From positions 8,494,001-8,558,000 of the forward strand of contig NZ_CP011125.1 of assembly GCF_000737325.1 (NCBI RefSeq): 64,000 nt of DNA. The letters are read 5' to 3'. This document shows positions 1 to 64,000 of this stretch, piece after piece (the first letter of the stretch is position 1; every line of letters begins with the position of its first letter). This DNA is from Sandaracinus amylolyticus. Its GTDB lineage: Bacteria; Myxococcota_A; Polyangia; Polyangiales; Sandaracinaceae. Both the position numbers and the translations under genes were made by a program. The notes beneath the pieces were generated by a model. The model did not search any database and was not told the origin of the DNA. It was given only the letters and a program-made list of their open reading frames with translations.

Positions 1-1
1 G

Positions 2-1267
2 AAATCGACACTCGGCGGACACGCGCACACGGTGGACGTGAAGGGCGCGGACGGCGTGGTGCGGCCGATCGACATGGGCGTGCTCTTGACCGACCCGTGG
101 ACCTATCCGGTGCTCTACGCGATCATCGACAAATACAAGATCGAGACGCGCGCGGCGGGCTGGACGATCGGCGCGAGCTTCAAGGACGAGAAGTGGTGGA
201 CCGGGGGGCCGGACACTGCGCTGTGGCAGCGGCTGCGAGAGCAGTGCTCGCGGTTCGAGGTGGACGCGGCGCGGATCGATCATCTGCCCGTCGAGGAGCA
301 ACTCCGGTCGGTCGAGTACTGGCTGAACAAGCTCGGATACAATGAGGAATTCGCGGCGAAGGCGCTCTCTCCGGTGCTGACGCTGCTGGTCGTGACGAGG
401 GCGGGATTGTTGGCGGCGCCCATCGTCAACATACTGGGGCTGTTCTCGGACAAGCAGCTGTCGTTCTTCAATGGGACGACGTGGCGATTGTTCCCGAAGG
501 GAACGCGGCAGTACGTCGATGCGATGGCGAACGACACGCCCGCGCGATGGCTGCTCGAGCGCCCGGTGCAGAAGGTGCGCCGCAGCGGGAACAGCGTGTT
601 GATCACGGACTCGATCGGTGAAGAGCAGTATGACGAGGTGATCTTCGCGACTCAGGCGAATCTGACGCTGCAGCTGCTCGCGGACGCAACCACGGAGGAG
701 AAAGCGATCCTCGGAGCGTTCGATTTCCAGAAGGCGGATGTCTATCTGCACAGCGATACGAGCGTGCTGAGTCAGCACCTGCCGCACGAGCTGTGCTCGC
801 AGTACTGGTACGACGGCGACGACGTGAAGCCGGACCTGCAGGGCGTGTTCAGCCTCAACGTCGGTGTCGGTCTGGGACTGCCGGCGAGCGCGGGCCCGAC
901 GATCATCACCGGGTACAATCACGACTCGACGGCGAAGCGGCCGGACCCGTCGAAGGTGTTCGCGTACGAGCAGTGGAAGCACGAGCTCGCGACGCTGAAG
1001 CAGACGGGCGCGCGGTCGGAGTTCCATTCGATCCAGGGAAACATGAACACCTGGCATTGCGGGACTTCGACGGTGTGGGCGAGCGCGGATGCGGTGATCA
1101 CGAGCGGTATGGTCGTGGGCACTCGGCCGGAGCTCGGAGGAACGTTCCCGTTCACGCAGTCGGACGCGCTCGAGGACTATCAGCAGATCCAGAGCGTGAT
1201 GTTCCCGACGCAGGAGAAGAAGAGCGCGAAAGCGCGTCAGTGTCCGGGATATCGGCGGACGAGGTGA
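2..1267 (+). CDS. NAD/FAD-binding amine-oxidase-like protein, 5' end outside window
   Basis: The reading frame is open from base 2, ahead of the first possible start at 32. The first residues visible are KSTLGGHAHTVDV, which match the segment just after the dinucleotide-binding fold in FAD proteins of the amine-oxidase/COG2907 type. The N-terminal GxGxxG fold must therefore lie upstream of the window. About 420 residues are present, enough for the substrate-binding half and the C-terminal FAD contacts. The substrate is unknown. The gene stands alone, followed by a strong hairpin. The family call rests on the LGGHAHT motif and overall pattern, so it is moderately sure. Confidence 0.6.
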   Translation, partial: KSTLGGHAHTVDVKGADGVVRPIDMGVLLTDPWTYPVLYAIIDKYKIETRAAGWTIGASFKDEKWWTGGPDTALWQRLREQCSRFEVDAARIDHLPVEEQLRSVEYWLNKLGYNEEFAAKALSPVLTLLVVTRAGLLAAPIVNILGLFSDKQLSFFNGTTWRLFPKGTRQYVDAMANDTPARWLLERPVQKVRRSGNSVLITDSIGEEQYDEVIFATQANLTLQLLADATTEEKAILGAFDFQKADVYLHSDTSVLSQHLPHELCSQYWYDGDDVKPDLQGVFSLNVGVGLGLPASAGPTIITGYNHDSTAKRPDPSKVFAYEQWKHELATLKQTGARSEFHSIQGNMNTWHCGTSTVWASADAVITSGMVVGTRPELGGTFPFTQSDALEDYQQIQSVMFPTQEKKSAKARQCPGYRRTR

Positions 1268-1274
1268 GCGACCT

Positions 1275-1303
1275 GCGAGGTGGCGGCTCCGCCGCCACCT
1301 CGC
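1275..1303. repeat. REP-like perfect hairpin
   Basis: A 13-bp perfect stem (left arm from 1275, right arm ending at 1303) closes on a 3-nt loop. It lies 8 bases after the FAD gene stop and about 80 bases before the transposase gene. There is no T-run after it, so it could be a rho-independent-like terminator or a REP element cognate to the neighbouring RAYT. Confidence 0.55.
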
Positions 1304-1312
1304 CGCCACTTC

Positions 1313-1332
1313 GCCGACCCACGTTCGGTTTC
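1313..1332 (+). repeat. Left flanking motif of the RAYT unit
   Basis: The sequence GCCGACCCACGTTCGGTTTC lies upstream of the transposase gene. Its 1316-1332 core recurs inverted at 2572-2587 beyond the gene (16 of 17 positions, one gap), and a close variant lies at 25082-25101. It is best read as one arm of a REP-like or terminal inverted repeat pair. Confidence 0.5.
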
Positions 1333-1386
1333 CTGTAGGATTCACACAGTGAGAGCCCGGTACGCGACGTGCTCAGTCGCCGACCC

Positions 1387-2313
1387 GTGACTCAGCCACG
1401 CCTCATCGAACCGGGCAGCGTCTACCTCATCACGCGCCGCGTCCTCCGCCGATATCACCTCTTCGCGCCCGACGCGCGCATGAATCGCATCTTCCTTTAC
1501 ACGCTCGCCGTCGCGGCAGCGCGTGCCGGCGTGCTCGTCCACACGGCCGTGCTCATGAGCACTCACGAGCATCTCGTGGTGACTGATCCGGAAGGTAGAC
1601 TCCCCGAGTTCCTTCATTATCTGCACCGTCACGTCGCGCTGGCGACGAAGGCTCTTCGCAAATGGGACGGCGCGGTGTGGGACCACGAAGCGACCAGCGT
1701 CGTCGAGCTGCGCACTCCGGCCGCAGTCGCCGAGAAGATCGCCTATGCGATCGCGAATCCCGTCGCCGCGGCGCTCGTGCGCCGTGCGCGTGATTGGCCG
1801 GGCGTGACCACGCGATCGACTGACATTGGCCAATGCGAGTGGCGCATCGAGCGCCCAGCGGAGTACTTCGCGCCGGACGACGAACGATGGCCGTCGAGCG
1901 TCGTGCTGCGCCTCGAGATGCCGCGCGCTGCCGGCGAGCTCGGCATGGCTGCGGCTGAGTTCCGAGAGCTCATCGCGCACGAGGTCGCCGCGTTCGAGTC
2001 GACCGCGCGCGCGGAGGTGAGCCAGCGCGGCGGAGCGTTCCTCGGCGCGGATCGTTGCGCGAAGCTCTCGCCGTTCCGACGGGCGCGCTCGCCCGAGCCA
2101 CTACGGTCTCTCGCGCCTGCGTTTGCGGTGGGGCGCGGCAATCGCGACGCATTGATCGCATCCGCGACGCGGCTGCGCGCGTTCCGATTGAGCTATCGAC
2201 ACGCATTCGAGTCCTGGCGCACGGGACGACGCGACGTGCCGTTCCCAGCGGGCACGTGGTCGATGCGTCAGACGCACGGCGCACTCGTCGCGCCGGCGTG
2301 CGTCGCTGCCTGA
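1387..2313 (+). CDS. REP-associated tyrosine transposase (RAYT, IS200-like Y1 family)
   Basis: This is a single-strand DNA transposase of the Y1 HUH family, which cuts and rejoins DNA through a tyrosine. The HUH motif is visible as HEH at about residues 60-62 (LMSTHEHLVV), and the likely catalytic tyrosine is Y120 in YAIANP. The C-terminal half is long and basic, as in RAYTs rather than simple IS200 TnpA. I take GTG 1387, giving MTQPRLI, because many relatives begin this way; GTG 1369 in the same frame is the alternative. Variants of one motif flank the gene on both sides in opposite orientation. No accessory tnpB is present. It could be a domesticated, chromosomally fixed enzyme. Confidence 0.85.
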   Translation: MTQPRLIEPGSVYLITRRVLRRYHLFAPDARMNRIFLYTLAVAAARAGVLVHTAVLMSTHEHLVVTDPEGRLPEFLHYLHRHVALATKALRKWDGAVWDHEATSVVELRTPAAVAEKIAYAIANPVAAALVRRARDWPGVTTRSTDIGQCEWRIERPAEYFAPDDERWPSSVVLRLEMPRAAGELGMAAAEFRELIAHEVAAFESTARAEVSQRGGAFLGADRCAKLSPFRRARSPEPLRSLAPAFAVGRGNRDALIASATRLRAFRLSYRHAFESWRTGRRDVPFPAGTWSMRQTHGALVAPACVAA

Positions 2314-2547
2314 TTCGAGTCGCTGTGCGCGTGCGCGCTGGCCCGGGTGCGCACGGGGCGCGAGACGATCCGGGCGTCGCCGGCGGGATCTGTCGAGCTG
2401 CGCGCTCCTGCACGTCCGCGCGCCGGCTCTCGTTCGTTGCAAGCGGCCAAATCGCTCGGCTGCGCGACGAAGCGCCGTGTTCGCATCCCCAATAGGCGAC
2501 GCGAACCGGTCTCGTCCGTTCGGAGCCGCGCGATCGATCTCCGACGC

Positions 2548-2587
2548 AACGTCGGTCGGCCCTCACGGCGCGAAACGAACGTGGGTC
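2548..2587 (-). repeat. Right flanking motifs of the RAYT unit
   Basis: On the minus strand 2560-2548 reads GCCGACCGACGTT and 2587-2572 reads GACCCACGTTCGTTTC. Both are variants of the left arm at 1313-1332. The outer copy runs into the stop codon of the broken alaX-like gene. The remaining bases 2314-2547 hold no gene I can support. Confidence 0.5.
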
Positions 2588-3761
2588 ATCCTTCTCCCCG
2601 CCCAGCCGTCTCCACGATCCGACGCACGTCCGCCCCATTAGGCATCCGACCTTCGGCGCGCTCCGCGCGACCTCCGCCGCGTCCTCCCGTCGCTTTCGCG
2701 ACCTCGCCCAACAGCACTCGCGCGTCAGCGCTGGATCCGGGCCCGCGTGCCACCACCACGTGCACTCCGCCGTCGACCGGCCCCGCGACGACGACCAGCC
2801 GGTCCCCTTCGCGCGTCATCTCCGCCGGGACCTGCCGGATCACCTCGATTCCGCCCTCCTCGACCCACACGCGTTCTTCAATGCGCGCACCGCTCGCGAT
2901 GCTCCTCGCGAGCAGTGCGCGCATCCGTCCGAGCTCCTGACGAGCCCCCTCGAGCGACTCACGTACGCGCTCGACACCGCCTCGCACTTCGAGCGGCCCC
3001 GTCTGCAGGCCGCGCGCGAGGTCCCTGAGCACCGCGCTCTCGGCGAGCAGCTCTCCCCGCGCCCTCGCGCCCGCCGAGAACGAGATCCGCGTCCCGCCCT
3101 TGTAGCGCTCGCTTCCGATCACACGCAGCACGCCAATCTGCGCCGTACGCAGCACGTGCGTCCCTCCGCACGGAGACACGTCGACGCCGCCCGCGTCCAC
3201 CACGCGCACCCGGGAATGCTCGGCCTTCGGCGCGCGACGCAGCGGTAGCGCCGCGAGCTCCTAGCTCGTCGGGAACCACGCGCGCACCACACGATCTTCG
3301 TCGATCACCCGGTGCACGAAGCTCTCCGCCTCCGCGATGCGCGCCTCCGCGATGCCGTCGCGATCCACGTCGATCGTGCACACCGACTCGCCGAGCCTCG
3401 AGCTGACGGTCTCCGCGCCCGAGACCTCGACGAGTGCCCGCGACAAGAGGTGCTGCGCGGTGTGCAGCGCCATGTGCACCCGCCGCCGCGCGACGTCGAT
3501 CGCCCCGTGCACGCTCGCGCCAATCGCCGGCAGCGGCCCCTCCACGACGTGATGCACGCGCCCGTGGTCGTCGATCTGCACGTCGAGCACGCGCGCTCCA
3601 GCGAGCAGGCCGCGATCCGCCATCTGCCCGCCGGACTCCGGGTAGAAGGCGCTCCGGTCCAGCACCAAAGACGAACGCTCGCCATGCCGCGAATGCTCAA
3701 CCACGGTCGCGTCGAATTCCGCGAGAAGCGCGTCTTCCTGTTCCAGGCGCACGGTGCTCAT
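2586..3761 (-). pseudogene. AlaX-like alanyl-tRNA editing protein, interrupted by one in-frame TAG
   Basis: The N-terminal part (from ATG 3761) has FYPESGGQMADRG and the zinc-binding HTAQHLLS. The C-terminal part has the second zinc motif SPCGGTHVLRT followed by a long helical tail, as in AlaX proteins and alanyl-tRNA synthetase editing domains. These free-standing enzymes deacylate mischarged tRNA-Ala. The two halves are in the same frame and are separated only by TAG at 3263-3261: the text runs AWFPTS-stop-ELAALPLRRAPK. Relatives often have Glu near here, so a single GAG-to-TAG change would explain it. Everything after the stop stays coding-like, so the lesion is recent, a sequencing error, or a suppressed amber. 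The ATG at 3779 is a less likely start. Confidence 0.75.
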
Positions 3762-3793
3762 CGCGCAGGGTGGTAGCATGCGCCCCGCTCGCG

Positions 3794-4552
3794 ATGCCGC
3801 GCTCTGCGTTCCTCTTCACCTCGGACGCCCGCGGTCTCGTGGAGCGTCGGTTCGACCCCGAGTCGTTCGAGACGCTCGGTCACGTGGAATCCGCGCCCTA
3901 CCTCGCCGGACCCACGTGGATGTCGCGCATTTTCTCGCGTTTCCGGCCGACCGACGTTCGTCCCAAAACCCTCCGCGCCCCCTTCGACCACACGGGCCGC
4001 GACATCCTCACCCTCCTCCCTCCCACCGTCCCGCTCCTCGACGGCCACGACGACCCCATCGGCGCCACCCGACTCGCATCGGGCCGCGTCACCTGCCTCC
4101 CCCCGCGCGAGCCCGGCGACACCGTCGTCCTCCGCGACCTCTGGGCAACCACGGTCCGCCTCCTCGACGGCGCGCACTTCGCGATCGAGACCCACGACGG
4201 CGAGCCGATCGTCATCGCCTTCGCGCGTGCCCCGCTGATCGTCGCCGCACCGACGACCCGCACGCTCGACGAGCACCTCGACGCCGTCTCGCCGTTCGTG
4301 TCCTCCGCGTGCCGCGACGCGCTCGTCCGCGCGAGCGACGGCCTGCGCACCGCGCAGGTCGTCGAGATCCACGAAGGCGACACCGTCGACGTGCTCGGCC
4401 TCACGTGGATGCCCGACGACGCCGAGCGCCGCTTCGATCTCCGCGCCCGCACCGCGGGCTATCGCAGCGCGCCTCGCCCCCTGCGTCTCGTGATCGCCGA
4501 CGCGCCCGGCACCCGCATCGTGATTCGCCGGACCGGCGCTCGCCTGCGATAG
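3794..4552 (+). CDS. Hypothetical protein, 252 aa
   Basis: I do not recognise this protein. It starts MPRSAFLFTSD, has no signal peptide or membrane span, and is rich in Asp, Arg and Thr with predicted beta character. It is divergent from the alaX-like gene (32 bp between starts) and ends 9 bp before the ATPase regulator gene downstream, so the two probably form an operon. Codon third positions are strongly G/C, as expected of a real gene here. Confidence 0.6.
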   Translation: MPRSAFLFTSDARGLVERRFDPESFETLGHVESAPYLAGPTWMSRIFSRFRPTDVRPKTLRAPFDHTGRDILTLLPPTVPLLDGHDDPIGATRLASGRVTCLPPREPGDTVVLRDLWATTVRLLDGAHFAIETHDGEPIVIAFARAPLIVAAPTTRTLDEHLDAVSPFVSSACRDALVRASDGLRTAQVVEIHEGDTVDVLGLTWMPDDAERRFDLRARTAGYRSAPRPLRLVIADAPGTRIVIRRTGARLR

Positions 4553-4561
4553 AGTGTCCCC

Positions 4562-7375
4562 GTGCGCGAGGGGGAGCCCACCCGGCAGATTCCGACGATC
4601 CCGCCCGCGTCCGAGCCGCTCATCGGGCGCGACGCGGACGTGCGCGCGGTGCGCGCCGCGCTCGCACGAGGACGCGTCGTCTCGATCGTCGGCCCGCCCG
4701 GCGTCGGAAAGACGCGCCTCGCGCGCGAAGTCGCCGCCGCGTGGCCCGAGCGCGTCGTGCGCGTCGACGCCGAGCGCGCGCGCATCGAGTGCGATCTCGC
4801 GCAGGCGTTCCGCATCGGCCTCGACATCGACGAGCCCACCGGCGACCGCGACGACGACATCGAGGCGATCGCACGCGCGCTCGCGCACCACGGCCCCTGC
4901 CTCGTGCTGGTCGACGGCCTCGAGCACGTCATCGAGCCCGCCGCCGAGTCGCTCCCTCGCATGCTCCAAGCCGCGCCGGAAGCGCGCTTCCTCGTCGCGA
5001 GCCGCGCGCGCCTCCGCGTCGAGATGGAGCACGTGCACGAGCTGCAGCCGCTCTCCACCGAGCCGCGCCGCGACGGCGAGCCCAGCGACGCCGCGCGACT
5101 CTTCCTCACCATCGCGCGTCGCGAGCGCGCCGAGCTCACCGACGACGCGCACGCGTTCGCCGAGGTCGACGCGATCGTGCGACAGCTCGAAGGTCTTCCG
5201 CTCGCGATCGAGCTCTGCGCCGCGCGCGCCCGCACGTTCGGCATCGACGATCTCTCGCGCGGCCTCGCGCGACGCCTCGACGTGCTCGCCGACGTGCGGC
5301 GTGATCTGCCCGCGCGCTCCGCGACCGTGCGCGGCGCGCTCGACGAGTCGTGGTCGCTGCTCCGCCCGGCCGAGCAGTCCGCGCTCGCGCAGCTCTCCGT
5401 GCTGGAAGGCGCGTTCTCGCGCGAGACCGCGGAGGCCATCGTCGACCTCGGCGAGATCCGCACCGGCACGGTGCTCGGCGCGCTCTCGCAGCTCGTGGAG
5501 TGGTCGCTGGTGCGCGCCTGGCGATCACGCGCAGACGGCTCGCAGCGCTTCCGCGTGCCCGCGCTCGTCCGCGCCTACGCGCGCGAGAAGCTCGACGAGC
5601 TCGCCCTCGCCCCGCGCGCCGAAGCGCGTCATCGCGCGTTCTTCGCCGCCGGCGCACGCCGCGCGGCCGCAGCGCTCCACGAACGAGACGGGCTCGACGC
5701 AGCGCGCTGGCTCCGTCGCGAGCGCGACGAGCTGGTTCGCATCGCCGACGACGCCGAGGCCGACGTCGGCGCGGCCGTCGACGTGACGCTCGCGCTCGTC
5801 GCGCTCGCGGAGCTCGTCGGCGGCGCGCGCTCCGTGCTCGATCGCCTCGAGCGCGTGATCGTGCACGTGCCCGAGGGCGATCCGCGCCACGACGAGCTCC
5901 TGCTCGGCCGCGGTCGCCTCCGCGCGCTCGCCCACGCGACGCAGCGACAAGCCGCGAACGATCTCGCGATCGCCCACGAACGACTGCGCGCCGCCGGACG
6001 ACGTCGCCTCGAAGGGCTCGCGCGCGCGACCCAGGCGGCCGTGATGTGGCGCATGGCCGAGACCGAGGCGTGCGCGCTCTACGCCCGCGATGCGCTCTCG
6101 ATCGCGCGCGCGACCGGCGACGCCGCGCTCGAAGCGACGAGCCTGCGCCTGCTCGGTGGCATGTCGCTCAACAGCGGCCGCACCGCCGACGCGCTCCCGC
6201 TCTTCGAGGAGGCGCTCGCGATCCAGGAAACGCACGGCGATCGCCTCTCGATCGGCGTCACGCTCGATCGCGTCGCCGCGGCGTACCACGGGCTCGGCCG
6301 CCGCGACGAAGCACGACGGCGCTGGACCGAAGCGCTCGAGTCGCACCGTCGCGCGGGGCATCGTCGCTGGGAGGCGTTCACGCTCTCGTACCTCGGCGAG
6401 CTCGCGATCGAAGAAGGCGATCTCCCCGGCGCGCGCGCGCTGCTCGCCGACGCGGAGCGCACCGCGCGCGAGGCCGGCGATCCCGCGGCGGAGGTCGCGG
6501 TCGCGGTGCAGCGCGCGCTCGCATCGCTCGCCGAGGGCGCGATCGACGCAGCGCGCGCGACCATCGAGGGCGCGCTCGTGCTCGCGCGCGGCACGGGGCA
6601 GCGTCCGATGGAGTCGCTCGCGATCGGCTATCGCGGCGCGATCCGTCTCGAGCAGGGCGAGCTCGAGGCCGCGCACGCGGATCTCGCGCGCGCCGAGTCG
6701 TTCTTCGCGGATCACCCGGGCATCGGCCTCGTGTTCTCCGGTTGGCTCGCCGCGCTCGAAGCGGAGCGCGATCGCGTCGACGAGAGCGACGCGAAGTTCG
6801 CCCAGGTCGAGGCGCGCCTCGCGGGCGTGACCGATCCGCGCCCGCGCGTCGCGCTCGCGGTGCAGCGCGGATTCCTCGATCTCGCGATCGCGCGACGCGG
6901 CAGCGACACCGGGGAGTTCACGAGCACCCAGCGGCGCAGCATCGCGACCGCGCGCGGCCGCGTGGCGCAGCTGCAAGGGCGCGACGACGTGCCCGTCGAA
7001 GCGCGCGCCGCAGCACGACGTCTCGCCTCGGCGATCGCGCGCGCCGAGCGCGGCGCCGTGCTCGAGGTCGGCGCCGGCGGTCGATGGTTCCGCACACCGG
7101 GCGGTGAGCGCGTCGAGCTCGAGCACCGACGCGCGCTCCCCGCGATCCTCGCCGCGCTCGCGCGCGCCCGCGTCGAGACGCCCGACGTGCCGGTCGCGCC
7201 CTCGCGTTTGATCGAAGCGGGCTGGCCCGGCGAGCGCATCCTCGATCGCGCCGCCGCGATCCGCCTGCGCGTCGCGATCAACGGCCTACGCAAGGCCGGG
7301 CTTCGCGAGCTCCTGATCACCCGAGGCGGCGCGTACCTGATCTCGGCCGACGTGCCCGTCGTCACGCACGAGTGA
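4562..7375 (+). CDS. STAND/AAA ATPase with TPR-like repeats and C-terminal winged-helix-like domain
   Basis: 937 residues from GTG 4562. After a short leader comes IGRDADVRAVRAAL and the P-loop GPPGVGKT (residues 44-51), typical of LuxR/AfsR-type signalling ATPases. Residues of roughly 340-830 are Ala/Arg/Glu-rich helical repeats resembling TPRs. The last ~90 residues (LRVAINGLRKAGL then LITRGGAYLIS) resemble the winged helix of OmpR/AfsR effectors. The expected role is a transcription regulator switched by ATP and a bound partner; the target is unknown. It ends flush against the convergent lipoprotein gene. Confidence 0.7.
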   Translation: MREGEPTRQIPTIPPASEPLIGRDADVRAVRAALARGRVVSIVGPPGVGKTRLAREVAAAWPERVVRVDAERARIECDLAQAFRIGLDIDEPTGDRDDDIEAIARALAHHGPCLVLVDGLEHVIEPAAESLPRMLQAAPEARFLVASRARLRVEMEHVHELQPLSTEPRRDGEPSDAARLFLTIARRERAELTDDAHAFAEVDAIVRQLEGLPLAIELCAARARTFGIDDLSRGLARRLDVLADVRRDLPARSATVRGALDESWSLLRPAEQSALAQLSVLEGAFSRETAEAIVDLGEIRTGTVLGALSQLVEWSLVRAWRSRADGSQRFRVPALVRAYAREKLDELALAPRAEARHRAFFAAGARRAAAALHERDGLDAARWLRRERDELVRIADDAEADVGAAVDVTLALVALAELVGGARSVLDRLERVIVHVPEGDPRHDELLLGRGRLRALAHATQRQAANDLAIAHERLRAAGRRRLEGLARATQAAVMWRMAETEACALYARDALSIARATGDAALEATSLRLLGGMSLNSGRTADALPLFEEALAIQETHGDRLSIGVTLDRVAAAYHGLGRRDEARRRWTEALESHRRAGHRRWEAFTLSYLGELAIEEGDLPGARALLADAERTAREAGDPAAEVAVAVQRALASLAEGAIDAARATIEGALVLARGTGQRPMESLAIGYRGAIRLEQGELEAAHADLARAESFFADHPGIGLVFSGWLAALEAERDRVDESDAKFAQVEARLAGVTDPRPRVALAVQRGFLDLAIARRGSDTGEFTSTQRRSIATARGRVAQLQGRDDVPVEARAAARRLASAIARAERGAVLEVGAGGRWFRTPGGERVELEHRRALPAILAALARARVETPDVPVAPSRLIEAGWPGERILDRAAAIRLRVAINGLRKAGLRELLITRGGAYLISADVPVVTHE

Positions 7376-8101
7376 TCACTCGACGGGGCGCGGCGCGTCC
7401 TGCGCCTGCTCGAGGCGCTCGTCGCAGAAGCGCTGCCACGGCGACAACGTGGCATCGTCGGCGCGCGCGCTCGCGCTCGCACACGCGCCGAACGCATCGG
7501 CGGCGCGATCCCAGAGCGGCGCCGCCGCGCGCAGGTACGCGTCGCGGAAGCGCAGGCGATCGGCGGGCACGAGGTCGATCGTGCTGGGCACCGGCATCGT
7601 CGCGATCGCGTCGGCGAAGCGCGCGAGCATGAGCCCGATCACCGCGGACGCGACGACGTACTCGCCGACCTCTCCTTGCTCGGCGGGCGCGAGCGCGGTG
7701 CGCGCGACCCGCAGCGCGTCGGCGCGGGCCGCGACCCAGCGCGCGTAGTCTTCTTCGACGAAGGTCTGGTACCCGGCGCGGTCGAGATCGGCCTCGGGCT
7801 CGGGCCGCGCGAGCATCAGCGCGTCGATCGCGCGCGCGAGCCCGGGCGCGAGCGGCGCCTCCTCGGCGTCGACCTCGCGCGGCAGCTCGGGGAGACGCTC
7901 CGGGCCGAGCGCGAAGGGCAGCTCGCCGTCGTCCTCGTCCTCCTCGGCGACCTCGCGCAGGCCCATCTCGCGGCGTGCGCGCTCGAGGCGCTCACCGCCG
8001 CTCGTGTCCTCGCTCGACGCGCTCGAGGTCGCGCTGCGCGGGCCGTCGTCGCATCCCGCGAGGGCGAGCACGAAGAGACCGATCACGGCGGCGCGGCGCA
8101 T
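7376..8101 (-). CDS. Lipoprotein of unknown function, 241 aa
   Basis: From ATG 8101 the protein begins MRRAAVIGLFVLALAGC, a lipoprotein signal with a clear lipobox, followed by a Ser/Asp/Glu-rich linker and a helical domain. An upstream in-frame ATG (8251) gives an Arg/Ser-rich leader unlike a real N-terminus and was rejected. No catalytic motif is evident. It probably sits in the inner or outer membrane facing the periplasm. The 8221-8667 gene lies upstream on the same strand, 119 bp away. Confidence 0.65.
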   Translation of the reverse strand: MRRAAVIGLFVLALAGCDDGPRSATSSASSEDTSGGERLERARREMGLREVAEEDEDDGELPFALGPERLPELPREVDAEEAPLAPGLARAIDALMLARPEPEADLDRAGYQTFVEEDYARWVAARADALRVARTALAPAEQGEVGEYVVASAVIGLMLARFADAIATMPVPSTIDLVPADRLRFRDAYLRAAAPLWDRAADAFGACASASARADDATLSPWQRFCDERLEQAQDAPRPVE

Positions 8102-8154
8102 CGGCGCGCACTGTACCGCGCACGTCGCTGCGACGCGCACGCCGTGATCGTTGG

Positions 8155-8212
8155 GGAGGGATGGGATGGATGGATGGGAACGGGAACGGATGGAACGGAT
8201 GGAAGTCTTTGC
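8155..8212. repeat. Short purine-rich tandem repeats (ggatg/ggaac)
   Basis: Low-complexity direct repeats of GGATG and GGAACG units fill the gap between two minus-strand genes, in the 5' leader of the lipoprotein gene. Their length could vary by slippage. Confidence 0.5.
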
Positions 8213-8220
8213 GCGGCAGC

Positions 8221-8667
8221 TCAGAGGCGACGAACGGCGTCGATGAGCCACGACTGCCCGTCGCGGCGCAGCGCGAGCTGCGCGTCGACGATCGAGCCCT
8301 CGCCGGTGCGCACGCGGAGCGCGACACGCGCGCGATCGCCCTCGACGTCGACCGAGCGCTGCACGAGCTCGAGGTCCCCTTCGGCGAGCGGCGACAGCGC
8401 GTCGCGGATCGCGTCGGCGGGATCCTCGTCGTCCTCGCCGAACTCGGCGCCCCAGTCGTCGGCGTGCACGGTGATCGGCGCCCGGGCGGAGTCCACGTGG
8501 GCGAGCACCGCGTCGACGCGCCGCTCGACGCGCGCGCCGGTCAGCGCGTCCGCGATCTCCGCGATCTGCTCCTCGTCACTCTCGACGAGCGCGTCCGCGG
8601 CGAGCGCGACACCACCGACCGCCACCGTCGCGATCAGACCCCACACTGCGAATCGGCCCCACTGCAT
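8221..8667 (-). CDS. Membrane-anchored or secreted hypothetical protein, 148 aa
   Basis: The N-terminus MQWGRFAVWGLIATVAVGGVALAA is a signal peptide or single membrane anchor. A Glu/Asp-rich helix follows, and the C-terminal half (VDVEGDRARVALRVRTGEGS...DAQLALRRDGQSWLIDAVRRL) resembles the beta-sheet of NTF2-like lipoproteins. Function unknown. It is followed on the same strand by the lipoprotein gene at 7376-8101. Confidence 0.6.
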   Translation of the reverse strand: MQWGRFAVWGLIATVAVGGVALAADALVESDEEQIAEIADALTGARVERRVDAVLAHVDSARAPITVHADDWGAEFGEDDEDPADAIRDALSPLAEGDLELVQRSVDVEGDRARVALRVRTGEGSIVDAQLALRRDGQSWLIDAVRRL

Positions 8668-8701
8668 GGCCGGGGGTTGAGCAGCTCACGTGCCAACCGC
8701 A

Positions 8702-8726
8702 GAAATCGCGCAAATCACGCGATTTC
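8702..8726. repeat. 9-bp inverted repeat with 7-nt loop
   Basis: GAAATCGCG at 8702-8710 pairs perfectly with CGCGATTTC at 8718-8726. It lies 35 bp upstream of the minus-strand gene start at 8667, so an operator is possible. Next to it, 8728-8741 (GCCGACCGGGGTTG) recurs at 25115-25128. Confidence 0.4.
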
Positions 8727-8763
8727 GGCCGACCGGGGTTGAGGAAAATGACAACTTGTCCAG

Positions 8764-8786
8764 AGCTGCTCGACGGCCGAGCAGCT
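8764..8786 (-). terminator. Terminator-like hairpin after the YggU-family gene
   Basis: AGCTGCTCG (8764-8772) and CGAGCAGCT (8778-8786) form a 9-bp stem with a 5-nt loop, 15 bases beyond the minus-strand stop at 8802. The downstream minus-strand bases are T-rich (GTCATTTTCC), though not an uninterrupted T-run. Confidence 0.5.
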
Positions 8787-8801
8787 GTCGATGACAGCTC
8801 G

Positions 8802-9086
8802 TCAGGGCACCAGCGCGCGCACCGCGTCGGCGGCCACGCCGCGCACCTCGACCCGCTTCGCGCGCGACGTCTCGCCCCGCAGCAGCACCACGTCGCGCTT
8901 CGCGACCCCGAGCTTCTTCGCGAGCAGCGCGACGAGCGCCGCGTTCGCCTCGCCCTCGACGGGCGGCGCGGTCAGCGCGACCTTCATCGCGCCGTCATGG
9001 ACCCCGAGGATCGCGTCGCGGCTCGAGCGCGGCGCCACCCGCACGTCGAACCGCACCACCCCGGGCCCCTCCTCGATCGACAGCAT
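8802..9086 (-). CDS. DUF167/YggU family protein
   Basis: 94 residues from ATG 9086 (MLSIEEGPGVVRFDVRVAPRSSRD). The stretch VALTAPPVEGEANAALVALLAKKLGV and the following RGETSRAKRVEV are the hallmark of the small YggU/UPF0235 family, whose cellular role is not settled. Length matches the family. Longer in-frame starts up to 9266 would add an unrelated Arg/Pro-rich leader. The gene is monocistronic, with a hairpin behind it and a divergent secreted-protein gene ahead. Confidence 0.85.
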   Translation of the reverse strand: MLSIEEGPGVVRFDVRVAPRSSRDAILGVHDGAMKVALTAPPVEGEANAALVALLAKKLGVAKRDVVLLRGETSRAKRVEVRGVAADAVRALVP

Positions 9087-9151
9087 GTCGCTGCGGACGT
9101 AGTCGATCGCGCGGCTTTCGCGAAGACCCTTCGTGCGTAAGTATTCCCGTC

Positions 9152-9688
9152 GTGGGGCAGACGCGGGTCGGGGTGGTGGTCGCGAGCGCAGCGCTGATGT
9201 GCGCGCTCGTGATCGCAGTGGGCGTGCAGCATCCAACCAGCGCGCAGGCTCCAGCCTCGGCCCCACTGACCGTCGGCGGTGCTCGCGCGCGGTCCGGCGT
9301 GCACCCGCTGCGCGCGCAGTTCACGCCCGATCCGTTCTCGGTCGCGGCCCATCCCGGAGGACCGATCCACGTCGCCGATCTCCGCCTCGGCGCGGGCTGT
9401 CGCGGCTACGTCGCCGCCGAGCCCGACGCGATCGTGCGCTTCTCGGGATCGGCGCCGCTCCTCCGCTTCTTCGTGCGCGCGACGACCGACGTGACGCTCG
9501 TGATCGCCGATCCCGGCGGGCGCTTCCTCTGCAACGACGACGCGGTCCCCGGCCGCACGACGAACGCGGTGGTCGACGTGTTCGCGCCGCGCCCCGGCCA
9601 ATACGACGTCTGGATCGGCGCTCACGCAGCAGGCACGACGATCGACGCGACGTTGTTCGTGACCAGCTCGCGCGACCAGCGCCCGTGA
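9152..9688 (+). CDS. Secreted protein, possible beta-sandwich domain, 178 aa
   Basis: From GTG 9152 the protein starts MGQTRVGVVVASAALMCALVIAVG, a signal peptide. The mature part reads ...FFVRATTDVTLVIADPGGRFLCNDDAV...VVDVFAPRPGQYDVWIG, resembling the small beta-sandwich domains found in secreted bacterial peptidases. No catalytic residues are evident. It ends 9 bp before the convergent MFS gene stop. Confidence 0.6.
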   Translation: MGQTRVGVVVASAALMCALVIAVGVQHPTSAQAPASAPLTVGGARARSGVHPLRAQFTPDPFSVAAHPGGPIHVADLRLGAGCRGYVAAEPDAIVRFSGSAPLLRFFVRATTDVTLVIADPGGRFLCNDDAVPGRTTNAVVDVFAPRPGQYDVWIGAHAAGTTIDATLFVTSSRDQRP

Positions 9689-9697
9689 CGTCGCAGC

Positions 9698-10894
9698 TCA
9701 CGCTCTGACGAGCCCGCCGCGCGCGTCCCACGCGATCAGCAGCGCGCCCGAGATCGCGGCGATCAGCGCCCCCAGCCCGAGCGCGTGCAGCGGCCCGAAC
9801 GCCTCCCAGATCCATCCCGTGAGCAGGCCCGCGGGGATGGCCGTCACCCCGATCACGAAGTGATAGAGCCCGAACGCGCGTCCTCGCGCGCTCGGCGGCG
9901 CGAGGTCCTTCACCATCGCCTTCTCCGCGGGCTCGGTGAGCCCGTGGTACGCGCCGTACACGACGAAGATGACCCACGCCTGCCACGCCTCGGTGGCGAC
10001 GCCGAGCGCGAGGTACGTGAGCGCGTAGACGATCCATCCGATCGCGACGAGACGCGGCCGCGGCACTCGATCCGCGAGGTCCCCGCCGATCCAGGTGCTC
10101 GCGACCTTCGACACGTGGAGCACCGCCCACAGCACCGGGATCATCGCGACCGGCACGCCGAGATCCTGCGCGCGCAGCAGCAGGAACGCGTCCGACGAAT
10201 TCCCCAGCGCGAAGAGCGCGAGGATGCCGAGATAGCCGCGCAGCGAGCGCGGCACCGCGGGCCCGGCGATCGTCGGCGCCTCGCCCTTCGCGACCGGCAT
10301 CGCCTCGGGCGCGGGCTCGCGCACGCTCAGCACACAGAGCAGCGCGATCACGCCCGGGATCAGCGCCGCCGCGAACACGCCGCGCACCGTGAGCCCCAGC
10401 GCGATCAGTGCGGTCGCGACCAGCGGTCCGACGACCGCGCCCGCGTGGTCCATCGCGCGATGGAACCCGAACGCGCGCCCGGCCTCGCCCGGCTCCGCCG
10501 CTGCTGCGATCATCGCGTCGCGCGGCGCGGTGCGCACGCCCTTGCCGACGCGATCGACGACCCGGATCGCGAGCACGTGCGCGGGGATCGCGGCGAGCGC
10601 GATCAGCGGGCGCGCGAACGTCGCGATCGCGTAGCCCACCACGACGAGCGGCTTCTTGCGCGGCGCGCGATCCGCGACGTAGCCCGAGCCGAGCTTGAGG
10701 AAGCTCGCGGTCGCTTCGGCCGCGCCCTCGATCAGCCCGAGCATCGCGGTGCTCGCGCCGAGCGTCGCGAGGAACGCGGGGAGCAGCGGCACGATCATGT
10801 CGGACGCGACGTCGGTGAAGAAGCTCGTCAGCCCGAGCGCGATCACCGCGACGGGCAGACGTGCGCGCGACGTCGGAGAGCGCGGCGAAGCCAC
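9698..10894 (-). CDS. Major facilitator superfamily transporter
   Basis: 398 residues from GTG 10894 with about twelve hydrophobic spans. The loop between helices 2 and 3 (YVADRAPRKKPLVVVGY) carries the MFS basic signature, and RVVDRVGKGVRTAPRDAMIA is typical of a drug-efflux-like subgroup. An inner-membrane proton-coupled exporter is likely, substrate unknown. The frame stays open up to 11434, but that extension is Arg-rich and overlaps the lipoprotein gene. GTG 10894 lies 17 bp after that gene's stop, suggesting cotranscription. Confidence 0.8.
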   Translation of the reverse strand: MASPRSPTSRARLPVAVIALGLTSFFTDVASDMIVPLLPAFLATLGASTAMLGLIEGAAEATASFLKLGSGYVADRAPRKKPLVVVGYAIATFARPLIALAAIPAHVLAIRVVDRVGKGVRTAPRDAMIAAAAEPGEAGRAFGFHRAMDHAGAVVGPLVATALIALGLTVRGVFAAALIPGVIALLCVLSVREPAPEAMPVAKGEAPTIAGPAVPRSLRGYLGILALFALGNSSDAFLLLRAQDLGVPVAMIPVLWAVLHVSKVASTWIGGDLADRVPRPRLVAIGWIVYALTYLALGVATEAWQAWVIFVVYGAYHGLTEPAEKAMVKDLAPPSARGRAFGLYHFVIGVTAIPAGLLTGWIWEAFGPLHALGLGALIAAISGALLIAWDARGGLVRA

Positions 10895-10911
10895 GCCGCG
10901 AGGATGCGCGA

Positions 10912-11559
10912 TCAATCGCTCGCAGCCAGCGGCACGAGCGCGGTGCCGAGGCGACGTCCGTCGTGGCTCGTCACGTCGGCGCGGAAGAGGATGCGCCCCG
11001 CGTCGGCGGGCACGTGCTGGAAGAACAGGAACCCGTCGACGAAGCCGCCGGGACGCAGCAGCCCTTCGGGGAGCTCGCGGCGGCGCATCTCCTCGACCGG
11101 CAGCTGCACGTCCTGCCACACCGCCGCGGCCTCGCTCTCCGGCGCGGTGTAGAACGCGTCGAACGTCGGCGACGGCTCGAAGCCCTCGGCGTCGATCTCG
11201 CGCGCGACCGGGATCGGCTGCGGCATCGCGTCGGGCGCGCGGTACGGCGCGACGGTGAGGTAGCGGCGCATGCTCGTGTCGGTGAGCGCGAAGTGCCCGT
11301 GGCGGATCAGGATCGGTCGCGGCCCGACGTTCTCGATGCGCACGCGCACCGGCGTGAGCACGCGCGCGATCTGATCGCGCCCCGTCCACGCGTCGCCCTG
11401 CACGATCCACCGCACGCCCGCGGCCTCCGCCCACGCGGCGTCGGGCGCACCGACGACACGATCGGCCTTGCCGGCAGGCGTGAGCTCGGTGGTCGCGCCA
11501 CAGCCGGCGAGACCGAGCACGAGCGCGAGCGAGAGCAGCTTGGAGGGGATGCGGCGCAT
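10912..11559 (-). CDS. Lipoprotein of unknown function, 215 aa
   Basis: From ATG 11559 the N-terminus MRRIPSKLLSLALVLGLAGC is a lipoprotein signal. The mature protein has alternating hydrophobic residues (VRVRIENVGPRPILIRHGHFALTD) suggesting a beta-sandwich, and ends with DVTSHDGRRLGTALVPL. It precedes the MFS gene by 17 bp, so the two may work together at the envelope. Upstream starts to 11886 would overlap the divergent cyclase gene and are rejected. Confidence 0.65.
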   Translation of the reverse strand: MRRIPSKLLSLALVLGLAGCGATTELTPAGKADRVVGAPDAAWAEAAGVRWIVQGDAWTGRDQIARVLTPVRVRIENVGPRPILIRHGHFALTDTSMRRYLTVAPYRAPDAMPQPIPVAREIDAEGFEPSPTFDAFYTAPESEAAAVWQDVQLPVEEMRRRELPEGLLRPGGFVDGFLFFQHVPADAGRILFRADVTSHDGRRLGTALVPLAASD

Positions 11560-11675
11560 GTTCTCTCCTCTTCGAGAGCGCATGGGCGCCGACGTTCGTC
11601 GCGGAAACCCGTGGCGCGCTTCGTCGTGGCGCACCGCCACGATCGCGCTTCTTTCGCGCGCCGGACGCGGCGACA

Positions 11676-13316
11676 ATGGACGCGATGGCGGGGACGACGA
11701 ACCTGGATGCCGGTGCGCGGATCGCAGAGCTCGAGGCGCGCGTCGCGCTGCTCGAGGAGCGCTGGCGCCTGAACGACGCGGTCGATCGGCTGGCGGAGAT
11801 CGCGGTGCGCGATCGGCTCCCGCTCGATCACGCGATGCGTCTCTTGATGCCGGTGCTCTGCGACGCCGTCGACGCGCGCGTCGCATGGATCCGCACCTAC
11901 GACGAGACGCTCTCGCTGCACGACTACGTGCACGCGACCGGCGACGAAGCGACGCTGCCCATCGACCTCGACGCGCTCGCCGCGCGCGCGGATGCCGGGG
12001 CCGTCCTCGAGCGTGTCGGCTCGAGCACCGTGGTCGCGCAGCGGATCGACGTCGCCGGCGATCCGTTCGGCACCGCCGCGGTGCTGATCCCGACGGCGCT
12101 CGACGACAGGCAGGCCGAGCGAGTGCGCGGCCTGCTGCACGTGTTCTGCGAGGAGATCGACAACACGCTCGCGTCGATCGCCCTCGCGCGGAAGAAGGCG
12201 CTCGCGATCGACGCGATGAGCGACGCGCTCGCCGAGCCGGTGCTCGACGACGGCCTCCGCGCCGCGCTCGCGATCCTCCAGGCGAACGTGCCCTTCGAGG
12301 ACATGCTGCTCGTCTTCCGACACGAGGACGACGCGTCGGGCCGCACGCTGCACTACAAGATCATCCAGAACGGCGTGCTCGTGCACGACTCGACGACGCG
12401 CGCGGATCCCGAGATCGACGCGTTCCTCCGCTCGCGTGCGTTCCGCATGATGGCCGGCGACGACGCCGAGGTGCGCGAGCGCTTCGGCATCCGTCGCTAC
12501 CGCGAGGAGGTGCTGATCAACGGCGTGCGGTCCGCGCGCGTCGTCGGTCGTCTCGTCGTCTCGAGCAAGCGCGGCGAGTTCAACACGTTCGATCGCGATC
12601 TGCTCGACCGCTTCGCGGACTCGCTGCGCCAGCGCATCGTCGACTTCAACCGCGAGTGGAAGACGCTGAGCGTCGCGTTCCCGCGCGACGCGTGCGATCG
12701 CCTGCTGCGCGAGGAGAGCTATCGGGAGAAGTACCTCACGCCGCGCGAGCGCGAGTGCGCGGTGATGTTCTGCGACATCAGCGGCTTCACGCGCGTCTGC
12801 GAGCAGGTGCTGGTGCGCCCGCAGGCGATCGGCCGGCTCGTCGACACGTGGAGCGAGCGCGTCGTCGAGATCCTGTGGGAGACCGGCGGCGTCTTCGACA
12901 AGATGGTCGGCGACTGCATCATCGGGATCTGGGGCCCGCCCTTCTTCGATCGATCGTCGAAGGAGCTCTGCCTCGCGGCGATGGACGCCGCGGCGCGCAT
13001 CCGCGACTTCACGCGCTCGCTCACGACGCACGAGGATCTGCCGGAGCTCGCGGGCGCCGAGCCGCTCGACGTGGCGACGGGCCTGCACTGGTGCCCGCTC
13101 TTCGTCGGCGTGTTCGGGCCCGACGAGGACTACACGGGCTTCAGCGCGGGCATGAACAACACCGCGCGCCTACAGGGCCAGGCGAAGGGCGGTGAGATCC
13201 TGTGCATGGACTCGCTGGTGGGCGTGGTCGACGACGACGCGCGCTTCGAGGCGTGGCGCGAGGCGAAGGTGAAGAACGTCGAGCACCCGCTGCGCTTCCG
13301 CGCGATGAGACGCTAG
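11676..13316 (+). CDS. Class III adenylate/guanylate cyclase with GAF-like sensor
   Basis: 546 residues. The N-terminal ~330 contain a coiled coil and two GAF-like regions. The C-terminal catalytic domain starts near residue 350: AVMFCDISGFTR carries metal-binding D367, FDKMVGDCIIG carries K409 (purine contact) and the second metal Asp D413, and NNTARLQGQAKGGEILC holds the transition-state Asn/Arg region. It should make a cyclic nucleotide in response to a ligand bound by the N-terminal half. K409 is typical of adenylate rather than guanylate specificity. There are no membrane spans. The second in-frame ATG at 11685 is an alternative start. Confidence 0.85.
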   Translation: MDAMAGTTNLDAGARIAELEARVALLEERWRLNDAVDRLAEIAVRDRLPLDHAMRLLMPVLCDAVDARVAWIRTYDETLSLHDYVHATGDEATLPIDLDALAARADAGAVLERVGSSTVVAQRIDVAGDPFGTAAVLIPTALDDRQAERVRGLLHVFCEEIDNTLASIALARKKALAIDAMSDALAEPVLDDGLRAALAILQANVPFEDMLLVFRHEDDASGRTLHYKIIQNGVLVHDSTTRADPEIDAFLRSRAFRMMAGDDAEVRERFGIRRYREEVLINGVRSARVVGRLVVSSKRGEFNTFDRDLLDRFADSLRQRIVDFNREWKTLSVAFPRDACDRLLREESYREKYLTPRERECAVMFCDISGFTRVCEQVLVRPQAIGRLVDTWSERVVEILWETGGVFDKMVGDCIIGIWGPPFFDRSSKELCLAAMDAAARIRDFTRSLTTHEDLPELAGAEPLDVATGLHWCPLFVGVFGPDEDYTGFSAGMNNTARLQGQAKGGEILCMDSLVGVVDDDARFEAWREAKVKNVEHPLRFRAMRR

Positions 13317-13326
13317 GTGTCTCGGC

Positions 13327-13360
13327 GCTACGGAATCCGTAGCGCTACGGATTTCGTAGC
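13327..13360. repeat. Two adjacent 17-bp palindromes
   Basis: GCTACGGAATCCGTAGC (13327-13343) is followed directly by GCTACGGATTTCGTAGC (13344-13360). Each is its own hairpin and the two differ at 2 positions. They lie 10 bp after the cyclase stop; a terminator or a paired operator are both possible. Confidence 0.6.
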
Positions 13361-13462
13361 AGAAGCGTCCCTCTCCCACCCTCACCTGCACTTCCTGCCC
13401 TCCTGAGCGGAATCCTCTTCTTCTTCCTCGTCTCCACGGGGTGAAGTACCGTGCAGCCCGCC

Positions 13463-14221
13463 ATGAACGACGTGCTGCGGGTCGAAGATCACGGTGCGGT
13501 GCGCGTGCTGACCCTCAGCCGCCCCGAGAAGAAGAACGCGTTCGACGTCGCGCTCACCGAGGCGCTCTGGAGCGCGCTCGAGCGCGCGAGCGCCGACGAG
13601 AGCGTGCGCGTGGTCGTGGTCACCGGCGCGGGCGACATGTTCTCCGCGGGCGCCGACGTGAACCTGTTCCTCCAGGCGGGCACCGGCGGGCTCGAGGGCG
13701 ACATCAGCAAGGTCGCGCGCCTCTACGAGCCGCTGCGCGCATGCACGAAGCCGGTGATCGCCGCGGTGCAGGGCCCGACGGTCGGCATGGGCGTCACGAT
13801 GCTCCCGCACTTCGATCTCGTGTACGCCGCCGAGCACGCGACGTTCTTGGTGCCGTTCGTGCGGCTCGGGCTCGTCGTCGAGTACGCGGGCTCGTTCGCG
13901 CTGCCGCGGCTCATCGGGCACCAGCGCACGCGCGAGCTGCTGTTGCGCGCGAAGCCGATCGACGCGCGCACCGCGGAGCACTGGGGGCTCGTCACGCGCG
14001 TCTTCCCGCGCGAGTCGTTCACCAGCGAAGTGATGGCGATCGCGAACGACGTCGCGGCGCTGCCGCCCGGCGCGATCCTCGAGTGCCGTCGCCTCGTCGA
14101 CAAGGGCGAGCAGAGCGACATGCAGCACGCGATCGACGAAGAGAACCGCGTGCTCGCGACGCGCTACGGCAGCGCGGAGAACGTCGACGCCGTGAAGGCG
14201 TTCCTGACCCGTCGGAAGTGA
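13463..14221 (+). CDS. Enoyl-CoA hydratase/isomerase family protein
   Basis: 252 residues from ATG 13463 (GTG 13451 adds MQPA). LSRPEKKNAFD begins the crotonase fold, MFSAGADVNLF gives the oxyanion-hole loop, and VQGPTVGMGVTMLPHFDLVYAAEHATF is the second conserved block. Family members hydrate or isomerise enoyl-CoA esters, usually in fatty-acid breakdown. The catalytic Glu pair is not obvious, so the exact reaction is open. The stop overlaps a GTG of the next frame (14218), and the kinase gene follows closely. Confidence 0.85.
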   Translation: MNDVLRVEDHGAVRVLTLSRPEKKNAFDVALTEALWSALERASADESVRVVVVTGAGDMFSAGADVNLFLQAGTGGLEGDISKVARLYEPLRACTKPVIAAVQGPTVGMGVTMLPHFDLVYAAEHATFLVPFVRLGLVVEYAGSFALPRLIGHQRTRELLLRAKPIDARTAEHWGLVTRVFPRESFTSEVMAIANDVAALPPGAILECRRLVDKGEQSDMQHAIDEENRVLATRYGSAENVDAVKAFLTRRK

Positions 14222-14280
14222 TCGACCTTCGTTGCGGGGGGCGCCGCGCGCGCCTAGGTCCGCAGCCCCAGGAGCAGCTC

Positions 14281-17200
14281 TTGAACGGACCCGGCGAGCC
14301 GGCGAACGACCTCTCGGCGGCGCTCGCCGACATCATGGAGCTCGTGCCGACGCGCATCGCGTACATCGACGCCGGCGAGCGCTTCCGGTTCGCGAACCGC
14401 GCGTACGTCGCGTGGCACGGGCGCGGTGTCGACGAGGTGGTCGGGCACACCGCGCGCGAGGTGCTCGGCGAGACGGCGTACGCGATCGTCCACGAGCACA
14501 TCCGCGGCGCGCTCGCGGGCGAGACGCAGCGCTTCGACACCGAGATCCCGTACGCCGAGCGAGGCGCGCGCTGGGTCGAGGTCGTGTACCTGCCGCGGCG
14601 CGCCGACGACGGTCGCGTGCACGGCTTCGTGGTGACCGTCACCGACATCACCGATCGCAAGAACGCCGCGAGCGAGGTCGAGCGTGGGCGGGCGCGCATC
14701 CAGCACGCGTTCACGCAGCTGCCGGCGATCGTCTCGCTCGCGCTGGGCCCCGATCACGTGCTCGCGGCGATGAGCCCGTCGGCGATCGAGGCGCTCGGGC
14801 CGCTCGCCGCGCTGGGGCGCCCGCTGCGCGACGTCGTCGAGGAGCTCGGCATGGGCGCGCCGGTGCTGGCGCTCTACGACCGCGTGTACCGCGAGGGCGC
14901 GGTCGTGCGGACGCCCGCGACGCACTACGTGCTGCACGGTCGCGAGCGGGTGTTCGACTCGACGTACCAGCCGCTGCGCGACGAGCACGGCGGGATCGAG
15001 GGCGTGATCTCGTTCTCGCTCGACGTGACCGAGCGCGCGCTCGCGGCGCGACGCCGCGATCTGCTCGCGAGCGTCGGCAGCGCGCTCGCGGAGACGCGCA
15101 CGCCGGACGCGACGCTCGCGTGCCTCGCCGACGCCGTCGTCCCCACGCTCGCGGATCGCGCGATCGTGCATCGACGCGACGAGGACGGAACCGTGCGGCG
15201 CGTCGTCGAGCGGGCGAGCGACGCGCCTGCCCCGACCCGAGACGTCGCGGCGATCGCGGACGTGATCGATCGCGCCGAGGCGATCGCGTCGTCGGAGGTG
15301 ATCGTGGTCCCGCTCGCGCTCGGCGGCGGCACGCGCGGCGCGCTCGAGCTGACCCGCGCGCAGGGCTCGGGACGGGTGCACGCGTCGGAGGACGTCGCGC
15401 TCGCGCACGAGATCGCGCGGCTCGGCGAGACCGCGCTCGATCGCGCGCACGCGCACGCCGCGCTCGAGGAGGCGCGCGCGAACGACGCGTTCCTCGCGGA
15501 GGCCGCGCACATCCTGTCGGCGTCGCTCGACGTCGACGAGACGCTGCGTCGGATCGCGCGGCTCGCCGTGCCGATGCTCGGCGACCTGTGCGTGCTCGGC
15601 GTGGTCGAGCGCGACGGACGGCATCGCCAGGTCGCGGAGGCCGCGGACGACGACGCGCAGGAAGCGCGGCTCCGCGCGCTGCGCCGGTGGTCCGAGCATC
15701 CGCTCGCGCCGATCGCCAGCGCGATCGAGCGCCCGGGCGACGAGCCCGCGATCACCGAGCTCGACGACGCGCTGGTCGATCGCATGGCGCGCGATCCGGA
15801 GGAGCTCGCGATCCTGCGCGAGCTCGGCGCGCGCACCTCGCTCGCGGTGCCGATCGCGGCGCACGGACGCACGCTCGCGGTGCTGCACCTCGGCATGGCG
15901 CGCTCGGGGCGTCGTCACGGGCCACGACACCGCGCGCTCGCGATGCGGCTCGCGGCGCGCGCCGCCATCTCGCTCGAGAACGCGCACCTCTACACCGAAG
16001 CGCGCGAGGCCGCGACCGAGCGCGCCCGCGACGCGCAGCGCCTGCGCGCGCTCGCCGACATCTCGCGCGTGTTCGCGGAGGTCAGCCTCGATCCCGAGCT
16101 CGCGTACGACGCGATCGCGCGCATCGCCGCGCAGAAGCTCGGTGACCTCGCCGCGATCAACCTGCTCTCGCACGACGGCGAGTGGCTCGAGACGGTTGCG
16201 CTGCACCACCTGGATCCCGCGCGCGAGGCCCTCGCCCACGCCATCTTCACGCGGCCCACGCCGGTCGAGGGCTCGCTCAACGGCGAAGCCGTGCGCACCG
16301 GGAAGGTGGTGCGCATGCAGCACGGCCCTCGCGATCCGCACGTCGCGACCGATGCCGGGCGCCGCTACATCGACGAAGCGCAGGCGCGCGAGGTGGTCGC
16401 CGCGCCGCTCGAGGTGCGCGGTCGCGTGATCGGCACCATCGCCGTGACCAGCGAGCGCGAGGGCAAGTCGCTCGACATCGAGCTGCTGGAGGAGATCGCG
16501 CACCGCGCCGCGCTGCTGATCGAGAACGCACGCCTGTTCCGCGCTGCGCAGGACGCGACGCGCATGCGCGACGAGCTCGTCGCGACGGTCTCGCACGAGC
16601 TGCGCACGCCCCTCAACGCGATCCTCGGCTGGGCCGCGATCGCGCGCGCGCGCACCGAGGACGCGACGCTGATCACGCGCGCGCTCGAGACGATCGAGCG
16701 CAACGCGCGCGCGCAGGCGAAGCTGGTCGACGATCTGCTCGACGTGGCGCGCATCGTCGGCGGCACGATGCGGCTCGAGAGCGCCGACCTCGAGCCCGAG
16801 CTCGTCGCGCGCGCCGCGATCGACGCGCTGCGCCCGGCCGCCGACGCGCGACGCGTGCGCATCGATCTGGTCGCCGAGGATCCCTGCCCGCGGGTGCGCG
16901 CCGACGCGTCGCGCCTGCAGCAGATCGTGTGGAACCTCGTCTCGAACGCGGTGAAGTTCTCCCGCGACGACGGGCACGTGCGCGTGACGCTGCGCCGCAA
17001 CGGCGACGCGCTCGAGATCGTCGTCGAGGACGACGGCATCGGCATCGAGCCCTCGTTCCTCCCCCACGTGTTCGAGCGGTTCCGCCAGGCGCGACCGACC
17101 CCGGGGCGCGGCAAGGGCGGTGTGGGGCTCGGGCTCGCGATCGTGCGGCACCTCGTCGAAGCACACGGCGGCACCGTCTCGGTCGCGAGCGACGGGCGCG

Positions 17201-17691
17201 ATCGCGGCACGCGCTTCGTGGTGCGGCTGCCGGCGCGGCCCGACGGCGCGGACAGCGCGACCCACGCGCTGCCCGAGCCCAGCGCGCTCAACGGCGTGGT
17301 GCGCCTCGACGGAGTGCAGGTCCTGCTCGTCGAGGACGACGACGACACGCGCGAGGCGCTGCGCGTCGCGCTCTCCGCCGCGGGCGCCGAGGTCGTCGAC
17401 GCGCGCGACGGAGCCGAGGCGCTGCGCGCGCTCGACCGCGCGGTGCCCGACGTGATCGTCAGCGACGTCGCGATGCCGGTGCTCGACGGCTACGGCTTCC
17501 TGCGCGCGGTGCGGGCGCGACCGCAGGTCGGCGGCGGGAACGTCCCCGCGATCGCGATGACCGCGTTCGCGCGCCCCGAGGACGCGTGGCGCGCCCGCGA
17601 GGCGGGCTTCCAGACGCACCTCGCGAAGCCCGCCGATCCCGCGACCGTCGCCCGCGCGATCGCCGAGATGACGCCGCGTCGCGCGCGCTGA
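14281..17691 (+). CDS. Hybrid sensor histidine kinase: PAS-PAS-GAFx3-HisKA-HATPase-REC
   Basis: 1136 residues. I chose TTG 14281 because AGGAG (14270-14274) lies 6 nt ahead; GTG 14218 and ATG 14335 are alternatives. Two PAS domains (about residues 10-260) are followed by three GAF-like domains. The phosphorylation box [14 protein letters not shown] has H772. The ATPase domain shows WNLVSNAVKF, DDGIGIE and GLGLAIV. The C-terminal receiver has LLVEDDDD and phospho-acceptor D1062 in VSDVAMP. It has no membrane span, so it senses a cytoplasmic signal. Output is probably phosphorelay to an unlinked partner, because no response regulator is adjacent. Confidence 0.88.
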   Translation: MNGPGEPANDLSAALADIMELVPTRIAYIDAGERFRFANRAYVAWHGRGVDEVVGHTAREVLGETAYAIVHEHIRGALAGETQRFDTEIPYAERGARWVEVVYLPRRADDGRVHGFVVTVTDITDRKNAASEVERGRARIQHAFTQLPAIVSLALGPDHVLAAMSPSAIEALGPLAALGRPLRDVVEELGMGAPVLALYDRVYREGAVVRTPATHYVLHGRERVFDSTYQPLRDEHGGIEGVISFSLDVTERALAARRRDLLASVGSALAETRTPDATLACLADAVVPTLADRAIVHRRDEDGTVRRVVERASDAPAPTRDVAAIADVIDRAEAIASSEVIVVPLALGGGTRGALELTRAQGSGRVHASEDVALAHEIARLGETALDRAHAHAALEEARANDAFLAEAAHILSASLDVDETLRRIARLAVPMLGDLCVLGVVERDGRHRQVAEAADDDAQEARLRALRRWSEHPLAPIASAIERPGDEPAITELDDALVDRMARDPEELAILRELGARTSLAVPIAAHGRTLAVLHLGMARSGRRHGPRHRALAMRLAARAAISLENAHLYTEAREAATERARDAQRLRALADISRVFAEVSLDPELAYDAIARIAAQKLGDLAAINLLSHDGEWLETVALHHLDPAREALAHAIFTRPTPVEGSLNGEAVRTGKVVRMQHGPRDPHVATDAGRRYIDEAQAREVVAAPLEVRGRVIGTIAVTSEREGKSLDIELLEEIAHRAALLIENARLFRAAQDATRMRDELVATVSHELRTPLNAILGWAAIARARTEDATLITRALETIERNARAQAKLVDDLLDVARIVGGTMRLESADLEPELVARAAIDALRPAADARRVRIDLVAEDPCPRVRADASRLQQIVWNLVSNAVKFSRDDGHVRVTLRRNGDALEIVVEDDGIGIEPSFLPHVFERFRQARPTPGRGKGGVGLGLAIVRHLVEAHGGTVSVASDGRDRGTRFVVRLPARPDGADSATHALPEPSALNGVVRLDGVQVLLVEDDDDTREALRVALSAAGAEVVDARDGAEALRALDRAVPDVIVSDVAMPVLDGYGFLRAVRARPQVGGGNVPAIAMTAFARPEDAWRAREAGFQTHLAKPADPATVARAIAEMTPRRAR

Positions 17692-17733
17692 GCCGTCTTG
17701 GCGCCCTCCCGCGCGCTGCGGCATCCTCGCGCC

Positions 17734-18738
17734 GTGCCTCCACACGATGCCAGGGCGCGCGACGTCGGGTGCGTCGCGATCGGCCGCAACGAAGGTGAAC
17801 GTCTGGTGCGCTGCCTGCGCTCGCTCGCGGGGCGCGTGGCGCACGTCGTCTACGTCGACTCCGCCTCGACCGACGGCAGCGCGGCGCGCGCGAGAGAGCT
17901 CGGCGCCGACGTGGTCGAGCTCGATCTCTCGATCCCGTTCACCGCGGCGCGCGCGCGCAACGAGGGGTTCGCGCGGCTCCGCGAGATCGCGCCCGAGCTC
18001 CGCTACGTGCAGTTCGTCGACGGCGACTGCGAGGTGGTCGAGGGCTGGCTCGAGACCGCGCGCGCTCGGCTCGAGCAGGATCGCTCGCTCGCCGTGGTGT
18101 GCGGGCGCCGGCGCGAGCGCTTCAAGGACGCGAGCGTCTGGAACCGCATCATCGACGTCGAGTGGGACACGCCGGTCGGCGAGGCGAGCGCGTGCGGCGG
18201 CGACGCGATGATGCGCGCCTCGGCGTTCGTCGAGGTCGGCGGCTTCGACGGATCGCTGATCGCCGGCGAGGAGCCCGAGCTCTGCGTGCGGCTGCGCCGC
18301 GCGGGACATCGCATCGAGCGCCTCGACGCCGAGATGACGCTGCACGACGCGGCGATGACGCACGTCTCGCAGTGGTGGAAGCGCTCCGTGCGCGCGGGGC
18401 ACGCGTTCGCCGAGGGCGCCGCGCTGCACGGCGCGTCCGAGCAGCGACACTGGGTGCGCGAGACGCGCCGGATCTTCTTCTGGGGCGCGGTCGTCCCCGG
18501 CGTCGCGATCGGGGCCGCAGTGCCCACGCTGGGCGCGAGCCTCGCGCTGCTCGCCGCCTATCCCGTGAGCGCGTCGCGCATCTATCGATCGACACGCGCG
18601 CGCGGGCGCTCGCGCGCCGACGCCGCGGCGTACGCGGTCTCGGTGCCGGTCGGGCGCTTCGCGGAGCTGCAAGGCGCGCTCAAGTACCACCTCGGCCGCG
18701 TGCGCGGCCGGCGCAGCGGGCTCATCGAGTACAAGTAG
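17734..18738 (+). CDS. Family 2 glycosyltransferase
   Basis: 334 residues from GTG 17734 (TTG 17698 is an alternative). GCVAIGRNEGERLVRCLRSL and VVYVDSASTDGS form the nucleotide-sugar-binding fold. QFVDGDCEVVEGWL contains the DxD-like metal motif, and GGFDGSLIAGEEPELCVRLRRAGH is the acceptor-side ED motif. A hydrophobic hairpin near residues 250-280 (FFWGAVVPGVAIGAAV...LALLAAYPV) probably anchors it to the inner membrane. It likely adds a sugar to a surface glycan. It begins 42 bp after the kinase stop. Confidence 0.82.
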   Translation: MPPHDARARDVGCVAIGRNEGERLVRCLRSLAGRVAHVVYVDSASTDGSAARARELGADVVELDLSIPFTAARARNEGFARLREIAPELRYVQFVDGDCEVVEGWLETARARLEQDRSLAVVCGRRRERFKDASVWNRIIDVEWDTPVGEASACGGDAMMRASAFVEVGGFDGSLIAGEEPELCVRLRRAGHRIERLDAEMTLHDAAMTHVSQWWKRSVRAGHAFAEGAALHGASEQRHWVRETRRIFFWGAVVPGVAIGAAVPTLGASLALLAAYPVSASRIYRSTRARGRSRADAAAYAVSVPVGRFAELQGALKYHLGRVRGRRSGLIEYK

Positions 18739-18851
18739 CGCAGCGCCACGCGCACGACGTGCGACGAGGCCGCGCGCCTCGCGCTCGTGCCGCGCGATCC
18801 GACGCCTCGCGCGGCACGTGCACGGGTACGCGGCGTGCTGCGCCGCGCCAC

Positions 18852-19745
18852 GTGCGCATCCATCACCTCAACTGCATCTCGACGTGCCCGGTCGGCGGCT
18901 GGCTCTTCGACGATCGCACCGCGTCCATCGTCCGTCGCGGCCGCCTCGCGTGTCACTGCCTGCTGATCGAAGCAGGGCGCGACCTCGTGCTCGTCGACAC
19001 CGGCTTCGGCCTGCGCGACGTCGCCGATCCCAAGAGCCGCCTGTCCGCGTTCTTCCTCGCGCTGCTCGCGCCCGAGTTCCGCGCGGAGCTCACCGCGATC
19101 CGCCAGGTCGAGCGGCTCGGGTTCGAGCCTCGCGACGTGCGGCACATCGTGATGACGCACCTCGACTTCGATCACGCGGGAGGGCTCGACGACTTCCCGT
19201 GGGCGAAGGTCCACCTGCTCGAGAGCGAGCGCGAGAGCGCGATGGCGCAGCGCACCTGGCTCGATCGCCAGCGATATCGACCGCAGCAGTGGAGCACCTC
19301 GAGCGGTTGGCGCACGTACCGCGCGAGCGAGGGCGAGCGCTGGCACGGCTTCGAGCGCGTGCGCGCCCTCGAGGGCGTCCCCGACGACGTCGTGATGGTG
19401 CCGCTGCTCGGTCACACGCTCGGCCACGCAGGCATCGCGGTGCGGCGCGGCGCGGGCTGGCTCCTGCAGTCCGGCGACGCGTACTTCTTCCACGCCGAGA
19501 TGGATCCCAAGCGCCCGCGCTGCACGCCCGGCCTGCGCTTCTACCAGTGGATGATGGAGAAGGATCGCGGCGCGCGCCTCGCGAACCAGCGACGGCTGCG
19601 CGAGCTCAACGGGCGCGACGAGGGCGTCGAGATCATCTGCTCGCACGACGTGCGCGAGTTCGAGCGGCTCTCCGGGCGCTCCGCCGCCGTGCCGCGCCGC
19701 GCGATGCGTCCGCCGCCTCCGCGCAGCGTGGAGATCGCGCGATAG
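18852..19745 (+). CDS. Metallo-beta-lactamase-fold hydrolase (lactonase-like)
   Basis: 297 residues from GTG 18852 (MRIHHLNCISTCPVGGWLF). The metal motif reads HLDFDH (H103, D105, D107, H108), so the second ligand of the usual HxHxDH is Asp. LLGHTLGHAG and LLQSGDAYFFHAEMD supply further ligands, and SHDVREFERL ends the domain. The pattern resembles acyl-homoserine-lactonase-like members, but the substrate is not proven. It starts 113 bp after the glycosyltransferase and 14 bp before the deacylase-like gene, with which it is probably cotranscribed. Confidence 0.75.
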   Translation: MRIHHLNCISTCPVGGWLFDDRTASIVRRGRLACHCLLIEAGRDLVLVDTGFGLRDVADPKSRLSAFFLALLAPEFRAELTAIRQVERLGFEPRDVRHIVMTHLDFDHAGGLDDFPWAKVHLLESERESAMAQRTWLDRQRYRPQQWSTSSGWRTYRASEGERWHGFERVRALEGVPDDVVMVPLLGHTLGHAGIAVRRGAGWLLQSGDAYFFHAEMDPKRPRCTPGLRFYQWMMEKDRGARLANQRRLRELNGRDEGVEIICSHDVREFERLSGRSAAVPRRAMRPPPPRSVEIAR

Positions 19746-19759
19746 CCTATGCTCTGGGC

Positions 19760-21493
19760 ATGACTTCGCCCGAGCGCCTCCACGTCCAGAACGGCACGCT
19801 CTTCGACGGCACCGGCGCGCCCGGCCGTCCTGCCGACGTCGTCGTCGAGGACGGGCGCATCGCCGCGATCCTCCCACCCATGCAGCGCGTGCATGATGCA
19901 CGCGTGATCGATGCATCCGGTGCATGGATCGCCCCGGGCTTCCTCGACGTGCACACGCACTACGACGCCGAGGTCGAGCTGCTGCCCGGGCTGCCCGAGT
20001 CGGTGCGGCACGGCGTAACCACCGTCGTGATGGGCTCGTGCGGGCTCTCGATGGCGGTGGGCGATCCCGTCGACCTCGCGGACATGTTCTGCCGCGTCGA
20101 GGGCATCCCGCGCGCGACCGTGAAGCCGATGCTCGAGCGCGTGAAGACGTGGGACGGGCCCGCCGCGTACTTCGATCACCTCGCGTCGCTGCCGCTCGGA
20201 CCGAACGTCGCGGCGCTGCTGGGCCACAGCGCGATCCGCGCCGCGTCGATGGGGCTCGAGCGCTCGCTGACGAGCGGCGTGCGCCCCAACGAGCTCGAGC
20301 TCGCGCGCATGGACGCGCTGCTCTCGGAGGCGCTCGACGCGGGGTACCTCGGCCTCAGCATCAACACGCTCACCTGGGACAAGATGGACGGCGACGGCGA
20401 TCTGCGATCGCGCCCGACGCCGAGCGTGTTCGCGACGTGGAGCGAGTACCGCCGGCTCGCGCGTCAGCTGCGCGCGCGCGGCCGCATCCTCCAGGGCGTG
20501 CCCAACGTCAGCACGAAGGTGAACGTGCTGCTCTTCTTCCTCGAGTCGCTCGGGGTGATGCGCCCGGGGCTCAAGACGATGCTGATCACGATGATGGACG
20601 CGAAGGCCGCGCGCCTTCCGTTCCGCGCCGCGGGGCTCCTCGCGTCGCTCGTGAATCGCTTGCTCGGCGCCGACCTGCGGTTCCAGTCCCTGCCGAACGT
20701 GTTCGACCTCTGGGTCGACGGGATGGAGGCGCCGATCTTCGAGGAGATCGGCGCGGGCACGGCCGCGCTGCACGAGCGCGACGACGAGACGCGCGCGCGC
20801 CTGCTGCGCGATCCCGCGTTCCGCCGCCGGTTCCGCCGCGAGTGGGGCAGCTGGCTGCTCGGTCGCGCCTACCATCGCGATCTCGACGACACCGAGATCC
20901 AGGAGTGCCCGGGCGATCGCGCGCTCGTCGGCAAGAGCATCGGGCAGGTCGCGCGCGAGCGCGGCGTCGACCCGATCGACGCGCTGCTCGATCTCGTCGC
21001 GGAGCACGGCCGCGCGCTCCGCTGGTACACGGTGATCGGCAACGATCGACCGGAGTGGCTGCGCTGGATCGTCTCGCACCCCGCCGTGCTGATCGGCTTC
21101 AGCGACGCCGGCGCGCACCTCCGCAACATGGCGCACTACAACTTCCCGCTGCGGCTCCTGCGCATGGCGAAGGACGATCGCGTGATGCCGATCGAGCGCG
21201 CCGTGCATCGCCTGACCGGCGAGCTCGCGACGTGGCTCGGCATCGACGCGGGGCGCATCGCGGAGAAGGCGCGCGCGGATCTCGTCGTGATCGATCCCGC
21301 GGGGCTCACGAGCGACGTCGACCGCATCGTGGAGGTGGAGATGCCGGGCTTCGACGGCCTGTCGCGCCTCGTGCGCCGCAACGATCGCGCGGTGCGCAGC
21401 GTGGTGGTCGGGGGCCGCGAGGTCGTGCGCGAGGGCGCTCCGCTCGACGTGCTCGGTCGCGAGCGGAGCGGCTCGCTCCTCCGCGCGGGGTGA
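19760..21493 (+). CDS. N-acyl-D-amino-acid deacylase-like amidohydrolase
   Basis: 577 residues. VQNGTLFDGTGAPGRPADVVVEDGRIAAI is the beta-sandwich start of amidohydrolases, and APGFLDVHTHYDAEVE gives the HxH metal ligands. VVMGSCGLSMA and GFSDAGAHLRNMA (metal Asp) continue the D-aminoacylase pattern, and the end (ARADLVVIDPAGLTSDVDRIVEVEMPG) returns to the beta-sandwich. It should hydrolyse an N-acyl or cyclic amide bond with one or two zinc ions. The insert around residues 255-310 is hydrophobic. It starts 14 bp after the MBL gene. Confidence 0.85.
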   Translation: MTSPERLHVQNGTLFDGTGAPGRPADVVVEDGRIAAILPPMQRVHDARVIDASGAWIAPGFLDVHTHYDAEVELLPGLPESVRHGVTTVVMGSCGLSMAVGDPVDLADMFCRVEGIPRATVKPMLERVKTWDGPAAYFDHLASLPLGPNVAALLGHSAIRAASMGLERSLTSGVRPNELELARMDALLSEALDAGYLGLSINTLTWDKMDGDGDLRSRPTPSVFATWSEYRRLARQLRARGRILQGVPNVSTKVNVLLFFLESLGVMRPGLKTMLITMMDAKAARLPFRAAGLLASLVNRLLGADLRFQSLPNVFDLWVDGMEAPIFEEIGAGTAALHERDDETRARLLRDPAFRRRFRREWGSWLLGRAYHRDLDDTEIQECPGDRALVGKSIGQVARERGVDPIDALLDLVAEHGRALRWYTVIGNDRPEWLRWIVSHPAVLIGFSDAGAHLRNMAHYNFPLRLLRMAKDDRVMPIERAVHRLTGELATWLGIDAGRIAEKARADLVVIDPAGLTSDVDRIVEVEMPGFDGLSRLVRRNDRAVRSVVVGGREVVREGAPLDVLGRERSGSLLRAG

Positions 21494-21560
21494 GCCCGCG
21501 CGAGCGGAGAACCGACGCGGCCCTGGCGGATCGGCCCACGCGCGGCGACGAGCAGCCGGT

Positions 21561-21890
21561 CGCCACTGGGAGCTCGACATTGAGCGGGGCGAGCTCGAGG
21601 GCGCCGAGCCGGTGCGCGACATGCTCGCGCTCCCAGCGGGCGCGATCTCGCTCGACGCGTTCGAGCCCTCGCACCACCACGAGATCCACCGCGCGCTCGA
21701 CGAAGCGCGGGTTCGCGGCCGGCCGAAGGCGCGTCTGGCGCGCGCGGGTGTTCGCGTCATCCGTCTCGCGGTGGTCGGCATGGGCGGCGGCTCGCCGCCC
21801 TCCGCGCGGCACCGGCCTCGGGCGCGCGATGGTGCTGCTCGTCGAGGACGACGCACGAGATCACCCACCCGGGGGTTTGACGTGCGCGCA
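21561..21890 (+). pseudogene. Relic of a PAS-type hybrid kinase
   Basis: In one frame, 21561-21770 reads RHWELDIERGELEG...MLALPAGAISLDAFEPSHHHEIHRALDEAR, which looks like the start of a PAS domain (WELD...GLPPGA..LDAF..VHPDD). In the next frame, around 21808-21860, GTGLGRA resembles the ATPase GTGLGLA box and is followed at once by VLLVEDDAR, like a receiver start. The kinase core between them is missing. I read this as a deleted, frameshifted remnant. The rest of 21494-21912 holds nothing else I can support. Confidence 0.35.
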
Positions 21891-21912
21891 CCGTTCCTCC
21901 GAGCATCACGTC

Positions 21913-22884
21913 ATGCGCGTGACGAGGAACGGGATCGCGGCGTGTGTCATCGCGTGCGCGGCGTGGGCGTGCGCGGAGTCGAGCGAGTGCACCGACGGGC
22001 TCAGCGTCGCCTGCGCGTGCGCCGACGGGCGCGCAGGCGCGCAGGTCTGCGTCGACGGTGCGTTCGGCGCGTGCATGTGCGGCGACGTCGAGGTCGACGC
22101 CGGCCTCGACGCGTCCACCGAGATCCCCGATGCGCAGAGCGAGATGCCCGACGCGCAGAGCGACATGCCCGACGCGCAGAGCGACATGCGCGACGCCGGG
22201 CACGCAGACGCAGGCACGCGCGGCACCGGGCACCTCGTTCTGATCGGCCACGACCTGCTCCAGGCGTTCTCGCAGGGCGATCGCGTGCTCGGCAATGCCG
22301 TCGCGCTCGCGCGCGGGACCGGCGCGATCCGCGTGCTCGACTACACGCAGTACACCGATCGCGTCAGCTGGAACCCGGTGACGCTGCTGCGCCCGCGCAT
22401 CCGCGACGGCGTGATGAACGCCACCGGCCGCGACGTGACGTTCACCGAGCTCACGTCGTGGCTCGAGCTCGACGACGCGCTCGACGACGACGTCGACGTG
22501 CTGCTCGTCTACGCGCAGTCCGCCGAGCGCGCGCGCATGCAGACGATCGCCGAGGCGTGGCACCCGCACCTGCGCGCGTTCCTCGCGCGCGGTGGTGTGA
22601 TCGTCGTGCTCGATCGCACCCAGGGCGGCTCGATCGAGCTCGGCTTCTCGCACGAGCTCGTGCGCGGCGAAGGGCTCTTCGCGATCACCGCGGTGATGCC
22701 GGGCGGAGGAAACGCGACGCCGCGCATCCACGACGTCGCGCTCGCCTCCGATCCGATCGCGGTCGGCGTGACGAGCTACTCGGTCGCGCAGTCCACCTGC
22801 TTCGACCGCACGACCGGGGGCGACGCGGTCGTGCAGCTCCGCGACACGCTCTGCCCGGTCGTGCTCCACGGCACGCGTCGCTGA
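21913..22884 (+). CDS. Cys-rich secreted protein or lipoprotein with Asp/Ala repeat linker
   Basis: 323 residues. MRVTRNGIAACVIACAAWAC is a signal with a possible lipobox. A Cys-rich segment follows (CTDGLSVACACADGRAGAQVC), then a linker built on near-identical 21-bp DNA repeats (about 22129-22200) encoding PDAQSEM/PDAQSDM. The C-terminal ~200 residues form an alpha/beta-like domain (GHLVLIGHDLLQAF...LLVYAQSAERARM...GGVIVVLDR). Function unknown; such Cys-rich plus acidic-linker architectures are common on myxobacterial surface lipoproteins. It meets the convergent GST gene with no gap. Confidence 0.65.
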   Translation: MRVTRNGIAACVIACAAWACAESSECTDGLSVACACADGRAGAQVCVDGAFGACMCGDVEVDAGLDASTEIPDAQSEMPDAQSDMPDAQSDMRDAGHADAGTRGTGHLVLIGHDLLQAFSQGDRVLGNAVALARGTGAIRVLDYTQYTDRVSWNPVTLLRPRIRDGVMNATGRDVTFTELTSWLELDDALDDDVDVLLVYAQSAERARMQTIAEAWHPHLRAFLARGGVIVVLDRTQGGSIELGFSHELVRGEGLFAITAVMPGGGNATPRIHDVALASDPIAVGVTSYSVAQSTCFDRTTGGDAVVQLRDTLCPVVLHGTRR

Positions 22885-23547
22885 TCACGCCGGCGGCGCG
22901 ACCCCGAGCGCCTGCATGCGCGCGGTGAACGCGACGATCTCCTCGCCGAGCGCAGCGACGAGCGCGCGATCGGCATACGCGAGCATCGCGACGTGCCCGT
23001 AGAGCGACGCGTCGGCGAGCGTCGGCGCGTCGCCCGCGACGAACGCATGACGGCGCAGCGACGCGCGCGTCGGGGCGAGCATCGTGCGCGCGCTCTCGAG
23101 CAGCTCGTCACGCTCGCGCGCCCAGCGCTCGACGCACCCCGCGCCCCAGCGACGCTCCTTGATGAACGTGAAGAAGAGCCGCTCGTTGTGGGTCGCGAAG
23201 CGCGCGCGGATGCCCGGGGTCGCGGCCTGGAACATCGGGGTCTCGAGGGTCGAGTCGGCGAAGTCGTGATAGGCCCACACCACGGCCTCGCGTCCTTCCG
23301 GCACCAGCGCGGCGATCGCGGGCTCGCGCTGCACGAGCGCCTCGAGGATCTCGCGCGACCCCGTGATCACGTCACTGCCGTGACGCAGCACCGGGACCAT
23401 CGGGTAGCCCGGCGCGACCTTCGTCATCACGTCGCGATCGAGATAGGGCACGTCGACGATCGTGAACGGCACGCGCGCCAGCTCGAGCGCGGCTTGGACC
23501 TTTCTCGCGTAGCAGCTGTAGGCGAACCGATAGAGCTCGATGGTCAT
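22885..23547 (-). CDS. Glutathione S-transferase family protein
   Basis: 220 residues from ATG 23547 (MTIELYRFAYSCYARKVQAAL). The thioredoxin-like N-terminal domain has YSCYARKV at the active-site loop, P in YPMVPVL, and the GSREILEAL glutathione-contact motif. The C-terminal part is all-helical, with FVAGDAPTLADASLYGH matching the N-capping box of the GST C-domain. It probably conjugates or isomerises electrophiles in the cytosol. A longer ORF up to 23643 lacks GST similarity. Confidence 0.85.
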   Translation of the reverse strand: MTIELYRFAYSCYARKVQAALELARVPFTIVDVPYLDRDVMTKVAPGYPMVPVLRHGSDVITGSREILEALVQREPAIAALVPEGREAVVWAYHDFADSTLETPMFQAATPGIRARFATHNERLFFTFIKERRWGAGCVERWARERDELLESARTMLAPTRASLRRHAFVAGDAPTLADASLYGHVAMLAYADRALVAALGEEIVAFTARMQALGVAPPA

Positions 23548-23658
23548 GCGCGGGACTCTGCCGCGCGCGATCCGCGCCGCAAGGTCCGCCGACGGAACGA
23601 CGAAACGCCCGCCCGACACGAGGTCGAGCGGGCGCTCGCTCACGCGATCAGATCGCGG

Positions 23659-24909
23659 TCAGCGGCACGCGCCGGTGTGCGCGAGGCCGACGTACGCCGC
23701 GCGGCGCACGCAGTCGTTCGAGTACGTGTTGCCGTCGCAGCCGCAGACCGGGCGGTACTCGCGCGTGCACGCGCGCGGCTCGTCGACGACGCACACGCCC
23801 GCGACGTCCGCGATGTTGCAGCCGCTCGCCGAGTAGTCGCACGCGAGGCCCGCCGCGCACTCGAGCGCTGCGATGCCGCCGCAGGTCTCGCCCTCGCCCT
23901 GGCCCACGCGCTCGCACTCGCCCGCGTGGTCGACGCTCATGCCGTTGGACGCCGCGGTGCACGCGTTGCCGTAGGTGCGTCCGTCGCAGCCGCAGACGGG
24001 ATCGTAGACCTGGATGCACGCGTCGGGACGGCGCGCGCAGGTGCCGGTCGCGTCGGCGCGACCGCAGATCGCCTCGGGCGCGAACGCGCAGTAGAAGCCC
24101 TCGTCGCAGGTGTCGCCGAGGCGCGCGCCACAGGGCTCGCCCTCGCCTCCCGGCGCGGGGCACTCGCCGTCGTGCGCGACGCTGACGCCCGCCGACGCCG
24201 CGCTGCACGCGTTGCCGTACGTCTGGCCGTCGCAGCCGCAGACGGGCTGGTAGATCTCGATGCACGCGTCGGGACGGCGCGCGCAGACGCCGCCGCGATC
24301 GTCGGCGCCGCACATCGAGCCCGCCTCGAACGCGCAGAAGAAGCCTTCGCCGCACTCGGGGAGGCCGCGGCTGCCGCACGCCTGCTGCGAGCCGGGCGCC
24401 GCGCACTCGCCGTCCGCGCCGTTGCACGAGACGGTGAGGTGGAACGACATCGCCTCGGGGCGGTTGCGCACCGCGTACGAGTACGAGGTGGCCATCACGA
24501 GGTAGCGCACGCCGGCGCGCGTCGACGTCGAGAGGCACGCGTTGAGCGTGTCCGCGCTGCAGTCGTCGTTGCGCGCGACGAGAGCCCAACGGCCGTCGCG
24601 CTCTTCGTAGAGCGCGACGAAGACGTCGCTGCCGTCGCGGTTCGCGAGGTCGACGAAGGTGTCGTCACAACCACCTTCGAACGTGAAGAGCGCAGTGGGA
24701 CGCGCGCGGGTGAGCTCGCCCTCGACCAGCTGGCACCAGGGCGCGGCCGGGATCGAGCGAGCCGAGTCGGCGGCGCCGAGCGACGCGACGTCGAGCGCGG
24801 GCTCCACGCCGTCGGCGGGGACCTTCGCGGCCGAGTCCATCATGCAGCCCGCGAGCGCGAGGCCGGCGAGCGAGAGCGCGACGTGCGCGCGGACGAACGA
24901 ACGAGTCAT
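23659..24909 (-). CDS. Lipoprotein with three Kazal-type inhibitor domains
   Basis: 416 residues from ATG 24909 ([22 protein letters not shown], lipobox). Residues of roughly 50-170 form a beta-rich domain, then three Kazal domains follow. Each reads C-x-x-x-Y-x-PVCGCDG-x-TY-x-N-C: [36 protein letters not shown] and [18 protein letters not shown]. Each is preceded by a Cys-rich spacer ([12 protein letters not shown] and relatives). Kazal domains block serine proteases, so the protein may protect the cell surface from its own or prey proteases. The three repeats are close copies, implying internal duplication. Confidence 0.85.
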
Positions 24910-24970
24910 GTGAGCCAGAACCCTCCGGGCCGCGCCGCGTAGCAGAGCACGTACCAGTGCGTACATCCGC

Positions 24971-24982
24971 GCAGATCTGCGA
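24971..24982. promoter_or_regulatory. 12-bp perfect palindrome upstream of the Kazal gene
   Basis: CGCAGATCTGCG lies 62 bp upstream of the Kazal lipoprotein start (24909), where an operator would be expected. No repressor is linked, so this is only a candidate. Confidence 0.3.
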
Positions 24983-25081
24983 AACGTCGCGGAAACGAAG
25001 CGCCGGTGGTGGCGGGTCGGGTCGCCGGTGAGGGCGGGCGCGGCCATCGCGCGTCGAGGACGTGGTTTTCTCACAGGTTTT

Positions 25082-25217
25082 GCCGACCGACGTTCGGTTC
25101 CGGCACCCCAGGGAGCCGACCGGGGTTGGGCTCGACGTCCGCATTCGCGCGCCTCCGAGCGTGGCCTGGCCCACCTACGCCTGTGGTGTCCGGCACCTCA
25201 ACCTCGGTCGGCCCTCA
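25082..25217. repeat. RAYT-flank-like repeat segment
   Basis: 25082-25101 (GCCGACCGACGTTCGGTTCC) is a close variant of the RAYT left flank, and 25204-25217 (TCGGTCGGCCCTCA) is identical to 2552-2565 beside the RAYT right flank. Their 9-bp ends are inverted with respect to each other around a 113-bp core. A third 14-mer (25115-25128) matches 8728-8741. The rest of the 390-bp intergenic stretch 24910-25299 holds no gene I can support. Confidence 0.45.
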
Positions 25218-25299
25218 ATGCACTTATTCCGGACTTTTCCGCTGGAACGGCTCGTGGATACAGGCCGCTCGCGTTTCCATCCGTTTCCAGGAGGTGCTC

Positions 25300-25737
25300 A
25301 TGGAGAACACGATCGGCCGTCCTCTCGCGCTCACGCTTCGCGGTCTCGCGCTCCTCACCACGCTCGTGCTCGCCGGCGCGAGCGCCGGCTGCGAGGTGTC
25401 CGACGGGACCGACGTCCGCTCGTACACCGACAGCGCCGGCCGCTCGTGCACCGTCGACCTCTTCGACATCAGCTACACCGCAACCTGCGACGCCGACCCC
25501 ACGACGGTCGTCACCTGCACCGAGGGCCAGGAGCCCGCGTTCGTGCTCGACGACGACTACGACTTCGAGACCGAGATCTGGACCCTGCGCAGCTGCGGCG
25601 CGTGCATCGATCGCGCGGCGCGCACCACGTACACCGACTCGCCCTCGTGCGCGCTCGTCGACTGTGAGACCGATCTCGACTGCCTCCACGACCGCTACAC
25701 GTGCATGGGCGGCATCTGCCAGGACCTCGGCAACTGA
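25300..25737 (+). CDS. Small Cys-rich lipoprotein, 145 aa
   Basis: MENTIGRPLALTLRGLALLTTLVLAGASAGC is a signal with a lipobox. The mature part has about 12 cysteines, including SCGACIDRA and CETDLDCLHDRYTCMGGICQ, suggesting a small disulfide-stabilised extracytoplasmic domain. A consensus Shine-Dalgarno AGGAGGT (25289-25295) precedes the ATG by 4 nt, predicting strong translation. Function unknown. Confidence 0.75.
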   Translation: MENTIGRPLALTLRGLALLTTLVLAGASAGCEVSDGTDVRSYTDSAGRSCTVDLFDISYTATCDADPTTVVTCTEGQEPAFVLDDDYDFETEIWTLRSCGACIDRAARTTYTDSPSCALVDCETDLDCLHDRYTCMGGICQDLGN

Positions 25738-25765
25738 TCGAGCGCGGTCGAGTACGCTCCGGCGC

Positions 25766-26632
25766 ATGGTCTTCCTTCCGATCGCCGAGCGTCTCGCGCG
25801 CGCCGCGCTCCGCGCGCGCGGCATCCGCGGCCGCATGATCGACACGCCCGTCGGGCGCGTGAACGTGTACGAAGGACGCGGGGCGGGGACGCTCCCGCCG
25901 GTCGTCGTCGTGCACGGGATCGGCTCGGCGGGCGCGCCCTTCGGGCCGGTGCTCGCGCGGCTCCTGCCGCACGTGCGCAGCGTGGTCGCGCCCGAGCTGC
26001 CGGGCCACGGCTTCAGCGCGCCGCCGCACCGCGCGCTCACGCCGGACACGCTGCTCGACGTGATGCGCGACGTGCTCGATCGCGTGATCGACGAGCCGGT
26101 GATCCTCTGCGGCAATTCGCTCGGCGGCGCGATCGTGCTGCGCTACGCGCGTGATCGACCGGAGAAGGTGCGCGGCCTCGTCCTGCTCTCGCCCGCGGGC
26201 GCGCGCATGAGCGACGAGGAGCTCGAGGACGTGCGCCGCGCGTTCCACATGCCGACGACCGCGGACGCACGCGCGTTCGTCGCCCGCGTCTACCACCGCA
26301 CGCCGCCGCTCACGTCGCTCTTCGCGAGCGGCATCCGCGCGCGCATGCAGAGCGCGGTCGTGCAGGGCCTGCTCGCGGACGCGAGCCCCGATCACGCGGC
26401 GACGCCCGACGACCTCGCCGCGCTCGCGATGCCGGTGACGCTGGTGTGGGGCTGCTCCGAGCGCCTCTTGCCCGCGAGCGGGCTCGCGTACTTCCGCGAG
26501 CACCTCCCGCGTCACGCGCGCATCGAGGAGCCCGACGCGGTCGGGCACTGCCCGCACTTCGACGATCCCGCGCTGGTCGCGCGGCTCGTCCTCGACATGG
26601 CGCGGCAGGTCAGCGCGACGCCGCGCGCGTGA
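25766..26632 (+). CDS. Alpha/beta hydrolase
   Basis: 288 residues. VVVVHGIGSAGAPFGPVLARLL gives the oxyanion HG motif, CGNSLGGAIVLRYA is the nucleophile elbow, and GHCPHFDDPALVARLV carries the catalytic His. PVTLVWGCSERLLP probably supplies the acid near the usual Asp position, with Ser/Glu there rather than a clear Asp. It is probably an esterase or C-C hydrolase. Its 3' end overlaps the convergent response-regulator gene by 23 bp. Confidence 0.82.
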   Translation: MVFLPIAERLARAALRARGIRGRMIDTPVGRVNVYEGRGAGTLPPVVVVHGIGSAGAPFGPVLARLLPHVRSVVAPELPGHGFSAPPHRALTPDTLLDVMRDVLDRVIDEPVILCGNSLGGAIVLRYARDRPEKVRGLVLLSPAGARMSDEELEDVRRAFHMPTTADARAFVARVYHRTPPLTSLFASGIRARMQSAVVQGLLADASPDHAATPDDLAALAMPVTLVWGCSERLLPASGLAYFREHLPRHARIEEPDAVGHCPHFDDPALVARLVLDMARQVSATPRA

Positions 26633-26990
26633 GGCGCGCGACGGTGTCGAGCAGCAGCGGGTGATCGACCGGCTTCTCGAAGCAGACGTCGGCGCCCGCG
26701 TCCTTCGCCTCCTGCATGCGGCGCCCGCCGTACGCGGTGATCGCGACGATCGGCACGCGCTGGAAGAACGGATCGAGCCGCATGAGCCGGATGAGCTCGA
26801 CGCCGTCGACCTCGGGCATCGCGACGTCGGTGATCACGAGATCGACGGGCTGCGTGCACACCCGCCGGAACCCGTCCTCGCCGTTGTGCGCGACGGTCAC
26901 GCGGTAGCCCTCTTCCTCGAGGAGCGCGGGCAAGCTCTCCTGGATGAAGCGGTTGTCGTCGACGACGAGGACGGACGGCTGCTCGCTCAC
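26610..26990 (-). CDS. Single-domain response regulator at the end of the gas-vesicle cluster
   Basis: 126 residues, a receiver domain alone: VLVVDDNRF (acidic pocket), phospho-acceptor D55 in LVITDVAMPEVDG, T in VAITAYGG, and K in CFEKPVDHP. There is no output domain, so it works by protein contact or phosphorelay. Its GTG start (26990) overlaps the TGA of the histidine kinase gene as GTGA, so the pair is translationally coupled and surely cognate. Confidence 0.88.
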   Translation of the reverse strand: MSEQPSVLVVDDNRFIQESLPALLEEEGYRVTVAHNGEDGFRRVCTQPVDLVITDVAMPEVDGVELIRLMRLDPFFQRVPIVAITAYGGRRMQEAKDAGADVCFEKPVDHPLLLDTVARLTRAASR

Positions 26991-28777
26991 GATCGTGCCT
27001 CCTCGAGGGCCGCGCCCTCGTGCGTGCGCGGCGACGTCGATGCCTCGTCGTGCGCGAGCGGCAGCACGACGGTGAACGTCGAGCCGGCGCCGGGCGCGCT
27101 CTCGAGGAGGATGTCGCCGCCGTGCAGATGGACGACCTCGCGCGCGAGCGCGAGGCCCATGCCCGATCCGCGCGCGCCCTTGGTCGTGAAGTACATGTCG
27201 AAGATGCGCTCGTGATCTTCGGGCGGGATGCCGACGCCGGTGTCGCGGATCGCGAGCCGCACGTTCCCGTCCTCGACGCGCGCCGCGACGTCGACGCGCC
27301 CACCGGACGCGGTGGCGTCGATCGCGTTCACGAGGACGTTCACCAGCGCGCGCACCAGATCGCTCTCGCTCGCGGGCACCCGCAGCCCCGGCGGCACCTC
27401 GTCGCTGAGCTCGATCGCGCCGGCATCCGGGCGCGCGAGCCGCGCGACGTCGAGCGCGCGCGAGACCACGCCGTGCAGCTCGACGGACGTGAAGCGCGGG
27501 CTGCGGTACGAGATGAAGCTCAGCGTGCGCAGGCCCGCGAGCACGTTGCGCCCTTCGTCGATCGTGGTGCGGATGAGGCGCACCCAGCGCGAGCGCTTCG
27601 CGGGATCGGCCGCGCTCGGACGCTCGAGCATCGCCGCCGCGCCCGACGCGGCCTCGAGGTAGTTGCCGAAGTCGTGCGCGAGGCGCTCGGCCATGGCGCC
27701 GAGCGCGTGGAAGCGCTCGGTCTTGAGCCGCTCCTGCTCGTAGCGCACGCGGTCGCTCAGATCGCGCAGCACGGTGACCGCTCCGACGACGTCGCGTCGC
27801 ACCGCGATCGGCGCGCTGCTGACGCTGACCCAGCGCTCCTCGGTGCCGCTCGTGATCTCCACCTCGGCGGCGGCGAGCGGCTCCGCGCCGGCGATCGCGG
27901 ACAAGATCGCGGTGCCGCGCTCGCTGTCGCGCAGCCGATCTGCGAGCGCGCTCACCGGCGCGCCGTCGTGCGCGCCGAGCAGCGATCGCGCCGCAGGGTT
28001 CGCGAGCGTGATCGTCCCCCGACGATCGGTGACGAGCACCGGATCGACCATGTGCTCGAGCACGCGCGCGAGGCGCTCCTGCTCGGCGCGCGCGATCGCG
28101 AGGAGGCGGATCACGTCGACCGACAGACGACCCACGTAGACGAGGATCGGCAGGCCGAGCAGCGCGAGCGCGAACGGCATCGCGAGGCGCGCGTCGTCGG
28201 CCCCGCTCATCGCGGCGACGAGCGAGCGCTTCTCGGCGTCGAGCGCGCCCAGGAGCGTCGCCGCGACCGCCTGGAATTCCGCGTAGACGGGGCCCGGGCG
28301 TGCGGTGTCGGGATCGTCGAGGAGATCGCGCTCGCCGCGCGCCGCGCGCTCCACGAGATCGCGCGATGCGTGCTCCCACGCGCCCTCGAGCGCGCGCAGC
28401 CGCGCGACGTCGCGGCGCCACGCGGCGTCGTCGGTCGCGGCGATCGCCTCGACGCTGTCGAGCGCGGCGCGCAGCGCGATCGCGGCCGACGCGTGATCGT
28501 GGAGACGCCTCTCGTCGGGCCGGTAGAGGAACGCGCGCAGCGCACGCTCGCGCTCGGCCATCGCGCGCGAAGCACGCTCGACCGCGAGCTCCATCGCGCC
28601 GACCTCGAACGTGAGGCGATTCCGGATCGCGCGCCCACGCAGGTAGAGCACGTACGGCACGAGCACCATCAGCGCGACGACGACGGAGATCGCGACCCAC
28701 GACAGACCGAGCTGCGCGGCCCGCCAGTCGCGCTGTACGGCCTGCAGCCAGCCCGAGATGCTGCGCTGCGCGAACAT
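26987..28777 (-). CDS. Membrane histidine kinase with PAS domain
   Basis: 596 residues from ATG 28777. One membrane span near residue 30 (LSWVAISVVVALMVLVPYVLYL) and a second near 190 (FALALLGLPILVYVG) enclose a ~140-residue helical sensor. A PAS domain (VLEHMVDPVLVTDRRGTITLAN) follows. The phosphorylation box is LAHDFGNYLEAA with H368, the HDxxN type rather than HExxP. The ATPase domain has NVLVNAIDA, DTGVGIP and GSGMGLAL. It starts 2 bp after gvpK and is coupled to the receiver gene, so it is part of the gas-vesicle transcription unit. Confidence 0.85.
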   Translation of the reverse strand: MFAQRSISGWLQAVQRDWRAAQLGLSWVAISVVVALMVLVPYVLYLRGRAIRNRLTFEVGAMELAVERASRAMAERERALRAFLYRPDERRLHDHASAAIALRAALDSVEAIAATDDAAWRRDVARLRALEGAWEHASRDLVERAARGERDLLDDPDTARPGPVYAEFQAVAATLLGALDAEKRSLVAAMSGADDARLAMPFALALLGLPILVYVGRLSVDVIRLLAIARAEQERLARVLEHMVDPVLVTDRRGTITLANPAARSLLGAHDGAPVSALADRLRDSERGTAILSAIAGAEPLAAAEVEITSGTEERWVSVSSAPIAVRRDVVGAVTVLRDLSDRVRYEQERLKTERFHALGAMAERLAHDFGNYLEAASGAAAMLERPSAADPAKRSRWVRLIRTTIDEGRNVLAGLRTLSFISYRSPRFTSVELHGVVSRALDVARLARPDAGAIELSDEVPPGLRVPASESDLVRALVNVLVNAIDATASGGRVDVAARVEDGNVRLAIRDTGVGIPPEDHERIFDMYFTTKGARGSGMGLALAREVVHLHGGDILLESAPGAGSTFTVVLPLAHDEASTSPRTHEGAALEEARS

Positions 28778-28779
28778 CG

Positions 28780-29121
28780 TCAGAAGAGCTTCCCGAGCGG
28801 GCCGAGATCGAGACCGAGCTCGTCGGGATCGATCCCGAACTGCTCGCAGAGCTGCACGATGGTCTCCTCGAGGCGCATCAGCGCGAGCCCGATGCGCTCG
28901 ACCTCGTCGTCGTCGAGCGTGCCGTCCTCCATGCGGCGGATCGCCTGGCGCTCCATCAAGCGCCGCAGGAACTCGACGAGCGTCAGCACGAGCTTCACGA
29001 GCGCCCGCTGCGCGTCCTCGGGGTTCGCGTTCCAGCGCGCGCGCTCGGCGTCCTTCTCGAGGCGCTCGCCGAGCTTCGCGATCTCGGCCTCGGCGATCTC
29101 CACGGCGCGCATGCGGCTCAC
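28780..29121 (-). CDS. gvpK: Gas vesicle protein GvpK
   Basis: About 113 residues. WNANPEDAQRALVKLVLTLVEFLRRLMERQAIRRMEDGTLDDDEVERIGLALMRLEE and the ending LDLGPLGKLF match GvpK along its length. GvpK is a minor, essential helical assembly protein of gas vesicles. I take GTG 29121, whose bases overlap the TGA of the upstream gvpF/L gene (GTGA), as in most junctions of this cluster; ATG 29112 would remove three residues. Confidence 0.92.
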   Translation of the reverse strand: MSRMRAVEIAEAEIAKLGERLEKDAERARWNANPEDAQRALVKLVLTLVEFLRRLMERQAIRRMEDGTLDDDEVERIGLALMRLEETIVQLCEQFGIDPDELGLDLGPLGKLF

Positions 29122-29786
29122 GACAGCACCTCCGCGGCGAACGCATAGGGCGGTGACGACGCGCCCGCGACGAGCTGCCAGTCGGGCACCAGCGCGACGA
29201 CGTGCGCGAGCTCCGTGCGGTACGCGGGCTCGCCGTCGCGCGCGACGAGGTGATAGACGCGCCACGCGTCGACGCGGGGGTCGCCCTCGTCGACGCGCTC
29301 CGCGCGGACGTGAGGACGCAGCGCGCGCGTCAGCGCGTCCCACCCCGGAGGTCGCGGGGCCCGCGCTCGTTGCCGCAAGAACCGCGCGCCCGGACCGAAC
29401 GACGCATCGCGCTCGTCGACCGGCGCGACCACCAGCGGAGGCCCGCGCATCGCGCGCACCGTGACCTGCACCGCACCGTGCACGCGCTCGAGCCCTCGAT
29501 GGAGCGCGTCCTCGCGACCGCGCAGGCGCTCGACGAGGCGCGCGGGCTCCGACGCGTGCGCGCCGAAGCGAACGGGCAACACGGCGGGCACCTGCTCCGC
29601 GAGCGTGCGCACCGCCGCGTCGTGGCGTCGCAGCGCGTCGAGGCCTGCGGCAGGCATCGCGGGGAGCTCGGCGGCGATCAGCGTCGCGTGATCGCCCAGC
29701 GCGAACGCCTCGACGCGCGCTCCGTCGATCGACGGCAGCGCATCGGGCGCGCGATCGACGACGGCGAGCGCCCACCACACGCTCAT
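29118..29786 (-). CDS. GvpF/GvpL family gas vesicle protein (copy 3)
   Basis: 222 residues (MSVWWALAVVDRAPDALPSI...). AVRTLAEQVPAVLPVRFGA is the conserved block of GvpF/L, where related proteins read VLPxxFGT, and WQLVAGASSPPYAFA resembles the C-terminal GPWPPYNF block. GvpF/L proteins bind GvpA and help nucleate vesicle growth. It is the most diverged of three homologues in the cluster. Both ends overlap neighbours by 4 nt. Confidence 0.78.
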   Translation of the reverse strand: MSVWWALAVVDRAPDALPSIDGARVEAFALGDHATLIAAELPAMPAAGLDALRRHDAAVRTLAEQVPAVLPVRFGAHASEPARLVERLRGREDALHRGLERVHGAVQVTVRAMRGPPLVVAPVDERDASFGPGARFLRQRARAPRPPGWDALTRALRPHVRAERVDEGDPRVDAWRVYHLVARDGEPAYRTELAHVVALVPDWQLVAGASSPPYAFAAEVLS

Positions 29787-30022
29787 CGCGGCTTCCTCCG
29801 CGTCTCGGGCAGGAGGCGATCGGCCGCGCAGATCATCGCGCTCAGCCCGACGTACACGAGGTCCACGCCCGCGAGGCCGATCACGAGCTCGCCGTGCACG
29901 AGCAGGCCCTTGTCGAGCAGGTTGTCGACGAGATCGAGCAGCGTCGTGTCGGGCGGCAGCACGTGCTCGACGTCGTCGCGATCGGCGTGGGCGCGCACCA
30001 GGTCGTCGATGCGATCGGTCAT
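29783..30022 (-). CDS. Short GvpA-family gas vesicle protein (GvpJ/GvpS-like)
   Basis: 79 residues. TLLDLVDNLLDKGLLVHGELVIGLAGVDLVYVGLSAMICAADRLL is the GvpA-family core: helix, LDKG turn, and two beta strands. It lacks the YLKY tail of true GvpA and fits minor shell or nucleation proteins of the GvpJ/M/S type. Its ATG shares its A with the TGA of the upstream gvpF/L, and its own TGA overlaps the next ATG, so translation is tightly coupled. Confidence 0.85.
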   Translation of the reverse strand: MTDRIDDLVRAHADRDDVEHVLPPDTTLLDLVDNLLDKGLLVHGELVIGLAGVDLVYVGLSAMICAADRLLPETRRKPR

Positions 30023-30792
30023 CACGCGCCTCGCGAGAAGTGGTAGGGCGCCCACGGTCCGTTGAGCTCGAGATCGACGCCGTACCGCGCGAGCTCGGCG
30101 CGCGCCTCCTCGGCGATGCGCTCGAGCTCGGCCTGCGCATCGTGGGGCACGAGGAGCGCGGCCTCGGCGACGAGCTGCGTGGGCGAGCCCTCGGGCGGCG
30201 GGATCCGCAGGTGCGCGCGCGCCGGCGCGGCGAGGCGCTCGACGATCGCGCTCGCGACCTCGGCGGCCTCCACGCGCGCGCCGCGCGTCGCGTCCGCGAT
30301 CTGCTTCTTGCGCGCGAGGAACGCAGCACCGCTCGCAGGCTTCTGCGCGGCGGCATCGCGCTCGCGCGCGACGCGCGCGGCACGCTCGTCGAAGCGCATC
30401 CGCACGCCCCACTCGACGCAGCCACCGACGCGATCGATCGCGGCGCGCACGCTGGCCTCGCGCTCGCGCACGTGATCGCGCGCGCGAGCCTCCGAGCGGA
30501 AGATCGTGAACGCCTTCATCGGCACGAGCGCGTCCGCGTCGAGGAAGAACGAGACCATCTCCTCGTGACGCAGCGCGCGCTCCGAGACCCAGTCGATGTC
30601 GCGCAGGCCCGCGGTGATCACGTCCTCCGACCACGCGCTCGCGTCGACGTCGGCGATCACGAGGTCGATCCCGTCCGCGATCGACAGCAGGCGCGGCGGC
30701 GATCCATCGGGCACGCCACGCGGCGCGCGCTCGAGGCGATCGGGCGACACGCCCGCGACGATGCAGTACGCGTAGATCGCGCGGCCCTTCAT
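30022..30792 (-). CDS. GvpF/GvpL family gas vesicle protein (copy 2)
   Basis: 256 residues (MKGRAIYAYCIVAGVSPDRL). The N-terminal YAYCIV strand, HEEMVSFFLDADALVPMKAFTIFRSE and the ending LELNGPWAPYHFSRG are the conserved GvpF/L blocks. This copy keeps both domains and is of usual length. It is encoded directly after the ArsA-like ATPase, with a 4-nt ATGA overlap. The probable role is gas-vesicle assembly through contact with GvpA. Confidence 0.88.
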   Translation of the reverse strand: MKGRAIYAYCIVAGVSPDRLERAPRGVPDGSPPRLLSIADGIDLVIADVDASAWSEDVITAGLRDIDWVSERALRHEEMVSFFLDADALVPMKAFTIFRSEARARDHVREREASVRAAIDRVGGCVEWGVRMRFDERAARVARERDAAAQKPASGAAFLARKKQIADATRGARVEAAEVASAIVERLAAPARAHLRIPPPEGSPTQLVAEAALLVPHDAQAELERIAEEARAELARYGVDLELNGPWAPYHFSRGA

Positions 30793-32732
30793 CTCGCCAC
30801 CTCCCACTCGCGCGCCCACGCGCGCAGCCCGCGCACTCCACGCGGCGGCACCGCGAGCAGCGGCGCGCGCACCATCTTCGCGTCCCCGGTGCGGAGCGCG
30901 CGGCGCTCGTCGGCTTCGTCCGCGAGCGCGCGCGCGCACGGACCGCACCGCGGCGCCCCATCGCGATCGTCGTCGGCGACGACGATCACCGACGGAACGC
31001 GCATCCCACGCGAGGCGAGAGATCCGAGCAATCGCTCGGTTTCCGCGCGCGGCAGCGCCGCGGCGCGCGTGACCGGGACGAACGCGGTGCGCGCGGGATC
31101 GCGCCACGTCTCGACGACGCGGCCCAGCGAGCGCGACAGCGCGACGAGATCCTCGGCGAGCCCGCCGAGGCCGATCACACCGCGGTACTCGAGCAGCACC
31201 GCGAGCAGCGCCTTCACCCACTCCCGCACCGTCGCCGGCAATGCGAGCAGTCGCTCGGTGTGCCCCCACGGCGCGGTGTCGACGATCACCAGGTCGTAGG
31301 CGTCGTCGAGCGCGTCGAGGATCGCGACGATCGAGAAGAGCTCGTCGATGCCCGGCGGCGCGAGGTCGACGAGGTCGTGCACGATCGCGCGATCGAGCAC
31401 CGGATCGAGCCGCGATCCGCCGCGCAGCGCGTCGAAGACCGCGTCGACGCCGCGCGCGTGCTCTTCCTTGCGGCGCGCGAGCTCCGCCGTCGCGTCGATC
31501 TCGCGCGCGTCGAGGCGGCCTTCGACGCCGGGCACCGGGCGCGGCTCGTCGTCGAGCCGCAGCTCGAGCGCATCGCCGAGCGAGTGCGCGGGATCGGTCG
31601 AGAGCAGCAGCACACGTCGGTCGGGGTGCTGCTCGGCGATCGCGATCGCCGCGGCCGCCGCGCAGCTCGTCTTGCCCACGCCGCCCTTGCCGCCGAACAG
31701 CGCGAGCCGCAGCGACGCATCGGTGACGAACCCGATCGGGTGCGCCGGGCGCGCGCGCGGCGCAGGTCGCGTCGCGCGCGTCTTCGTGGCGATCAGCCCG
31801 CGCCCGTGATCGTCGCGCCCCAGTGCCTCGCCGAGCGCGCGCAGCCCGTCGATCCCGCGCGGCTCCCCCTCGAGCCGCGGCACGAGCCGAACCGGCGCGC
31901 TCGCGCGATCGAGCAGCGCGCCGATCGCGTCGCGCTCGCTCGCGATCCTCGCCTCGCACCGCGCGCACCGCGCGCGCGGCATCGGCGTGACGCGGTTCAC
32001 GACGATCTCGTCGACGCGCACGCCCATCGACGCGAGCGCATCGAGCCCATCGCGCGTCTCCTCGACCGAGAGCGCCTCGGGCAGCGCGACCCACCGCACC
32101 GCGGCGCGCTCGGGATCGCGCAGCCGCTCGCGCGCGTCGCGCGCTTCGCCCTCGATCTCCGCGATCAGCGCGTCTTCGGCGTCCTCGCGATAGCGACCCA
32201 CGGCGAGCGCGCTCGCGACCTGACGATGCTTCTCCTGCATGTCGTCGAGCACGCGCGCGAGCTGCGCGAGCAGCGCCGGCGTGTCGAGCAGCCGCAGCGC
32301 ATGTCCCGTCGGCGCGGTGTCGACGATCACGCGCTCGGGCTCGAGCTCGCGGCGCAGTCGCTCGAGCTCCACGAGCCCGACGAGCTCGTCGACGCCCGGC
32401 AGCGAGAGCCGGAAGAAGCGATCGATCTCCTCGCGCGAGAGGTACGTGCCGCGCGACGCGATCTCGCGCAGCCGCGGCTCGCGCGCCGCGATCCAGCGAT
32501 CGAGCGCGGCGTCCGCGTCCATCTCGAGCGCACGCAGCCGACCTCGACCACGCACCGGCACGCCGCGCGCTTCGGGCCCCAGCGCGCGCCCGAGCGCATC
32601 GCCGAGCGAGTGCGCGGGGTCGGTCGAGACGAGGAGCACGTCGGCGCCCCGCTCCGCCTCGCGGAGCGCGGTCGCTGCCGCACAGCTCGTCTTCCCGACA
32701 CCCCCCTTGCCCGCGAAGAACCGGTACTGCAT
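30789..32732 (-). CDS. Tandem ArsA/Get3-like ATPase inside the gas-vesicle cluster
   Basis: 647 residues made of two homologous ATPase halves. Half 1 opens at once with FFAGKGGVGKTS (K9 and K14, deviant Walker A) and has STDPAHSLGDAL and DTAPTGHALRLL. Half 2 repeats GGKGGVGKTS (K349 and K354), STDPAHSLGDAL and DTAPWGHTERLL. Each half also has a CxxC pair: C256/C259 (CARC) and C596/C599 (CGPC). In Get3 the CxxC of two subunits shares one zinc at the dimer interface. ArsA-type enzymes energise arsenite export or deliver hydrophobic tail-anchored proteins; here a role in handling hydrophobic GvpA is inferred from position alone. No other ars genes are nearby. Confidence 0.88.
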   Translation of the reverse strand: MQYRFFAGKGGVGKTSCAAATALREAERGADVLLVSTDPAHSLGDALGRALGPEARGVPVRGRGRLRALEMDADAALDRWIAAREPRLREIASRGTYLSREEIDRFFRLSLPGVDELVGLVELERLRRELEPERVIVDTAPTGHALRLLDTPALLAQLARVLDDMQEKHRQVASALAVGRYREDAEDALIAEIEGEARDARERLRDPERAAVRWVALPEALSVEETRDGLDALASMGVRVDEIVVNRVTPMPRARCARCEARIASERDAIGALLDRASAPVRLVPRLEGEPRGIDGLRALGEALGRDDHGRGLIATKTRATRPAPRARPAHPIGFVTDASLRLALFGGKGGVGKTSCAAAAAIAIAEQHPDRRVLLLSTDPAHSLGDALELRLDDEPRPVPGVEGRLDAREIDATAELARRKEEHARGVDAVFDALRGGSRLDPVLDRAIVHDLVDLAPPGIDELFSIVAILDALDDAYDLVIVDTAPWGHTERLLALPATVREWVKALLAVLLEYRGVIGLGGLAEDLVALSRSLGRVVETWRDPARTAFVPVTRAAALPRAETERLLGSLASRGMRVPSVIVVADDDRDGAPRCGPCARALADEADERRALRTGDAKMVRAPLLAVPPRGVRGLRAWAREWEVAR

Positions 32733-32745
32733 CGCGGTCTCGCGG

Positions 32746-33051
32746 TCAGCGCTCGTCGTCGTCGTCGTGGACCACGCTCGCCTCGACGCCGGTCACGCGC
32801 ATCGTGCGCGGATCCATCGTCATCGCGGCGTCCCCGCGCGCCTCCTGGATCGCGCGCAGGCGCGCCATCACTTCGCGCTCGATCGCGGCGAGCTCCTCCT
32901 CGTCGATCTCGCCGAGCTCGGCGCGCATCTGCGCTTCGAGCAATCGCTCGCGCAGCTGGGTGTCGTCGTTCAGCTCGCGATCGACGGCCGCGACGACCTT
33001 GTCGAGCACGAAGCGGATCCCGCCGATCAGCAGGCGGTCGAGGACGATCAC
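32746..33051 (-). CDS. gvpG: Gas vesicle protein GvpG
   Basis: 101 residues from GTG 33051. VLDRLLIGGIRFVLDKVVAAVDRELND followed by the charged helix RERLLEAQMRAELGEIDEEELAAIEREVMARL is the GvpG pattern, a small helical accessory protein that associates with GvpF/L during assembly. The last ~25 residues end in an acidic tail (HDDDDER). The start overlaps the upstream gvpF/L stop as GTGA; the ATPase gene begins 13 bp downstream. Confidence 0.88.
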   Translation of the reverse strand: MIVLDRLLIGGIRFVLDKVVAAVDRELNDDTQLRERLLEAQMRAELGEIDEEELAAIEREVMARLRAIQEARGDAAMTMDPRTMRVTGVEASVVHDDDDER

Positions 33052-34037
33052 TGCGCGCGCTCCAGCTTCAGCCGGATGTTGACGAAGTTGTAGGGCGGCC
33101 ACGGCCCCGTGTACTTGAACGTCAGCCGTCCGTCGTAGCGCTGACCGATCTCCTTCACGCGCGCGTCGAACGCCTGCTCCTGATCGCGCGAGACGAGGAA
33201 CGCGGCGTTCAAGATCATCTTGTCGCCGATCGGCTTGTTGGTGCGCGACGCGACCGCGACGTCGCGCAGCGCGTGGAACACCTCGGAGACGTACTGCTCG
33301 GTGCGCGACTGCAGCGTCGCGTCGACGAGCCGCCCGTACTGCATGCGCGCGAAGTACGTCGATCCCTTCTGCGCCGAGATCTCGTCCTTGAGGCGCCGCA
33401 CGTTCTCGTCCTCGCGCTCGATCTCGCGCACGATCTGATCGCGATCCCACAGCACTTTCAGGCCGAATTCGAAGCGATCCTGCATCTTCTCGAGCACGTC
33501 GCGGAACGCGCCCTCGGCCGAGCGCAGGAGCTCGACGATGTCCTCGCGCGTCTTGAAGACGGTGCCGAACGACATCGGGATCACCGTGTAGCCGCGCATC
33601 ACGGTCTCGGCGACGCCCTGGTGCGCGAGCACGTTCTCGCGCGTGGGGTCGTGCACCACGAGCGCGGTGTCGGAGACCACCGCGGCGAGATCGCGGTACG
33701 CGACGGTGTAGACCTCGGCGGGCTCCTGACCGATCCCGATCGCGCCGAAGCTCACCGGCCGATCCGTGCGGATGATGCAGTAGACGTACTTCCCGCGGAC
33801 CGCGCTCTCGTGCGACGGCGCGACCGGCGCGGGGGTGACCGCCGCGAGCGCCTCGGGGACGGGCTTGCGGGCGCGCGTGCGATCGCTCGTCGCAGCCGCC
33901 GCCTTCGCGGTCGCCGCCCCGGGCTTCTTCGCGCTCTTGGTGCGCACCGGCTTCACGCCGCTCTCGGTCGCGGCGCTGCGCGCGCTCGTCTTCGGCGCGG
34001 TCTTCGTCGCTGCGGCTCGGGGCTTCTGCTTCGCCAT
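33048..34037 (-). CDS. GvpF/GvpL family gas vesicle protein (copy 1) with basic N-terminal tail
   Basis: 329 residues. The conserved region starts near residue 83 (GKYVYCIIRTDRPVSFGAIG) and includes GYTVIPMSFGTVFKTREDIVELL, TYFARMQYGRLVDA and the ending FKYTGPWPPYNFVNIRL, all typical of GvpF/L. The first ~75 residues are an added Lys/Ala/Thr-rich tail (KSAKKPGAATAKAAAATS) resembling histone-H1-like tails; its role is unknown. It is followed by gvpG with a 4-nt overlap and preceded by the receiver gene at 31 bp. Confidence 0.9.
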   Translation of the reverse strand: MAKQKPRAAATKTAPKTSARSAATESGVKPVRTKSAKKPGAATAKAAAATSDRTRARKPVPEALAAVTPAPVAPSHESAVRGKYVYCIIRTDRPVSFGAIGIGQEPAEVYTVAYRDLAAVVSDTALVVHDPTRENVLAHQGVAETVMRGYTVIPMSFGTVFKTREDIVELLRSAEGAFRDVLEKMQDRFEFGLKVLWDRDQIVREIEREDENVRRLKDEISAQKGSTYFARMQYGRLVDATLQSRTEQYVSEVFHALRDVAVASRTNKPIGDKMILNAAFLVSRDQEQAFDARVKEIGQRYDGRLTFKYTGPWPPYNFVNIRLKLERAQ

Positions 34038-34068
34038 GGTCGTGCTCCGTCTCCCTCGGGTCGCTCGA

Positions 34069-34524
34069 TCACGCGCGCCGGCGCGCGAGCACGCGCCGCA
34101 CTTCCTCGACCACGCGCTCGGGCAGGCACGGCTTGCTGAGCACGCCGTCGCAGCCCGCGGCGCGCGCCCTCTCGGCATCGCCGCTCAGCGCGTGCCCGGT
34201 GATCGCGATCACCGGGATCTTCTTCGTGCGCGCGTCCGCCTTGAGACGCCGCGTCGCTTCCCATCCATCCATCGATGGCATCGCGAGGTCCATCAGGATC
34301 ACGCTCGGCGCGAGCTCGTGAGCGCGCTCGATCGCCTCCTTGCCGTCGCGCGCCTCGGCCGCGCGGAACCCCGAGAACACGAGGTACTCGCGGTACATCT
34401 CGCGCGCATCGCCGAAGTCGTCGGCGATCAGCACGAGCGGCTCGTCGCCCGCGCCCTTCGCGTGCTCGCCGGTCGCGCGCTTCGCGCCCGGCTTCTTCGC
34501 GCTCGTGGTCTTCTTCGCGGTCAT
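34069..34524 (-). CDS. Single-domain response regulator with basic N-terminal tail
   Basis: 151 residues. After a Lys/Ala-rich leader ([20 protein letters not shown]) comes a receiver: [13 protein letters not shown], phospho-acceptor D79 in [13 protein letters not shown] in IAITGHAL and K in LSKPCLPE. No output domain follows. Its ATG overlaps the kinase stop (ATGA), so it is the cognate partner of that kinase. The leader resembles that of the next gene, the gvpF/L protein. Confidence 0.87.
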
Positions 34525-36698
34525 CGCTTCTTCATCCGTGTCGGCAAGCTCAGCTCGAACGTCGATCCCTCGCCCAGCACGCTGACGACCGAGATGTCGC
34601 CGCCGAGCATCCGCGCGAGGCGGCGACAGATCGCCAAGCCCAGGCCGGTGCCGCCGTAGCGACGCGTCGGCGAGCTGTCGCCCTGCTGGAACTCCTCGAA
34701 GATGCGCTCCTGATCTTCCGGCGCGATGCCGATGCCGGTGTCGGCGACCGTCACCGACACGCTGCCGCGCATGCTGCGCGCGCGGATCCGCACCGCGCCC
34801 TCGCGCGTGAACTTCAGCGCGTTGCCGAGCAGGTTCAGCACGATCTGCTTCACCTTCTGGCGATCGCTGCGCAACTCGGCGAGCGCCTTCGGCAGCTCGA
34901 CGCCGACCTCGAGCTGCGAGCGCGCGATGATCGGCTCGAGCTCCGCGACGACCTCGCGCACCACGTCGGCGATCTCGAAGCTCGAGACGTGCAGCGGCAT
35001 GCGCCCCGCCTCGATGCGCGAGATGTCGAGCACCTCGTTCACGATCGCGAGCAGGTTCTTGCCGTTGTCCTCGATGCGCTGCGCCTTCTGCTTCTGCGGC
35101 GGCGTGAGCTCTCCGCTGACGCCCTGGAGCAGCATCGACGTGTAGCCGAGGATCGCGTTCAGCGGCGTGCGCAGCTCGTGCGACATGTTCGCGAGGAACT
35201 GCGACTTCGCGGCCGACGCGCGCTCGAGCTCGACCGCCTGACGGCGCAGGAGCTCGTTCTGTCGAACGAGCTCCGCGGTGGCCTCCTGCACGCGCTGCTC
35301 GAGCTCGCTCGCCGCCTTCTCGAGCTGCTCGTAGAGCCGCGCCTTCTCGAGCGCCTCGCGTCGGTCGTGGAAGATCGTGACGACCGCGTTGAGCTCGCCC
35401 TGCTGGCTCAGCACCTTGCCCGCGATCGCCTCGACCGGCAGCGGCTCGGCGGTGAGCGGCGACACCAGCCCGAGCTCGCCGCGGTAGCGCTGCTCCTCGT
35501 GCCCGCTGAAGAGCAGGTTCGAGACGAACGACGAGAAGTGCGCCTCGTTGCCGCGCACCGCTCGCAGCGCCTCTCCTGGTGCGTCGTCGGGCACGGTGAA
35601 CACGCGCTCCGCGGGCTCGTTCATGAGCAGGATCTCGCCCTGCGGATCGGTCACGACGATCGGGTCCGCGACCGAGTCGATGATCAGCTCGAGACGGTGC
35701 CGCTGCGTGCGCACGTCGGCCTCCGACGCGCGGAGCTTCTTGTACGCGAGCTCGAGCTCCATCGCGGCGCGCCCGAGGTCCGTCACGTTGCGCAGCACCG
35801 AGACGACGCACGTGCCCTCGGCCGCGTCCTTCACGACGTGCGACATCAGCTCGAAGAGCAGGTCGCTGCCCTCGGTCGGATCGACCAGGAGCAGCTCGCT
35901 CGGCGCGGGCTGCTCGGGCCCCGAGAACACCATGCTCGCGAGCGCGGCGCTGAAGAGCATGTTGTTGAGCGCGATCGCGCGGCGTCGTCCTTCGCTCTCC
36001 TCGTCGCGCGACGCGAAGAGGCGCTCGGCGCGCGCGTTCGCGACGAGCAGGCGCCCGTCGGGATCGGTGAGCAGCACGGGATCGGGCACCGCGTTGAGCA
36101 CCGCGAGCATCAGCTGTCGCTCGCGCACGTGGCGCGAGTCGGCTCGTCGCCTCGGCTGCGCGAGCCAGTCACCGAGGATCCCCGCGGCCCACACGACGTC
36201 GTCGCACAGCGCATCGCCGCCCGCGCACGACACGAGCATCAGCCCGAGCGCGATCTCGTCGTCGCTCGCACGCGCGCGCAGCACGAGCGCGTGGAACGCG
36301 GCGCCCCCGAGCAGCGCCGTGTCGCCGGCGCGGAAGAGCACGGGGTCGCGCTGCACGAGCACCGACGCGATCGGCTCGTCCGCACGATCGAGCGGGATCG
36401 CCGGGCTCACCTCGCGCGGATCGAGCCCCGCCGACGCGATCGTCACGCACTGCAGCGCCTCGAGATCGACGAGCCCGACGCACCCGCGCGACACGCCCGC
36501 GACCACGCCCAGCCACGCGAGCACCTCGCTCGCGCACGCGCTCGCGTCCTGCGCGCCGAGCACCGACTGGACGAGCGCGAGGCGCTGCTCGCTCGTCGCC
36601 CTCCCCCGGATCTCGCGCACACCCGAGCGCGGCGATCGTGAGTCCCTCGATCGCTGCGTCGCTCGACGTCGCGTCGCTCCCTCGGACGACATGCTCAC
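34521..36698 (-). CDS. Soluble histidine kinase with GAF-like and PAS domains, between gvpA and gvpF/L
   Basis: 725 residues from GTG 36698 (ATG 36692 alternative). A GAF-like region (residues ~35-180) is followed by two PAS domains ([42 protein letters not shown]), a coiled coil ([15 protein letters not shown]), the phosphorylation box [16 protein letters not shown] with H507, and an ATPase domain with [20 protein letters not shown] and GGTGLGLAI. No membrane span is present. The gene abuts gvpA (stop then start without gap) and overlaps its response regulator, so it is integral to the gas-vesicle operon and may tune buoyancy genes to a cytosolic signal. Confidence 0.88.
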
Positions 36699-37043
36699 TC
36701 AGCGCGCGACGCGAGCCCTGCGACGGTTGGTGGACGGAAGCGTCTGGGCTGCGAGCTCGGCGCGCAGCGTCGCGTTCTCGGCGAGGAGCTCCTCGCGGCT
36801 GCTCGAGACGGAGACGGTCTCGACGATCGGCGCTGGGCGCGAGAGCGACGTCGTCTGCCCGACCGCCTCGGAGTACTTGAGGTAGGTGTCGATCGACGCG
36901 ACGACCACACGCGCCTCGACCGTGATGAGGTCGATCCCGACCAACGACACGCGCACCCACGCGTCGATCACGATGCCCTTGTCGAGCACGCGATCGAGCA
37001 CGTCGATCAGGCTGGTTCCTCCCGGAGTCCGCTCGACGGCCAT
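36699..37043 (-). CDS. gvpA: Gas vesicle structural protein GvpA with C-terminal extension
   Basis: 114 residues. [62 protein letters not shown] is a full GvpA: N-terminal helix, LDKG turn, two shell-forming strands and the YLKY helix. Typical GvpA ends soon after; this one carries ~45 more residues with an acidic heptad-like helix ([19 protein letters not shown]) and a basic end. GvpA forms the ribs of the hollow gas-filled protein shell. It starts 9 bp after the gvpJ-like gene. Confidence 0.92.
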
Positions 37044-37052
37044 GTGTGCCCC

Positions 37053-37481
37053 TCACCCCTTCTTCGCGGTTTTGGCCGGTTCGCGGTCCGATCGCCGCGA
37101 AGTCTTCTTGCGTGCCGCCTGCGCCGTGCGCTCCGCACCGACGCGCGCTCGCACCGGACGCGACGCAGCGGCGGGCGGAAGACCCAGCGCGGCCACGCGC
37201 TCCTCGAGCGCGCGTAGCTCGCGGCGCAGCGCAGCGTTCTCCTCGGCGAGCGCCGATGCGCGCCCTGGCGCGAGGTGCTGATCGTGCTTCCACCAGTCCA
37301 GCCCGATCGCCTCGGCCTTGTCGAGCGAGCACACGATCAGCCGGATCCGGATCGTCAGCAGCTCGACCTCGGCGAGCGACACGCGCACGTCGCCGGCGAT
37401 CACCAGGCCTTTGTCGAGCACGCGATCGAGCACGTCGACGAGGCCCGTCGAGCGTGACCGTGTCGTGAGGTCCGTCGCCAT
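37053..37481 (-). CDS. GvpJ-like GvpA-family protein with coiled-coil tail
   Basis: 142 residues. [53 protein letters not shown] is a GvpA-family core with the extra charged residues of GvpJ/M. It is followed by a coiled coil (ASALAEENAALRRELRALEERVAAL) and a Lys/Arg-rich end. It is probably a minor tip or nucleation component. As first gene of the minus-strand cluster it marks the promoter side; the divergent gene starts 168 bp away. Confidence 0.85.
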   Translation of the reverse strand: MATDLTTRSRSTGLVDVLDRVLDKGLVIAGDVRVSLAEVELLTIRIRLIVCSLDKAEAIGLDWWKHDQHLAPGRASALAEENAALRRELRALEERVAALGLPPAAASRPVRARVGAERTAQAARKKTSRRSDREPAKTAKKG

Positions 37482-37600
37482 GAGGGAGCGTCCGCACCTC
37501 GTCCCCGCACGAGCGCCTCACAAGGGGCTGCTCGCGTCCCCTCACGATCCGTGGCGTTTCTACCCAGCGACCCGGTGCTCTGGGTCACGAGTTCACGGAG

Positions 37601-37615
37601 GGCACATCCGTTGCG
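37601..37615 (+). promoter_or_regulatory. Candidate sigma-54 promoter
   Basis: GGCAC-atccg-TTGCG has the invariant -24 GG and -12 GC of sigma-54 promoters at the right spacing, 35 bp upstream of the GTG at 37650. The start site would fall near 37626. No upstream activator site could be identified by eye. Confidence 0.4.
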
Positions 37616-37649
37616 TAGGAGCAGGTGGACCCGAGATCAGGAGGCCATC

Positions 37650-38036
37650 GTGGTTCGCTTCGTCCATCGATTCGACGCGATCGTCCGCGCGCACGACCGC
37701 GCGCCGTACCTCGCGTTCGCGTGCGCAGGACCGCGCCCGGACGACGACCTGTGGGACGCGTGGCTGGTGTTCGTGCCGCTCGAGGACGGCGCGACGATCG
37801 CGACCGATCGGGAGACGACGCAGCCCTCGCTCGATGCCGTCGACTACTGGGTCGGCGGCCTCTCGCACGTCTACCTCGAGGGCGCGCTCGATCGTGCGAG
37901 CGGGCGCACGCCGCGCGTCATGTCGCCCCGCCGGCTCGGCGCGGTCGCGCGATCGACCACGCTGCGCCCGCGCGTGCCGCGCCTCCACACGCCCCGCGGG
38001 CGCATCACCTCCCCGCGCACGACACGCCCTCGCTGA
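37650..38036 (+). CDS. Hypothetical protein divergent from the gas-vesicle cluster, 128 aa
   Basis: From GTG 37650, with AGGAGG (37639-37644) 5 nt ahead. MVRFVHRFDAIVRAHDRAPYLAFACAGPRPDDDLWDAWLVFVPLEDGATIATDRETTQ suggests a small alpha/beta domain; the last 40 residues are Arg/Pro/Thr-rich. I do not recognise the family. A sigma-54-like promoter precedes it, and it shares the intergenic region with the gas-vesicle operon, so coregulation is possible. Confidence 0.6.
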   Translation: MVRFVHRFDAIVRAHDRAPYLAFACAGPRPDDDLWDAWLVFVPLEDGATIATDRETTQPSLDAVDYWVGGLSHVYLEGALDRASGRTPRVMSPRRLGAVARSTTLRPRVPRLHTPRGRITSPRTTRPR

Positions 38037-38178
38037 GCGCGCGGTCGATCGCCGCGATCCACGGATCACCCGCGGCGCCGGGCATCGCGCGGGCCTCGAC
38101 GAGGAACGCGCGCGCCGCGTCGCGATCGCCGTCGCAGGGGCTGCGCGCCGGGTGCGGCATCGGAACGTCGCGACGCAT
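38005..38178 (-). CDS. Possible small protein, 57 aa
   Basis: The frame reads SPCDGDRDAARAFLVEARAMPGAAGDPWIAAIDRALSEGVSCAGR and has G or C in nearly every third position, as in real genes here. Starts at 38178, 38160 or 38217 are possible. It overlaps the 3' end of the convergent 37650-38036 gene by 32 bp. It has two cysteines and no known motif. It could be a fragment of a larger lost gene. Confidence 0.35.
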   Translation of the reverse strand: MRRDVPMPHPARSPCDGDRDAARAFLVEARAMPGAAGDPWIAAIDRALSEGVSCAGR

Positions 38179-38305
38179 GCGCCGTCTCGCCGCCGGGACG
38201 CGACCCGGTTCGCGCACCCTCTGCCGAGAGCAACGCCGCGCGTGCAGACCCAGGGAGGGACTCGCGGTTCACTCCCAGGGTCCGGCGCGCAACGCGAACC
38301 GCGGC

Positions 38306-40273
38306 TCAGATCGAGAAGCTGATGTCGTGTCGGGCAGCGACGTCAGCGATCCACTTCACGTACTCGGATACGAGTGTGTAGATGCCGCCGTCACCGCACG
38401 GCCTCCCAGCTTCGCGCGTCGCTCGGGACGTGATGCCGGCCAGCTTCCACTCAGCCCCGATCTTCACATAGACGGGCCCGCCGGAGTCGCCGTTGCAAGT
38501 GTCGATGTCGAGCCCCTTGCGACCCGCGACGAACTCGAGACGCGGAGAGTAGTTGAGCGTGCGTGCGAGCCCCTCGTATGCACTCACGCTGTCGCGGGGG
38601 GGCACCGGGCCGAGCGGGAGGATGGCTTTCCGCTTCTCACCGAAGCCGGTGCTGCCCCACTGGTCTGCGTTCCCGAACCCCACTGCAGTGATCTCGTTCT
38701 CCTTCATCAGTTCTTCGCGCGAAGCGATCGAGAGCGCCGCTTGCTTCGCCTCCTTCGCCAGGACGACGAGCACGAGGTCGCCGCCCGGAATGCCGCGCCG
38801 GTACTCGTGATGGCGCACCGACCCCTCTGCTTCGACGACATCCCCGCTTTCCAGGAAGATGCCGTGGACGCTGCGCCCGCCGAGCAGCACGCGCGTCACT
38901 CGGCCCGCGGCGTCGCAGTGCGCCGCCGAGAGCACGAGCCGCGGGGCGATCAGCACGCCGCTGCACTGCCAACCGCGACCCTCGAGCTCGATGCACGCGC
39001 AGTCGGGGAACTCCCCGGCGGCGGCGGGAGCGCCTCCGAGAATTCGCTCGGCCATTCGATCCGCGCTCTCGACTTGGCGCGCGACTCGCGGCGCGCTCGC
39101 GCCGATCTCGAGCAAGCGCGCCTTCGCGTGCTGGTCCGTTGCGAGCTCGACGACCGAAGTCCAGTCACGCGCGATCGCGCGCGATGCGATCCGCTCGGGC
39201 GGAGCGACCGGCGGCGCTTCGGGCCAGTCCCCTGCTGCCGACCCGGTGTTCTGCGCCTTCGTCGCCGCCTCGACCGCCGCCGCCAGCACGGCGATCCTCT
39301 CCTCCAGCGCCGCGATGCGGTCCGGGCCCTCGCAGCCGCAGTCGCTCGCTCGCGACGTACCTCGCGAGCGCTCGGACGCCAGGCTCCGGAACCGGATCGA
39401 GTCTGCCGAGAGAATCGGAACCGGCGCAACCGACGCGTTGCGATCGAGCTCGTGATCCGAGAGGACGTCCGCGCGTCGCACCGCATCGGCGAAGCGGAGC
39501 CCGCACCAACTCTCGATGCGCCGCAGCGAAACCTGGTACGTCTTGAGCTCGTTGTACTTCGCACCCTGCTTGTCGTTCCAGGCGTCGACTTGACTCATCG
39601 CGAAGCACGCCGCGGCAAGCGAGTCCCCACCGCGCTCGTCACGAAGGACGATGACCTTCCAGTAGACCTTCGGGATGCGATAGCCCGGCGCGATGCGCTC
39701 CAGCACCTCCTCGCTCAGCTCCGAGTATCGCGGGTCGTCGTCCTCGAACACCGGCCCGGTGAACACGCATAGCCGGTACGAGTTGTCCGCGGCGCGCTCG
39801 AGCACCCAGTCCTCGAGCTCCGCCCACTCGTCCTGGTTGAAGTTCTTGTGCTGAGGCGCGGAGTTCGTGAGGAAGAACGTCGCGTCGTTGGCGTGCTTCG
39901 CCTCCTTCGGCGTCTCGCCCCACACCACGTCGAGCCGGCGCACGAGATGCCCATGATCGAACGCGCTCTCGCTGTAGCCGTCGCGATCGCTCGTTTGCGC
40001 GCTCTCGGCTCGCGGATCGGGCTGCCAGCGAGGCCGCTTCGAGATGCCCCGCACGCGTCGCGCGCCATCGATGTTGCACGCCGCGTAAACAGCGAGGCGC
40101 CTCCGGCGGTTCAGCACGAGCGAGTAGTGGATGTAGTCGAGCGGCTCGCCTCCTCGATAGGCCTGCGCGAGCGTGCTCGGCTCGAGCGTCGGCAACGACA
40201 CTTCGAAGCCGCGTCCCAGGAAGCTCGGATCGTACGGCATCAGGTACGGCAGGTACGGGTGGATCATCGTCAC
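38306..40273 (-). CDS. Fusion of DNA/RNA non-specific endonuclease and trypsin-like protease
   Basis: 655 residues from GTG 40273 (overlaps the CHAT stop as GTGA; ATG 40267 alternative). Residues ~20-270 resemble the beta-beta-alpha NUC endonuclease: SAFDHGHLVRRLD with catalytic H109 (the usual DRGH reads DHGH), TNSAPQHKNFNQDEWAELE, and LCVFTGPVFEDDDPRY. A Cys/Ala-rich coiled coil links to a chymotrypsin-fold protease with H452 (SAAHC), D499 (GGDLVLVVLA) and S597 (CNGDSGGPVYVK). No signal peptide is present, so both activities appear cytosolic. Proteolytic self-release or activation of the nuclease is a natural inference. It is the last gene of the CHAT-containing run. Confidence 0.85.
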   Translation of the reverse strand: MTMIHPYLPYLMPYDPSFLGRGFEVSLPTLEPSTLAQAYRGGEPLDYIHYSLVLNRRRRLAVYAACNIDGARRVRGISKRPRWQPDPRAESAQTSDRDGYSESAFDHGHLVRRLDVVWGETPKEAKHANDATFFLTNSAPQHKNFNQDEWAELEDWVLERAADNSYRLCVFTGPVFEDDDPRYSELSEEVLERIAPGYRIPKVYWKVIVLRDERGGDSLAAACFAMSQVDAWNDKQGAKYNELKTYQVSLRRIESWCGLRFADAVRRADVLSDHELDRNASVAPVPILSADSIRFRSLASERSRGTSRASDCGCEGPDRIAALEERIAVLAAAVEAATKAQNTGSAAGDWPEAPPVAPPERIASRAIARDWTSVVELATDQHAKARLLEIGASAPRVARQVESADRMAERILGGAPAAAGEFPDCACIELEGRGWQCSGVLIAPRLVLSAAHCDAAGRVTRVLLGGRSVHGIFLESGDVVEAEGSVRHHEYRRGIPGGDLVLVVLAKEAKQAALSIASREELMKENEITAVGFGNADQWGSTGFGEKRKAILPLGPVPPRDSVSAYEGLARTLNYSPRLEFVAGRKGLDIDTCNGDSGGPVYVKIGAEWKLAGITSRATREAGRPCGDGGIYTLVSEYVKWIADVAARHDISFSI

Positions 40274-43200
40274 GCCTCCTCCTTCTCCAGCGCGCTCGCA
40301 GCGTCCGCGAGCTCGCGGAACCCCGGTCCGATCGCTGCGAAGAGTCGGAGCAGATCGCGGGTCGCGCGCTGCCCGAGCACGATCGCGCGTCGCGACACGT
40401 CCGCGTGAATCGCTCGGGCGATCTCCGCGACGGCTTCGCCCTTCGCCGTCGCGAGATCGGCGAGCAGCGCGGGCAGCCGCTCGCGCGCCGTCGTCGTTCC
40501 TCCCGACAGCAGATCCGGTCGAGGGTGCGTCATCGCACCTCGACCGAGCGCGCGACGCGCGAGCTGGTGCTCCGCCCAGATGCGCAGGCGTTGGGAGTCG
40601 ATGTCCCTTCGGCGCTCGCGCTCGACCAGCTCCGCGGCTCTGCCGTAGAGCTCGAGGGCCGCATCGGCCCTGCCTTGATGCAGCCGCACCTGCGCGAGGA
40701 GCCGGCACCGCTCCGACGTCGGATGGACCTGGTGCAGCGAGTCGAGCAGCGCGGCCGCGCGCTCCACGTCGGGCCTCGCCTCGTTCCTCGAGAGCAGATC
40801 GGCGAGGTACTCGACCGTCGTGAGCGGCGGCTCCTCCGACCCCAGCGCGCGCACGAACAGCTCGATGGCGTCCTCGTCCATGCCCAGCGCGCGATGCACC
40901 GCCGCGACACGCTCGAGTGCCCTCCCGGTCGCGAGCGCGGGCGCGTCCAGCACCGCGCGCAACGCCGCCGCGCGCTCGCGCAGTGCGGGCAGCTCGCCGC
41001 GCATGCCGACCTGCGCGTCCCCCATGATCGAGATCGCCACCTCGATCACCTCCGCGCCCGAGACGAACGCACCGGGCTCCGTGCTCCCCCCGCCGCGGAG
41101 CGTGAACGCCGGATCGCCGTAACACTGGTACGCGCTCCACACCTCGCGCCCGCGGTCCTCGCGTTCCAGCGCGATGCGCGCCGAGCACACCGCGTCGGCG
41201 AGCGTCGCGCCCGCCAAGAGACCGCGGTACAGCTCCATCGCGAACACCCGCGCGAGCGAGTCGGGCACCTTGCGCGCCGCGCCGACGAACACCCGTGCCC
41301 CTCGGCTCATGAACGCCGCCGCCAAGCTCGACATCGAGCTGCTCGCCACGCGCCCCGCCTCGCACGCGTTCAACACCACGACGGTCGGACACGTCTCCAT
41401 CGCCGACGCGAGCGCTCCGTCGAGCAACAGCCCGCCGCCGAGCGCGACCTTGCCGCCGCTCTGCGCGGTGCCGTGCGCGGCGACGTGGAGGATGCGCACC
41501 GGCGCCGCGAAGAGCGCGCGCACCGCGTCCTCACCGCTCCTCTGCGCCAGCGTCGTGACCTCGTAGCCCGCCCGCTCGAGCAGGCCCGAGACGCCCATCG
41601 CCTCGAGCCGCGCCTCGCTCAGCTCTCCCCCGCCGTCGGCGGGGTCACCGATCACCACCGCGCGATGAGCGACCGCCTCGCGCCCCTCGCCCCCCCGCAC
41701 GTCGCGCAGCCGCCGCACGATGGGATGGCGCAGCGCGAGCGGCGCACCGTCCACCACGATCGACTCCCACGCGTAGCTCGCGCTCACCTCGTCGAGCTCG
41801 AGCTCGAGCGCGGTGGCGCCCTTCCTCAGGTCGGGTGGGACGAGCGCGAGCCCGTCCACGACCGTGCTCGGCACCGTGTGCTCGAGGGTCCGCGGCGCCG
41901 CTCCCCCGTCGCTGACGCGGAACCGCAGCTTCTGCGCCCCGTGGTACTCGATGCTCCAGCGCGTCAGCCGGCGCTCGCCCGCGCTCGCCGCGCGCGCCCC
42001 CAGGTACCCGCTCCCCCGCGCCATCGCCTCGGTCGCGATCCGCTCGCCGCGCGACGCGTAGCGCGCGAGGGCCCGCGTCGCGCGGATCGCGAGGTCCTCG
42101 TGCCGCTCGGTGATCCTCACGACGAGCTCGATGCCGAGCTGGTCCGCGGCGTCGTGCGCGCCCTCGGCGATCGCCACCGCCGCTTCCTCCACGCTCACGC
42201 CCTCGCCGGGCCTCGACCCGACGAGCTGCACCCCGACGGCGAGCCGTTCGAGCTTCTGCTCCGCCTTCTTCTCGCGCGGCACGAAGAGCCGGAGCAGCGC
42301 GCGCTGCACGATCGCCGCGAGGGAGCGCGCCGTCACCGCGTACGACGAGCCCAGCGAGACGATCGCGACGTCCTCCGTCACCAGGACCTCGCCGCCGATC
42401 GGAAGGACGCCGAGCTGCTGGTGGCGCTCGACGAGGCTCCACCCTTCGACCCGACCCAGCCGCGGAAGAGGCTCGCCGTCGTAGTGGGGGATCACGAGCG
42501 CGGTGGGCGGATCGTCGCCGCGATCCTTGGCGCTCGAGAGCGCGCCGTGGACGACCTTGGCGATCACCTTCGGCCTCGCCGGCGCCGCGGGCTCGTCACC
42601 GAGGGCCGCGGCGACGAGATCGTGCTCGGTGGGCAGCCGCAGCAGCGCGGGGATGTCTGCACCGTCGGCCACGGGGATCGCCCGTGGGGGCGCGCTCGGC
42701 GGGAGCGTTGCGTCCTCGACGAAGCGCACCACGAGGCCGTGCACCGCGGGATCGGCGAGCAAGCGCCCGAACGTCGCGCCGGCGCGGACCTGGCGATCGC
42801 GATGCGGCCACGCCTCGTCTTCGGCGGCGAGCACCACCGGCACCCCCGGAGGCGGAGCCTCGCTCGCATCGACCACGACCCTCTCGACGAGCGCGTCGCG
42901 GAGCGGCTCGGTGCTCGCCGGAGCGAGCTCGACGAGCCGCCGGCGGAGTAGGGCGCGACGGCGCGCCACGTTCCCGGCGCGCCCGAGCGCGAGCGCGCGC
43001 CCATGATCCTTCGGCAGCCGCGCCGCACCGGTGCCGTGCCCGATCACCGCGACAGCTTGGTCCGGCTCGATCGCACCCTCGGCGACCAGCTCGTAGCCCG
43101 CGCTCGCGAGCGCCTGCGCGAGATCGTCGTACCGCGCGGACGGCGCCGCCCGGGCCGCGGTCCACGTTTCCCCCTTCGGGTCGCGCTGGTGGAGCACGCT

Positions 43201-44598
43201 GGCGGTGGACGGCCAACGCGCCTCGCCGTTGTGCTCGAAGTGCGTGGTGCTCGCGTCGGGCAGCAGCAGCACCTTCCCGCGCGGAGCGCTCGACGCGCGC
43301 ATGCGCACGACCGCGTCCTCCGGCACTGCCTCGCCCTTCGCGGCGCGCTCGATCACCGACCGCGCCTCTCCATCGCCGAAGTACGAGAGGTGGTGGAGCG
43401 AGCGGTGCCGGCGGACCCACCCGCGCTCCCGCGCTCGTCTCGGGAAGCCCGCGCTCATCGACGTGGTGTCGACGACGAAGTCGTGGTCGCTCGCGAACAC
43501 CAGCCGCGACGCCTGCAGCGAGAGCCACCGCGCCGGACCGGTCATCAGCTCCGCGGCGGCCGCCACTCCGATCGGGGTAAGCGGCAGCTCGGTCGGACGT
43601 GTCGCCGCGAGCGCGCGGACGAAGGGCCCCTCGGAGCGCATCGCCGCGACGCCGGGCAGGACCGACGCGTCGATCCCCCGCCCGATGATCGAGAGGAACG
43701 CGGCCTTCGCGAACGCGAACGCATTCGACGCCGCCTCGTCCGCACCGCCGAGCTGGAGCGCCCACTGCGTGACGTTGAGCATGTGCCCGAGCACCGCGGG
43801 CAAGCGCCCCACCAGCGACGTGCCGGCCGCCGGGCACGCGACGCGCACGAAGCGCCCGACCCGCAGCTTCTTCTGTATCAGCACGCCGTCGAGCGTCTCG
43901 AGGACGCCGGCGAGCGCCCTGGCCTCCGGGTTCTCGGCGCGCGCGAGCCAAACGAGCGCGTCCTGCCTTTCGTCGCGGGACAGGTTCGCGCGGCACATCA
44001 GCTCACCGACGAGCCCGCCGCGCGAGTGGGTGACGAGATCGATCATGGCGCCGCCAGGCAGCGCGTTCGCCAGCGCGATCGCGTTGTCGATCGGGCTCTT
44101 GCCGAGCGTGTGGTGCCGCAGTGCGAAGAGTGGACCGCCGAGCGACGCCGGGAGGTTCTTGAACGCCGCCTCCGGCGTGGAGGCGAAGCCGTGGATGAAC
44201 ACGGTCGCGCGCTCGCCGGTGCTCGCCGCGCCCGCGACGGTCTCCCACTCGCCGTTCCACTGCTCGAGCCGATCTCCGCCTGCCCCGAGCAGCTTTCGCT
44301 CGAGCGCCAAGATCTGCTTCACCCCGACGTCGCCAGCGAGCTCACCGAAGTGCTCGACCACCGCGGAGAGATCCGCGGGGTCCACGTCGAGCTTCAGCTG
44401 CAGCAGTCGCCGCTGGCTCGATCGCGTCGTGGGCAGCACCGACGCCGACCTCGCCCACCGTCGGTAGCCGTGCTCGTCTTCGTCCTCGACGACGCGCAAC
44501 GCACTCGATGGCGCATCGCCATCCACCGCGGAGCGCGTCGGGTCCTGGACGATCTCGATCGAGCCGAATTTTCCAAGCCGCTCGGCCATCGCGCGCAC
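40270..44598 (-). CDS. Large lipase-like / CHAT caspase-like protein with TPR-like C-terminus
   Basis: 1442 residues. The N-terminal third contains an alpha/beta-hydrolase-like domain: ATVFIHGFASTPEAAF, MIDLVTHSRGGLVGELM (nucleophile elbow with T in place of the first Gly) and ASDHDFVVDTTSM. A long middle region is unassigned. The CHAT peptidase domain has H1042 in ILHVAAHGTAQ and C1079 in VVVLNACEAGR, the caspase-like dyad, followed by GARVFVGAARKVPDSLA and CYGDPAF. TPR-like helices end the protein. CHAT enzymes cleave partner proteins when activated. The gene overlaps the nuclease-trypsin gene by 4 nt, suggesting that protein as a substrate or partner. ATG 44589 is an alternative start. Confidence 0.85.
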   Translation of the reverse strand: MRAMAERLGKFGSIEIVQDPTRSAVDGDAPSSALRVVEDEDEHGYRRWARSASVLPTTRSSQRRLLQLKLDVDPADLSAVVEHFGELAGDVGVKQILALERKLLGAGGDRLEQWNGEWETVAGAASTGERATVFIHGFASTPEAAFKNLPASLGGPLFALRHHTLGKSPIDNAIALANALPGGAMIDLVTHSRGGLVGELMCRANLSRDERQDALVWLARAENPEARALAGVLETLDGVLIQKKLRVGRFVRVACPAAGTSLVGRLPAVLGHMLNVTQWALQLGGADEAASNAFAFAKAAFLSIIGRGIDASVLPGVAAMRSEGPFVRALAATRPTELPLTPIGVAAAAELMTGPARWLSLQASRLVFASDHDFVVDTTSMSAGFPRRARERGWVRRHRSLHHLSYFGDGEARSVIERAAKGEAVPEDAVVRMRASSAPRGKVLLLPDASTTHFEHNGEARWPSTASVLHQRDPKGETWTAARAAPSARYDDLAQALASAGYELVAEGAIEPDQAVAVIGHGTGAARLPKDHGRALALGRAGNVARRRALLRRRLVELAPASTEPLRDALVERVVVDASEAPPPGVPVVLAAEDEAWPHRDRQVRAGATFGRLLADPAVHGLVVRFVEDATLPPSAPPRAIPVADGADIPALLRLPTEHDLVAAALGDEPAAPARPKVIAKVVHGALSSAKDRGDDPPTALVIPHYDGEPLPRLGRVEGWSLVERHQQLGVLPIGGEVLVTEDVAIVSLGSSYAVTARSLAAIVQRALLRLFVPREKKAEQKLERLAVGVQLVGSRPGEGVSVEEAAVAIAEGAHDAADQLGIELVVRITERHEDLAIRATRALARYASRGERIATEAMARGSGYLGARAASAGERRLTRWSIEYHGAQKLRFRVSDGGAAPRTLEHTVPSTVVDGLALVPPDLRKGATALELELDEVSASYAWESIVVDGAPLALRHPIVRRLRDVRGGEGREAVAHRAVVIGDPADGGGELSEARLEAMGVSGLLERAGYEVTTLAQRSGEDAVRALFAAPVRILHVAAHGTAQSGGKVALGGGLLLDGALASAMETCPTVVVLNACEAGRVASSSMSSLAAAFMSRGARVFVGAARKVPDSLARVFAMELYRGLLAGATLADAVCSARIALEREDRGREVWSAYQCYGDPAFTLRGGGSTEPGAFVSGAEVIEVAISIMGDAQVGMRGELPALRERAAALRAVLDAPALATGRALERVAAVHRALGMDEDAIELFVRALGSEEPPLTTVEYLADLLSRNEARPDVERAAALLDSLHQVHPTSERCRLLAQVRLHQGRADAALELYGRAAELVERERRRDIDSQRLRIWAEHQLARRALGRGAMTHPRPDLLSGGTTTARERLPALLADLATAKGEAVAEIARAIHADVSRRAIVLGQRATRDLLRLFAAIGPGFRELADAASALEKEEA

Positions 44599-44655
44599 CC
44601 TCCCGCGTCCGAGCGCACCCGCGCGGACGTGAACGTCAGCAGAGGAACGGGTCGA

Positions 44656-45525
44656 TCAGCTCTCGGGCGAGACCGGCTGCGCGGGGCTCGCCGCTGCGGT
44701 CTCGCGAGCCCGAGGCTCGATCGGCGCGGTGAGCGCGTCGGCGAGGCGAGGCCGGGTCTCGGAGAACGTGGCGCGCGCGGCAGCGCGGAGGTGGTCCAGG
44801 CGATCGAGCAGCACGTCGAGCGCGATCTGCAGGTCGTCGGCGTCATCGGCGCGCCTTACTGCGCGGTCGACCTCGGCGCGCTTCGCGCCCGTGACATGCG
44901 AGTCCGCGAGCTCGATCGCGTCCTCGGCGGCCTGCAGCACCTGATCGGTCAGCGCAGGGAACCGGGCACGCACGCTGCGCGCGCCGGACACGATCGCGCG
45001 CGCCTCGCTCGGCAACGCGCGCGTGGGCTTGATCGGAGCGCCGAAGCCGAGGGCGTCGCGCGCAGGGTCGCCGGGGCGCGTGGTGTCCTCGACGATCGCG
45101 CGGAGCGTCGAGAGCTTGCGCGCCAGCTCGCCGAGCGGTGAGGCCGCCCCGGGCGCGCCCGCGATCCGATCGCGGCGCGAGGCGTCGAGACGGTCGAACG
45201 CGGTCCACGCCGCGGCATGGAAGCCTCGCGGCAGCGCCGGGTCGAGGATCGCGCGGTACTTCCACGCGAGCTTCAAGCGGACCTCGGCGTTTTTCAGCGC
45301 GACGTCGAAGCTCTCCACCGAGCGATCCGAGCGCTCCGCCGGCGCGAGCACGACTGGCTCGAAGTGCGGCCGCTCCAACTCGTCCGCCTCCGCGACCGCT
45401 GAGGGCTCGGCGCCATTCGTCCGAGGCTCGGCGGCGTCCGTCCGGCCCCCACCGGCGTTCTTCTTGGCCCGACCGGCGTTCCTCTTGGCCCCACCGGCGT
45501 TCTTCTTCCCGCGTGCGGTCGCCAC
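44656..45525 (-). CDS. Helical hypothetical protein with basic repeat N-terminus, 289 aa
   Basis: I take GTG 45525 (preceded by GGGGGAG) over ATG 45669, which would overlap the upstream ATPase gene. The start (KKNAGGA/KRNAGRA/KKNAGGG) comes from 21-bp DNA repeats around 45446-45510. The rest is helical, without catalytic motifs: SFDVALKNAEVRLKLAWKYRAILD...LPSEARAIVSGARSVRARFPALTDQVLQAAEDAIEL. It is placed 57 bp before the CHAT gene and 68 bp after the ATPase gene, so it may be an adaptor between the two. Confidence 0.65.
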   Translation of the reverse strand: MATARGKKNAGGAKRNAGRAKKNAGGGRTDAAEPRTNGAEPSAVAEADELERPHFEPVVLAPAERSDRSVESFDVALKNAEVRLKLAWKYRAILDPALPRGFHAAAWTAFDRLDASRRDRIAGAPGAASPLGELARKLSTLRAIVEDTTRPGDPARDALGFGAPIKPTRALPSEARAIVSGARSVRARFPALTDQVLQAAEDAIELADSHVTGAKRAEVDRAVRRADDADDLQIALDVLLDRLDHLRAAARATFSETRPRLADALTAPIEPRARETAAASPAQPVSPES

Positions 45526-45593
45526 GTTGCTCCCCCGTGCTGTGGACGCGTCAAGCTCGCTCGGTACGCGCGGGGGCGTCAAGGGCCCGAGGG

Positions 45594-47744
45594 TTATCCG
45601 GGAGGTTCCTGTGACGGCGAGGTGTCGTGAGGCGGCGGCGAGGTGGGAGTCGTCGAGTCGGAGGGACATCGGCGCTCACAGGCCCGCAGCGCCGCGCGCG
45701 CGTCGTCGAGCTCGCCTGTGCACGTCGCTAGCGCAGCATGCGCCTGCGCTCCTGCGTCGCGTGCGTCGTCGCGCTCCCGGGTGCGCGTCGCCAGCGCGGC
45801 AAGCGACTGCGCTCCTGCGTCGAGCGCATCGTCCCGCTCCCGGGTGCGCGTCGCCAGCGCAGCAAGCGCCTGCGCTCCTCCGTCGAGCGCGTCGTCCCGT
45901 TCCCTGGTGCGCGTCGCCAGCGCAGCAAGCGCCTGCGCTCCTCCGTCGAGCGCATCCTCCCGCTCCCGGGTGCGCGTCGCCAGCGCGCCGCGCGCCTGCG
46001 CTCCTCCGTCGAGCGCATCCTCCCGCTCCCGGATGACCCGAGCAAGCGCCTGCACTCCTGCGTCCAACTCGCGTCGCATTCGGGCAAGCTGCTGCGCTCC
46101 CCCATCGACCGCGTCCCGCGCCTGGTCGCGCTCCGCTGTACGCGTCGCCAGGGCACGCATTCCCCCATCTACCGCCTGGTCGTGCATCGTCTGTGCACGC
46201 GCGTCGGCTTCGTGGACGAAAAGGCGGAGCTCGCTCTCGATCCGGCTGATGTGCGCCTCGAACGCCTCACGCTCCTGCGGCTCGGTGACCTGCCCGATCG
46301 CGTTCCGCAGGACTGCGAGCTGGTCCTCGACGCCTCGTACGTCGTCGCGCGGCGCCTCCGGCGCGAGCTGCGCTTCCAGGTCCCTGATCCGCTGCTCCCG
46401 CTCCGCGCTCACGACCGACACCCCGGCGACGGCCACGAGCGCGACGATCACCGTGACCGCCGCCGCCAGGAGCACCGCCCTGTGGCGACGTGTGCGCGCG
46501 GCGAGCTCGCTCGCGTCGAGGAACGCCTGCTCTTCGAGCGTCGCCTCGTTCTCGACGAGCCACTGCCTCGCGCGCGCCAGCGCGTCGCCGCGCAGCAAGT
46601 GACGCGGTGCCCGGCCCGACCCGAGCCACTCGCGGCTGACGTCGCGATACGGGCGCTTGAGCAGCGCCTCTTCGCGATCCAGCCATCGTCGGTCGAACGC
46701 TTCCTGGATGAACTTGCCGCGGAGCTCGAGCCGCAGCCGCGATGCGTCGCCCTCGATCGCGGCGCGGCGCGCCAGCCCGACGAACCAGAGCAGCTCGCCT
46801 GCGTCGCGCTGTGCGGCATCGCGCGCGTCGACGACGGGGAGCTCCCCGTCGAGCAGGCGCCGGTAGAGCGACAGCGCCTGCGCGCGCTGCGCGGGCGGAG
46901 CGTGAAGCTGCTCCATCTGATCGCGCATGAACGCGAACAACGCGTCGGCGTCATTCGGCTTCTGGGTCCTGCTCCTGCCCAACAGGTTCTGGGCGGCCGC
47001 GTGAACCCGCTGATCGACCGAGCCCTCTCGCTCTCCTCGAGCGATCGCCTCGCACAGGCGCTGGAACAGGTAGGGATGACCGCCGGTCCACTCGCCGAGC
47101 CGATCGGCGAGCACCGGGATGTCGATGGTCCCTTGGAGCTCGCTCTGTTCGAGCGCGGCCCTCATGCCCGCGGGGTCGAGGTCGCGGAGGTCGACATTCG
47201 GCAGGCGCGTGACTGCAGTCGCGGCGGCAGGCCCGAGATCGCTGGGCCGGCACATGCCAGCTAGCGCGACGCCGAGCCGACCTCCAGCCCGTTCGCTGAG
47301 CTCGAGCAGGGTGCCGAGCACGTCGCCCGCGAGCTGCGGTCCGAGGAAGTTGACCTCGTCGATCAGGAGCACGAGCGGCTTCGGCCCCGCGAGTGCCGCG
47401 GCGAGCACGCCGGTCAGGCGCGCGCGGAGCTCGCCCGGCGGGGGCTCGGGGACCTGGAGCTCGCTCGCGAGCTGTTGGACGATTGTCTTCGCGTGCTCGG
47501 CGTCGCTCACGTCGCGCTCGCGGTCGCGCTCGGGCAGTTTGACGTAGCCGACCCGCCGGCCCTCGCGCTCGAGCTCCGCCTGCGCGAGCAGCAACGCGCT
47601 CGTCTTGCCGAGCCGCGCCGGGCCGAGGACGGTGCACGCTTGGCCTTTGCGCAGTGTGTCGATGAGCGCCGCGATCTCGCGGCGCGGCACGAACAGGTCG
47701 CGGCCGACGCGGACCGGGCGCCCTGCGACGAAACGAGCACTCAT
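45594..47744 (-). CDS. AAA ATPase with one membrane span and 21-residue coiled-coil repeats (module copy 1)
   Basis: 716 residues from ATG 47744. FVAGRPVRVGRDLFVPRREIAALIDTL leads into P-loop GPARLGKT (41-48) and Walker B KPLVLLIDEVNFL, then a sensor-like GGHPYLFQRLCEAI, as in AAA_14/STAND-like conflict ATPases. One membrane span lies at about 423-445 (AVLLAAAVTVIVALVAVAGVSVV). Beyond it is a coiled coil ending in five 21-residue repeats (RERDDALDGGAQALAALATRT) and a Ser/Thr/Pro tail. The likely role is nucleotide-controlled sensing or scaffolding at the membrane. The gene follows its small partner by 4 bp. It is paralogous to 48559-50568. Confidence 0.8.
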   Translation of the reverse strand: MSARFVAGRPVRVGRDLFVPRREIAALIDTLRKGQACTVLGPARLGKTSALLLAQAELEREGRRVGYVKLPERDRERDVSDAEHAKTIVQQLASELQVPEPPPGELRARLTGVLAAALAGPKPLVLLIDEVNFLGPQLAGDVLGTLLELSERAGGRLGVALAGMCRPSDLGPAAATAVTRLPNVDLRDLDPAGMRAALEQSELQGTIDIPVLADRLGEWTGGHPYLFQRLCEAIARGEREGSVDQRVHAAAQNLLGRSRTQKPNDADALFAFMRDQMEQLHAPPAQRAQALSLYRRLLDGELPVVDARDAAQRDAGELLWFVGLARRAAIEGDASRLRLELRGKFIQEAFDRRWLDREEALLKRPYRDVSREWLGSGRAPRHLLRGDALARARQWLVENEATLEEQAFLDASELAARTRRHRAVLLAAAVTVIVALVAVAGVSVVSAEREQRIRDLEAQLAPEAPRDDVRGVEDQLAVLRNAIGQVTEPQEREAFEAHISRIESELRLFVHEADARAQTMHDQAVDGGMRALATRTAERDQARDAVDGGAQQLARMRRELDAGVQALARVIREREDALDGGAQARGALATRTREREDALDGGAQALAALATRTRERDDALDGGAQALAALATRTRERDDALDAGAQSLAALATRTRERDDARDAGAQAHAALATCTGELDDARAALRACERRCPSDSTTPTSPPPHDTSPSQEPPG
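45717..46031. repeat. Five 63-bp tandem repeats in the ATPase gene
   Basis: Five in-frame copies encode the 21-residue unit RER(E/D)DALDGGAQALAALATRT; the middle copies are almost identical, implying recent expansion. Upstream units (near 46032-46190) are degenerate versions of the same unit. Confidence 0.75.
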
Positions 47745-47748
47745 GATT

Positions 47749-48525
47749 TCACCTCGCCAGCTTCGACAGGAGCGGCACGGCCAGCGTGGGGTTGCTAGGC
47801 GAACCGGCAACCAAGCCCCAGCTCCGAAGCTTCAGCCACTCGTCGGGCCGGAGTGTCCCACCAGGCAGCTCGAAGAGCGTCTCCAGCGTCCCGCCCTCGA
47901 TCTCGCGGCTCAGTGTCCGCACCCAGTCGTCGAACGGACAATCCGACCGTTTGGGATCGAGCGCGTGCAGCACGGGCATCCCGCGCGCGACGGCAGAAAG
48001 CACTTGGAGCATCAGGTACGGGTGACCGCCCGTCAGCGTGCGCACCGTGGTGAGGTCGGCGCGGCTGATCGGCGCGTCTAGCGCGGCAGCCAGTGACTGC
48101 GCCTCTGCCGAGCTGAGCGGAGCCACCGCGAACGGGGTCACGCGCGCGAGCAGGTACGGCGGAGAGAACTCGAGTGGCTCGAGGGTCGAGACCAGCACCA
48201 GCCTCACGGGCTCCACCTTGCCCCTGACGATGTCGATCACCCAGTTGTCGATCGTCTGGAACAGATCGACCGGCAGCTCCTCGAGACCGCTCAGCACCAG
48301 AACGCCGGCATCCGCACGTCGGTCCTTCACGACCGAGGGCACCTCCGGGGCGCTGACCCAGCGCACGCGCCCGTAGCCCGCGAGCCGCGTCATCGCGGTG
48401 TGCTTGCCGTACCGTTTCGGCCCATGGACGAGCACGGAGTTCGGGATGCCCTGCTCGGGTTTGACGGCGAGCGCGTTCTGAACGGCTGTCTCCCAGGCGC
48501 GCTTCAGCGGCGGAGCGGAGGTCAT
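47749..48525 (-). CDS. Small partner with altered P-loop (module copy 1)
   Basis: 258 residues from ATG 48525 (GTG 48528 possible). SVLVHGPKRYGKHTAMTRL resembles a Walker A, but the residue after the Lys is His (GKHT), so nucleotide binding is uncertain. VLVLSGLEELPVDLFQTIDNWVIDI has the look of a Walker B region, and GGHPYLMLQVLSAV matches the sensor helix of AAA_14-like ATPases, as in the adjacent ATPase. It probably forms a heteromeric complex with that ATPase, 4 bp downstream. It is ~70% similar by eye to 50572-51351. Confidence 0.75.
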   Translation of the reverse strand: MTSAPPLKRAWETAVQNALAVKPEQGIPNSVLVHGPKRYGKHTAMTRLAGYGRVRWVSAPEVPSVVKDRRADAGVLVLSGLEELPVDLFQTIDNWVIDIVRGKVEPVRLVLVSTLEPLEFSPPYLLARVTPFAVAPLSSAEAQSLAAALDAPISRADLTTVRTLTGGHPYLMLQVLSAVARGMPVLHALDPKRSDCPFDDWVRTLSREIEGGTLETLFELPGGTLRPDEWLKLRSWGLVAGSPSNPTLAVPLLSKLAR

Positions 48526-48558
48526 CACCGCGAGTGTCGCCGACGTCGAGCGGCCGCT

Positions 48559-50568
48559 TCAAGGACGCTCAGGTCTGAGTTCCTGCTCGCACGTCGCAAG
48601 CGCCGCGCGAGCCTGGTCACGCTCCTGCGTGCGCAACGCCAGCCCAGCATTCGCCTGGTCGCGCTCGGTACGAGCCTGGTCGCGCTCTCGCGTGCACGAT
48701 GTCAGCGCAGCACTCGCCTGATCGCGCTCCTGGATGCGCGTCGTCAGCGCCGCAAACGCCTGAGCGCACTCCTGGGTGCGCGTCGCCAGCGTTGCGAGCG
48801 CCTCGTCGCGCTCCGCCGTTCGCGTCGTCAGGTCCCGGCGCGCATCATCACGCTCGTGCGTCCGCGAGGCCAGCGCGTCGCGCGCGTCGTCGCGTTCCCG
48901 CGTTCGCGTCGTCAGCGCTCGATACGCCTCCTCCGTGTGCGTCGCCAGGTCGCGGAGCGCATCGTCGCGTTGCTGCGTGCGCACCGCCAGATCGCGTCGC
49001 AGCGCTTCGCGCTCCTCGATGATCGTCTGTGCGTGCGCGTCGGTTCCTCGGACGTAGAGTTCGAACTCGCCTTCAATCCGGCTGATGTGCGCCTCGAACG
49101 CCTCACGCTCCTGCGGCTCGGTGACCTGCCCGATCGCGCTCCGCAAGGCTGCGAGCTGGTCCTCGATGCCCTGCACATCGCCGCGCGGCTCCACCGGCGC
49201 GAGCTGCGCTTCCAGATCCCTGATCCGCTGCTCCCGCTCCGCGCTCGTGACGGACAGCCCGACGACGGCCACGAGCGAGACGATCACCGTGGACGCAGTC
49301 GCCAGGAGCGCGACCCTGAGGCGGCGTGTGCGCACTGCGAGCTCGCTCGCGTCGAGGAACGCTTGCTCCTCGAGCGTCGCTTCGTTCGCCGCGAGCCACT
49401 GCCTCGCGCGCGCCAGCGCGTCACCGCGCAGGAGGTGTCGCGGCGATCGGCCGGACGCGAGCCACTCACGGCTCACATCGCGAAACGGGCGCTCGAGCAG
49501 CGCCTCTTCGCGGTCCAGCCAGCGCCGGTCGAACGCCTCTTGGATCAACCTGCCGCGGAGCTGGAGGCGCAGCCGCGACGCGTCACCCTCGATCGGGACG
49601 CGGCGCGCCAGACCGACGAACCAGAGAAGCTCGGCCGCCTCGCGCTGCGCCGCGTCGCGCGCGTCGATGACGGGAAGCTCCCCATCGAGCAGGCGCCGGT
49701 AGAGCGACAGCGCCTGGGCGCGCTGCGCGGGCGCTGCGTGAAGCTGCTCCATCTGATCGCGCATGAACGAGAGGAGTGGATCGGCGTCCTTCGACTTCTG
49801 CGCCTTGTTCCTGCCCAACAGGTTCTGGGCGGCCGCGTGGACCCGCTGATCGACCGAGCCCTCTCGGTCGCCACGCGCGATCGCCTCGCACAGGCGCTGG
49901 AACAGGTAGGGATGACCGCCGGTCCACTCGCCGAGCCGATCGGCGAGCACCGGGATGTCGATGGTCCCTTGGAGCTCGCTCTGTTCGAGCGCGGCCCTCA
50001 TGCCCGCGGGGTCGAGGTCGCGAAGGTCCACGTTGGGCAAGAGGGCCAGGGCGCTTGCCGCGGCAGGCCCGAGATCGCTGGGCCGGCACATGCCCGCGAG
50101 CGCGACGGCGAGGCGGCCGCCAGCGCGCTCGCAGACGTCGAGTAGGGTGCCGAGTACGTCGCCCGCGAGCTGCGGTCCGAGGAAGTTGATCTCGTCGATC
50201 AAAAGCACCAACGGCTTCGGCGCCGCGAGCGCCGCGGCGAGCACGGCGGTGAGGCGCGCGCGGAGGTCGCCCGATGGGCGGTCGGGGATCTGAAGCTCTG
50301 TCGCGAGCTGTTGGACGATGTTGTTTGCGTGCTCGGCATCGCTGACCTCCCGCTCATGGAGCTTGAGATAGCCGACGCGCCGGCCCTCGCGCTCAAGCTC
50401 CTCCTGCGCGAGCAGCAACGTGCTCGTCTTGCCGAGCCGCGCCGGGCCGAAGACGGTGCACGCGTGGCCTTTGCGCAGCGCATCGATGAGCGCGGCGATC
50501 TCGGGACGCGGCACGAAGAGATCGCGGCCGACGCGGACCGGGCGCCCTGCGACGAACCGAGCTGCCAT
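48559..50568 (-). CDS. AAA ATPase with one membrane span and 14-residue coiled-coil repeats (module copy 2)
   Basis: 669 residues. The first ~480 are nearly colinear with the product of 45594-47744: P-loop GPARLGKT at 41-48, KPLVLLIDEINFL, GGHPYLFQRLCEAI, then a membrane span (ALLATASTVIVSLVAVVGLSV). The C-terminal coiled coil differs: it uses a ~14-residue repeat (ALTTRTRERDDARD and variants) instead of 21. So the ATPase half is conserved while the coiled coil has diverged. It starts 3 bp after its small partner gene. Confidence 0.8.
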   Translation of the reverse strand: MAARFVAGRPVRVGRDLFVPRPEIAALIDALRKGHACTVFGPARLGKTSTLLLAQEELEREGRRVGYLKLHEREVSDAEHANNIVQQLATELQIPDRPSGDLRARLTAVLAAALAAPKPLVLLIDEINFLGPQLAGDVLGTLLDVCERAGGRLAVALAGMCRPSDLGPAAASALALLPNVDLRDLDPAGMRAALEQSELQGTIDIPVLADRLGEWTGGHPYLFQRLCEAIARGDREGSVDQRVHAAAQNLLGRNKAQKSKDADPLLSFMRDQMEQLHAAPAQRAQALSLYRRLLDGELPVIDARDAAQREAAELLWFVGLARRVPIEGDASRLRLQLRGRLIQEAFDRRWLDREEALLERPFRDVSREWLASGRSPRHLLRGDALARARQWLAANEATLEEQAFLDASELAVRTRRLRVALLATASTVIVSLVAVVGLSVTSAEREQRIRDLEAQLAPVEPRGDVQGIEDQLAALRSAIGQVTEPQEREAFEAHISRIEGEFELYVRGTDAHAQTIIEEREALRRDLAVRTQQRDDALRDLATHTEEAYRALTTRTRERDDARDALASRTHERDDARRDLTTRTAERDEALATLATRTQECAQAFAALTTRIQERDQASAALTSCTRERDQARTERDQANAGLALRTQERDQARAALATCEQELRPERP

Positions 50569-50571
50569 CGT

Positions 50572-51351
50572 TCACCTCGCCAGCGTCGACAAGAGCGGCA
50601 CCGCCAGAGTGGGATTGCCAGGCGAGCCGTCGACCAAGCCCCAGCTCCGCAACCTCATCCACTCGTCGGGCCGGAACGCCCCGCCGTACCTCGGCAGGTG
50701 GAACAGCTCCTCCAGCGTCCCGCCCTCGATCTCGCGGCACAGCGCCCGCACCCAGTCGTCGAACGGGCAGTCCGACCGCTTCGGATCGAGCGCGTGCAGC
50801 ACAGGGACCCCGCGCGCGACGGCGGAGAGCACTTGGACCATCAGGTAGGGGTGGCCGCCCGCGAGCGTGAGCACGGCGCTGAGGTCGGCGGGGCTGATCG
50901 CCGCGCCGACCGCAGCGGCCAGTGAATGCGCCTCGGCCGAGCTGACCGGAGGCACGGCGAAAGGGGTCACGCCCGCGAGCAGATACGACGGGGAGAACTC
51001 GAGTGGCGCGACGCTCGAGACCAGCACCAGTCTCACCGGATCCGCCGTGCCTCTGCTGATATCGATTGCCCAGTCGTCAATCGTTTGCAGCAGGTCGACC
51101 GGCAGCTCCTCGAGACCGCTCAGCACCAGCACGTCGGCGTCCACGCGGCGGTCCTTCACCAGCGCGGGCACCTCGCGTGCGCTGGCCCAGCGCACGCGCC
51201 CGTGGCCCTCGAGCCGAATCATCGCGGTGTGTTTGCCGTACCGCTTCGGCCCGTGGACGAGCAGTGGGTTCGTGAACGCCTGCTGGGGCTTGGCGACGAG
51301 CGCGGTCCGAACGGCGGTCTCCCAAGCCCGAACGAACGGCAGCGGCGTCAT
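50572..51351 (-). CDS. Small partner with altered P-loop (module copy 2)
   Basis: 259 residues from ATG 51351 (a longer ORF to 51510 would overlap rdrA and has an Arg-rich leader). LLVHGPKRYGKHTAM has the same His-substituted Walker A as copy 1, with VLVLSGLEELPVDLLQTIDDW and GGHPYLMVQVLSAVARG conserved. It is the first gene of the minus-strand run, head-to-head with rdrA across 134 bp. Confidence 0.75.
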   Translation of the reverse strand: MTPLPFVRAWETAVRTALVAKPQQAFTNPLLVHGPKRYGKHTAMIRLEGHGRVRWASAREVPALVKDRRVDADVLVLSGLEELPVDLLQTIDDWAIDISRGTADPVRLVLVSSVAPLEFSPSYLLAGVTPFAVPPVSSAEAHSLAAAVGAAISPADLSAVLTLAGGHPYLMVQVLSAVARGVPVLHALDPKRSDCPFDDWVRALCREIEGGTLEELFHLPRYGGAFRPDEWMRLRSWGLVDGSPGNPTLAVPLLSTLAR

Positions 51352-51420
51352 CGGTGCGAGTCTGCGCGCTCCGCGACGCGGCTGTCGACTTCTCACCCGG
51401 CGAGCGCTCCGCGAGGTGGC

Positions 51421-51485
51421 GGACAATTTTCCGCTCACGCGGCCGTCGCGTACAATCTCGCGCCGACACGACACGAGGGGGTCGC
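51421..51485 (+). promoter_or_regulatory. Candidate rdrA promoter region and Shine-Dalgarno
   Basis: TACAAT at 51451-51456 is a good -10 hexamer for rdrA; a matching -35 is poor (TTTCCG at 17-bp spacing). GAGGGGG (51474-51480) is the ribosome-binding site for the GTG at 51486. The 134-bp region 51352-51485 also must hold the start signals of the divergent run. Confidence 0.35.
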
Positions 51486-54400
51486 GTGCCCGATCAGGTC
51501 TTCGCTCCACGACGAGAAGCGTCGGTCTTCCCGTACGACGAGCTCATCTCGGTCCAGCAGCAAGCGGTCGTTCGCATGCTCGACCTGCTCGCCGCGATGG
51601 CCACGTCGGACCTCAAGGGACCACACCCACGGAGCCGCGATACGCGCTTCGCCGCGGCGGTGGACTTCGAGCGCGAGAACCGTGTGATCCTCATCGACGG
51701 GTCGCGTGGATCCGGCAAGACCGCGGTGCTCGTGTCGCTGATCGAAGGCCTCGCGGCCGCGGCGTTCGGGGGCTTCCGGAACGACCGGGACGAAGCGGCG
51801 GCGAAGTACGACGCGCGGACGAGAGGGTACGTCGAGCTCGTCGAGAGACGGGAAGCGCGCGGCCGGATCATCCCGCTGCCAATCCTCGATCTGCAGCCCC
51901 TCCCAGACGGCGCGAACCTCGGTGCCTTGGTGATCGGACGCTTGCTCCGAGTCGCCGAGGAGCTCGGCAGCGAGCGACGCTGCGGCGAGCGCGGGGCGTC
52001 GCCGCCGCGCCGCGATGGCGAGGTGGACCGCGGAGAGCGCGAGAAGCTGGAGCGCGCGAGCGAGCAGCTCGCGCTCTCGCTCGCGAGCTGGGATGGCACG
52101 GCGGGCGCGCGCAAGGCGCACGTGGAGCCCTCCGTCTACGCGATGGAGCTGATCGAGGAAGCGCGCCTGGGGCTCGATCTCGACCTCACGTTCCGGGGCT
52201 TCATGGACGCGCTGTGCAAGCGCTACGAGCGCGGTCGATTCGACGGCTGCGGCGAGCCGCTCTTCGTGATCCCGGTCGACGACGCGGACATGAACCCACG
52301 GCGGATCTGGGAGCTGCTCTCGCTCGCGCGAGTGCTCTACCACCCGCGGCTCGCCTTCATCTTCACGGGAGACTCCACGCTCTTCGAGACGGTGCTACGC
52401 GCCGAGCTGCTCGCGGGTCTCTACGCGCCGTTGCGGAACATCCACCCTCACTGGGCGGAGGGCGCGCGGCTCGAGCCGCACGGCGCGACCGACCTCGCGG
52501 TCCAGCACTACGATCGCGCGATCCCGCCGCACCATCGGTGCAAAGTGGGCCCGATCGCGCCCGCGGATCGCCTCAAGATCTGGAGCGAGGGAGGCGGGCG
52601 CGGAAGCGTGGGTCACGGCACGACCGTGATGCTCGCCCTGCATCACCCGAGCGGCATCCGGCTCGGGGACCAAGAGCTCAACATGGCGCAGCTGTTCACT
52701 CTGGACGGCAAGCGCCCGGGACGGCTCGCCGCGCTGCTCCCGGATCGCCTGCGCGCGCTGCAGGACTTCGTCCGCTTCGTCGCAGATCGATCTCGGAGCG
52801 GTGACGGCACCACGCCGGCAACGACGGTCGCACGGCTCGTTCACGAGCTCTGGCGCGACGCGGTGCGCCGGAGCGGCCTCTCCACGTCGGAGCAACGCGA
52901 GCTCGACGAGGTCGTCACGCTCGGGGAGCGCGGCGAGCTCTCGATCGCCGCGGCGTCCCTGGAGATCCGGCGCGGCTTCCGATCGATCGACGTGATCGAG
53001 CTTCACGGGCCCGCCAGCATCGTGCTCCGCTCTCCGGCGCGAGGGCGTCTGTTCTGGACGAACGCGGCGTGGCGCGAGGACCGAGGGCGCCACGAGGCGC
53101 CGCTGCCGAGCGCGTTGCTCGCGTCGCTCGTGCTCGCGGTCGACGTCGCGTCGACGCGAGGGCGAGCGGCGTTCCTAGGCCGTGCGCCGGTGCCGCGTGA
53201 GCTCGACGGCCTCTTCGTGAAGACCCGCTACGAGCACGGGCGCCGGGAGCCCCTCGAGCTGGCCTGGCCGCAGCCGGAGTGGATGGGCTTCGTCTGGTCG
53301 GAGCGGCTCCGCGACGAGTGGGAGAACGTCGCGAATGGCAAAGGATTCGCCGAGATCGCGTACGACAAGATCCACGGGGGCTGTGTTCTGGCGGTGTACG
53401 TGGGGGCGGTGCTCGCGGCCGCCGGCATCCTCCGCGAGCCGCTCGTCCCCGAGCTCAAGTCGGATCCCGCGAAGGCGTACGCCTTCGTGATCGACCGCAT
53501 CTCGAAAGACCTGCGCTCGGCGTTGCACCGCGACGACCCGGTCCGGCGCTGGGTCGTGGACGCGCTGCCGGTCGTGTGCGCACCGGAGTACGGGCTCGGC
53601 GCGCGCGACGCGAGCGCGGTCTACGACGCCATCCGGGGTGCGGTCCGCTACTGGGGCGAGAACGAGGAGCGCTGGGTCGAGCGCGTCGCACGCCGCCGAG
53701 TGAGGGTGATCGCAGACGCCCTCCGGCGCGCGGCCGCGGCGAGGCGCGACCCGGTGCGCGACGGTGAGGCGGACGAGATCGCGAGCGAGATCGACGCGAG
53801 TGTGTCGGGCTATCCCGTGCGCCAGCGGAGCGCAGACGAGCTCCTCCAGGCGGTCCTCGACGCTGTGCCCGTGGTCCACACCGACTCGTTCACGCGTGAG
53901 GTGCCCGCAACGCTGCTCGGCTACGCGCGAACCCGCCGCCGCGAGGCCCTGCTCGCGCGCACTCCGCCAGCGCTCCAGCAGCTCCTCGCGACGCTGATCG
54001 GCCACGTGCGGAGCGACCCCAAGAAGGGTCCGCGCGACGTGCTCCTCGAGGTCTGGCGCTGGCTGGGCAGGCAGAAGGCGTCGCAGGCGCGCGTGTTCTT
54101 CGACCCGGACCATCCGACCCAGGACGCGTTCCGCGTCGAGCGCGTCGCCGCGGCGAAGCTGGAAGGGGCGCTCTCACGCGTAGCGACGGCGCGGGCGCTC
54201 GAGATCGAGCGCGTGCTGAAGGGCTCGGACGACTCCTCGCTCGACCCGCTGGCCGACACGTTCCTCCGCATGCTGTGGGATCTCTCGCGCGATCTCGGCG
54301 ACGACGACATGCCCTCGCTCGGCGCCAGGGACGTGTGGGACGGCTTCGAGCTCGAGCACCACGTCGCCGACCGTTCGTTCGTCACGAAGTGGCCCGCCCC

Positions 54401-54929
54401 GCCGTGGCCCGCGCTCTACGATTGGGAGCTGATGGACGACCGGTGGTACGCCGCGATCGACCAGCTCGCGCGGCGGAAGCGCCCCCTCGATCAGCCCGTG
54501 GTCGATGCGCTGGCGTTCGTCTTCATCGACGCGTGCGTCTCGCTCGGGAAGAGGCAGCGGACCAGCGGATCGCGGGTCGCGGAGGTCACGCCGATGCCCC
54601 CGAACGAATGGCAGGAGCTCGTCAAGCTCGCCTTCACGCGGAGCTCGGTGGACCACCGCGGACCGCGCTACGAGGCGTGGCAGCGCTGGCTGTACGAAGG
54701 ACTCGTGCTCATGGCGGCGCCCGAGAGCGGGCTCTCGCCCGATCGGGCGTTCTTCCTGCTCGACGCGCTCTCGAACCACAGCCCGGTAGTGCTGCCGTGG
54801 GCCGAGCGCCAGGAGCGCCGGAAGCGCGCGATCGTCGCGCAAGGTCACAAGCCGGCGGTGGCGAACGCCATCCTCCGCGCGATCGACGACGGCGTGCCCG
54901 ATCACCCGTGGCTCAAGTGGGCGCGCTGA
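51486..54929 (+). CDS. rdrA: RADAR system ATPase RdrA
   Basis: 1147 residues from GTG 51486. RVILIDGSRGSGKTAVLVSLI contains P-loop G72-T79, and PLFVIPVDDADMNPRRIWELLSLARVLYHPRLAFIFTGD is the Walker B and sensor region, as in the large ATPase of RADAR. RdrA forms a ring-like oligomer that works with RdrB during phage infection. The identification rests on the ATPase motifs plus the adjacent deaminase, one base downstream. The middle (residues 350-900) has no motif I recognise, and the protein seems longer than RdrA proteins I recall (~900 residues). Confidence 0.82.
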   Translation: MPDQVFAPRREASVFPYDELISVQQQAVVRMLDLLAAMATSDLKGPHPRSRDTRFAAAVDFERENRVILIDGSRGSGKTAVLVSLIEGLAAAAFGGFRNDRDEAAAKYDARTRGYVELVERREARGRIIPLPILDLQPLPDGANLGALVIGRLLRVAEELGSERRCGERGASPPRRDGEVDRGEREKLERASEQLALSLASWDGTAGARKAHVEPSVYAMELIEEARLGLDLDLTFRGFMDALCKRYERGRFDGCGEPLFVIPVDDADMNPRRIWELLSLARVLYHPRLAFIFTGDSTLFETVLRAELLAGLYAPLRNIHPHWAEGARLEPHGATDLAVQHYDRAIPPHHRCKVGPIAPADRLKIWSEGGGRGSVGHGTTVMLALHHPSGIRLGDQELNMAQLFTLDGKRPGRLAALLPDRLRALQDFVRFVADRSRSGDGTTPATTVARLVHELWRDAVRRSGLSTSEQRELDEVVTLGERGELSIAAASLEIRRGFRSIDVIELHGPASIVLRSPARGRLFWTNAAWREDRGRHEAPLPSALLASLVLAVDVASTRGRAAFLGRAPVPRELDGLFVKTRYEHGRREPLELAWPQPEWMGFVWSERLRDEWENVANGKGFAEIAYDKIHGGCVLAVYVGAVLAAAGILREPLVPELKSDPAKAYAFVIDRISKDLRSALHRDDPVRRWVVDALPVVCAPEYGLGARDASAVYDAIRGAVRYWGENEERWVERVARRRVRVIADALRRAAAARRDPVRDGEADEIASEIDASVSGYPVRQRSADELLQAVLDAVPVVHTDSFTREVPATLLGYARTRRREALLARTPPALQQLLATLIGHVRSDPKKGPRDVLLEVWRWLGRQKASQARVFFDPDHPTQDAFRVERVAAAKLEGALSRVATARALEIERVLKGSDDSSLDPLADTFLRMLWDLSRDLGDDDMPSLGARDVWDGFELEHHVADRSFVTKWPAPPWPALYDWELMDDRWYAAIDQLARRKRPLDQPVVDALAFVFIDACVSLGKRQRTSGSRVAEVTPMPPNEWQELVKLAFTRSSVDHRGPRYEAWQRWLYEGLVLMAAPESGLSPDRAFFLLDALSNHSPVVLPWAERQERRKRAIVAQGHKPAVANAILRAIDDGVPDHPWLKWAR

Positions 54930-54930
54930 C

Positions 54931-57564
54931 ATGCGCGACGGCTACGAGCATCGCTTCATCGCGCGCGCGCTGGCGTGGCCGCTCGCGAGCCCGGCGGCGT
55001 TCGCGGCGCGCACGGTCGAGCTCAAGCGCGAGAACGGCCGCCCCGAGCGAGCCACCGCGCCCCTCTACGACGCGCTCGAGGAAGAGCTCGCCCGCAGCGC
55101 GCGCGGCCTCTCGCTCGACGCGATCCGCGCGCTCGTGTCGTCGGCATGGTTCGGCAACATCGGGCTGGACGCGACCATCCCGCTGCGCCGGCACGTCGAA
55201 GAGCTCGCCCGCGAGCACCTCGACCTCGCGGGCGGCGTCCTCGTGATCCGCGACGCCGACGAGCGCGACGTCGATGCGGCGGCGATGGGGCTTCGCGGCG
55301 CTGATCGCGACGTTCGCGTTCGCCGGTTCCGCTGGCTCTCGCTGGAGCTGCCGAGCGACTTGATCGTGGCCGCGTGGTGGTCGCGGGCGCGCCGCCCGCC
55401 GATCACCGCGACGGTGTCGCTCGCGTCGCCGGCGCTGGCGGAGGAGCTCTCGCGCGGCGTGGCGGAGACGCACCTGCACGCGGGCACCGCGGTCGGATTC
55501 TCCACCGTCTGGGGCAACCTCATGGGCGAGCTACGGGGCGCGTTGCCCCCGCTGCGCGCCACCGAGACCTGGGCGCCTTCGCCCGGTGAGTTCAACAAGG
55601 TGCTCGTCGCGACCGCGATCGTGCGTTTGCTGCTCGCGCGCTTCCTCCGTTGCCCCCGCGCCACCAGGCTCGCGGAGCACCTCGACGATCAGGAGCGAAC
55701 GCTGCGCGAAGATCTCGGCGTGTTCGCCGCGCCGATCGCCGACGCGAGGCACGTTCTGCTGCGCCGTCCGGGCACGCACGCCGACGCACCGGTGCTGCGC
55801 GCCGCGTACTCGCGGCTCGCGCCGCGGTGCCCACGCGACGCGGGGTCGATCGACGACCCGTTGGACGACGGGAGCTCGCGCCTCCCCGCCGAGATGTGCT
55901 TCACGTACGACGCGCTCGATTACTTGCGACAGCGAGACGACGTCGGCGATCCGCTCTTCGCGCAGCTCTTCTGGCAATACGTCCGCGCACGCAGCGCCGT
56001 GTTTCGATCCGTCACGATGGAAGCCGGGACCGGGGGGCTCGGCTGGTTCAGCCGTTACTCGCGGCGGACCGCCGCGCTCTCGGGCCACGCGCGAAAGAAC
56101 GCGCTCCAGACCGCGCTCGAGCATCAGTCGCAGGGCGTCGCGCTGCGCTCGCTTGAGTTGCGCCTGAAGCCGCCCTCGACGGCCGGCGAGCTCTACGACA
56201 TCGCGTATCGCGCCGCGCTCGCGGCCGCTCGTTTCAACGAGCGGCGCGCGCCGCTCCACCGTGACACCGAAGTCGGCCTGGTGCTCCACGTCACGAAGGA
56301 CGCCACGCTCCGCAAACACGTCACGGGCGACCCGCGCGCGCTGCACGCGGGCGCGCGCTATGGCGCCTGGTATCGCAAGCAAGAGACGCTCGTCGTCACG
56401 ACCGAGGACGCGCTCGAGCGAACCCCCGAGCTCTTGCTCTTGCTGCGAGGGCTCGACGTCGCGGCGGAGGAGCTGGCGATCCCGCTGTGGCCGGTGCTGC
56501 CGCTGCTCCGACGGCTGCGACAGGCGGGGATGCGGGCGGCGGAGCGCTGCGCGACGCGGAAGCCGGAGTGGAACGTGGAGCCGCTGCGGCTGACGTTTCA
56601 TGCGGGCGAGGAGTACCGACGGCTGACGGAGGGTCTCCGTCGCATCCACGAGCTGGTGGAGTTCCGGGTGCTCCGACCGGGCGATCGGATCGGCCACGCG
56701 GTCGCGTTGGGCATGCACCCCGCTCGCGCGGCGGAGCGCGCCGAGGTGATGCCGCAGCCGCTGGAGGAACGGCTCGATGACCTCTTGTGGGAGATCGATC
56801 TCTACGCGTCGGGAGCGATCGACGCGCGCGCGCAGCGGCTGGCGAAGGTCGAGCAGGAAGCGGAGCTGCTCGCGAGCCGGCTGTTCGGCGGCGCGCTCCG
56901 GGGCGCGTCGCTGTCGGACGTGCGTCGCGCGCGGCGGCTGCGCCACGACTGCGATCGGCTGCTGGCGCTCGGATTTCCCTTCCCGATCGGGCCCGAACCG
57001 ACCGGGCTGAGCGAGGCCGAGCGGCTGATGCACGCTCACGTGACCAGCCGAGACCTCTTCGAGCGGAGCATCGAGCTCGTCGAGGTGCGGACCGATCCCG
57101 ACGAGCTCGAGCTGCTCGAGCGCGTGCAGGGCAAGCTGCGCGGCGAGCTCGGACGGCTCGAGATCGTCATCGAGAGCAACCCCTCGAGCAATTGGCTGAT
57201 CGGCGATCTGCTCGCGATCGACGACCACCCGGCGTTCCGGCTCCAGCCGATTCCCGGGAGGGAGGAAGCGGGGCACGTGCCGGTGCTCCTCACGGTCAAC
57301 ACCGACAACCCGTTGACGTTCGCGACGTCGATCGGGGACGAGTTCGCGCACATCTATTTCGCGCTCATCCGCTCGGGGCTCTCGAGCCAGGACGCGCTCG
57401 CGTGGCTCGCGCGCGTGCGAGAGAACGGGCTCCGGTCGCGGTTCACGCTCCGAGCGAGCGCGGTGCCCGCAGAGTTGCTCCGGTTCATCGACCGTCTCCC
57501 CGTGAGCGACCGGCAGAAATCGTATGCCCGTCGGTCCGTCTCCGAAGCCAGGCGACGCTTGTGA
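54931..57564 (+). CDS. rdrB: RADAR system adenosine deaminase RdrB
   Basis: 877 residues. All adenosine-deaminase metal and catalytic residues are present: AETHLHAGT (H181, H183), LTFHAGEEY (H557 and catalytic E560), RIGHAVALG (H589) and LLTVNTDNP (D792); VIESNPSSNWLIG is the family's ENPxSN motif. It is over twice the length of housekeeping adenosine deaminases (~340 aa) and, with large inserts, fits RdrB, which assembles into shells and deaminates adenosine in nucleotides or RNA. The start follows the rdrA stop by one base. No Csx27-like or SLATT accessory is adjacent downstream. Confidence 0.85.
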   Translation: MRDGYEHRFIARALAWPLASPAAFAARTVELKRENGRPERATAPLYDALEEELARSARGLSLDAIRALVSSAWFGNIGLDATIPLRRHVEELAREHLDLAGGVLVIRDADERDVDAAAMGLRGADRDVRVRRFRWLSLELPSDLIVAAWWSRARRPPITATVSLASPALAEELSRGVAETHLHAGTAVGFSTVWGNLMGELRGALPPLRATETWAPSPGEFNKVLVATAIVRLLLARFLRCPRATRLAEHLDDQERTLREDLGVFAAPIADARHVLLRRPGTHADAPVLRAAYSRLAPRCPRDAGSIDDPLDDGSSRLPAEMCFTYDALDYLRQRDDVGDPLFAQLFWQYVRARSAVFRSVTMEAGTGGLGWFSRYSRRTAALSGHARKNALQTALEHQSQGVALRSLELRLKPPSTAGELYDIAYRAALAAARFNERRAPLHRDTEVGLVLHVTKDATLRKHVTGDPRALHAGARYGAWYRKQETLVVTTEDALERTPELLLLLRGLDVAAEELAIPLWPVLPLLRRLRQAGMRAAERCATRKPEWNVEPLRLTFHAGEEYRRLTEGLRRIHELVEFRVLRPGDRIGHAVALGMHPARAAERAEVMPQPLEERLDDLLWEIDLYASGAIDARAQRLAKVEQEAELLASRLFGGALRGASLSDVRRARRLRHDCDRLLALGFPFPIGPEPTGLSEAERLMHAHVTSRDLFERSIELVEVRTDPDELELLERVQGKLRGELGRLEIVIESNPSSNWLIGDLLAIDDHPAFRLQPIPGREEAGHVPVLLTVNTDNPLTFATSIGDEFAHIYFALIRSGLSSQDALAWLARVRENGLRSRFTLRASAVPAELLRFIDRLPVSDRQKSYARRSVSEARRRL

Positions 57565-57682
57565 GGTCTCGACAGCTCGTCGCGCCCAGTGCCGACATCA
57601 CGCCGGTCCGAATTGCGAAATGCGCGTGCGCGCGACGACGCGCTTGCGATCGCCGCGCCGCGGGCCGAAGCGACGGAGCAGG

Positions 57683-58387
57683 ATGCGCAAGTCTTCGTCT
57701 TCGACGTCTCTCGCGTTCGCGCTCCTCGCTTCCGCGTGTGGTCCATCCGAGGTCGACCCCGCGCAGTTCGAGGCCGACGCGATCACGATCGCCTGCGAGC
57801 GTGCCTTCGACTGCTGCGACACGACCGAGCTGCGCGAGGAGTTCGCGCCGTTCGGGCGACCGCCCGCGACCTTCGACGAGTGCGTGACGCTCCTCCGGGG
57901 CCGCATCACCGGCGAGGGCATCAGCGCGTCGGTCGGCGCGACGCGCGCCGCGTACGACGCCGACGCCGCGCGCGCATGCATCGACTCGATCAGCGCGCTC
58001 ACGTGCAGCGAGTACCGCGGCGGCGTGCTCGCCGTCGCCGCCATCTCCGGCGCGTGCGGCGAAGCGCTCACCGCCCTCGTGCCGTCCGGCGGCCTGTGCA
58101 CGCAGGACTACGAGTGCCAGACCGGGTTCTGCGAGACCGGCGGCATCGGCGACGGCAACTGCCAGACGATCCCCGGCCCCGGCGAGCCCTGCACCTACCG
58201 CTGCACCGAGGGCTACTACTGCACGCGCGGCAGCTGCGAGGCGCGGCTCGCCGACGGCGCCGCGTGCAACGCCGCCGACGAGTGCCAGAGCCGAAGGTGC
58301 GAAGGCGCCGATCCGCGCGCCGGTGTCCAGGGCGTCTGCGCGCCGCTCACCGGCTACTGCGACGGCGCCGCGCCCGCCGACGACTGA
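57683..58387 (+). CDS. Cys-rich lipoprotein, 234 aa
   Basis: MRKSSSSTSLAFALLASACGPSEVDPAQF carries a lipoprotein signal. The middle is helical with paired cysteines (CERAFDCCDTTELREEF). The C-terminus has repeated Cys modules (GGLCTQDYECQTGFCE, PCTYRCTEGYYCTRGSCEA, ACNAADECQSRRCEG), a pattern common in myxobacterial surface lipoproteins. GGAG (57675-57678) precedes the ATG. It is 118 bp after rdrB and unlikely to be part of the defence system. Confidence 0.72.
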   Translation: MRKSSSSTSLAFALLASACGPSEVDPAQFEADAITIACERAFDCCDTTELREEFAPFGRPPATFDECVTLLRGRITGEGISASVGATRAAYDADAARACIDSISALTCSEYRGGVLAVAAISGACGEALTALVPSGGLCTQDYECQTGFCETGGIGDGNCQTIPGPGEPCTYRCTEGYYCTRGSCEARLADGAACNAADECQSRRCEGADPRAGVQGVCAPLTGYCDGAAPADD

Positions 58388-58391
58388 TCGA

Positions 58392-59309
58392 TCACAGCAG
58401 CGTGTAGACGAGCGTCAGCACGGTCGTCGTGTCGACCGAGTCGGTGCCCGGAACCGGCACGTTGTCGAACAGCAGCGTGAAGCGCAGGCCCGCCGCGAGG
58501 TTGTTGTCGATGCGCAGGCGGAACTCGCTGATCGACGTGAGGCGCACGTTCTCGCCGTCGACGACGTCGAAGAGCGCCTCGAGGCCGGTGCGGAACTGCC
58601 AGGCCTCGTTCATGTGGTTGTCGTAGCCGAGGAACACGCGGACCGAGTACTGGTCCTGCAGGTTCGGCAGGAAGCACGCGGGCGTCGGCATCCCGTCGAT
58701 CACCATCCCGCACGTCTCGGGATCCGCCGCGGGGTTCGGCAGCGGGTTCGGATACCGATCGTCGACCGTCACGTCGAAGCCGAGCTCGCCCCAGAGGCGA
58801 TGCTCGTTCGCCGGGCCCTCGCGGAAGATGTTCCGCAGGTAGCCGAGCTGGCCCTGGAACCGGAAGTCGAGGCCCGCGAACGTGTCGTGGCGCCCGCCGA
58901 CCGACGCGAAGAGCGCGTCGTCGGGATCGAGGAAGAAGTCGTAGCGCAGGCGCCCGAGGATGTTGCGCGCGTTGTCCTCGAAGTCCGACCACTCGCGCGT
59001 CGTGTTGTCGCGGAGCGCCGCGAGCCCGAGCGTCGCCTGCAGATCGAGCGTGAAGAGGTGCTGGTCGCGGTGGATCAGGAAGTTCGTCGCGCCCGCGAGC
59101 TGCAGCGAGCGGCTGTTGCCGAAGTTCAGCGTACCGCCGAGCTGGATCGTGAACACCTCGTCGTCGGCGTCCTCCTCGGGCGGCGCGGCGATCGCCTCGG
59201 TGTGCTGCGCGGCCGCGGCTGGCTGAGCGAGCGCGGGCTCGGCCCAGCCCAACGATGCGATGCCCGCGAGCGCGAGCGCGGCGATGACGGTCTCGATCCT
59301 CGACAGCAT
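58392..59309 (-). CDS. DUF481/YdiY-like outer-membrane protein
   Basis: 305 residues from ATG 59309; signal peptide MLSRIETVIAALALAGIASLGWA with cleavage near ALAQP. IQLGGTLNFGNSRSLQLAGATNFLIHRDQHLFTLDLQATLG begins alternating amphipathic strands, and the protein ends with an aromatic-poor but hydrophobic strand (VLTLVYTLL). This is the DUF481 beta-barrel pattern (GNTxTxxL in relatives, GNSRSLQL here). It is likely an outer-membrane barrel of unknown transport or stress role. It converges on the Cys-rich lipoprotein gene with a 4-bp gap. Confidence 0.75.
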   Translation of the reverse strand: MLSRIETVIAALALAGIASLGWAEPALAQPAAAAQHTEAIAAPPEEDADDEVFTIQLGGTLNFGNSRSLQLAGATNFLIHRDQHLFTLDLQATLGLAALRDNTTREWSDFEDNARNILGRLRYDFFLDPDDALFASVGGRHDTFAGLDFRFQGQLGYLRNIFREGPANEHRLWGELGFDVTVDDRYPNPLPNPAADPETCGMVIDGMPTPACFLPNLQDQYSVRVFLGYDNHMNEAWQFRTGLEALFDVVDGENVRLTSISEFRLRIDNNLAAGLRFTLLFDNVPVPGTDSVDTTTVLTLVYTLL

Positions 59310-59424
59310 GGAATCCTCCGCCGATGACGTCCGCACCGGCGGCCCAGGGCTAGAGGCTGGGGCCCCGGAACGCAAGGAACCGTCGCTTGCGGGCGCGCGA
59401 GCCGCGTCCGACGATGCCGCTCCC

Positions 59425-60744
59425 ATGCGCCCTGCCCTCGCTGCCGCGCTCGTCGTGCTCGCCCTGATCGCCCCATCGCGCGCCCGCGCCGGCAACGACG
59501 ACGCGGTGCTGCTCGGCAACGAGGCCGCGATGGCCGGCGGCGCGGTGAGCGCGGTCGTCAGCGACGGATCGGCGACCTGGTACAACCCCGCCGGCATCGC
59601 CGCCGTCGATCGCGACACGCTGGATCTGAGCGGCAGCGCGACGATGCTGCGCATCGCCGACACGCCCGGCCTGCTCCGCTCCGCGACCGGCGCGCAGGCG
59701 AACGGCGGCTACTACGAGTTCCTCGGCATCCCGAGCGCCGTGACGCTGGTGCGCCGCCTCGACTGCATCACGTCGCTCGGCCTCGGCATCTTCGTGCCGC
59801 AGCTCACGGGCCACACCGATCGTGTCGGCCTCGAGGAGCTCACGCCCGACTACCTCGCGCGCTTCCAGCTCACGCAGCAGGAGTCGAGCTCGACCTACTA
59901 CGGCGGCATCACGCTCGGCGTCGCGCTCGCGCCGAACGTGCGCATCGGCGTGACGCTCTACGGCACCTACCGCCAGTTCGCGCTGACCACCCAGTTCTTC
60001 GGCGGCGCGGAGCGCGGCGGCGAGGACCTCGTCGCGTTCGGCGTCGCGAGCCTCACGTCGATCCAGAGCGTCAGCATCGAGGTCGGCGCCGGGATCCAGT
60101 GGGAGATCGTCCCGGGCGTGCTCTTCGGCGCGTCGCTCCGCTCTCCAGGTCTGCTGCTCGGCTCGCTCTATCGCGTCACGTCGTCGAGCTTCGCCGCGGG
60201 CCCCGACGACCTCGAGCTCGACATCTCCGACGGCAGCGGGCTCGAGCCGCGCATCGACATGGTCACGCCCGCGCGGCTGCGCGTCGGGCTCGCGTATCGC
60301 TGGGACGGCGGCTGGATCGGGATCGACGGCGACGTGCAGCACGCGCTGGTGCGCCCCGGGATCGGCGTGGACCGCGAGTGGGTCGGCGGCGTGCGCATCG
60401 GCGGTCGCGTGCAGATCGACGGCACGATCTCGATGGGCGCGGGCCTGTTCACGGATCTCGACGCGACGCGCGCGGTGGGCGACTACGGACAGACTCAGCT
60501 CGACTTCTTCGGCGGGACGTACGGCCTCGAGCTGCGGAACCCGCATCGCCTCGGCGAGGGCGAGAACGCCGCGGACATCGTGTTCGTGAACACGTTCGCG
60601 CTCCGCTACGCGGTCGGCGTCGGGCGCATCGGCGGCCTGCAGTTCGACACGATGCCCGAGATGGGCGAGGGCATCTCGATCGTCGAGGTGGACACGCAGG
60701 TGCACGAGATCTCGCTGCACCTCGGATCGGCGCTCTACTTCTGA
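59425..60744 (+). CDS. OmpP1/FadL-family outer-membrane protein
   Basis: 439 residues. MRPALAAALVVLALIAPSRARAG is a signal peptide, and NEAAMAGGAVSAVVSDGSATWYNPAGIAA is the conserved N-terminal hatch region of FadL-type channels. Alternating amphipathic strands (YYGGITLGVALAPNVRIGVTLYG; VEVDTQVHEISLHLGSALYF at the end) fill the rest. FadL proteins import hydrophobic compounds such as fatty acids across the outer membrane. It is divergent from the DUF481 gene, 115 bp apart. Confidence 0.78.
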   Translation: MRPALAAALVVLALIAPSRARAGNDDAVLLGNEAAMAGGAVSAVVSDGSATWYNPAGIAAVDRDTLDLSGSATMLRIADTPGLLRSATGAQANGGYYEFLGIPSAVTLVRRLDCITSLGLGIFVPQLTGHTDRVGLEELTPDYLARFQLTQQESSSTYYGGITLGVALAPNVRIGVTLYGTYRQFALTTQFFGGAERGGEDLVAFGVASLTSIQSVSIEVGAGIQWEIVPGVLFGASLRSPGLLLGSLYRVTSSSFAAGPDDLELDISDGSGLEPRIDMVTPARLRVGLAYRWDGGWIGIDGDVQHALVRPGIGVDREWVGGVRIGGRVQIDGTISMGAGLFTDLDATRAVGDYGQTQLDFFGGTYGLELRNPHRLGEGENAADIVFVNTFALRYAVGVGRIGGLQFDTMPEMGEGISIVEVDTQVHEISLHLGSALYF

Positions 60745-60817
60745 TCCGCTCCGCGCTTCGGGACCCCGGCTTTCCAACGGCAGATCGAATTCTTCTCAGC
60801 CGTGAGTACAGCCACAC

Positions 60818-60846
60818 TTGACACCACGAGCTTTGCCGGGTAGGTA
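60818..60846 (+). promoter_or_regulatory. tRNA-Pro promoter
   Basis: TTGACA (60818-60823), 17 bp, then TAGGTA (60841-60846). The -35 is perfect and transcription would start near 60853, 11 bp before the mature tRNA 5' end. Confidence 0.6.
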
Positions 60847-60863
60847 AACCGCCGTTCTTTCAC

Positions 60864-60937
60864 CGGGGCGTAGCGCAGCCTGGTAGCGCACACGGTTCGG
60901 GACCGTGGAGTCGAAGGTTCAAATCCTTTCGCCCCGA
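60864..60937 (+). tRNA. tRNA-Pro, anticodon CGG
   Basis: The acceptor stem CGGGGCG (60864-60870) pairs perfectly with CGCCCCG (60930-60936), with discriminator A60937. The anticodon stem CACGG/CCGTG encloses the loop TTCGGGA, giving anticodon CGG (codon CCG). The T loop is TTCAAAT on a 5-bp stem with one G-T pair. CCA is not encoded. Confidence 0.95.
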
Positions 60938-60951
60938 CTCTCTTTCTCCCC

Positions 60952-60968
60952 GGGGGGTTCCACCCCCC
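60952..60968 (+). terminator. Terminator-like hairpin after tRNA-Pro
   Basis: GGGGGGT and ACCCCCC form a 7-bp stem with a 3-nt loop, 14 bases after the tRNA. No T-run follows, only a C/T-rich stretch. Confidence 0.45.
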
Positions 60969-60970
60969 TC

Positions 60971-61100
60971 TCGACCCCGGCCGCTCCGCGGGTCGTTTCC
61001 TAGGGGGGCTCGCCTCCCTCGACCCCGGTCGCACCGCGGGTCGTCTTCCGGGGGGTGGCTCCAGCCCCCTTTCGACGGGTTCGACCCGGCCGCTCCGTGG
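60971..61100. repeat. 48-bp tandem repeat between tRNA-Pro and the receiver-XRE gene
   Basis: Units starting TCGACCCCGG at 60971 and 61019 are about 75% identical over 48 bp, and a partial third begins near 61081. Each contains G-rich and C-rich tracts able to fold. The stretch 60971-61212 has no coding gene I can support. Confidence 0.55.
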
Positions 61101-61224
61101 GCCCGCCCGAGGCGGGGCTGAAACGGAGGGCCACCGCCGCCTCGAGCGTTTCTGTCCTGCCGTCTCGGCGGGGGCGGCCGCTTCTTGTCTTCTCGACCTG
61201 AACGGCTTTTCGAGGGAGGGCGGA

Positions 61225-61833
61225 GTGAGCAAGCCGATTCCTGCGGTCAAGGTCCTCGTCGTCGACGACGACAAGGAGATCTGCGACTACATGGAGACCT
61301 TCCTCGCGAAGGACGGTTTCCAGGTCACCGCGAAGAACGATCCGACACACGTCGAGGAAGAGGTCCGCATCGGCGGTTACCACCTCGTCGTGCTCGACTT
61401 GATGATGCCGAAGATGGACGGGCTCGACGTCCTCAAGCGCATCCGCAAGGTCGACTCGGACATCGCGGTCGTCATCTTCACCGGCTATCCGAGCCTCGAC
61501 TCCGCCGTGCAGGCGATGAAGCTCGACGCCGTCGACTACCTGCGGAAGCCCTTCAACCCCGAAGAGTTCCGCGCGGTGCTCGACCGCGTGATGCGCAAGA
61601 AGGGTCTCATCCGCACGCCGGAGGAGAACCTCCACCGGCACATCGGCGAGACGATCCGCAACCTGCGCAAGGAGCGGAACCTGACGCTGAAGCAGATGGC
61701 GCGGCGCACCGCGCTCAGCGTGTCGCTGCTCAGCCAGATCGAGCGCGCGGAGTCGAGCGCGTCGATCAGCTCGCTCTACAAGATCGCCGTCGCGCTCGAC
61801 GTGCGCATCGGCGATCTGTTCGGCGACTTCTGA
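61225..61833 (+). CDS. Response regulator with C-terminal XRE-type DNA-binding domain
   Basis: 202 residues from GTG 61225, with a purine-rich ribosome-binding site AGGGAGG at 61213-61219. The receiver (residues ~8-125) has VLVVDDDKE, D58 in VVLDLMMPKMDG, T in VIFTGYPS and K in YLRKPFNPEEF. After a linker, residues ~140-200 are a Cro/cI-type helix-turn-helix: IGETIRNLRKERNLTLKQMARRTALSVSLLSQIERAESSASISSLYKIAVALDV. A receiver fused to XRE rather than OmpR or LuxR output is uncommon. No kinase is adjacent. Confidence 0.88.
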   Translation: MSKPIPAVKVLVVDDDKEICDYMETFLAKDGFQVTAKNDPTHVEEEVRIGGYHLVVLDLMMPKMDGLDVLKRIRKVDSDIAVVIFTGYPSLDSAVQAMKLDAVDYLRKPFNPEEFRAVLDRVMRKKGLIRTPEENLHRHIGETIRNLRKERNLTLKQMARRTALSVSLLSQIERAESSASISSLYKIAVALDVRIGDLFGDF

Positions 61834-62109
61834 TCAGCGCTCGGGGTCGGCCTCGACCACCGGCGCGCCCGGCGGGTACGTGCCGGGATCGATGGTGCCC
61901 GGGGGCGTGTCCTCGCCCTGCCCGGTGTGCGTCATCTCGGGATCGTCCAGCTCGTTCGGGACGTGGACGTTCTCCTGACGCTCGGTCGGCGTGAGCGCGC
62001 CGGGGTCCTGGCGGTGCTCCTCCGAGAGCGTCTCGTCGCTCTCGCGACCGCAGCCTCCGAGCGCGAGCAGTCCGCCGATCACGAGCGTGAGCAGGGCTCG
62101 ATTCCGCAT
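61834..62109 (-). CDS. Small acidic lipoprotein, 91 aa
   Basis: From ATG 62109: MRNRALLTLVIGGLLALGGC (lipobox), then a short hydrophilic, Pro/Thr/Asp/Glu-rich and probably disordered protein (ELDDPEMTHTGQGEDTPPGTIDPGTYPPG). It meets the convergent receiver-XRE gene with no gap. Function unknown. Confidence 0.65.
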   Translation of the reverse strand: MRNRALLTLVIGGLLALGGCGRESDETLSEEHRQDPGALTPTERQENVHVPNELDDPEMTHTGQGEDTPPGTIDPGTYPPGAPVVEADPER

Positions 62110-62187
62110 GCTTGCCACCTCCGCCGCGGAGGTTTCGCAAGATGGAGGCCGGGCCGTGGCACGTCGCGACACGCCACGCGGGCGTGC

Positions 62188-62463
62188 TCACGCGCCCCAG
62201 GGCTCCATCTGCTTGACGACCCATGCGACGTCGAGCGCGTCGCGCTCGATCGCGCGCGCCCGTCGCTCCTCGTCGACGCCCTGCACGTCGACGTGCGTCG
62301 GCGCGCGATCGTCGCTCCACGTCACCTCGATCGACGCGTCGGGGTGGTCGCGCCGGAGCGCATCGCGCAGCAGCCCCGCGTAGCGCGCGGCGCAGGCCTG
62401 GGCGTCGAGCCCGTCGTTCGCGCCGACGAGCGCGCGCGCACCGAACGTGACGTTGAGCCTCAC
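62188..62463 (-). CDS. Hypothetical protein, 91 aa
   Basis: GTG 62463 gives MRLNVTFGARALVGANDGLDAQACAARYAGLLRDALRRDHPDASIEVTWSDDRAPTHVDVQGV..., a small alpha/beta protein of unknown function. The in-frame ATG 62499 would add 12 residues. Codon bias supports coding. It is divergent from the lipoprotein gene at 62554. Confidence 0.55.
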   Translation of the reverse strand: MRLNVTFGARALVGANDGLDAQACAARYAGLLRDALRRDHPDASIEVTWSDDRAPTHVDVQGVDEERRARAIERDALDVAWVVKQMEPWGA

Positions 62464-62553
62464 GCACGCGAGCCTACCGCCGCGGTCGGGCTCACGCATT
62501 TTCTCGCGGGGGAGGCCTAGGCGGAGGCCGGCCTGATCTGAGAAACAGGCGGC

Positions 62554-63300
62554 GTGATCGCTGACCGCTTTCGTTTCTTGCTGGTTTCGTCGCTCCTTGG
62601 GTGCGCCGCGTGCGGGCGCGTCGGGTACGACCCGTCCGACGCGTCGCTCGATGCGGCGTGCGCGACCGACGAGATCGTGTGCGGCGCGTTCGAAGGCCCG
62701 CTCGGCGGGTGGGGCGTGCGCATCGAGCCGGACAGCGACGCAATCGTGCGCGTCGTCGACGATCCCGAGCGCGGCGGCGCGCTCGCGGTCACGTCGGAGG
62801 GCACGGGCCACGGGCTCGCGGTCGCCGAGACGTACTTCGCGCCGGTGACCGAGGGATCGCTGCACGGGCGGGTGTGGGTGCGGATCGGCGCGCGCACGCA
62901 CGTCGACGAGTTCGTGGTGCTCGTGCAGCTCGACGACGGCAACGACGCGGGCACGCAGAAGGTGTCGCTCGATCTCCTCCAGGGCGATGCGATCGGGCTC
63001 ACCGCGACGACGGCGCACCCCGCGGTCCGCAACGGCACGGCCGCGGGCACGATCCGCCGCGACGAGTGGATGTGCCTGCGCTTCGAGGTCGATCTGCGCG
63101 ACGACGGAGGCGCGGCGAGGCTCTCCGAGGGCGATCGGACGCTGGTGAGCGCGGACGCGATCGACACGATCCCCGAGGGCGGCTTCCGGCGGCTCATGCT
63201 CGGCGCGGTGGGCGAGCGCGCCGGGGTGCGCGACGTGATGTTCGACGACGTCGCGCTGGCGCGACACCCGCTGCCCTGCCCAGGTGCCCCGGGACGATGA
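62554..63300 (+). CDS. Lipoprotein with jelly-roll-like domain, 248 aa
   Basis: GTG 62554 gives MIADRFRFLLVSSLLGCAACGRVGYDPSDAS, a lipoprotein signal with the CGRxGYD start often seen in myxobacterial lipoproteins. The mature part (CGAFEGPLGGWGVRIEPDSDAIVRVVDDPERGG...GRVWVRIGART...) suggests a LamG/concanavalin-like sugar-binding fold. No catalytic residues are evident. It overlaps nothing and converges on the FAD dehydrogenase gene. Confidence 0.65.
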   Translation: MIADRFRFLLVSSLLGCAACGRVGYDPSDASLDAACATDEIVCGAFEGPLGGWGVRIEPDSDAIVRVVDDPERGGALAVTSEGTGHGLAVAETYFAPVTEGSLHGRVWVRIGARTHVDEFVVLVQLDDGNDAGTQKVSLDLLQGDAIGLTATTAHPAVRNGTAAGTIRRDEWMCLRFEVDLRDDGGAARLSEGDRTLVSADAIDTIPEGGFRRLMLGAVGERAGVRDVMFDDVALARHPLPCPGAPGR

Positions 63301-64000
63301 TCAGGCGCTGATCGTGATGCGCAGCCGCTCGGCGATCGCGTGCGCGACGCGCATGCCGTCGAGCGCCGCGCTCACGATGCCGCCCGCGTAGCCCGCGCCC
63401 TCGCCCGCCGGATAGAGCCCGTCGAGCGACGGCGACAGCAGCGTCTCGGGGTCGCGCGGCACGCGCACCGGCGCGCTGGTGCGCGACTCGACGCCGACGA
63501 GCACCGCGTCCTCGCCGACGTAGCCGCGCATGCGGCGATCGAACGCGCCGAGCGCCTCGCGCAAGCGCTTGCTGAACGAGATGCCCGCGACGTCGAGCAC
63601 GTCGGCGACGTTCGTCGGCTCGAGCCCCGGTAGGTAGCTCGACGACGGCGCGCTGCTCGATGCGTGGCCGCGCACGAAGTCGGTGGCGCGCGTCGCGGGC
63701 GCCTTGAGCATGCCGTTGCCCGCCTGCATCGCGGCGCGCTCGATCGTGCGCTGGAGCTCGACGCCGCCGAGCGGGCCGCGGAAGCCGGCGCGCTCCCAGT
63801 CCTCGACCTCGCACGACACCACGAGCCCCGAGTTCGCGTAGGGCGAGTCGCGCCGCGAGAGGCTCATGCCGTTGACCACGAGCCCGTCGGGCTCGGTCGA
63901 CGCGGGCACGATCCATCCGCCGGGGCACATGCAGAACGAGAAGACACCGCGCTCCTCGACCTGCTGCACGATCTTGTAGGAGGCCGCGGGGAGCTTCGGG
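63301..64000 (-). CDS. FAD-dependent dehydrogenase (COG2509-like), 5' end outside window
   Basis: The minus-strand frame remains open to the window edge, reading KLPAASYKIVQQVEERGVFSFCMCPGGWIVPAST at its visible start. FSFCMCPGG is a signature of the COG2509 NAD(FAD) dehydrogenase family, and LDGLYPAGEGAGYAGGIVSAALDGMRVAHAI is the C-terminal FAD-binding loop. About 233 residues of a probable ~500 are present. The electron acceptor is not known. The GTG at 63969 is internal, not the start. Confidence 0.85.
   Translation of the reverse strand, partial: PKLPAASYKIVQQVEERGVFSFCMCPGGWIVPASTEPDGLVVNGMSLSRRDSPYANSGLVVSCEVEDWERAGFRGPLGGVELQRTIERAAMQAGNGMLKAPATRATDFVRGHASSSAPSSSYLPGLEPTNVADVLDVAGISFSKRLREALGAFDRRMRGYVGEDAVLVGVESRTSAPVRVPRDPETLLSPSLDGLYPAGEGAGYAGGIVSAALDGMRVAHAIAERLRITISA

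Follow-up and report, generated by a model that had tools for sequence, protein, structure and literature searches.

Does the run of seven same-strand genes at 38306-51351 of the window (the 64,000-nucleotide stretch of Sandaracinus amylolyticus contig NZ_CP011125.1 analysed here, whose own numbering is used throughout) encode a single conflict system, as a preliminary description proposed, and how would such a system deploy its effectors? The genome of the host, a soil bacterium, consists of 10,327,335 bases in one contig with 72% GC. The seven genes are transcribed in the order gA, gB, gC, gD, gE, gF, gG, and two divergent genes lie beyond gA:

gA, 50572..51351, minus strand: AAA_35-like pseudo-NTPase with the P-loop GKH and the Walker B Asp lost (Pfam AAA_35 E=3e-4, below cut-off)
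gB, 48559..50568, minus strand: AAA_22/AAA_35-type NTPase with one transmembrane segment and a coiled-coil-like tail (Pfam AAA_22 E=2e-7)
gC, 47749..48525, minus strand: second copy of gA, 77% identical to it in protein sequence
gD, 45594..47744, minus strand: second copy of gB, 73-78% identical to it in protein sequence, with a repeat tail of another length
gE, 44656..45669, minus strand: orphan with a Lys/Asn/Gly-rich N-terminus and a predicted-helical C-terminal half
gF, 40270..44589, minus strand: DUF7379 hydrolase, degenerate second hydrolase, CHAT and TPR
gG, 38306..40267, minus strand: NucA-type endonuclease, linker, zymogen site R408-I409-LGG (predicted cut after R408) and trypsin
RdrA-like ATPase, 51486..54929, plus strand: 1147 aa, divergent from gA across a 134-nt gap
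RdrB-like adenosine deaminase, 54931..57564, plus strand: 877 aa, with HLHAG, HAGE, GHA and NTDNP motifs

The seven genes form one run that holds up by open reading frame position, strand and coding-type GC3 (0.84-0.91 where measured alone), and the domains first assigned to gB/gD, gF and gG, with gE left without a family, agree with the profile matches. The residue numbers do change: they had been counted from GTG starts two to three codons upstream, so that the former H109, S597 and C1079 are H107, S595 and C1076 here. Most junctions are shorter than 35 nt (gA/gB 3 nt, gB/gC 33 nt, gC/gD 4 nt, and gF/gG 2 nt or a GTGA overlap); gE and gF are separated by 66 nt (57 with a GTG start) and gD and gE overlap by 76 nt. 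The tight junctions and the possible start-stop overlap of gF and gG suggest co-translation. A scan for promoters and terminators gave no credible candidate, yielding no more than shuffled sequence.

The unit that was gained is larger than the seven genes. An accessory block of 19.5 kb (38136..57639) is absent from the near-complete congener G288, in which the block ends are 1,916 bp apart, while the immediate flanks are 98% (34479-38135) and 92% (57682-60745) identical to the congener and the wider flanks (30000-38135 and right of 57640) align to it at 87-98%. Because the whole block is missing between such similar flanks, the unit gained is the seven genes together with the divergent pair at 51486-57564, which the preliminary description missed; the block contains nothing else of size. 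In the congener an intact open reading frame for a 723-aa membrane protein spans the insertion site, and its remnants flank the block in S. amylolyticus, with the last 40-odd codons at 38006-38135 and a start-like stretch at 57640-57760. The simplest history would thus be that the block was acquired through a replacement within the gene for this protein. The G+C content of the block (71.7%) is hardly unlike that of its flanks, the only direct repeats at its ends are 11-mers, taken as chance, and gB was absent from all nine other family members in a family-wide search. To the left of the block (29783-34178) are gas-vesicle type genes (Gas_vesicle, an ArsA-like ATPase and GvpL/GvpF), which the congener also has.

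The divergent pair resembles the two-gene ATPase and adenosine-deaminase pair of RADAR (rdrA-rdrB, PMC9994260), including the deaminase motifs, which are intact, but it is very divergent and is joined to a protease-nuclease operon. The RdrA-like protein matches the NCBIfam RdrA profile at E=8e-7 (28 bits against a cut-off of 600) and the RdrB-like protein matches RdrB at E=4.5e-43 (148 bits against a cut-off of 800); since both scores are below the curated cut-offs, the pair is termed RADAR-like only. Relatives of the RdrB-like protein are present in 13 other sampled myxobacterial genomes, and in other myxobacteria, too, RdrA-like genes precede RdrB-like ones.

The duplication reported for the first four genes is clear: a two-gene NTPase module is repeated in tandem with 86% DNA identity over 2.3 kb. 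The ratio dN/dS is 0.35 for gA/gC and 0.21 for the NTPase part of gB/gD, so both copies look constrained in these parts by purifying selection. The gB and gD proteins have an AAA_22 domain, one hydrophobic segment (KD19 2.36 and 2.89, approximately residues 419-442) and a coiled-coil-like tail; in contrast to the NTPase parts, the repeat tails are unlike in length and sequence. In gD the tail (45594-46300) consists of 18-residue-type repeats (LATRTRERDDALDGGAQA), expanded relative to gB, and is possibly a length-variable coiled coil. The partner proteins gA and gC do have the altered P-loop described previously (GPKRYGKHT), and the Walker B Asp is also gone (VLVLSGLEEL). A gA-gB pair recurs in two myxobacteria (L027 and L028) as a metallophosphoesterase-AAA protein followed by an AAA-TM-WD40 type protein, and there the gA-like domain retains the Walker B Asp as well as GKT, so that gA and gC appear to be degenerate descendants. 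The AlphaFold model of gA is weak (mean pLDDT 52, from an alignment of two rows). A PADLOC match of gA to "Cas11" (E=6e-5) was rejected as spurious, as no more than 64 residues, immediately behind the P-loop, are covered.

The next two genes differ in how much can be said of them. No Pfam, NCBIfam or PADLOC profile matches gE, and no relative was found in 264 myxobacterial genomes or on plasmids; the sole hit, in genome G218, was set aside as chance, since it contains two stops and overlies unrelated genes. The gF protein matches the DUF7379 alpha/beta-hydrolase (2e-18), CHAT (1e-23) and TPR families. Its first hydrolase is intact (Ser190 in THSRGG), its second is degenerate, with the nucleophile lost in the family alignment (GHSMGG to GHGTGA), and the CHAT domain retains the His and Cys (H1039/C1076). 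The gF family is scattered, with the domain order DUF7379 hydrolase, LCAT-like hydrolase, CHAT, TPR. In Ensifer its members are behind an nSTAND1-propeller NTPase and a periplasmic-binding gene; in Paracoccus they directly follow a membrane protein, and of the two such proteins checked one has an SBP domain match; in Azotobacter and three myxobacteria they are alone or beside unrelated genes. From the Ensifer and Paracoccus neighbourhoods (L134 5339-13884; L136 3241-11932; L133 3407-13812), coupling of a sensor or NTPase to lipase-CHAT recurs with different sensors, and these loci are possibly a ligand-sensing death module.

The gG protein combines Endonuclease_NS (PF01223, E=1.8e-48) with Trypsin (PF00089, E=1.9e-21) and has the nuclease residue H107, the trypsin residues H450, D497 and S595, and D589 and D594. 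Full-length relatives with the same order of nuclease, linker and trypsin, roughly 33-42% identical to gG, are found in Sinorhizobium/Ensifer, Acaryochloris, a Myxococcota MAG, Saprospiraceae/Chitinophagales and Planctomycetota. The most distinctive new feature is the zymogen site R-[IV][VIL]GG: the trypsin domain opens with it in all the full-length relatives that were examined and also in one stand-alone trypsin, D589 and D594 being conserved alongside it, and the motif D-[ST]-C-x-G-D-S-G-G-P is likewise kept across the full-length relatives. In gG the site is exactly at the border of linker and trypsin, and mature residues 1 and 2 of trypsins, kallikreins and factor D in the PDB align to I409 and L410. 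In S1A proteases, the activation cut lets the new N-terminus pair with Asp194, which orders the active site. As judged by its sequence, gG has the zymogen features of this chymotrypsin family: the R/K-[IV][VIL]GG site, the His-Asp-Ser triad and D594 as the Asp194 equivalent. The AlphaFold model is poor overall (mean pLDDT 51, seven rows), and within this poor model the low-confidence stretches 582-594 and 617-627 coincide with regions that are disordered in trypsinogen.

With the nuclease and its linker serving as propeptide, the activation cut would also separate the nuclease: cleavage after R408 should by itself turn the trypsin on and release the nuclease. Among the mechanistic inferences at the locus this one is the strongest, a prior caging of the nuclease being presumed, and the conserved site at the linker border lends strong sequence support to the earlier suggestion that a cut inside gG frees the nuclease. 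The trypsin has the Asp189 equivalent, and position 216 appears to be Ala (TSRA); a preference for Arg/Lys is likely, although not certain given this apparent Ala. With the Asp189 equivalent present, self-activation in trans is possible.

On the reading favoured here, which we would put at slightly better than even, the block was acquired as a defence cassette and uses proteolysis to kill or arrest an infected cell, probably to stop cells infected by phage. The reading is favoured because of the gain of the block between intact flanks, the conserved zymogen site, the neighbourhoods of gF and gG relatives, and published precedents. The sequence establishes the order of the genes, the duplication, the domains, the catalytic residues, the conserved zymogen site and the gain of the block; the defence function, the trigger, the order of the cascade, the role of CHAT and any link to the RADAR-like pair are inferred. 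The two modules, gA/gB and gC/gD, in which a dead AAA-like partner accompanies a membrane-anchored NTPase, would keep the system off and would switch state upon an insult at or near the membrane. Engagement of gF through gE and the TPR region of gF may then activate the CHAT protease and the intact N-terminal lipase, and gG would be cut after R408 either by CHAT or by trypsin molecules brought together, cleaving one another in trans. Insertion of the new N-terminus I409 against D594 would render the trypsin active and leave the nuclease separated, after which nuclease, trypsin and lipase could damage DNA/RNA, proteins and membrane. The conflict-system interpretation given initially fits the co-inherited block, the RADAR-like neighbours and the close published parallels; what it lacks is conservation of the seven-gene set.

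Homologues scattered with no common neighbourhood had been named beforehand as a refutation, and on that test the seven-gene set fails: only partial associations were found. No locus outside this genome has the exact set in searches of phylum genomes (140 for gG, 282 each for gB and the N-terminal part of gF, 264 each for gE and the CHAT part of gF, 255 for the RdrB-like protein), of 10 genomes of the family with gB as query, of plasmids and viral contigs, and of genome contigs in a single scan, and no homologues of gA-gF were found near more than 50 nuclease or nuclease-trypsin loci. The parts recur separately: the NTPase pair by WD40 sensors, lipase-CHAT behind sensors, and nuclease-trypsin mostly alone. 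With the set known from one genome, operon structure is the one line that couples the seven genes. Two or three independent systems could therefore be stacked in one defence island, namely the RADAR-like pair, an operon of NTPases and lipase-CHAT, and a nuclease-trypsin that works by itself with no upstream gene required. The majority of gG relatives are solitary, gF relatives occur without gG too, and RdrA/RdrB-like pairs are found without gA-gG; however, the junctions that suggest co-translation, and the presence of all the genes in a single block, with a 134-nt divergent region in common, make such stacking somewhat unlikely. Rather more doubtful is that all nine genes are one system, in which a RADAR-like deaminase arm and an NTPase/lipase-CHAT/zymogen arm would share a control region and travel jointly, with one proteolytic cut turning on protease and nuclease simultaneously, as a bacterial analogue of zymogen cascades.

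For the favoured defence cassette, the precedents bear on how much of the design is new. Systems with NucA and trypsin have been described, with deployment via a proteolytic cascade proposed (System 3 of Kaur et al. 2020; PMC7159879, section 32), and pairings of alpha/beta-hydrolases and caspases are noted in the same work. As in System 3, gG has a NucA-type nuclease and a trypsin in one polypeptide, and operons of that system may hold an NTPase; here, the nuclease is N-terminal and the trypsin C-terminal with a classical zymogen border, and gG is accompanied by AAA pairs and lipase-CHAT. For the EAD1 adaptor and the trypsin/Death-like STAND partner, which belong to subsets of System 3 only, there is no Pfam match in the seven proteins, although Pfam may hold no EAD profiles. 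Experiments have shown that trypsin-like proteases (in Hachiman and Avs) or caspases (in Canu) turn on MBL-fold pro-nucleases (PMC12799240). The likeness to these gated nucleases (HamMAB, Avs1, CanABC) is that a trypsin- or caspase-type protease activates a pro-nuclease, which for gG is predicted; their nucleases have the MBL fold and come from a gene of their own, whereas that of gG is of the NucA fold and fused in cis to the zymogen. The gF CHAT gene is directly upstream of gG, as the caspase-fold protease gene is upstream of the nuclease gene in Canu, but the MBL nuclease of Canu is absent and the cassette is therefore not filed as Canu. In Sinorhizobium/Ensifer (L040 9448-13992; L044 7385-11992), a caspase-like gene is two genes upstream of the nuclease-trypsin, with a 525-aa unknown protein between, and in Sinorhizobium it is Peptidase_C14-like (E=4e-4, slightly below the Pfam cut-off); the order is like CanA-CanB-CanC, but the effector is NucA-trypsin. 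Csx29 of Craspase (PMC10028731) is also a CHAT protease with TPR repeats and acts on a partner protein; here there is no CRISPR part, and gF has N-terminal lipase domains. The cassette would work like System 3, the gated nucleases and LypABC, but only for System 3 are the defining features present. The novelty first claimed is accordingly reduced, with NucA-trypsin fusions and their proteolytic deployment, and protease-activated pro-nucleases, both already in the literature (PMC7159879; PMC12799240). We read the cassette as a variant of the immunity, exemplified by System 3, the Hachiman/Avs/Canu pairs and CARD-NLR, in which proteases activate pro-nucleases; its nuclease fold differs and its zymogen is built in cis.

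The CARD-NLR/LypABC systems (PMC13236601) also combine an NTPase, a trypsin and a trypsin-endonuclease fusion, with variants that have phospholipase and endonuclease effectors. LypABC, an NLR-like protein with a trypsin-endonuclease, releases gene transfer agents in Caulobacter, and lysis required the protease residues while the endonuclease residues were dispensable (PMC13236601); the nuclease of gG thus need not be the effector. In LypC the trypsin is first and the endonuclease second, the reverse of gG, and the cassette adds a lipase-CHAT protein; its NTPases match AAA_22/AAA_35, not NACHT, and no CARD profile matches the seven proteins, although a CARD could evade sequence search. Two myxobacterial loci (L018 4711-6981; L019 9905-12070) have the LypC-like order, with a serine protease and then a NucA nuclease. 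As the related set serves host lysis, and the host presumably belongs to a multicellular predator lineage, the cassette could be a programmed-lysis or developmental cell-death system and not phage defence, but this is improbable, in that a species-specific acquired block by RADAR-like genes resembles accessory defence and not core development. Conserved cysteines in the trypsin domain of a protein without a signal peptide are a point against the defence reading, as they leave the cellular compartment ambiguous; that these cysteines, and the lamin-tail domain of some gG relatives, mark secreted or predatory exoenzymes (nuclease, trypsin and lipase) with a membrane regulator is nevertheless very hard to credit, the N-termini of gG and its relatives showing no signal peptide.

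If the defence reading is true, the cassette would be another, independent bacterial route to protease-activated nucleases, in which NucA is joined in cis to a trypsin zymogen of the classical type and a single event both activates and releases. The model would be directly testable, since mutation of a single residue, R408, is predicted to abolish both activities. The range of sensors that are coupled to lipase-CHAT proteins would also grow, and the cassette suggests that compound immune cassettes may join RADAR-like deaminases to proteolytic effectors.
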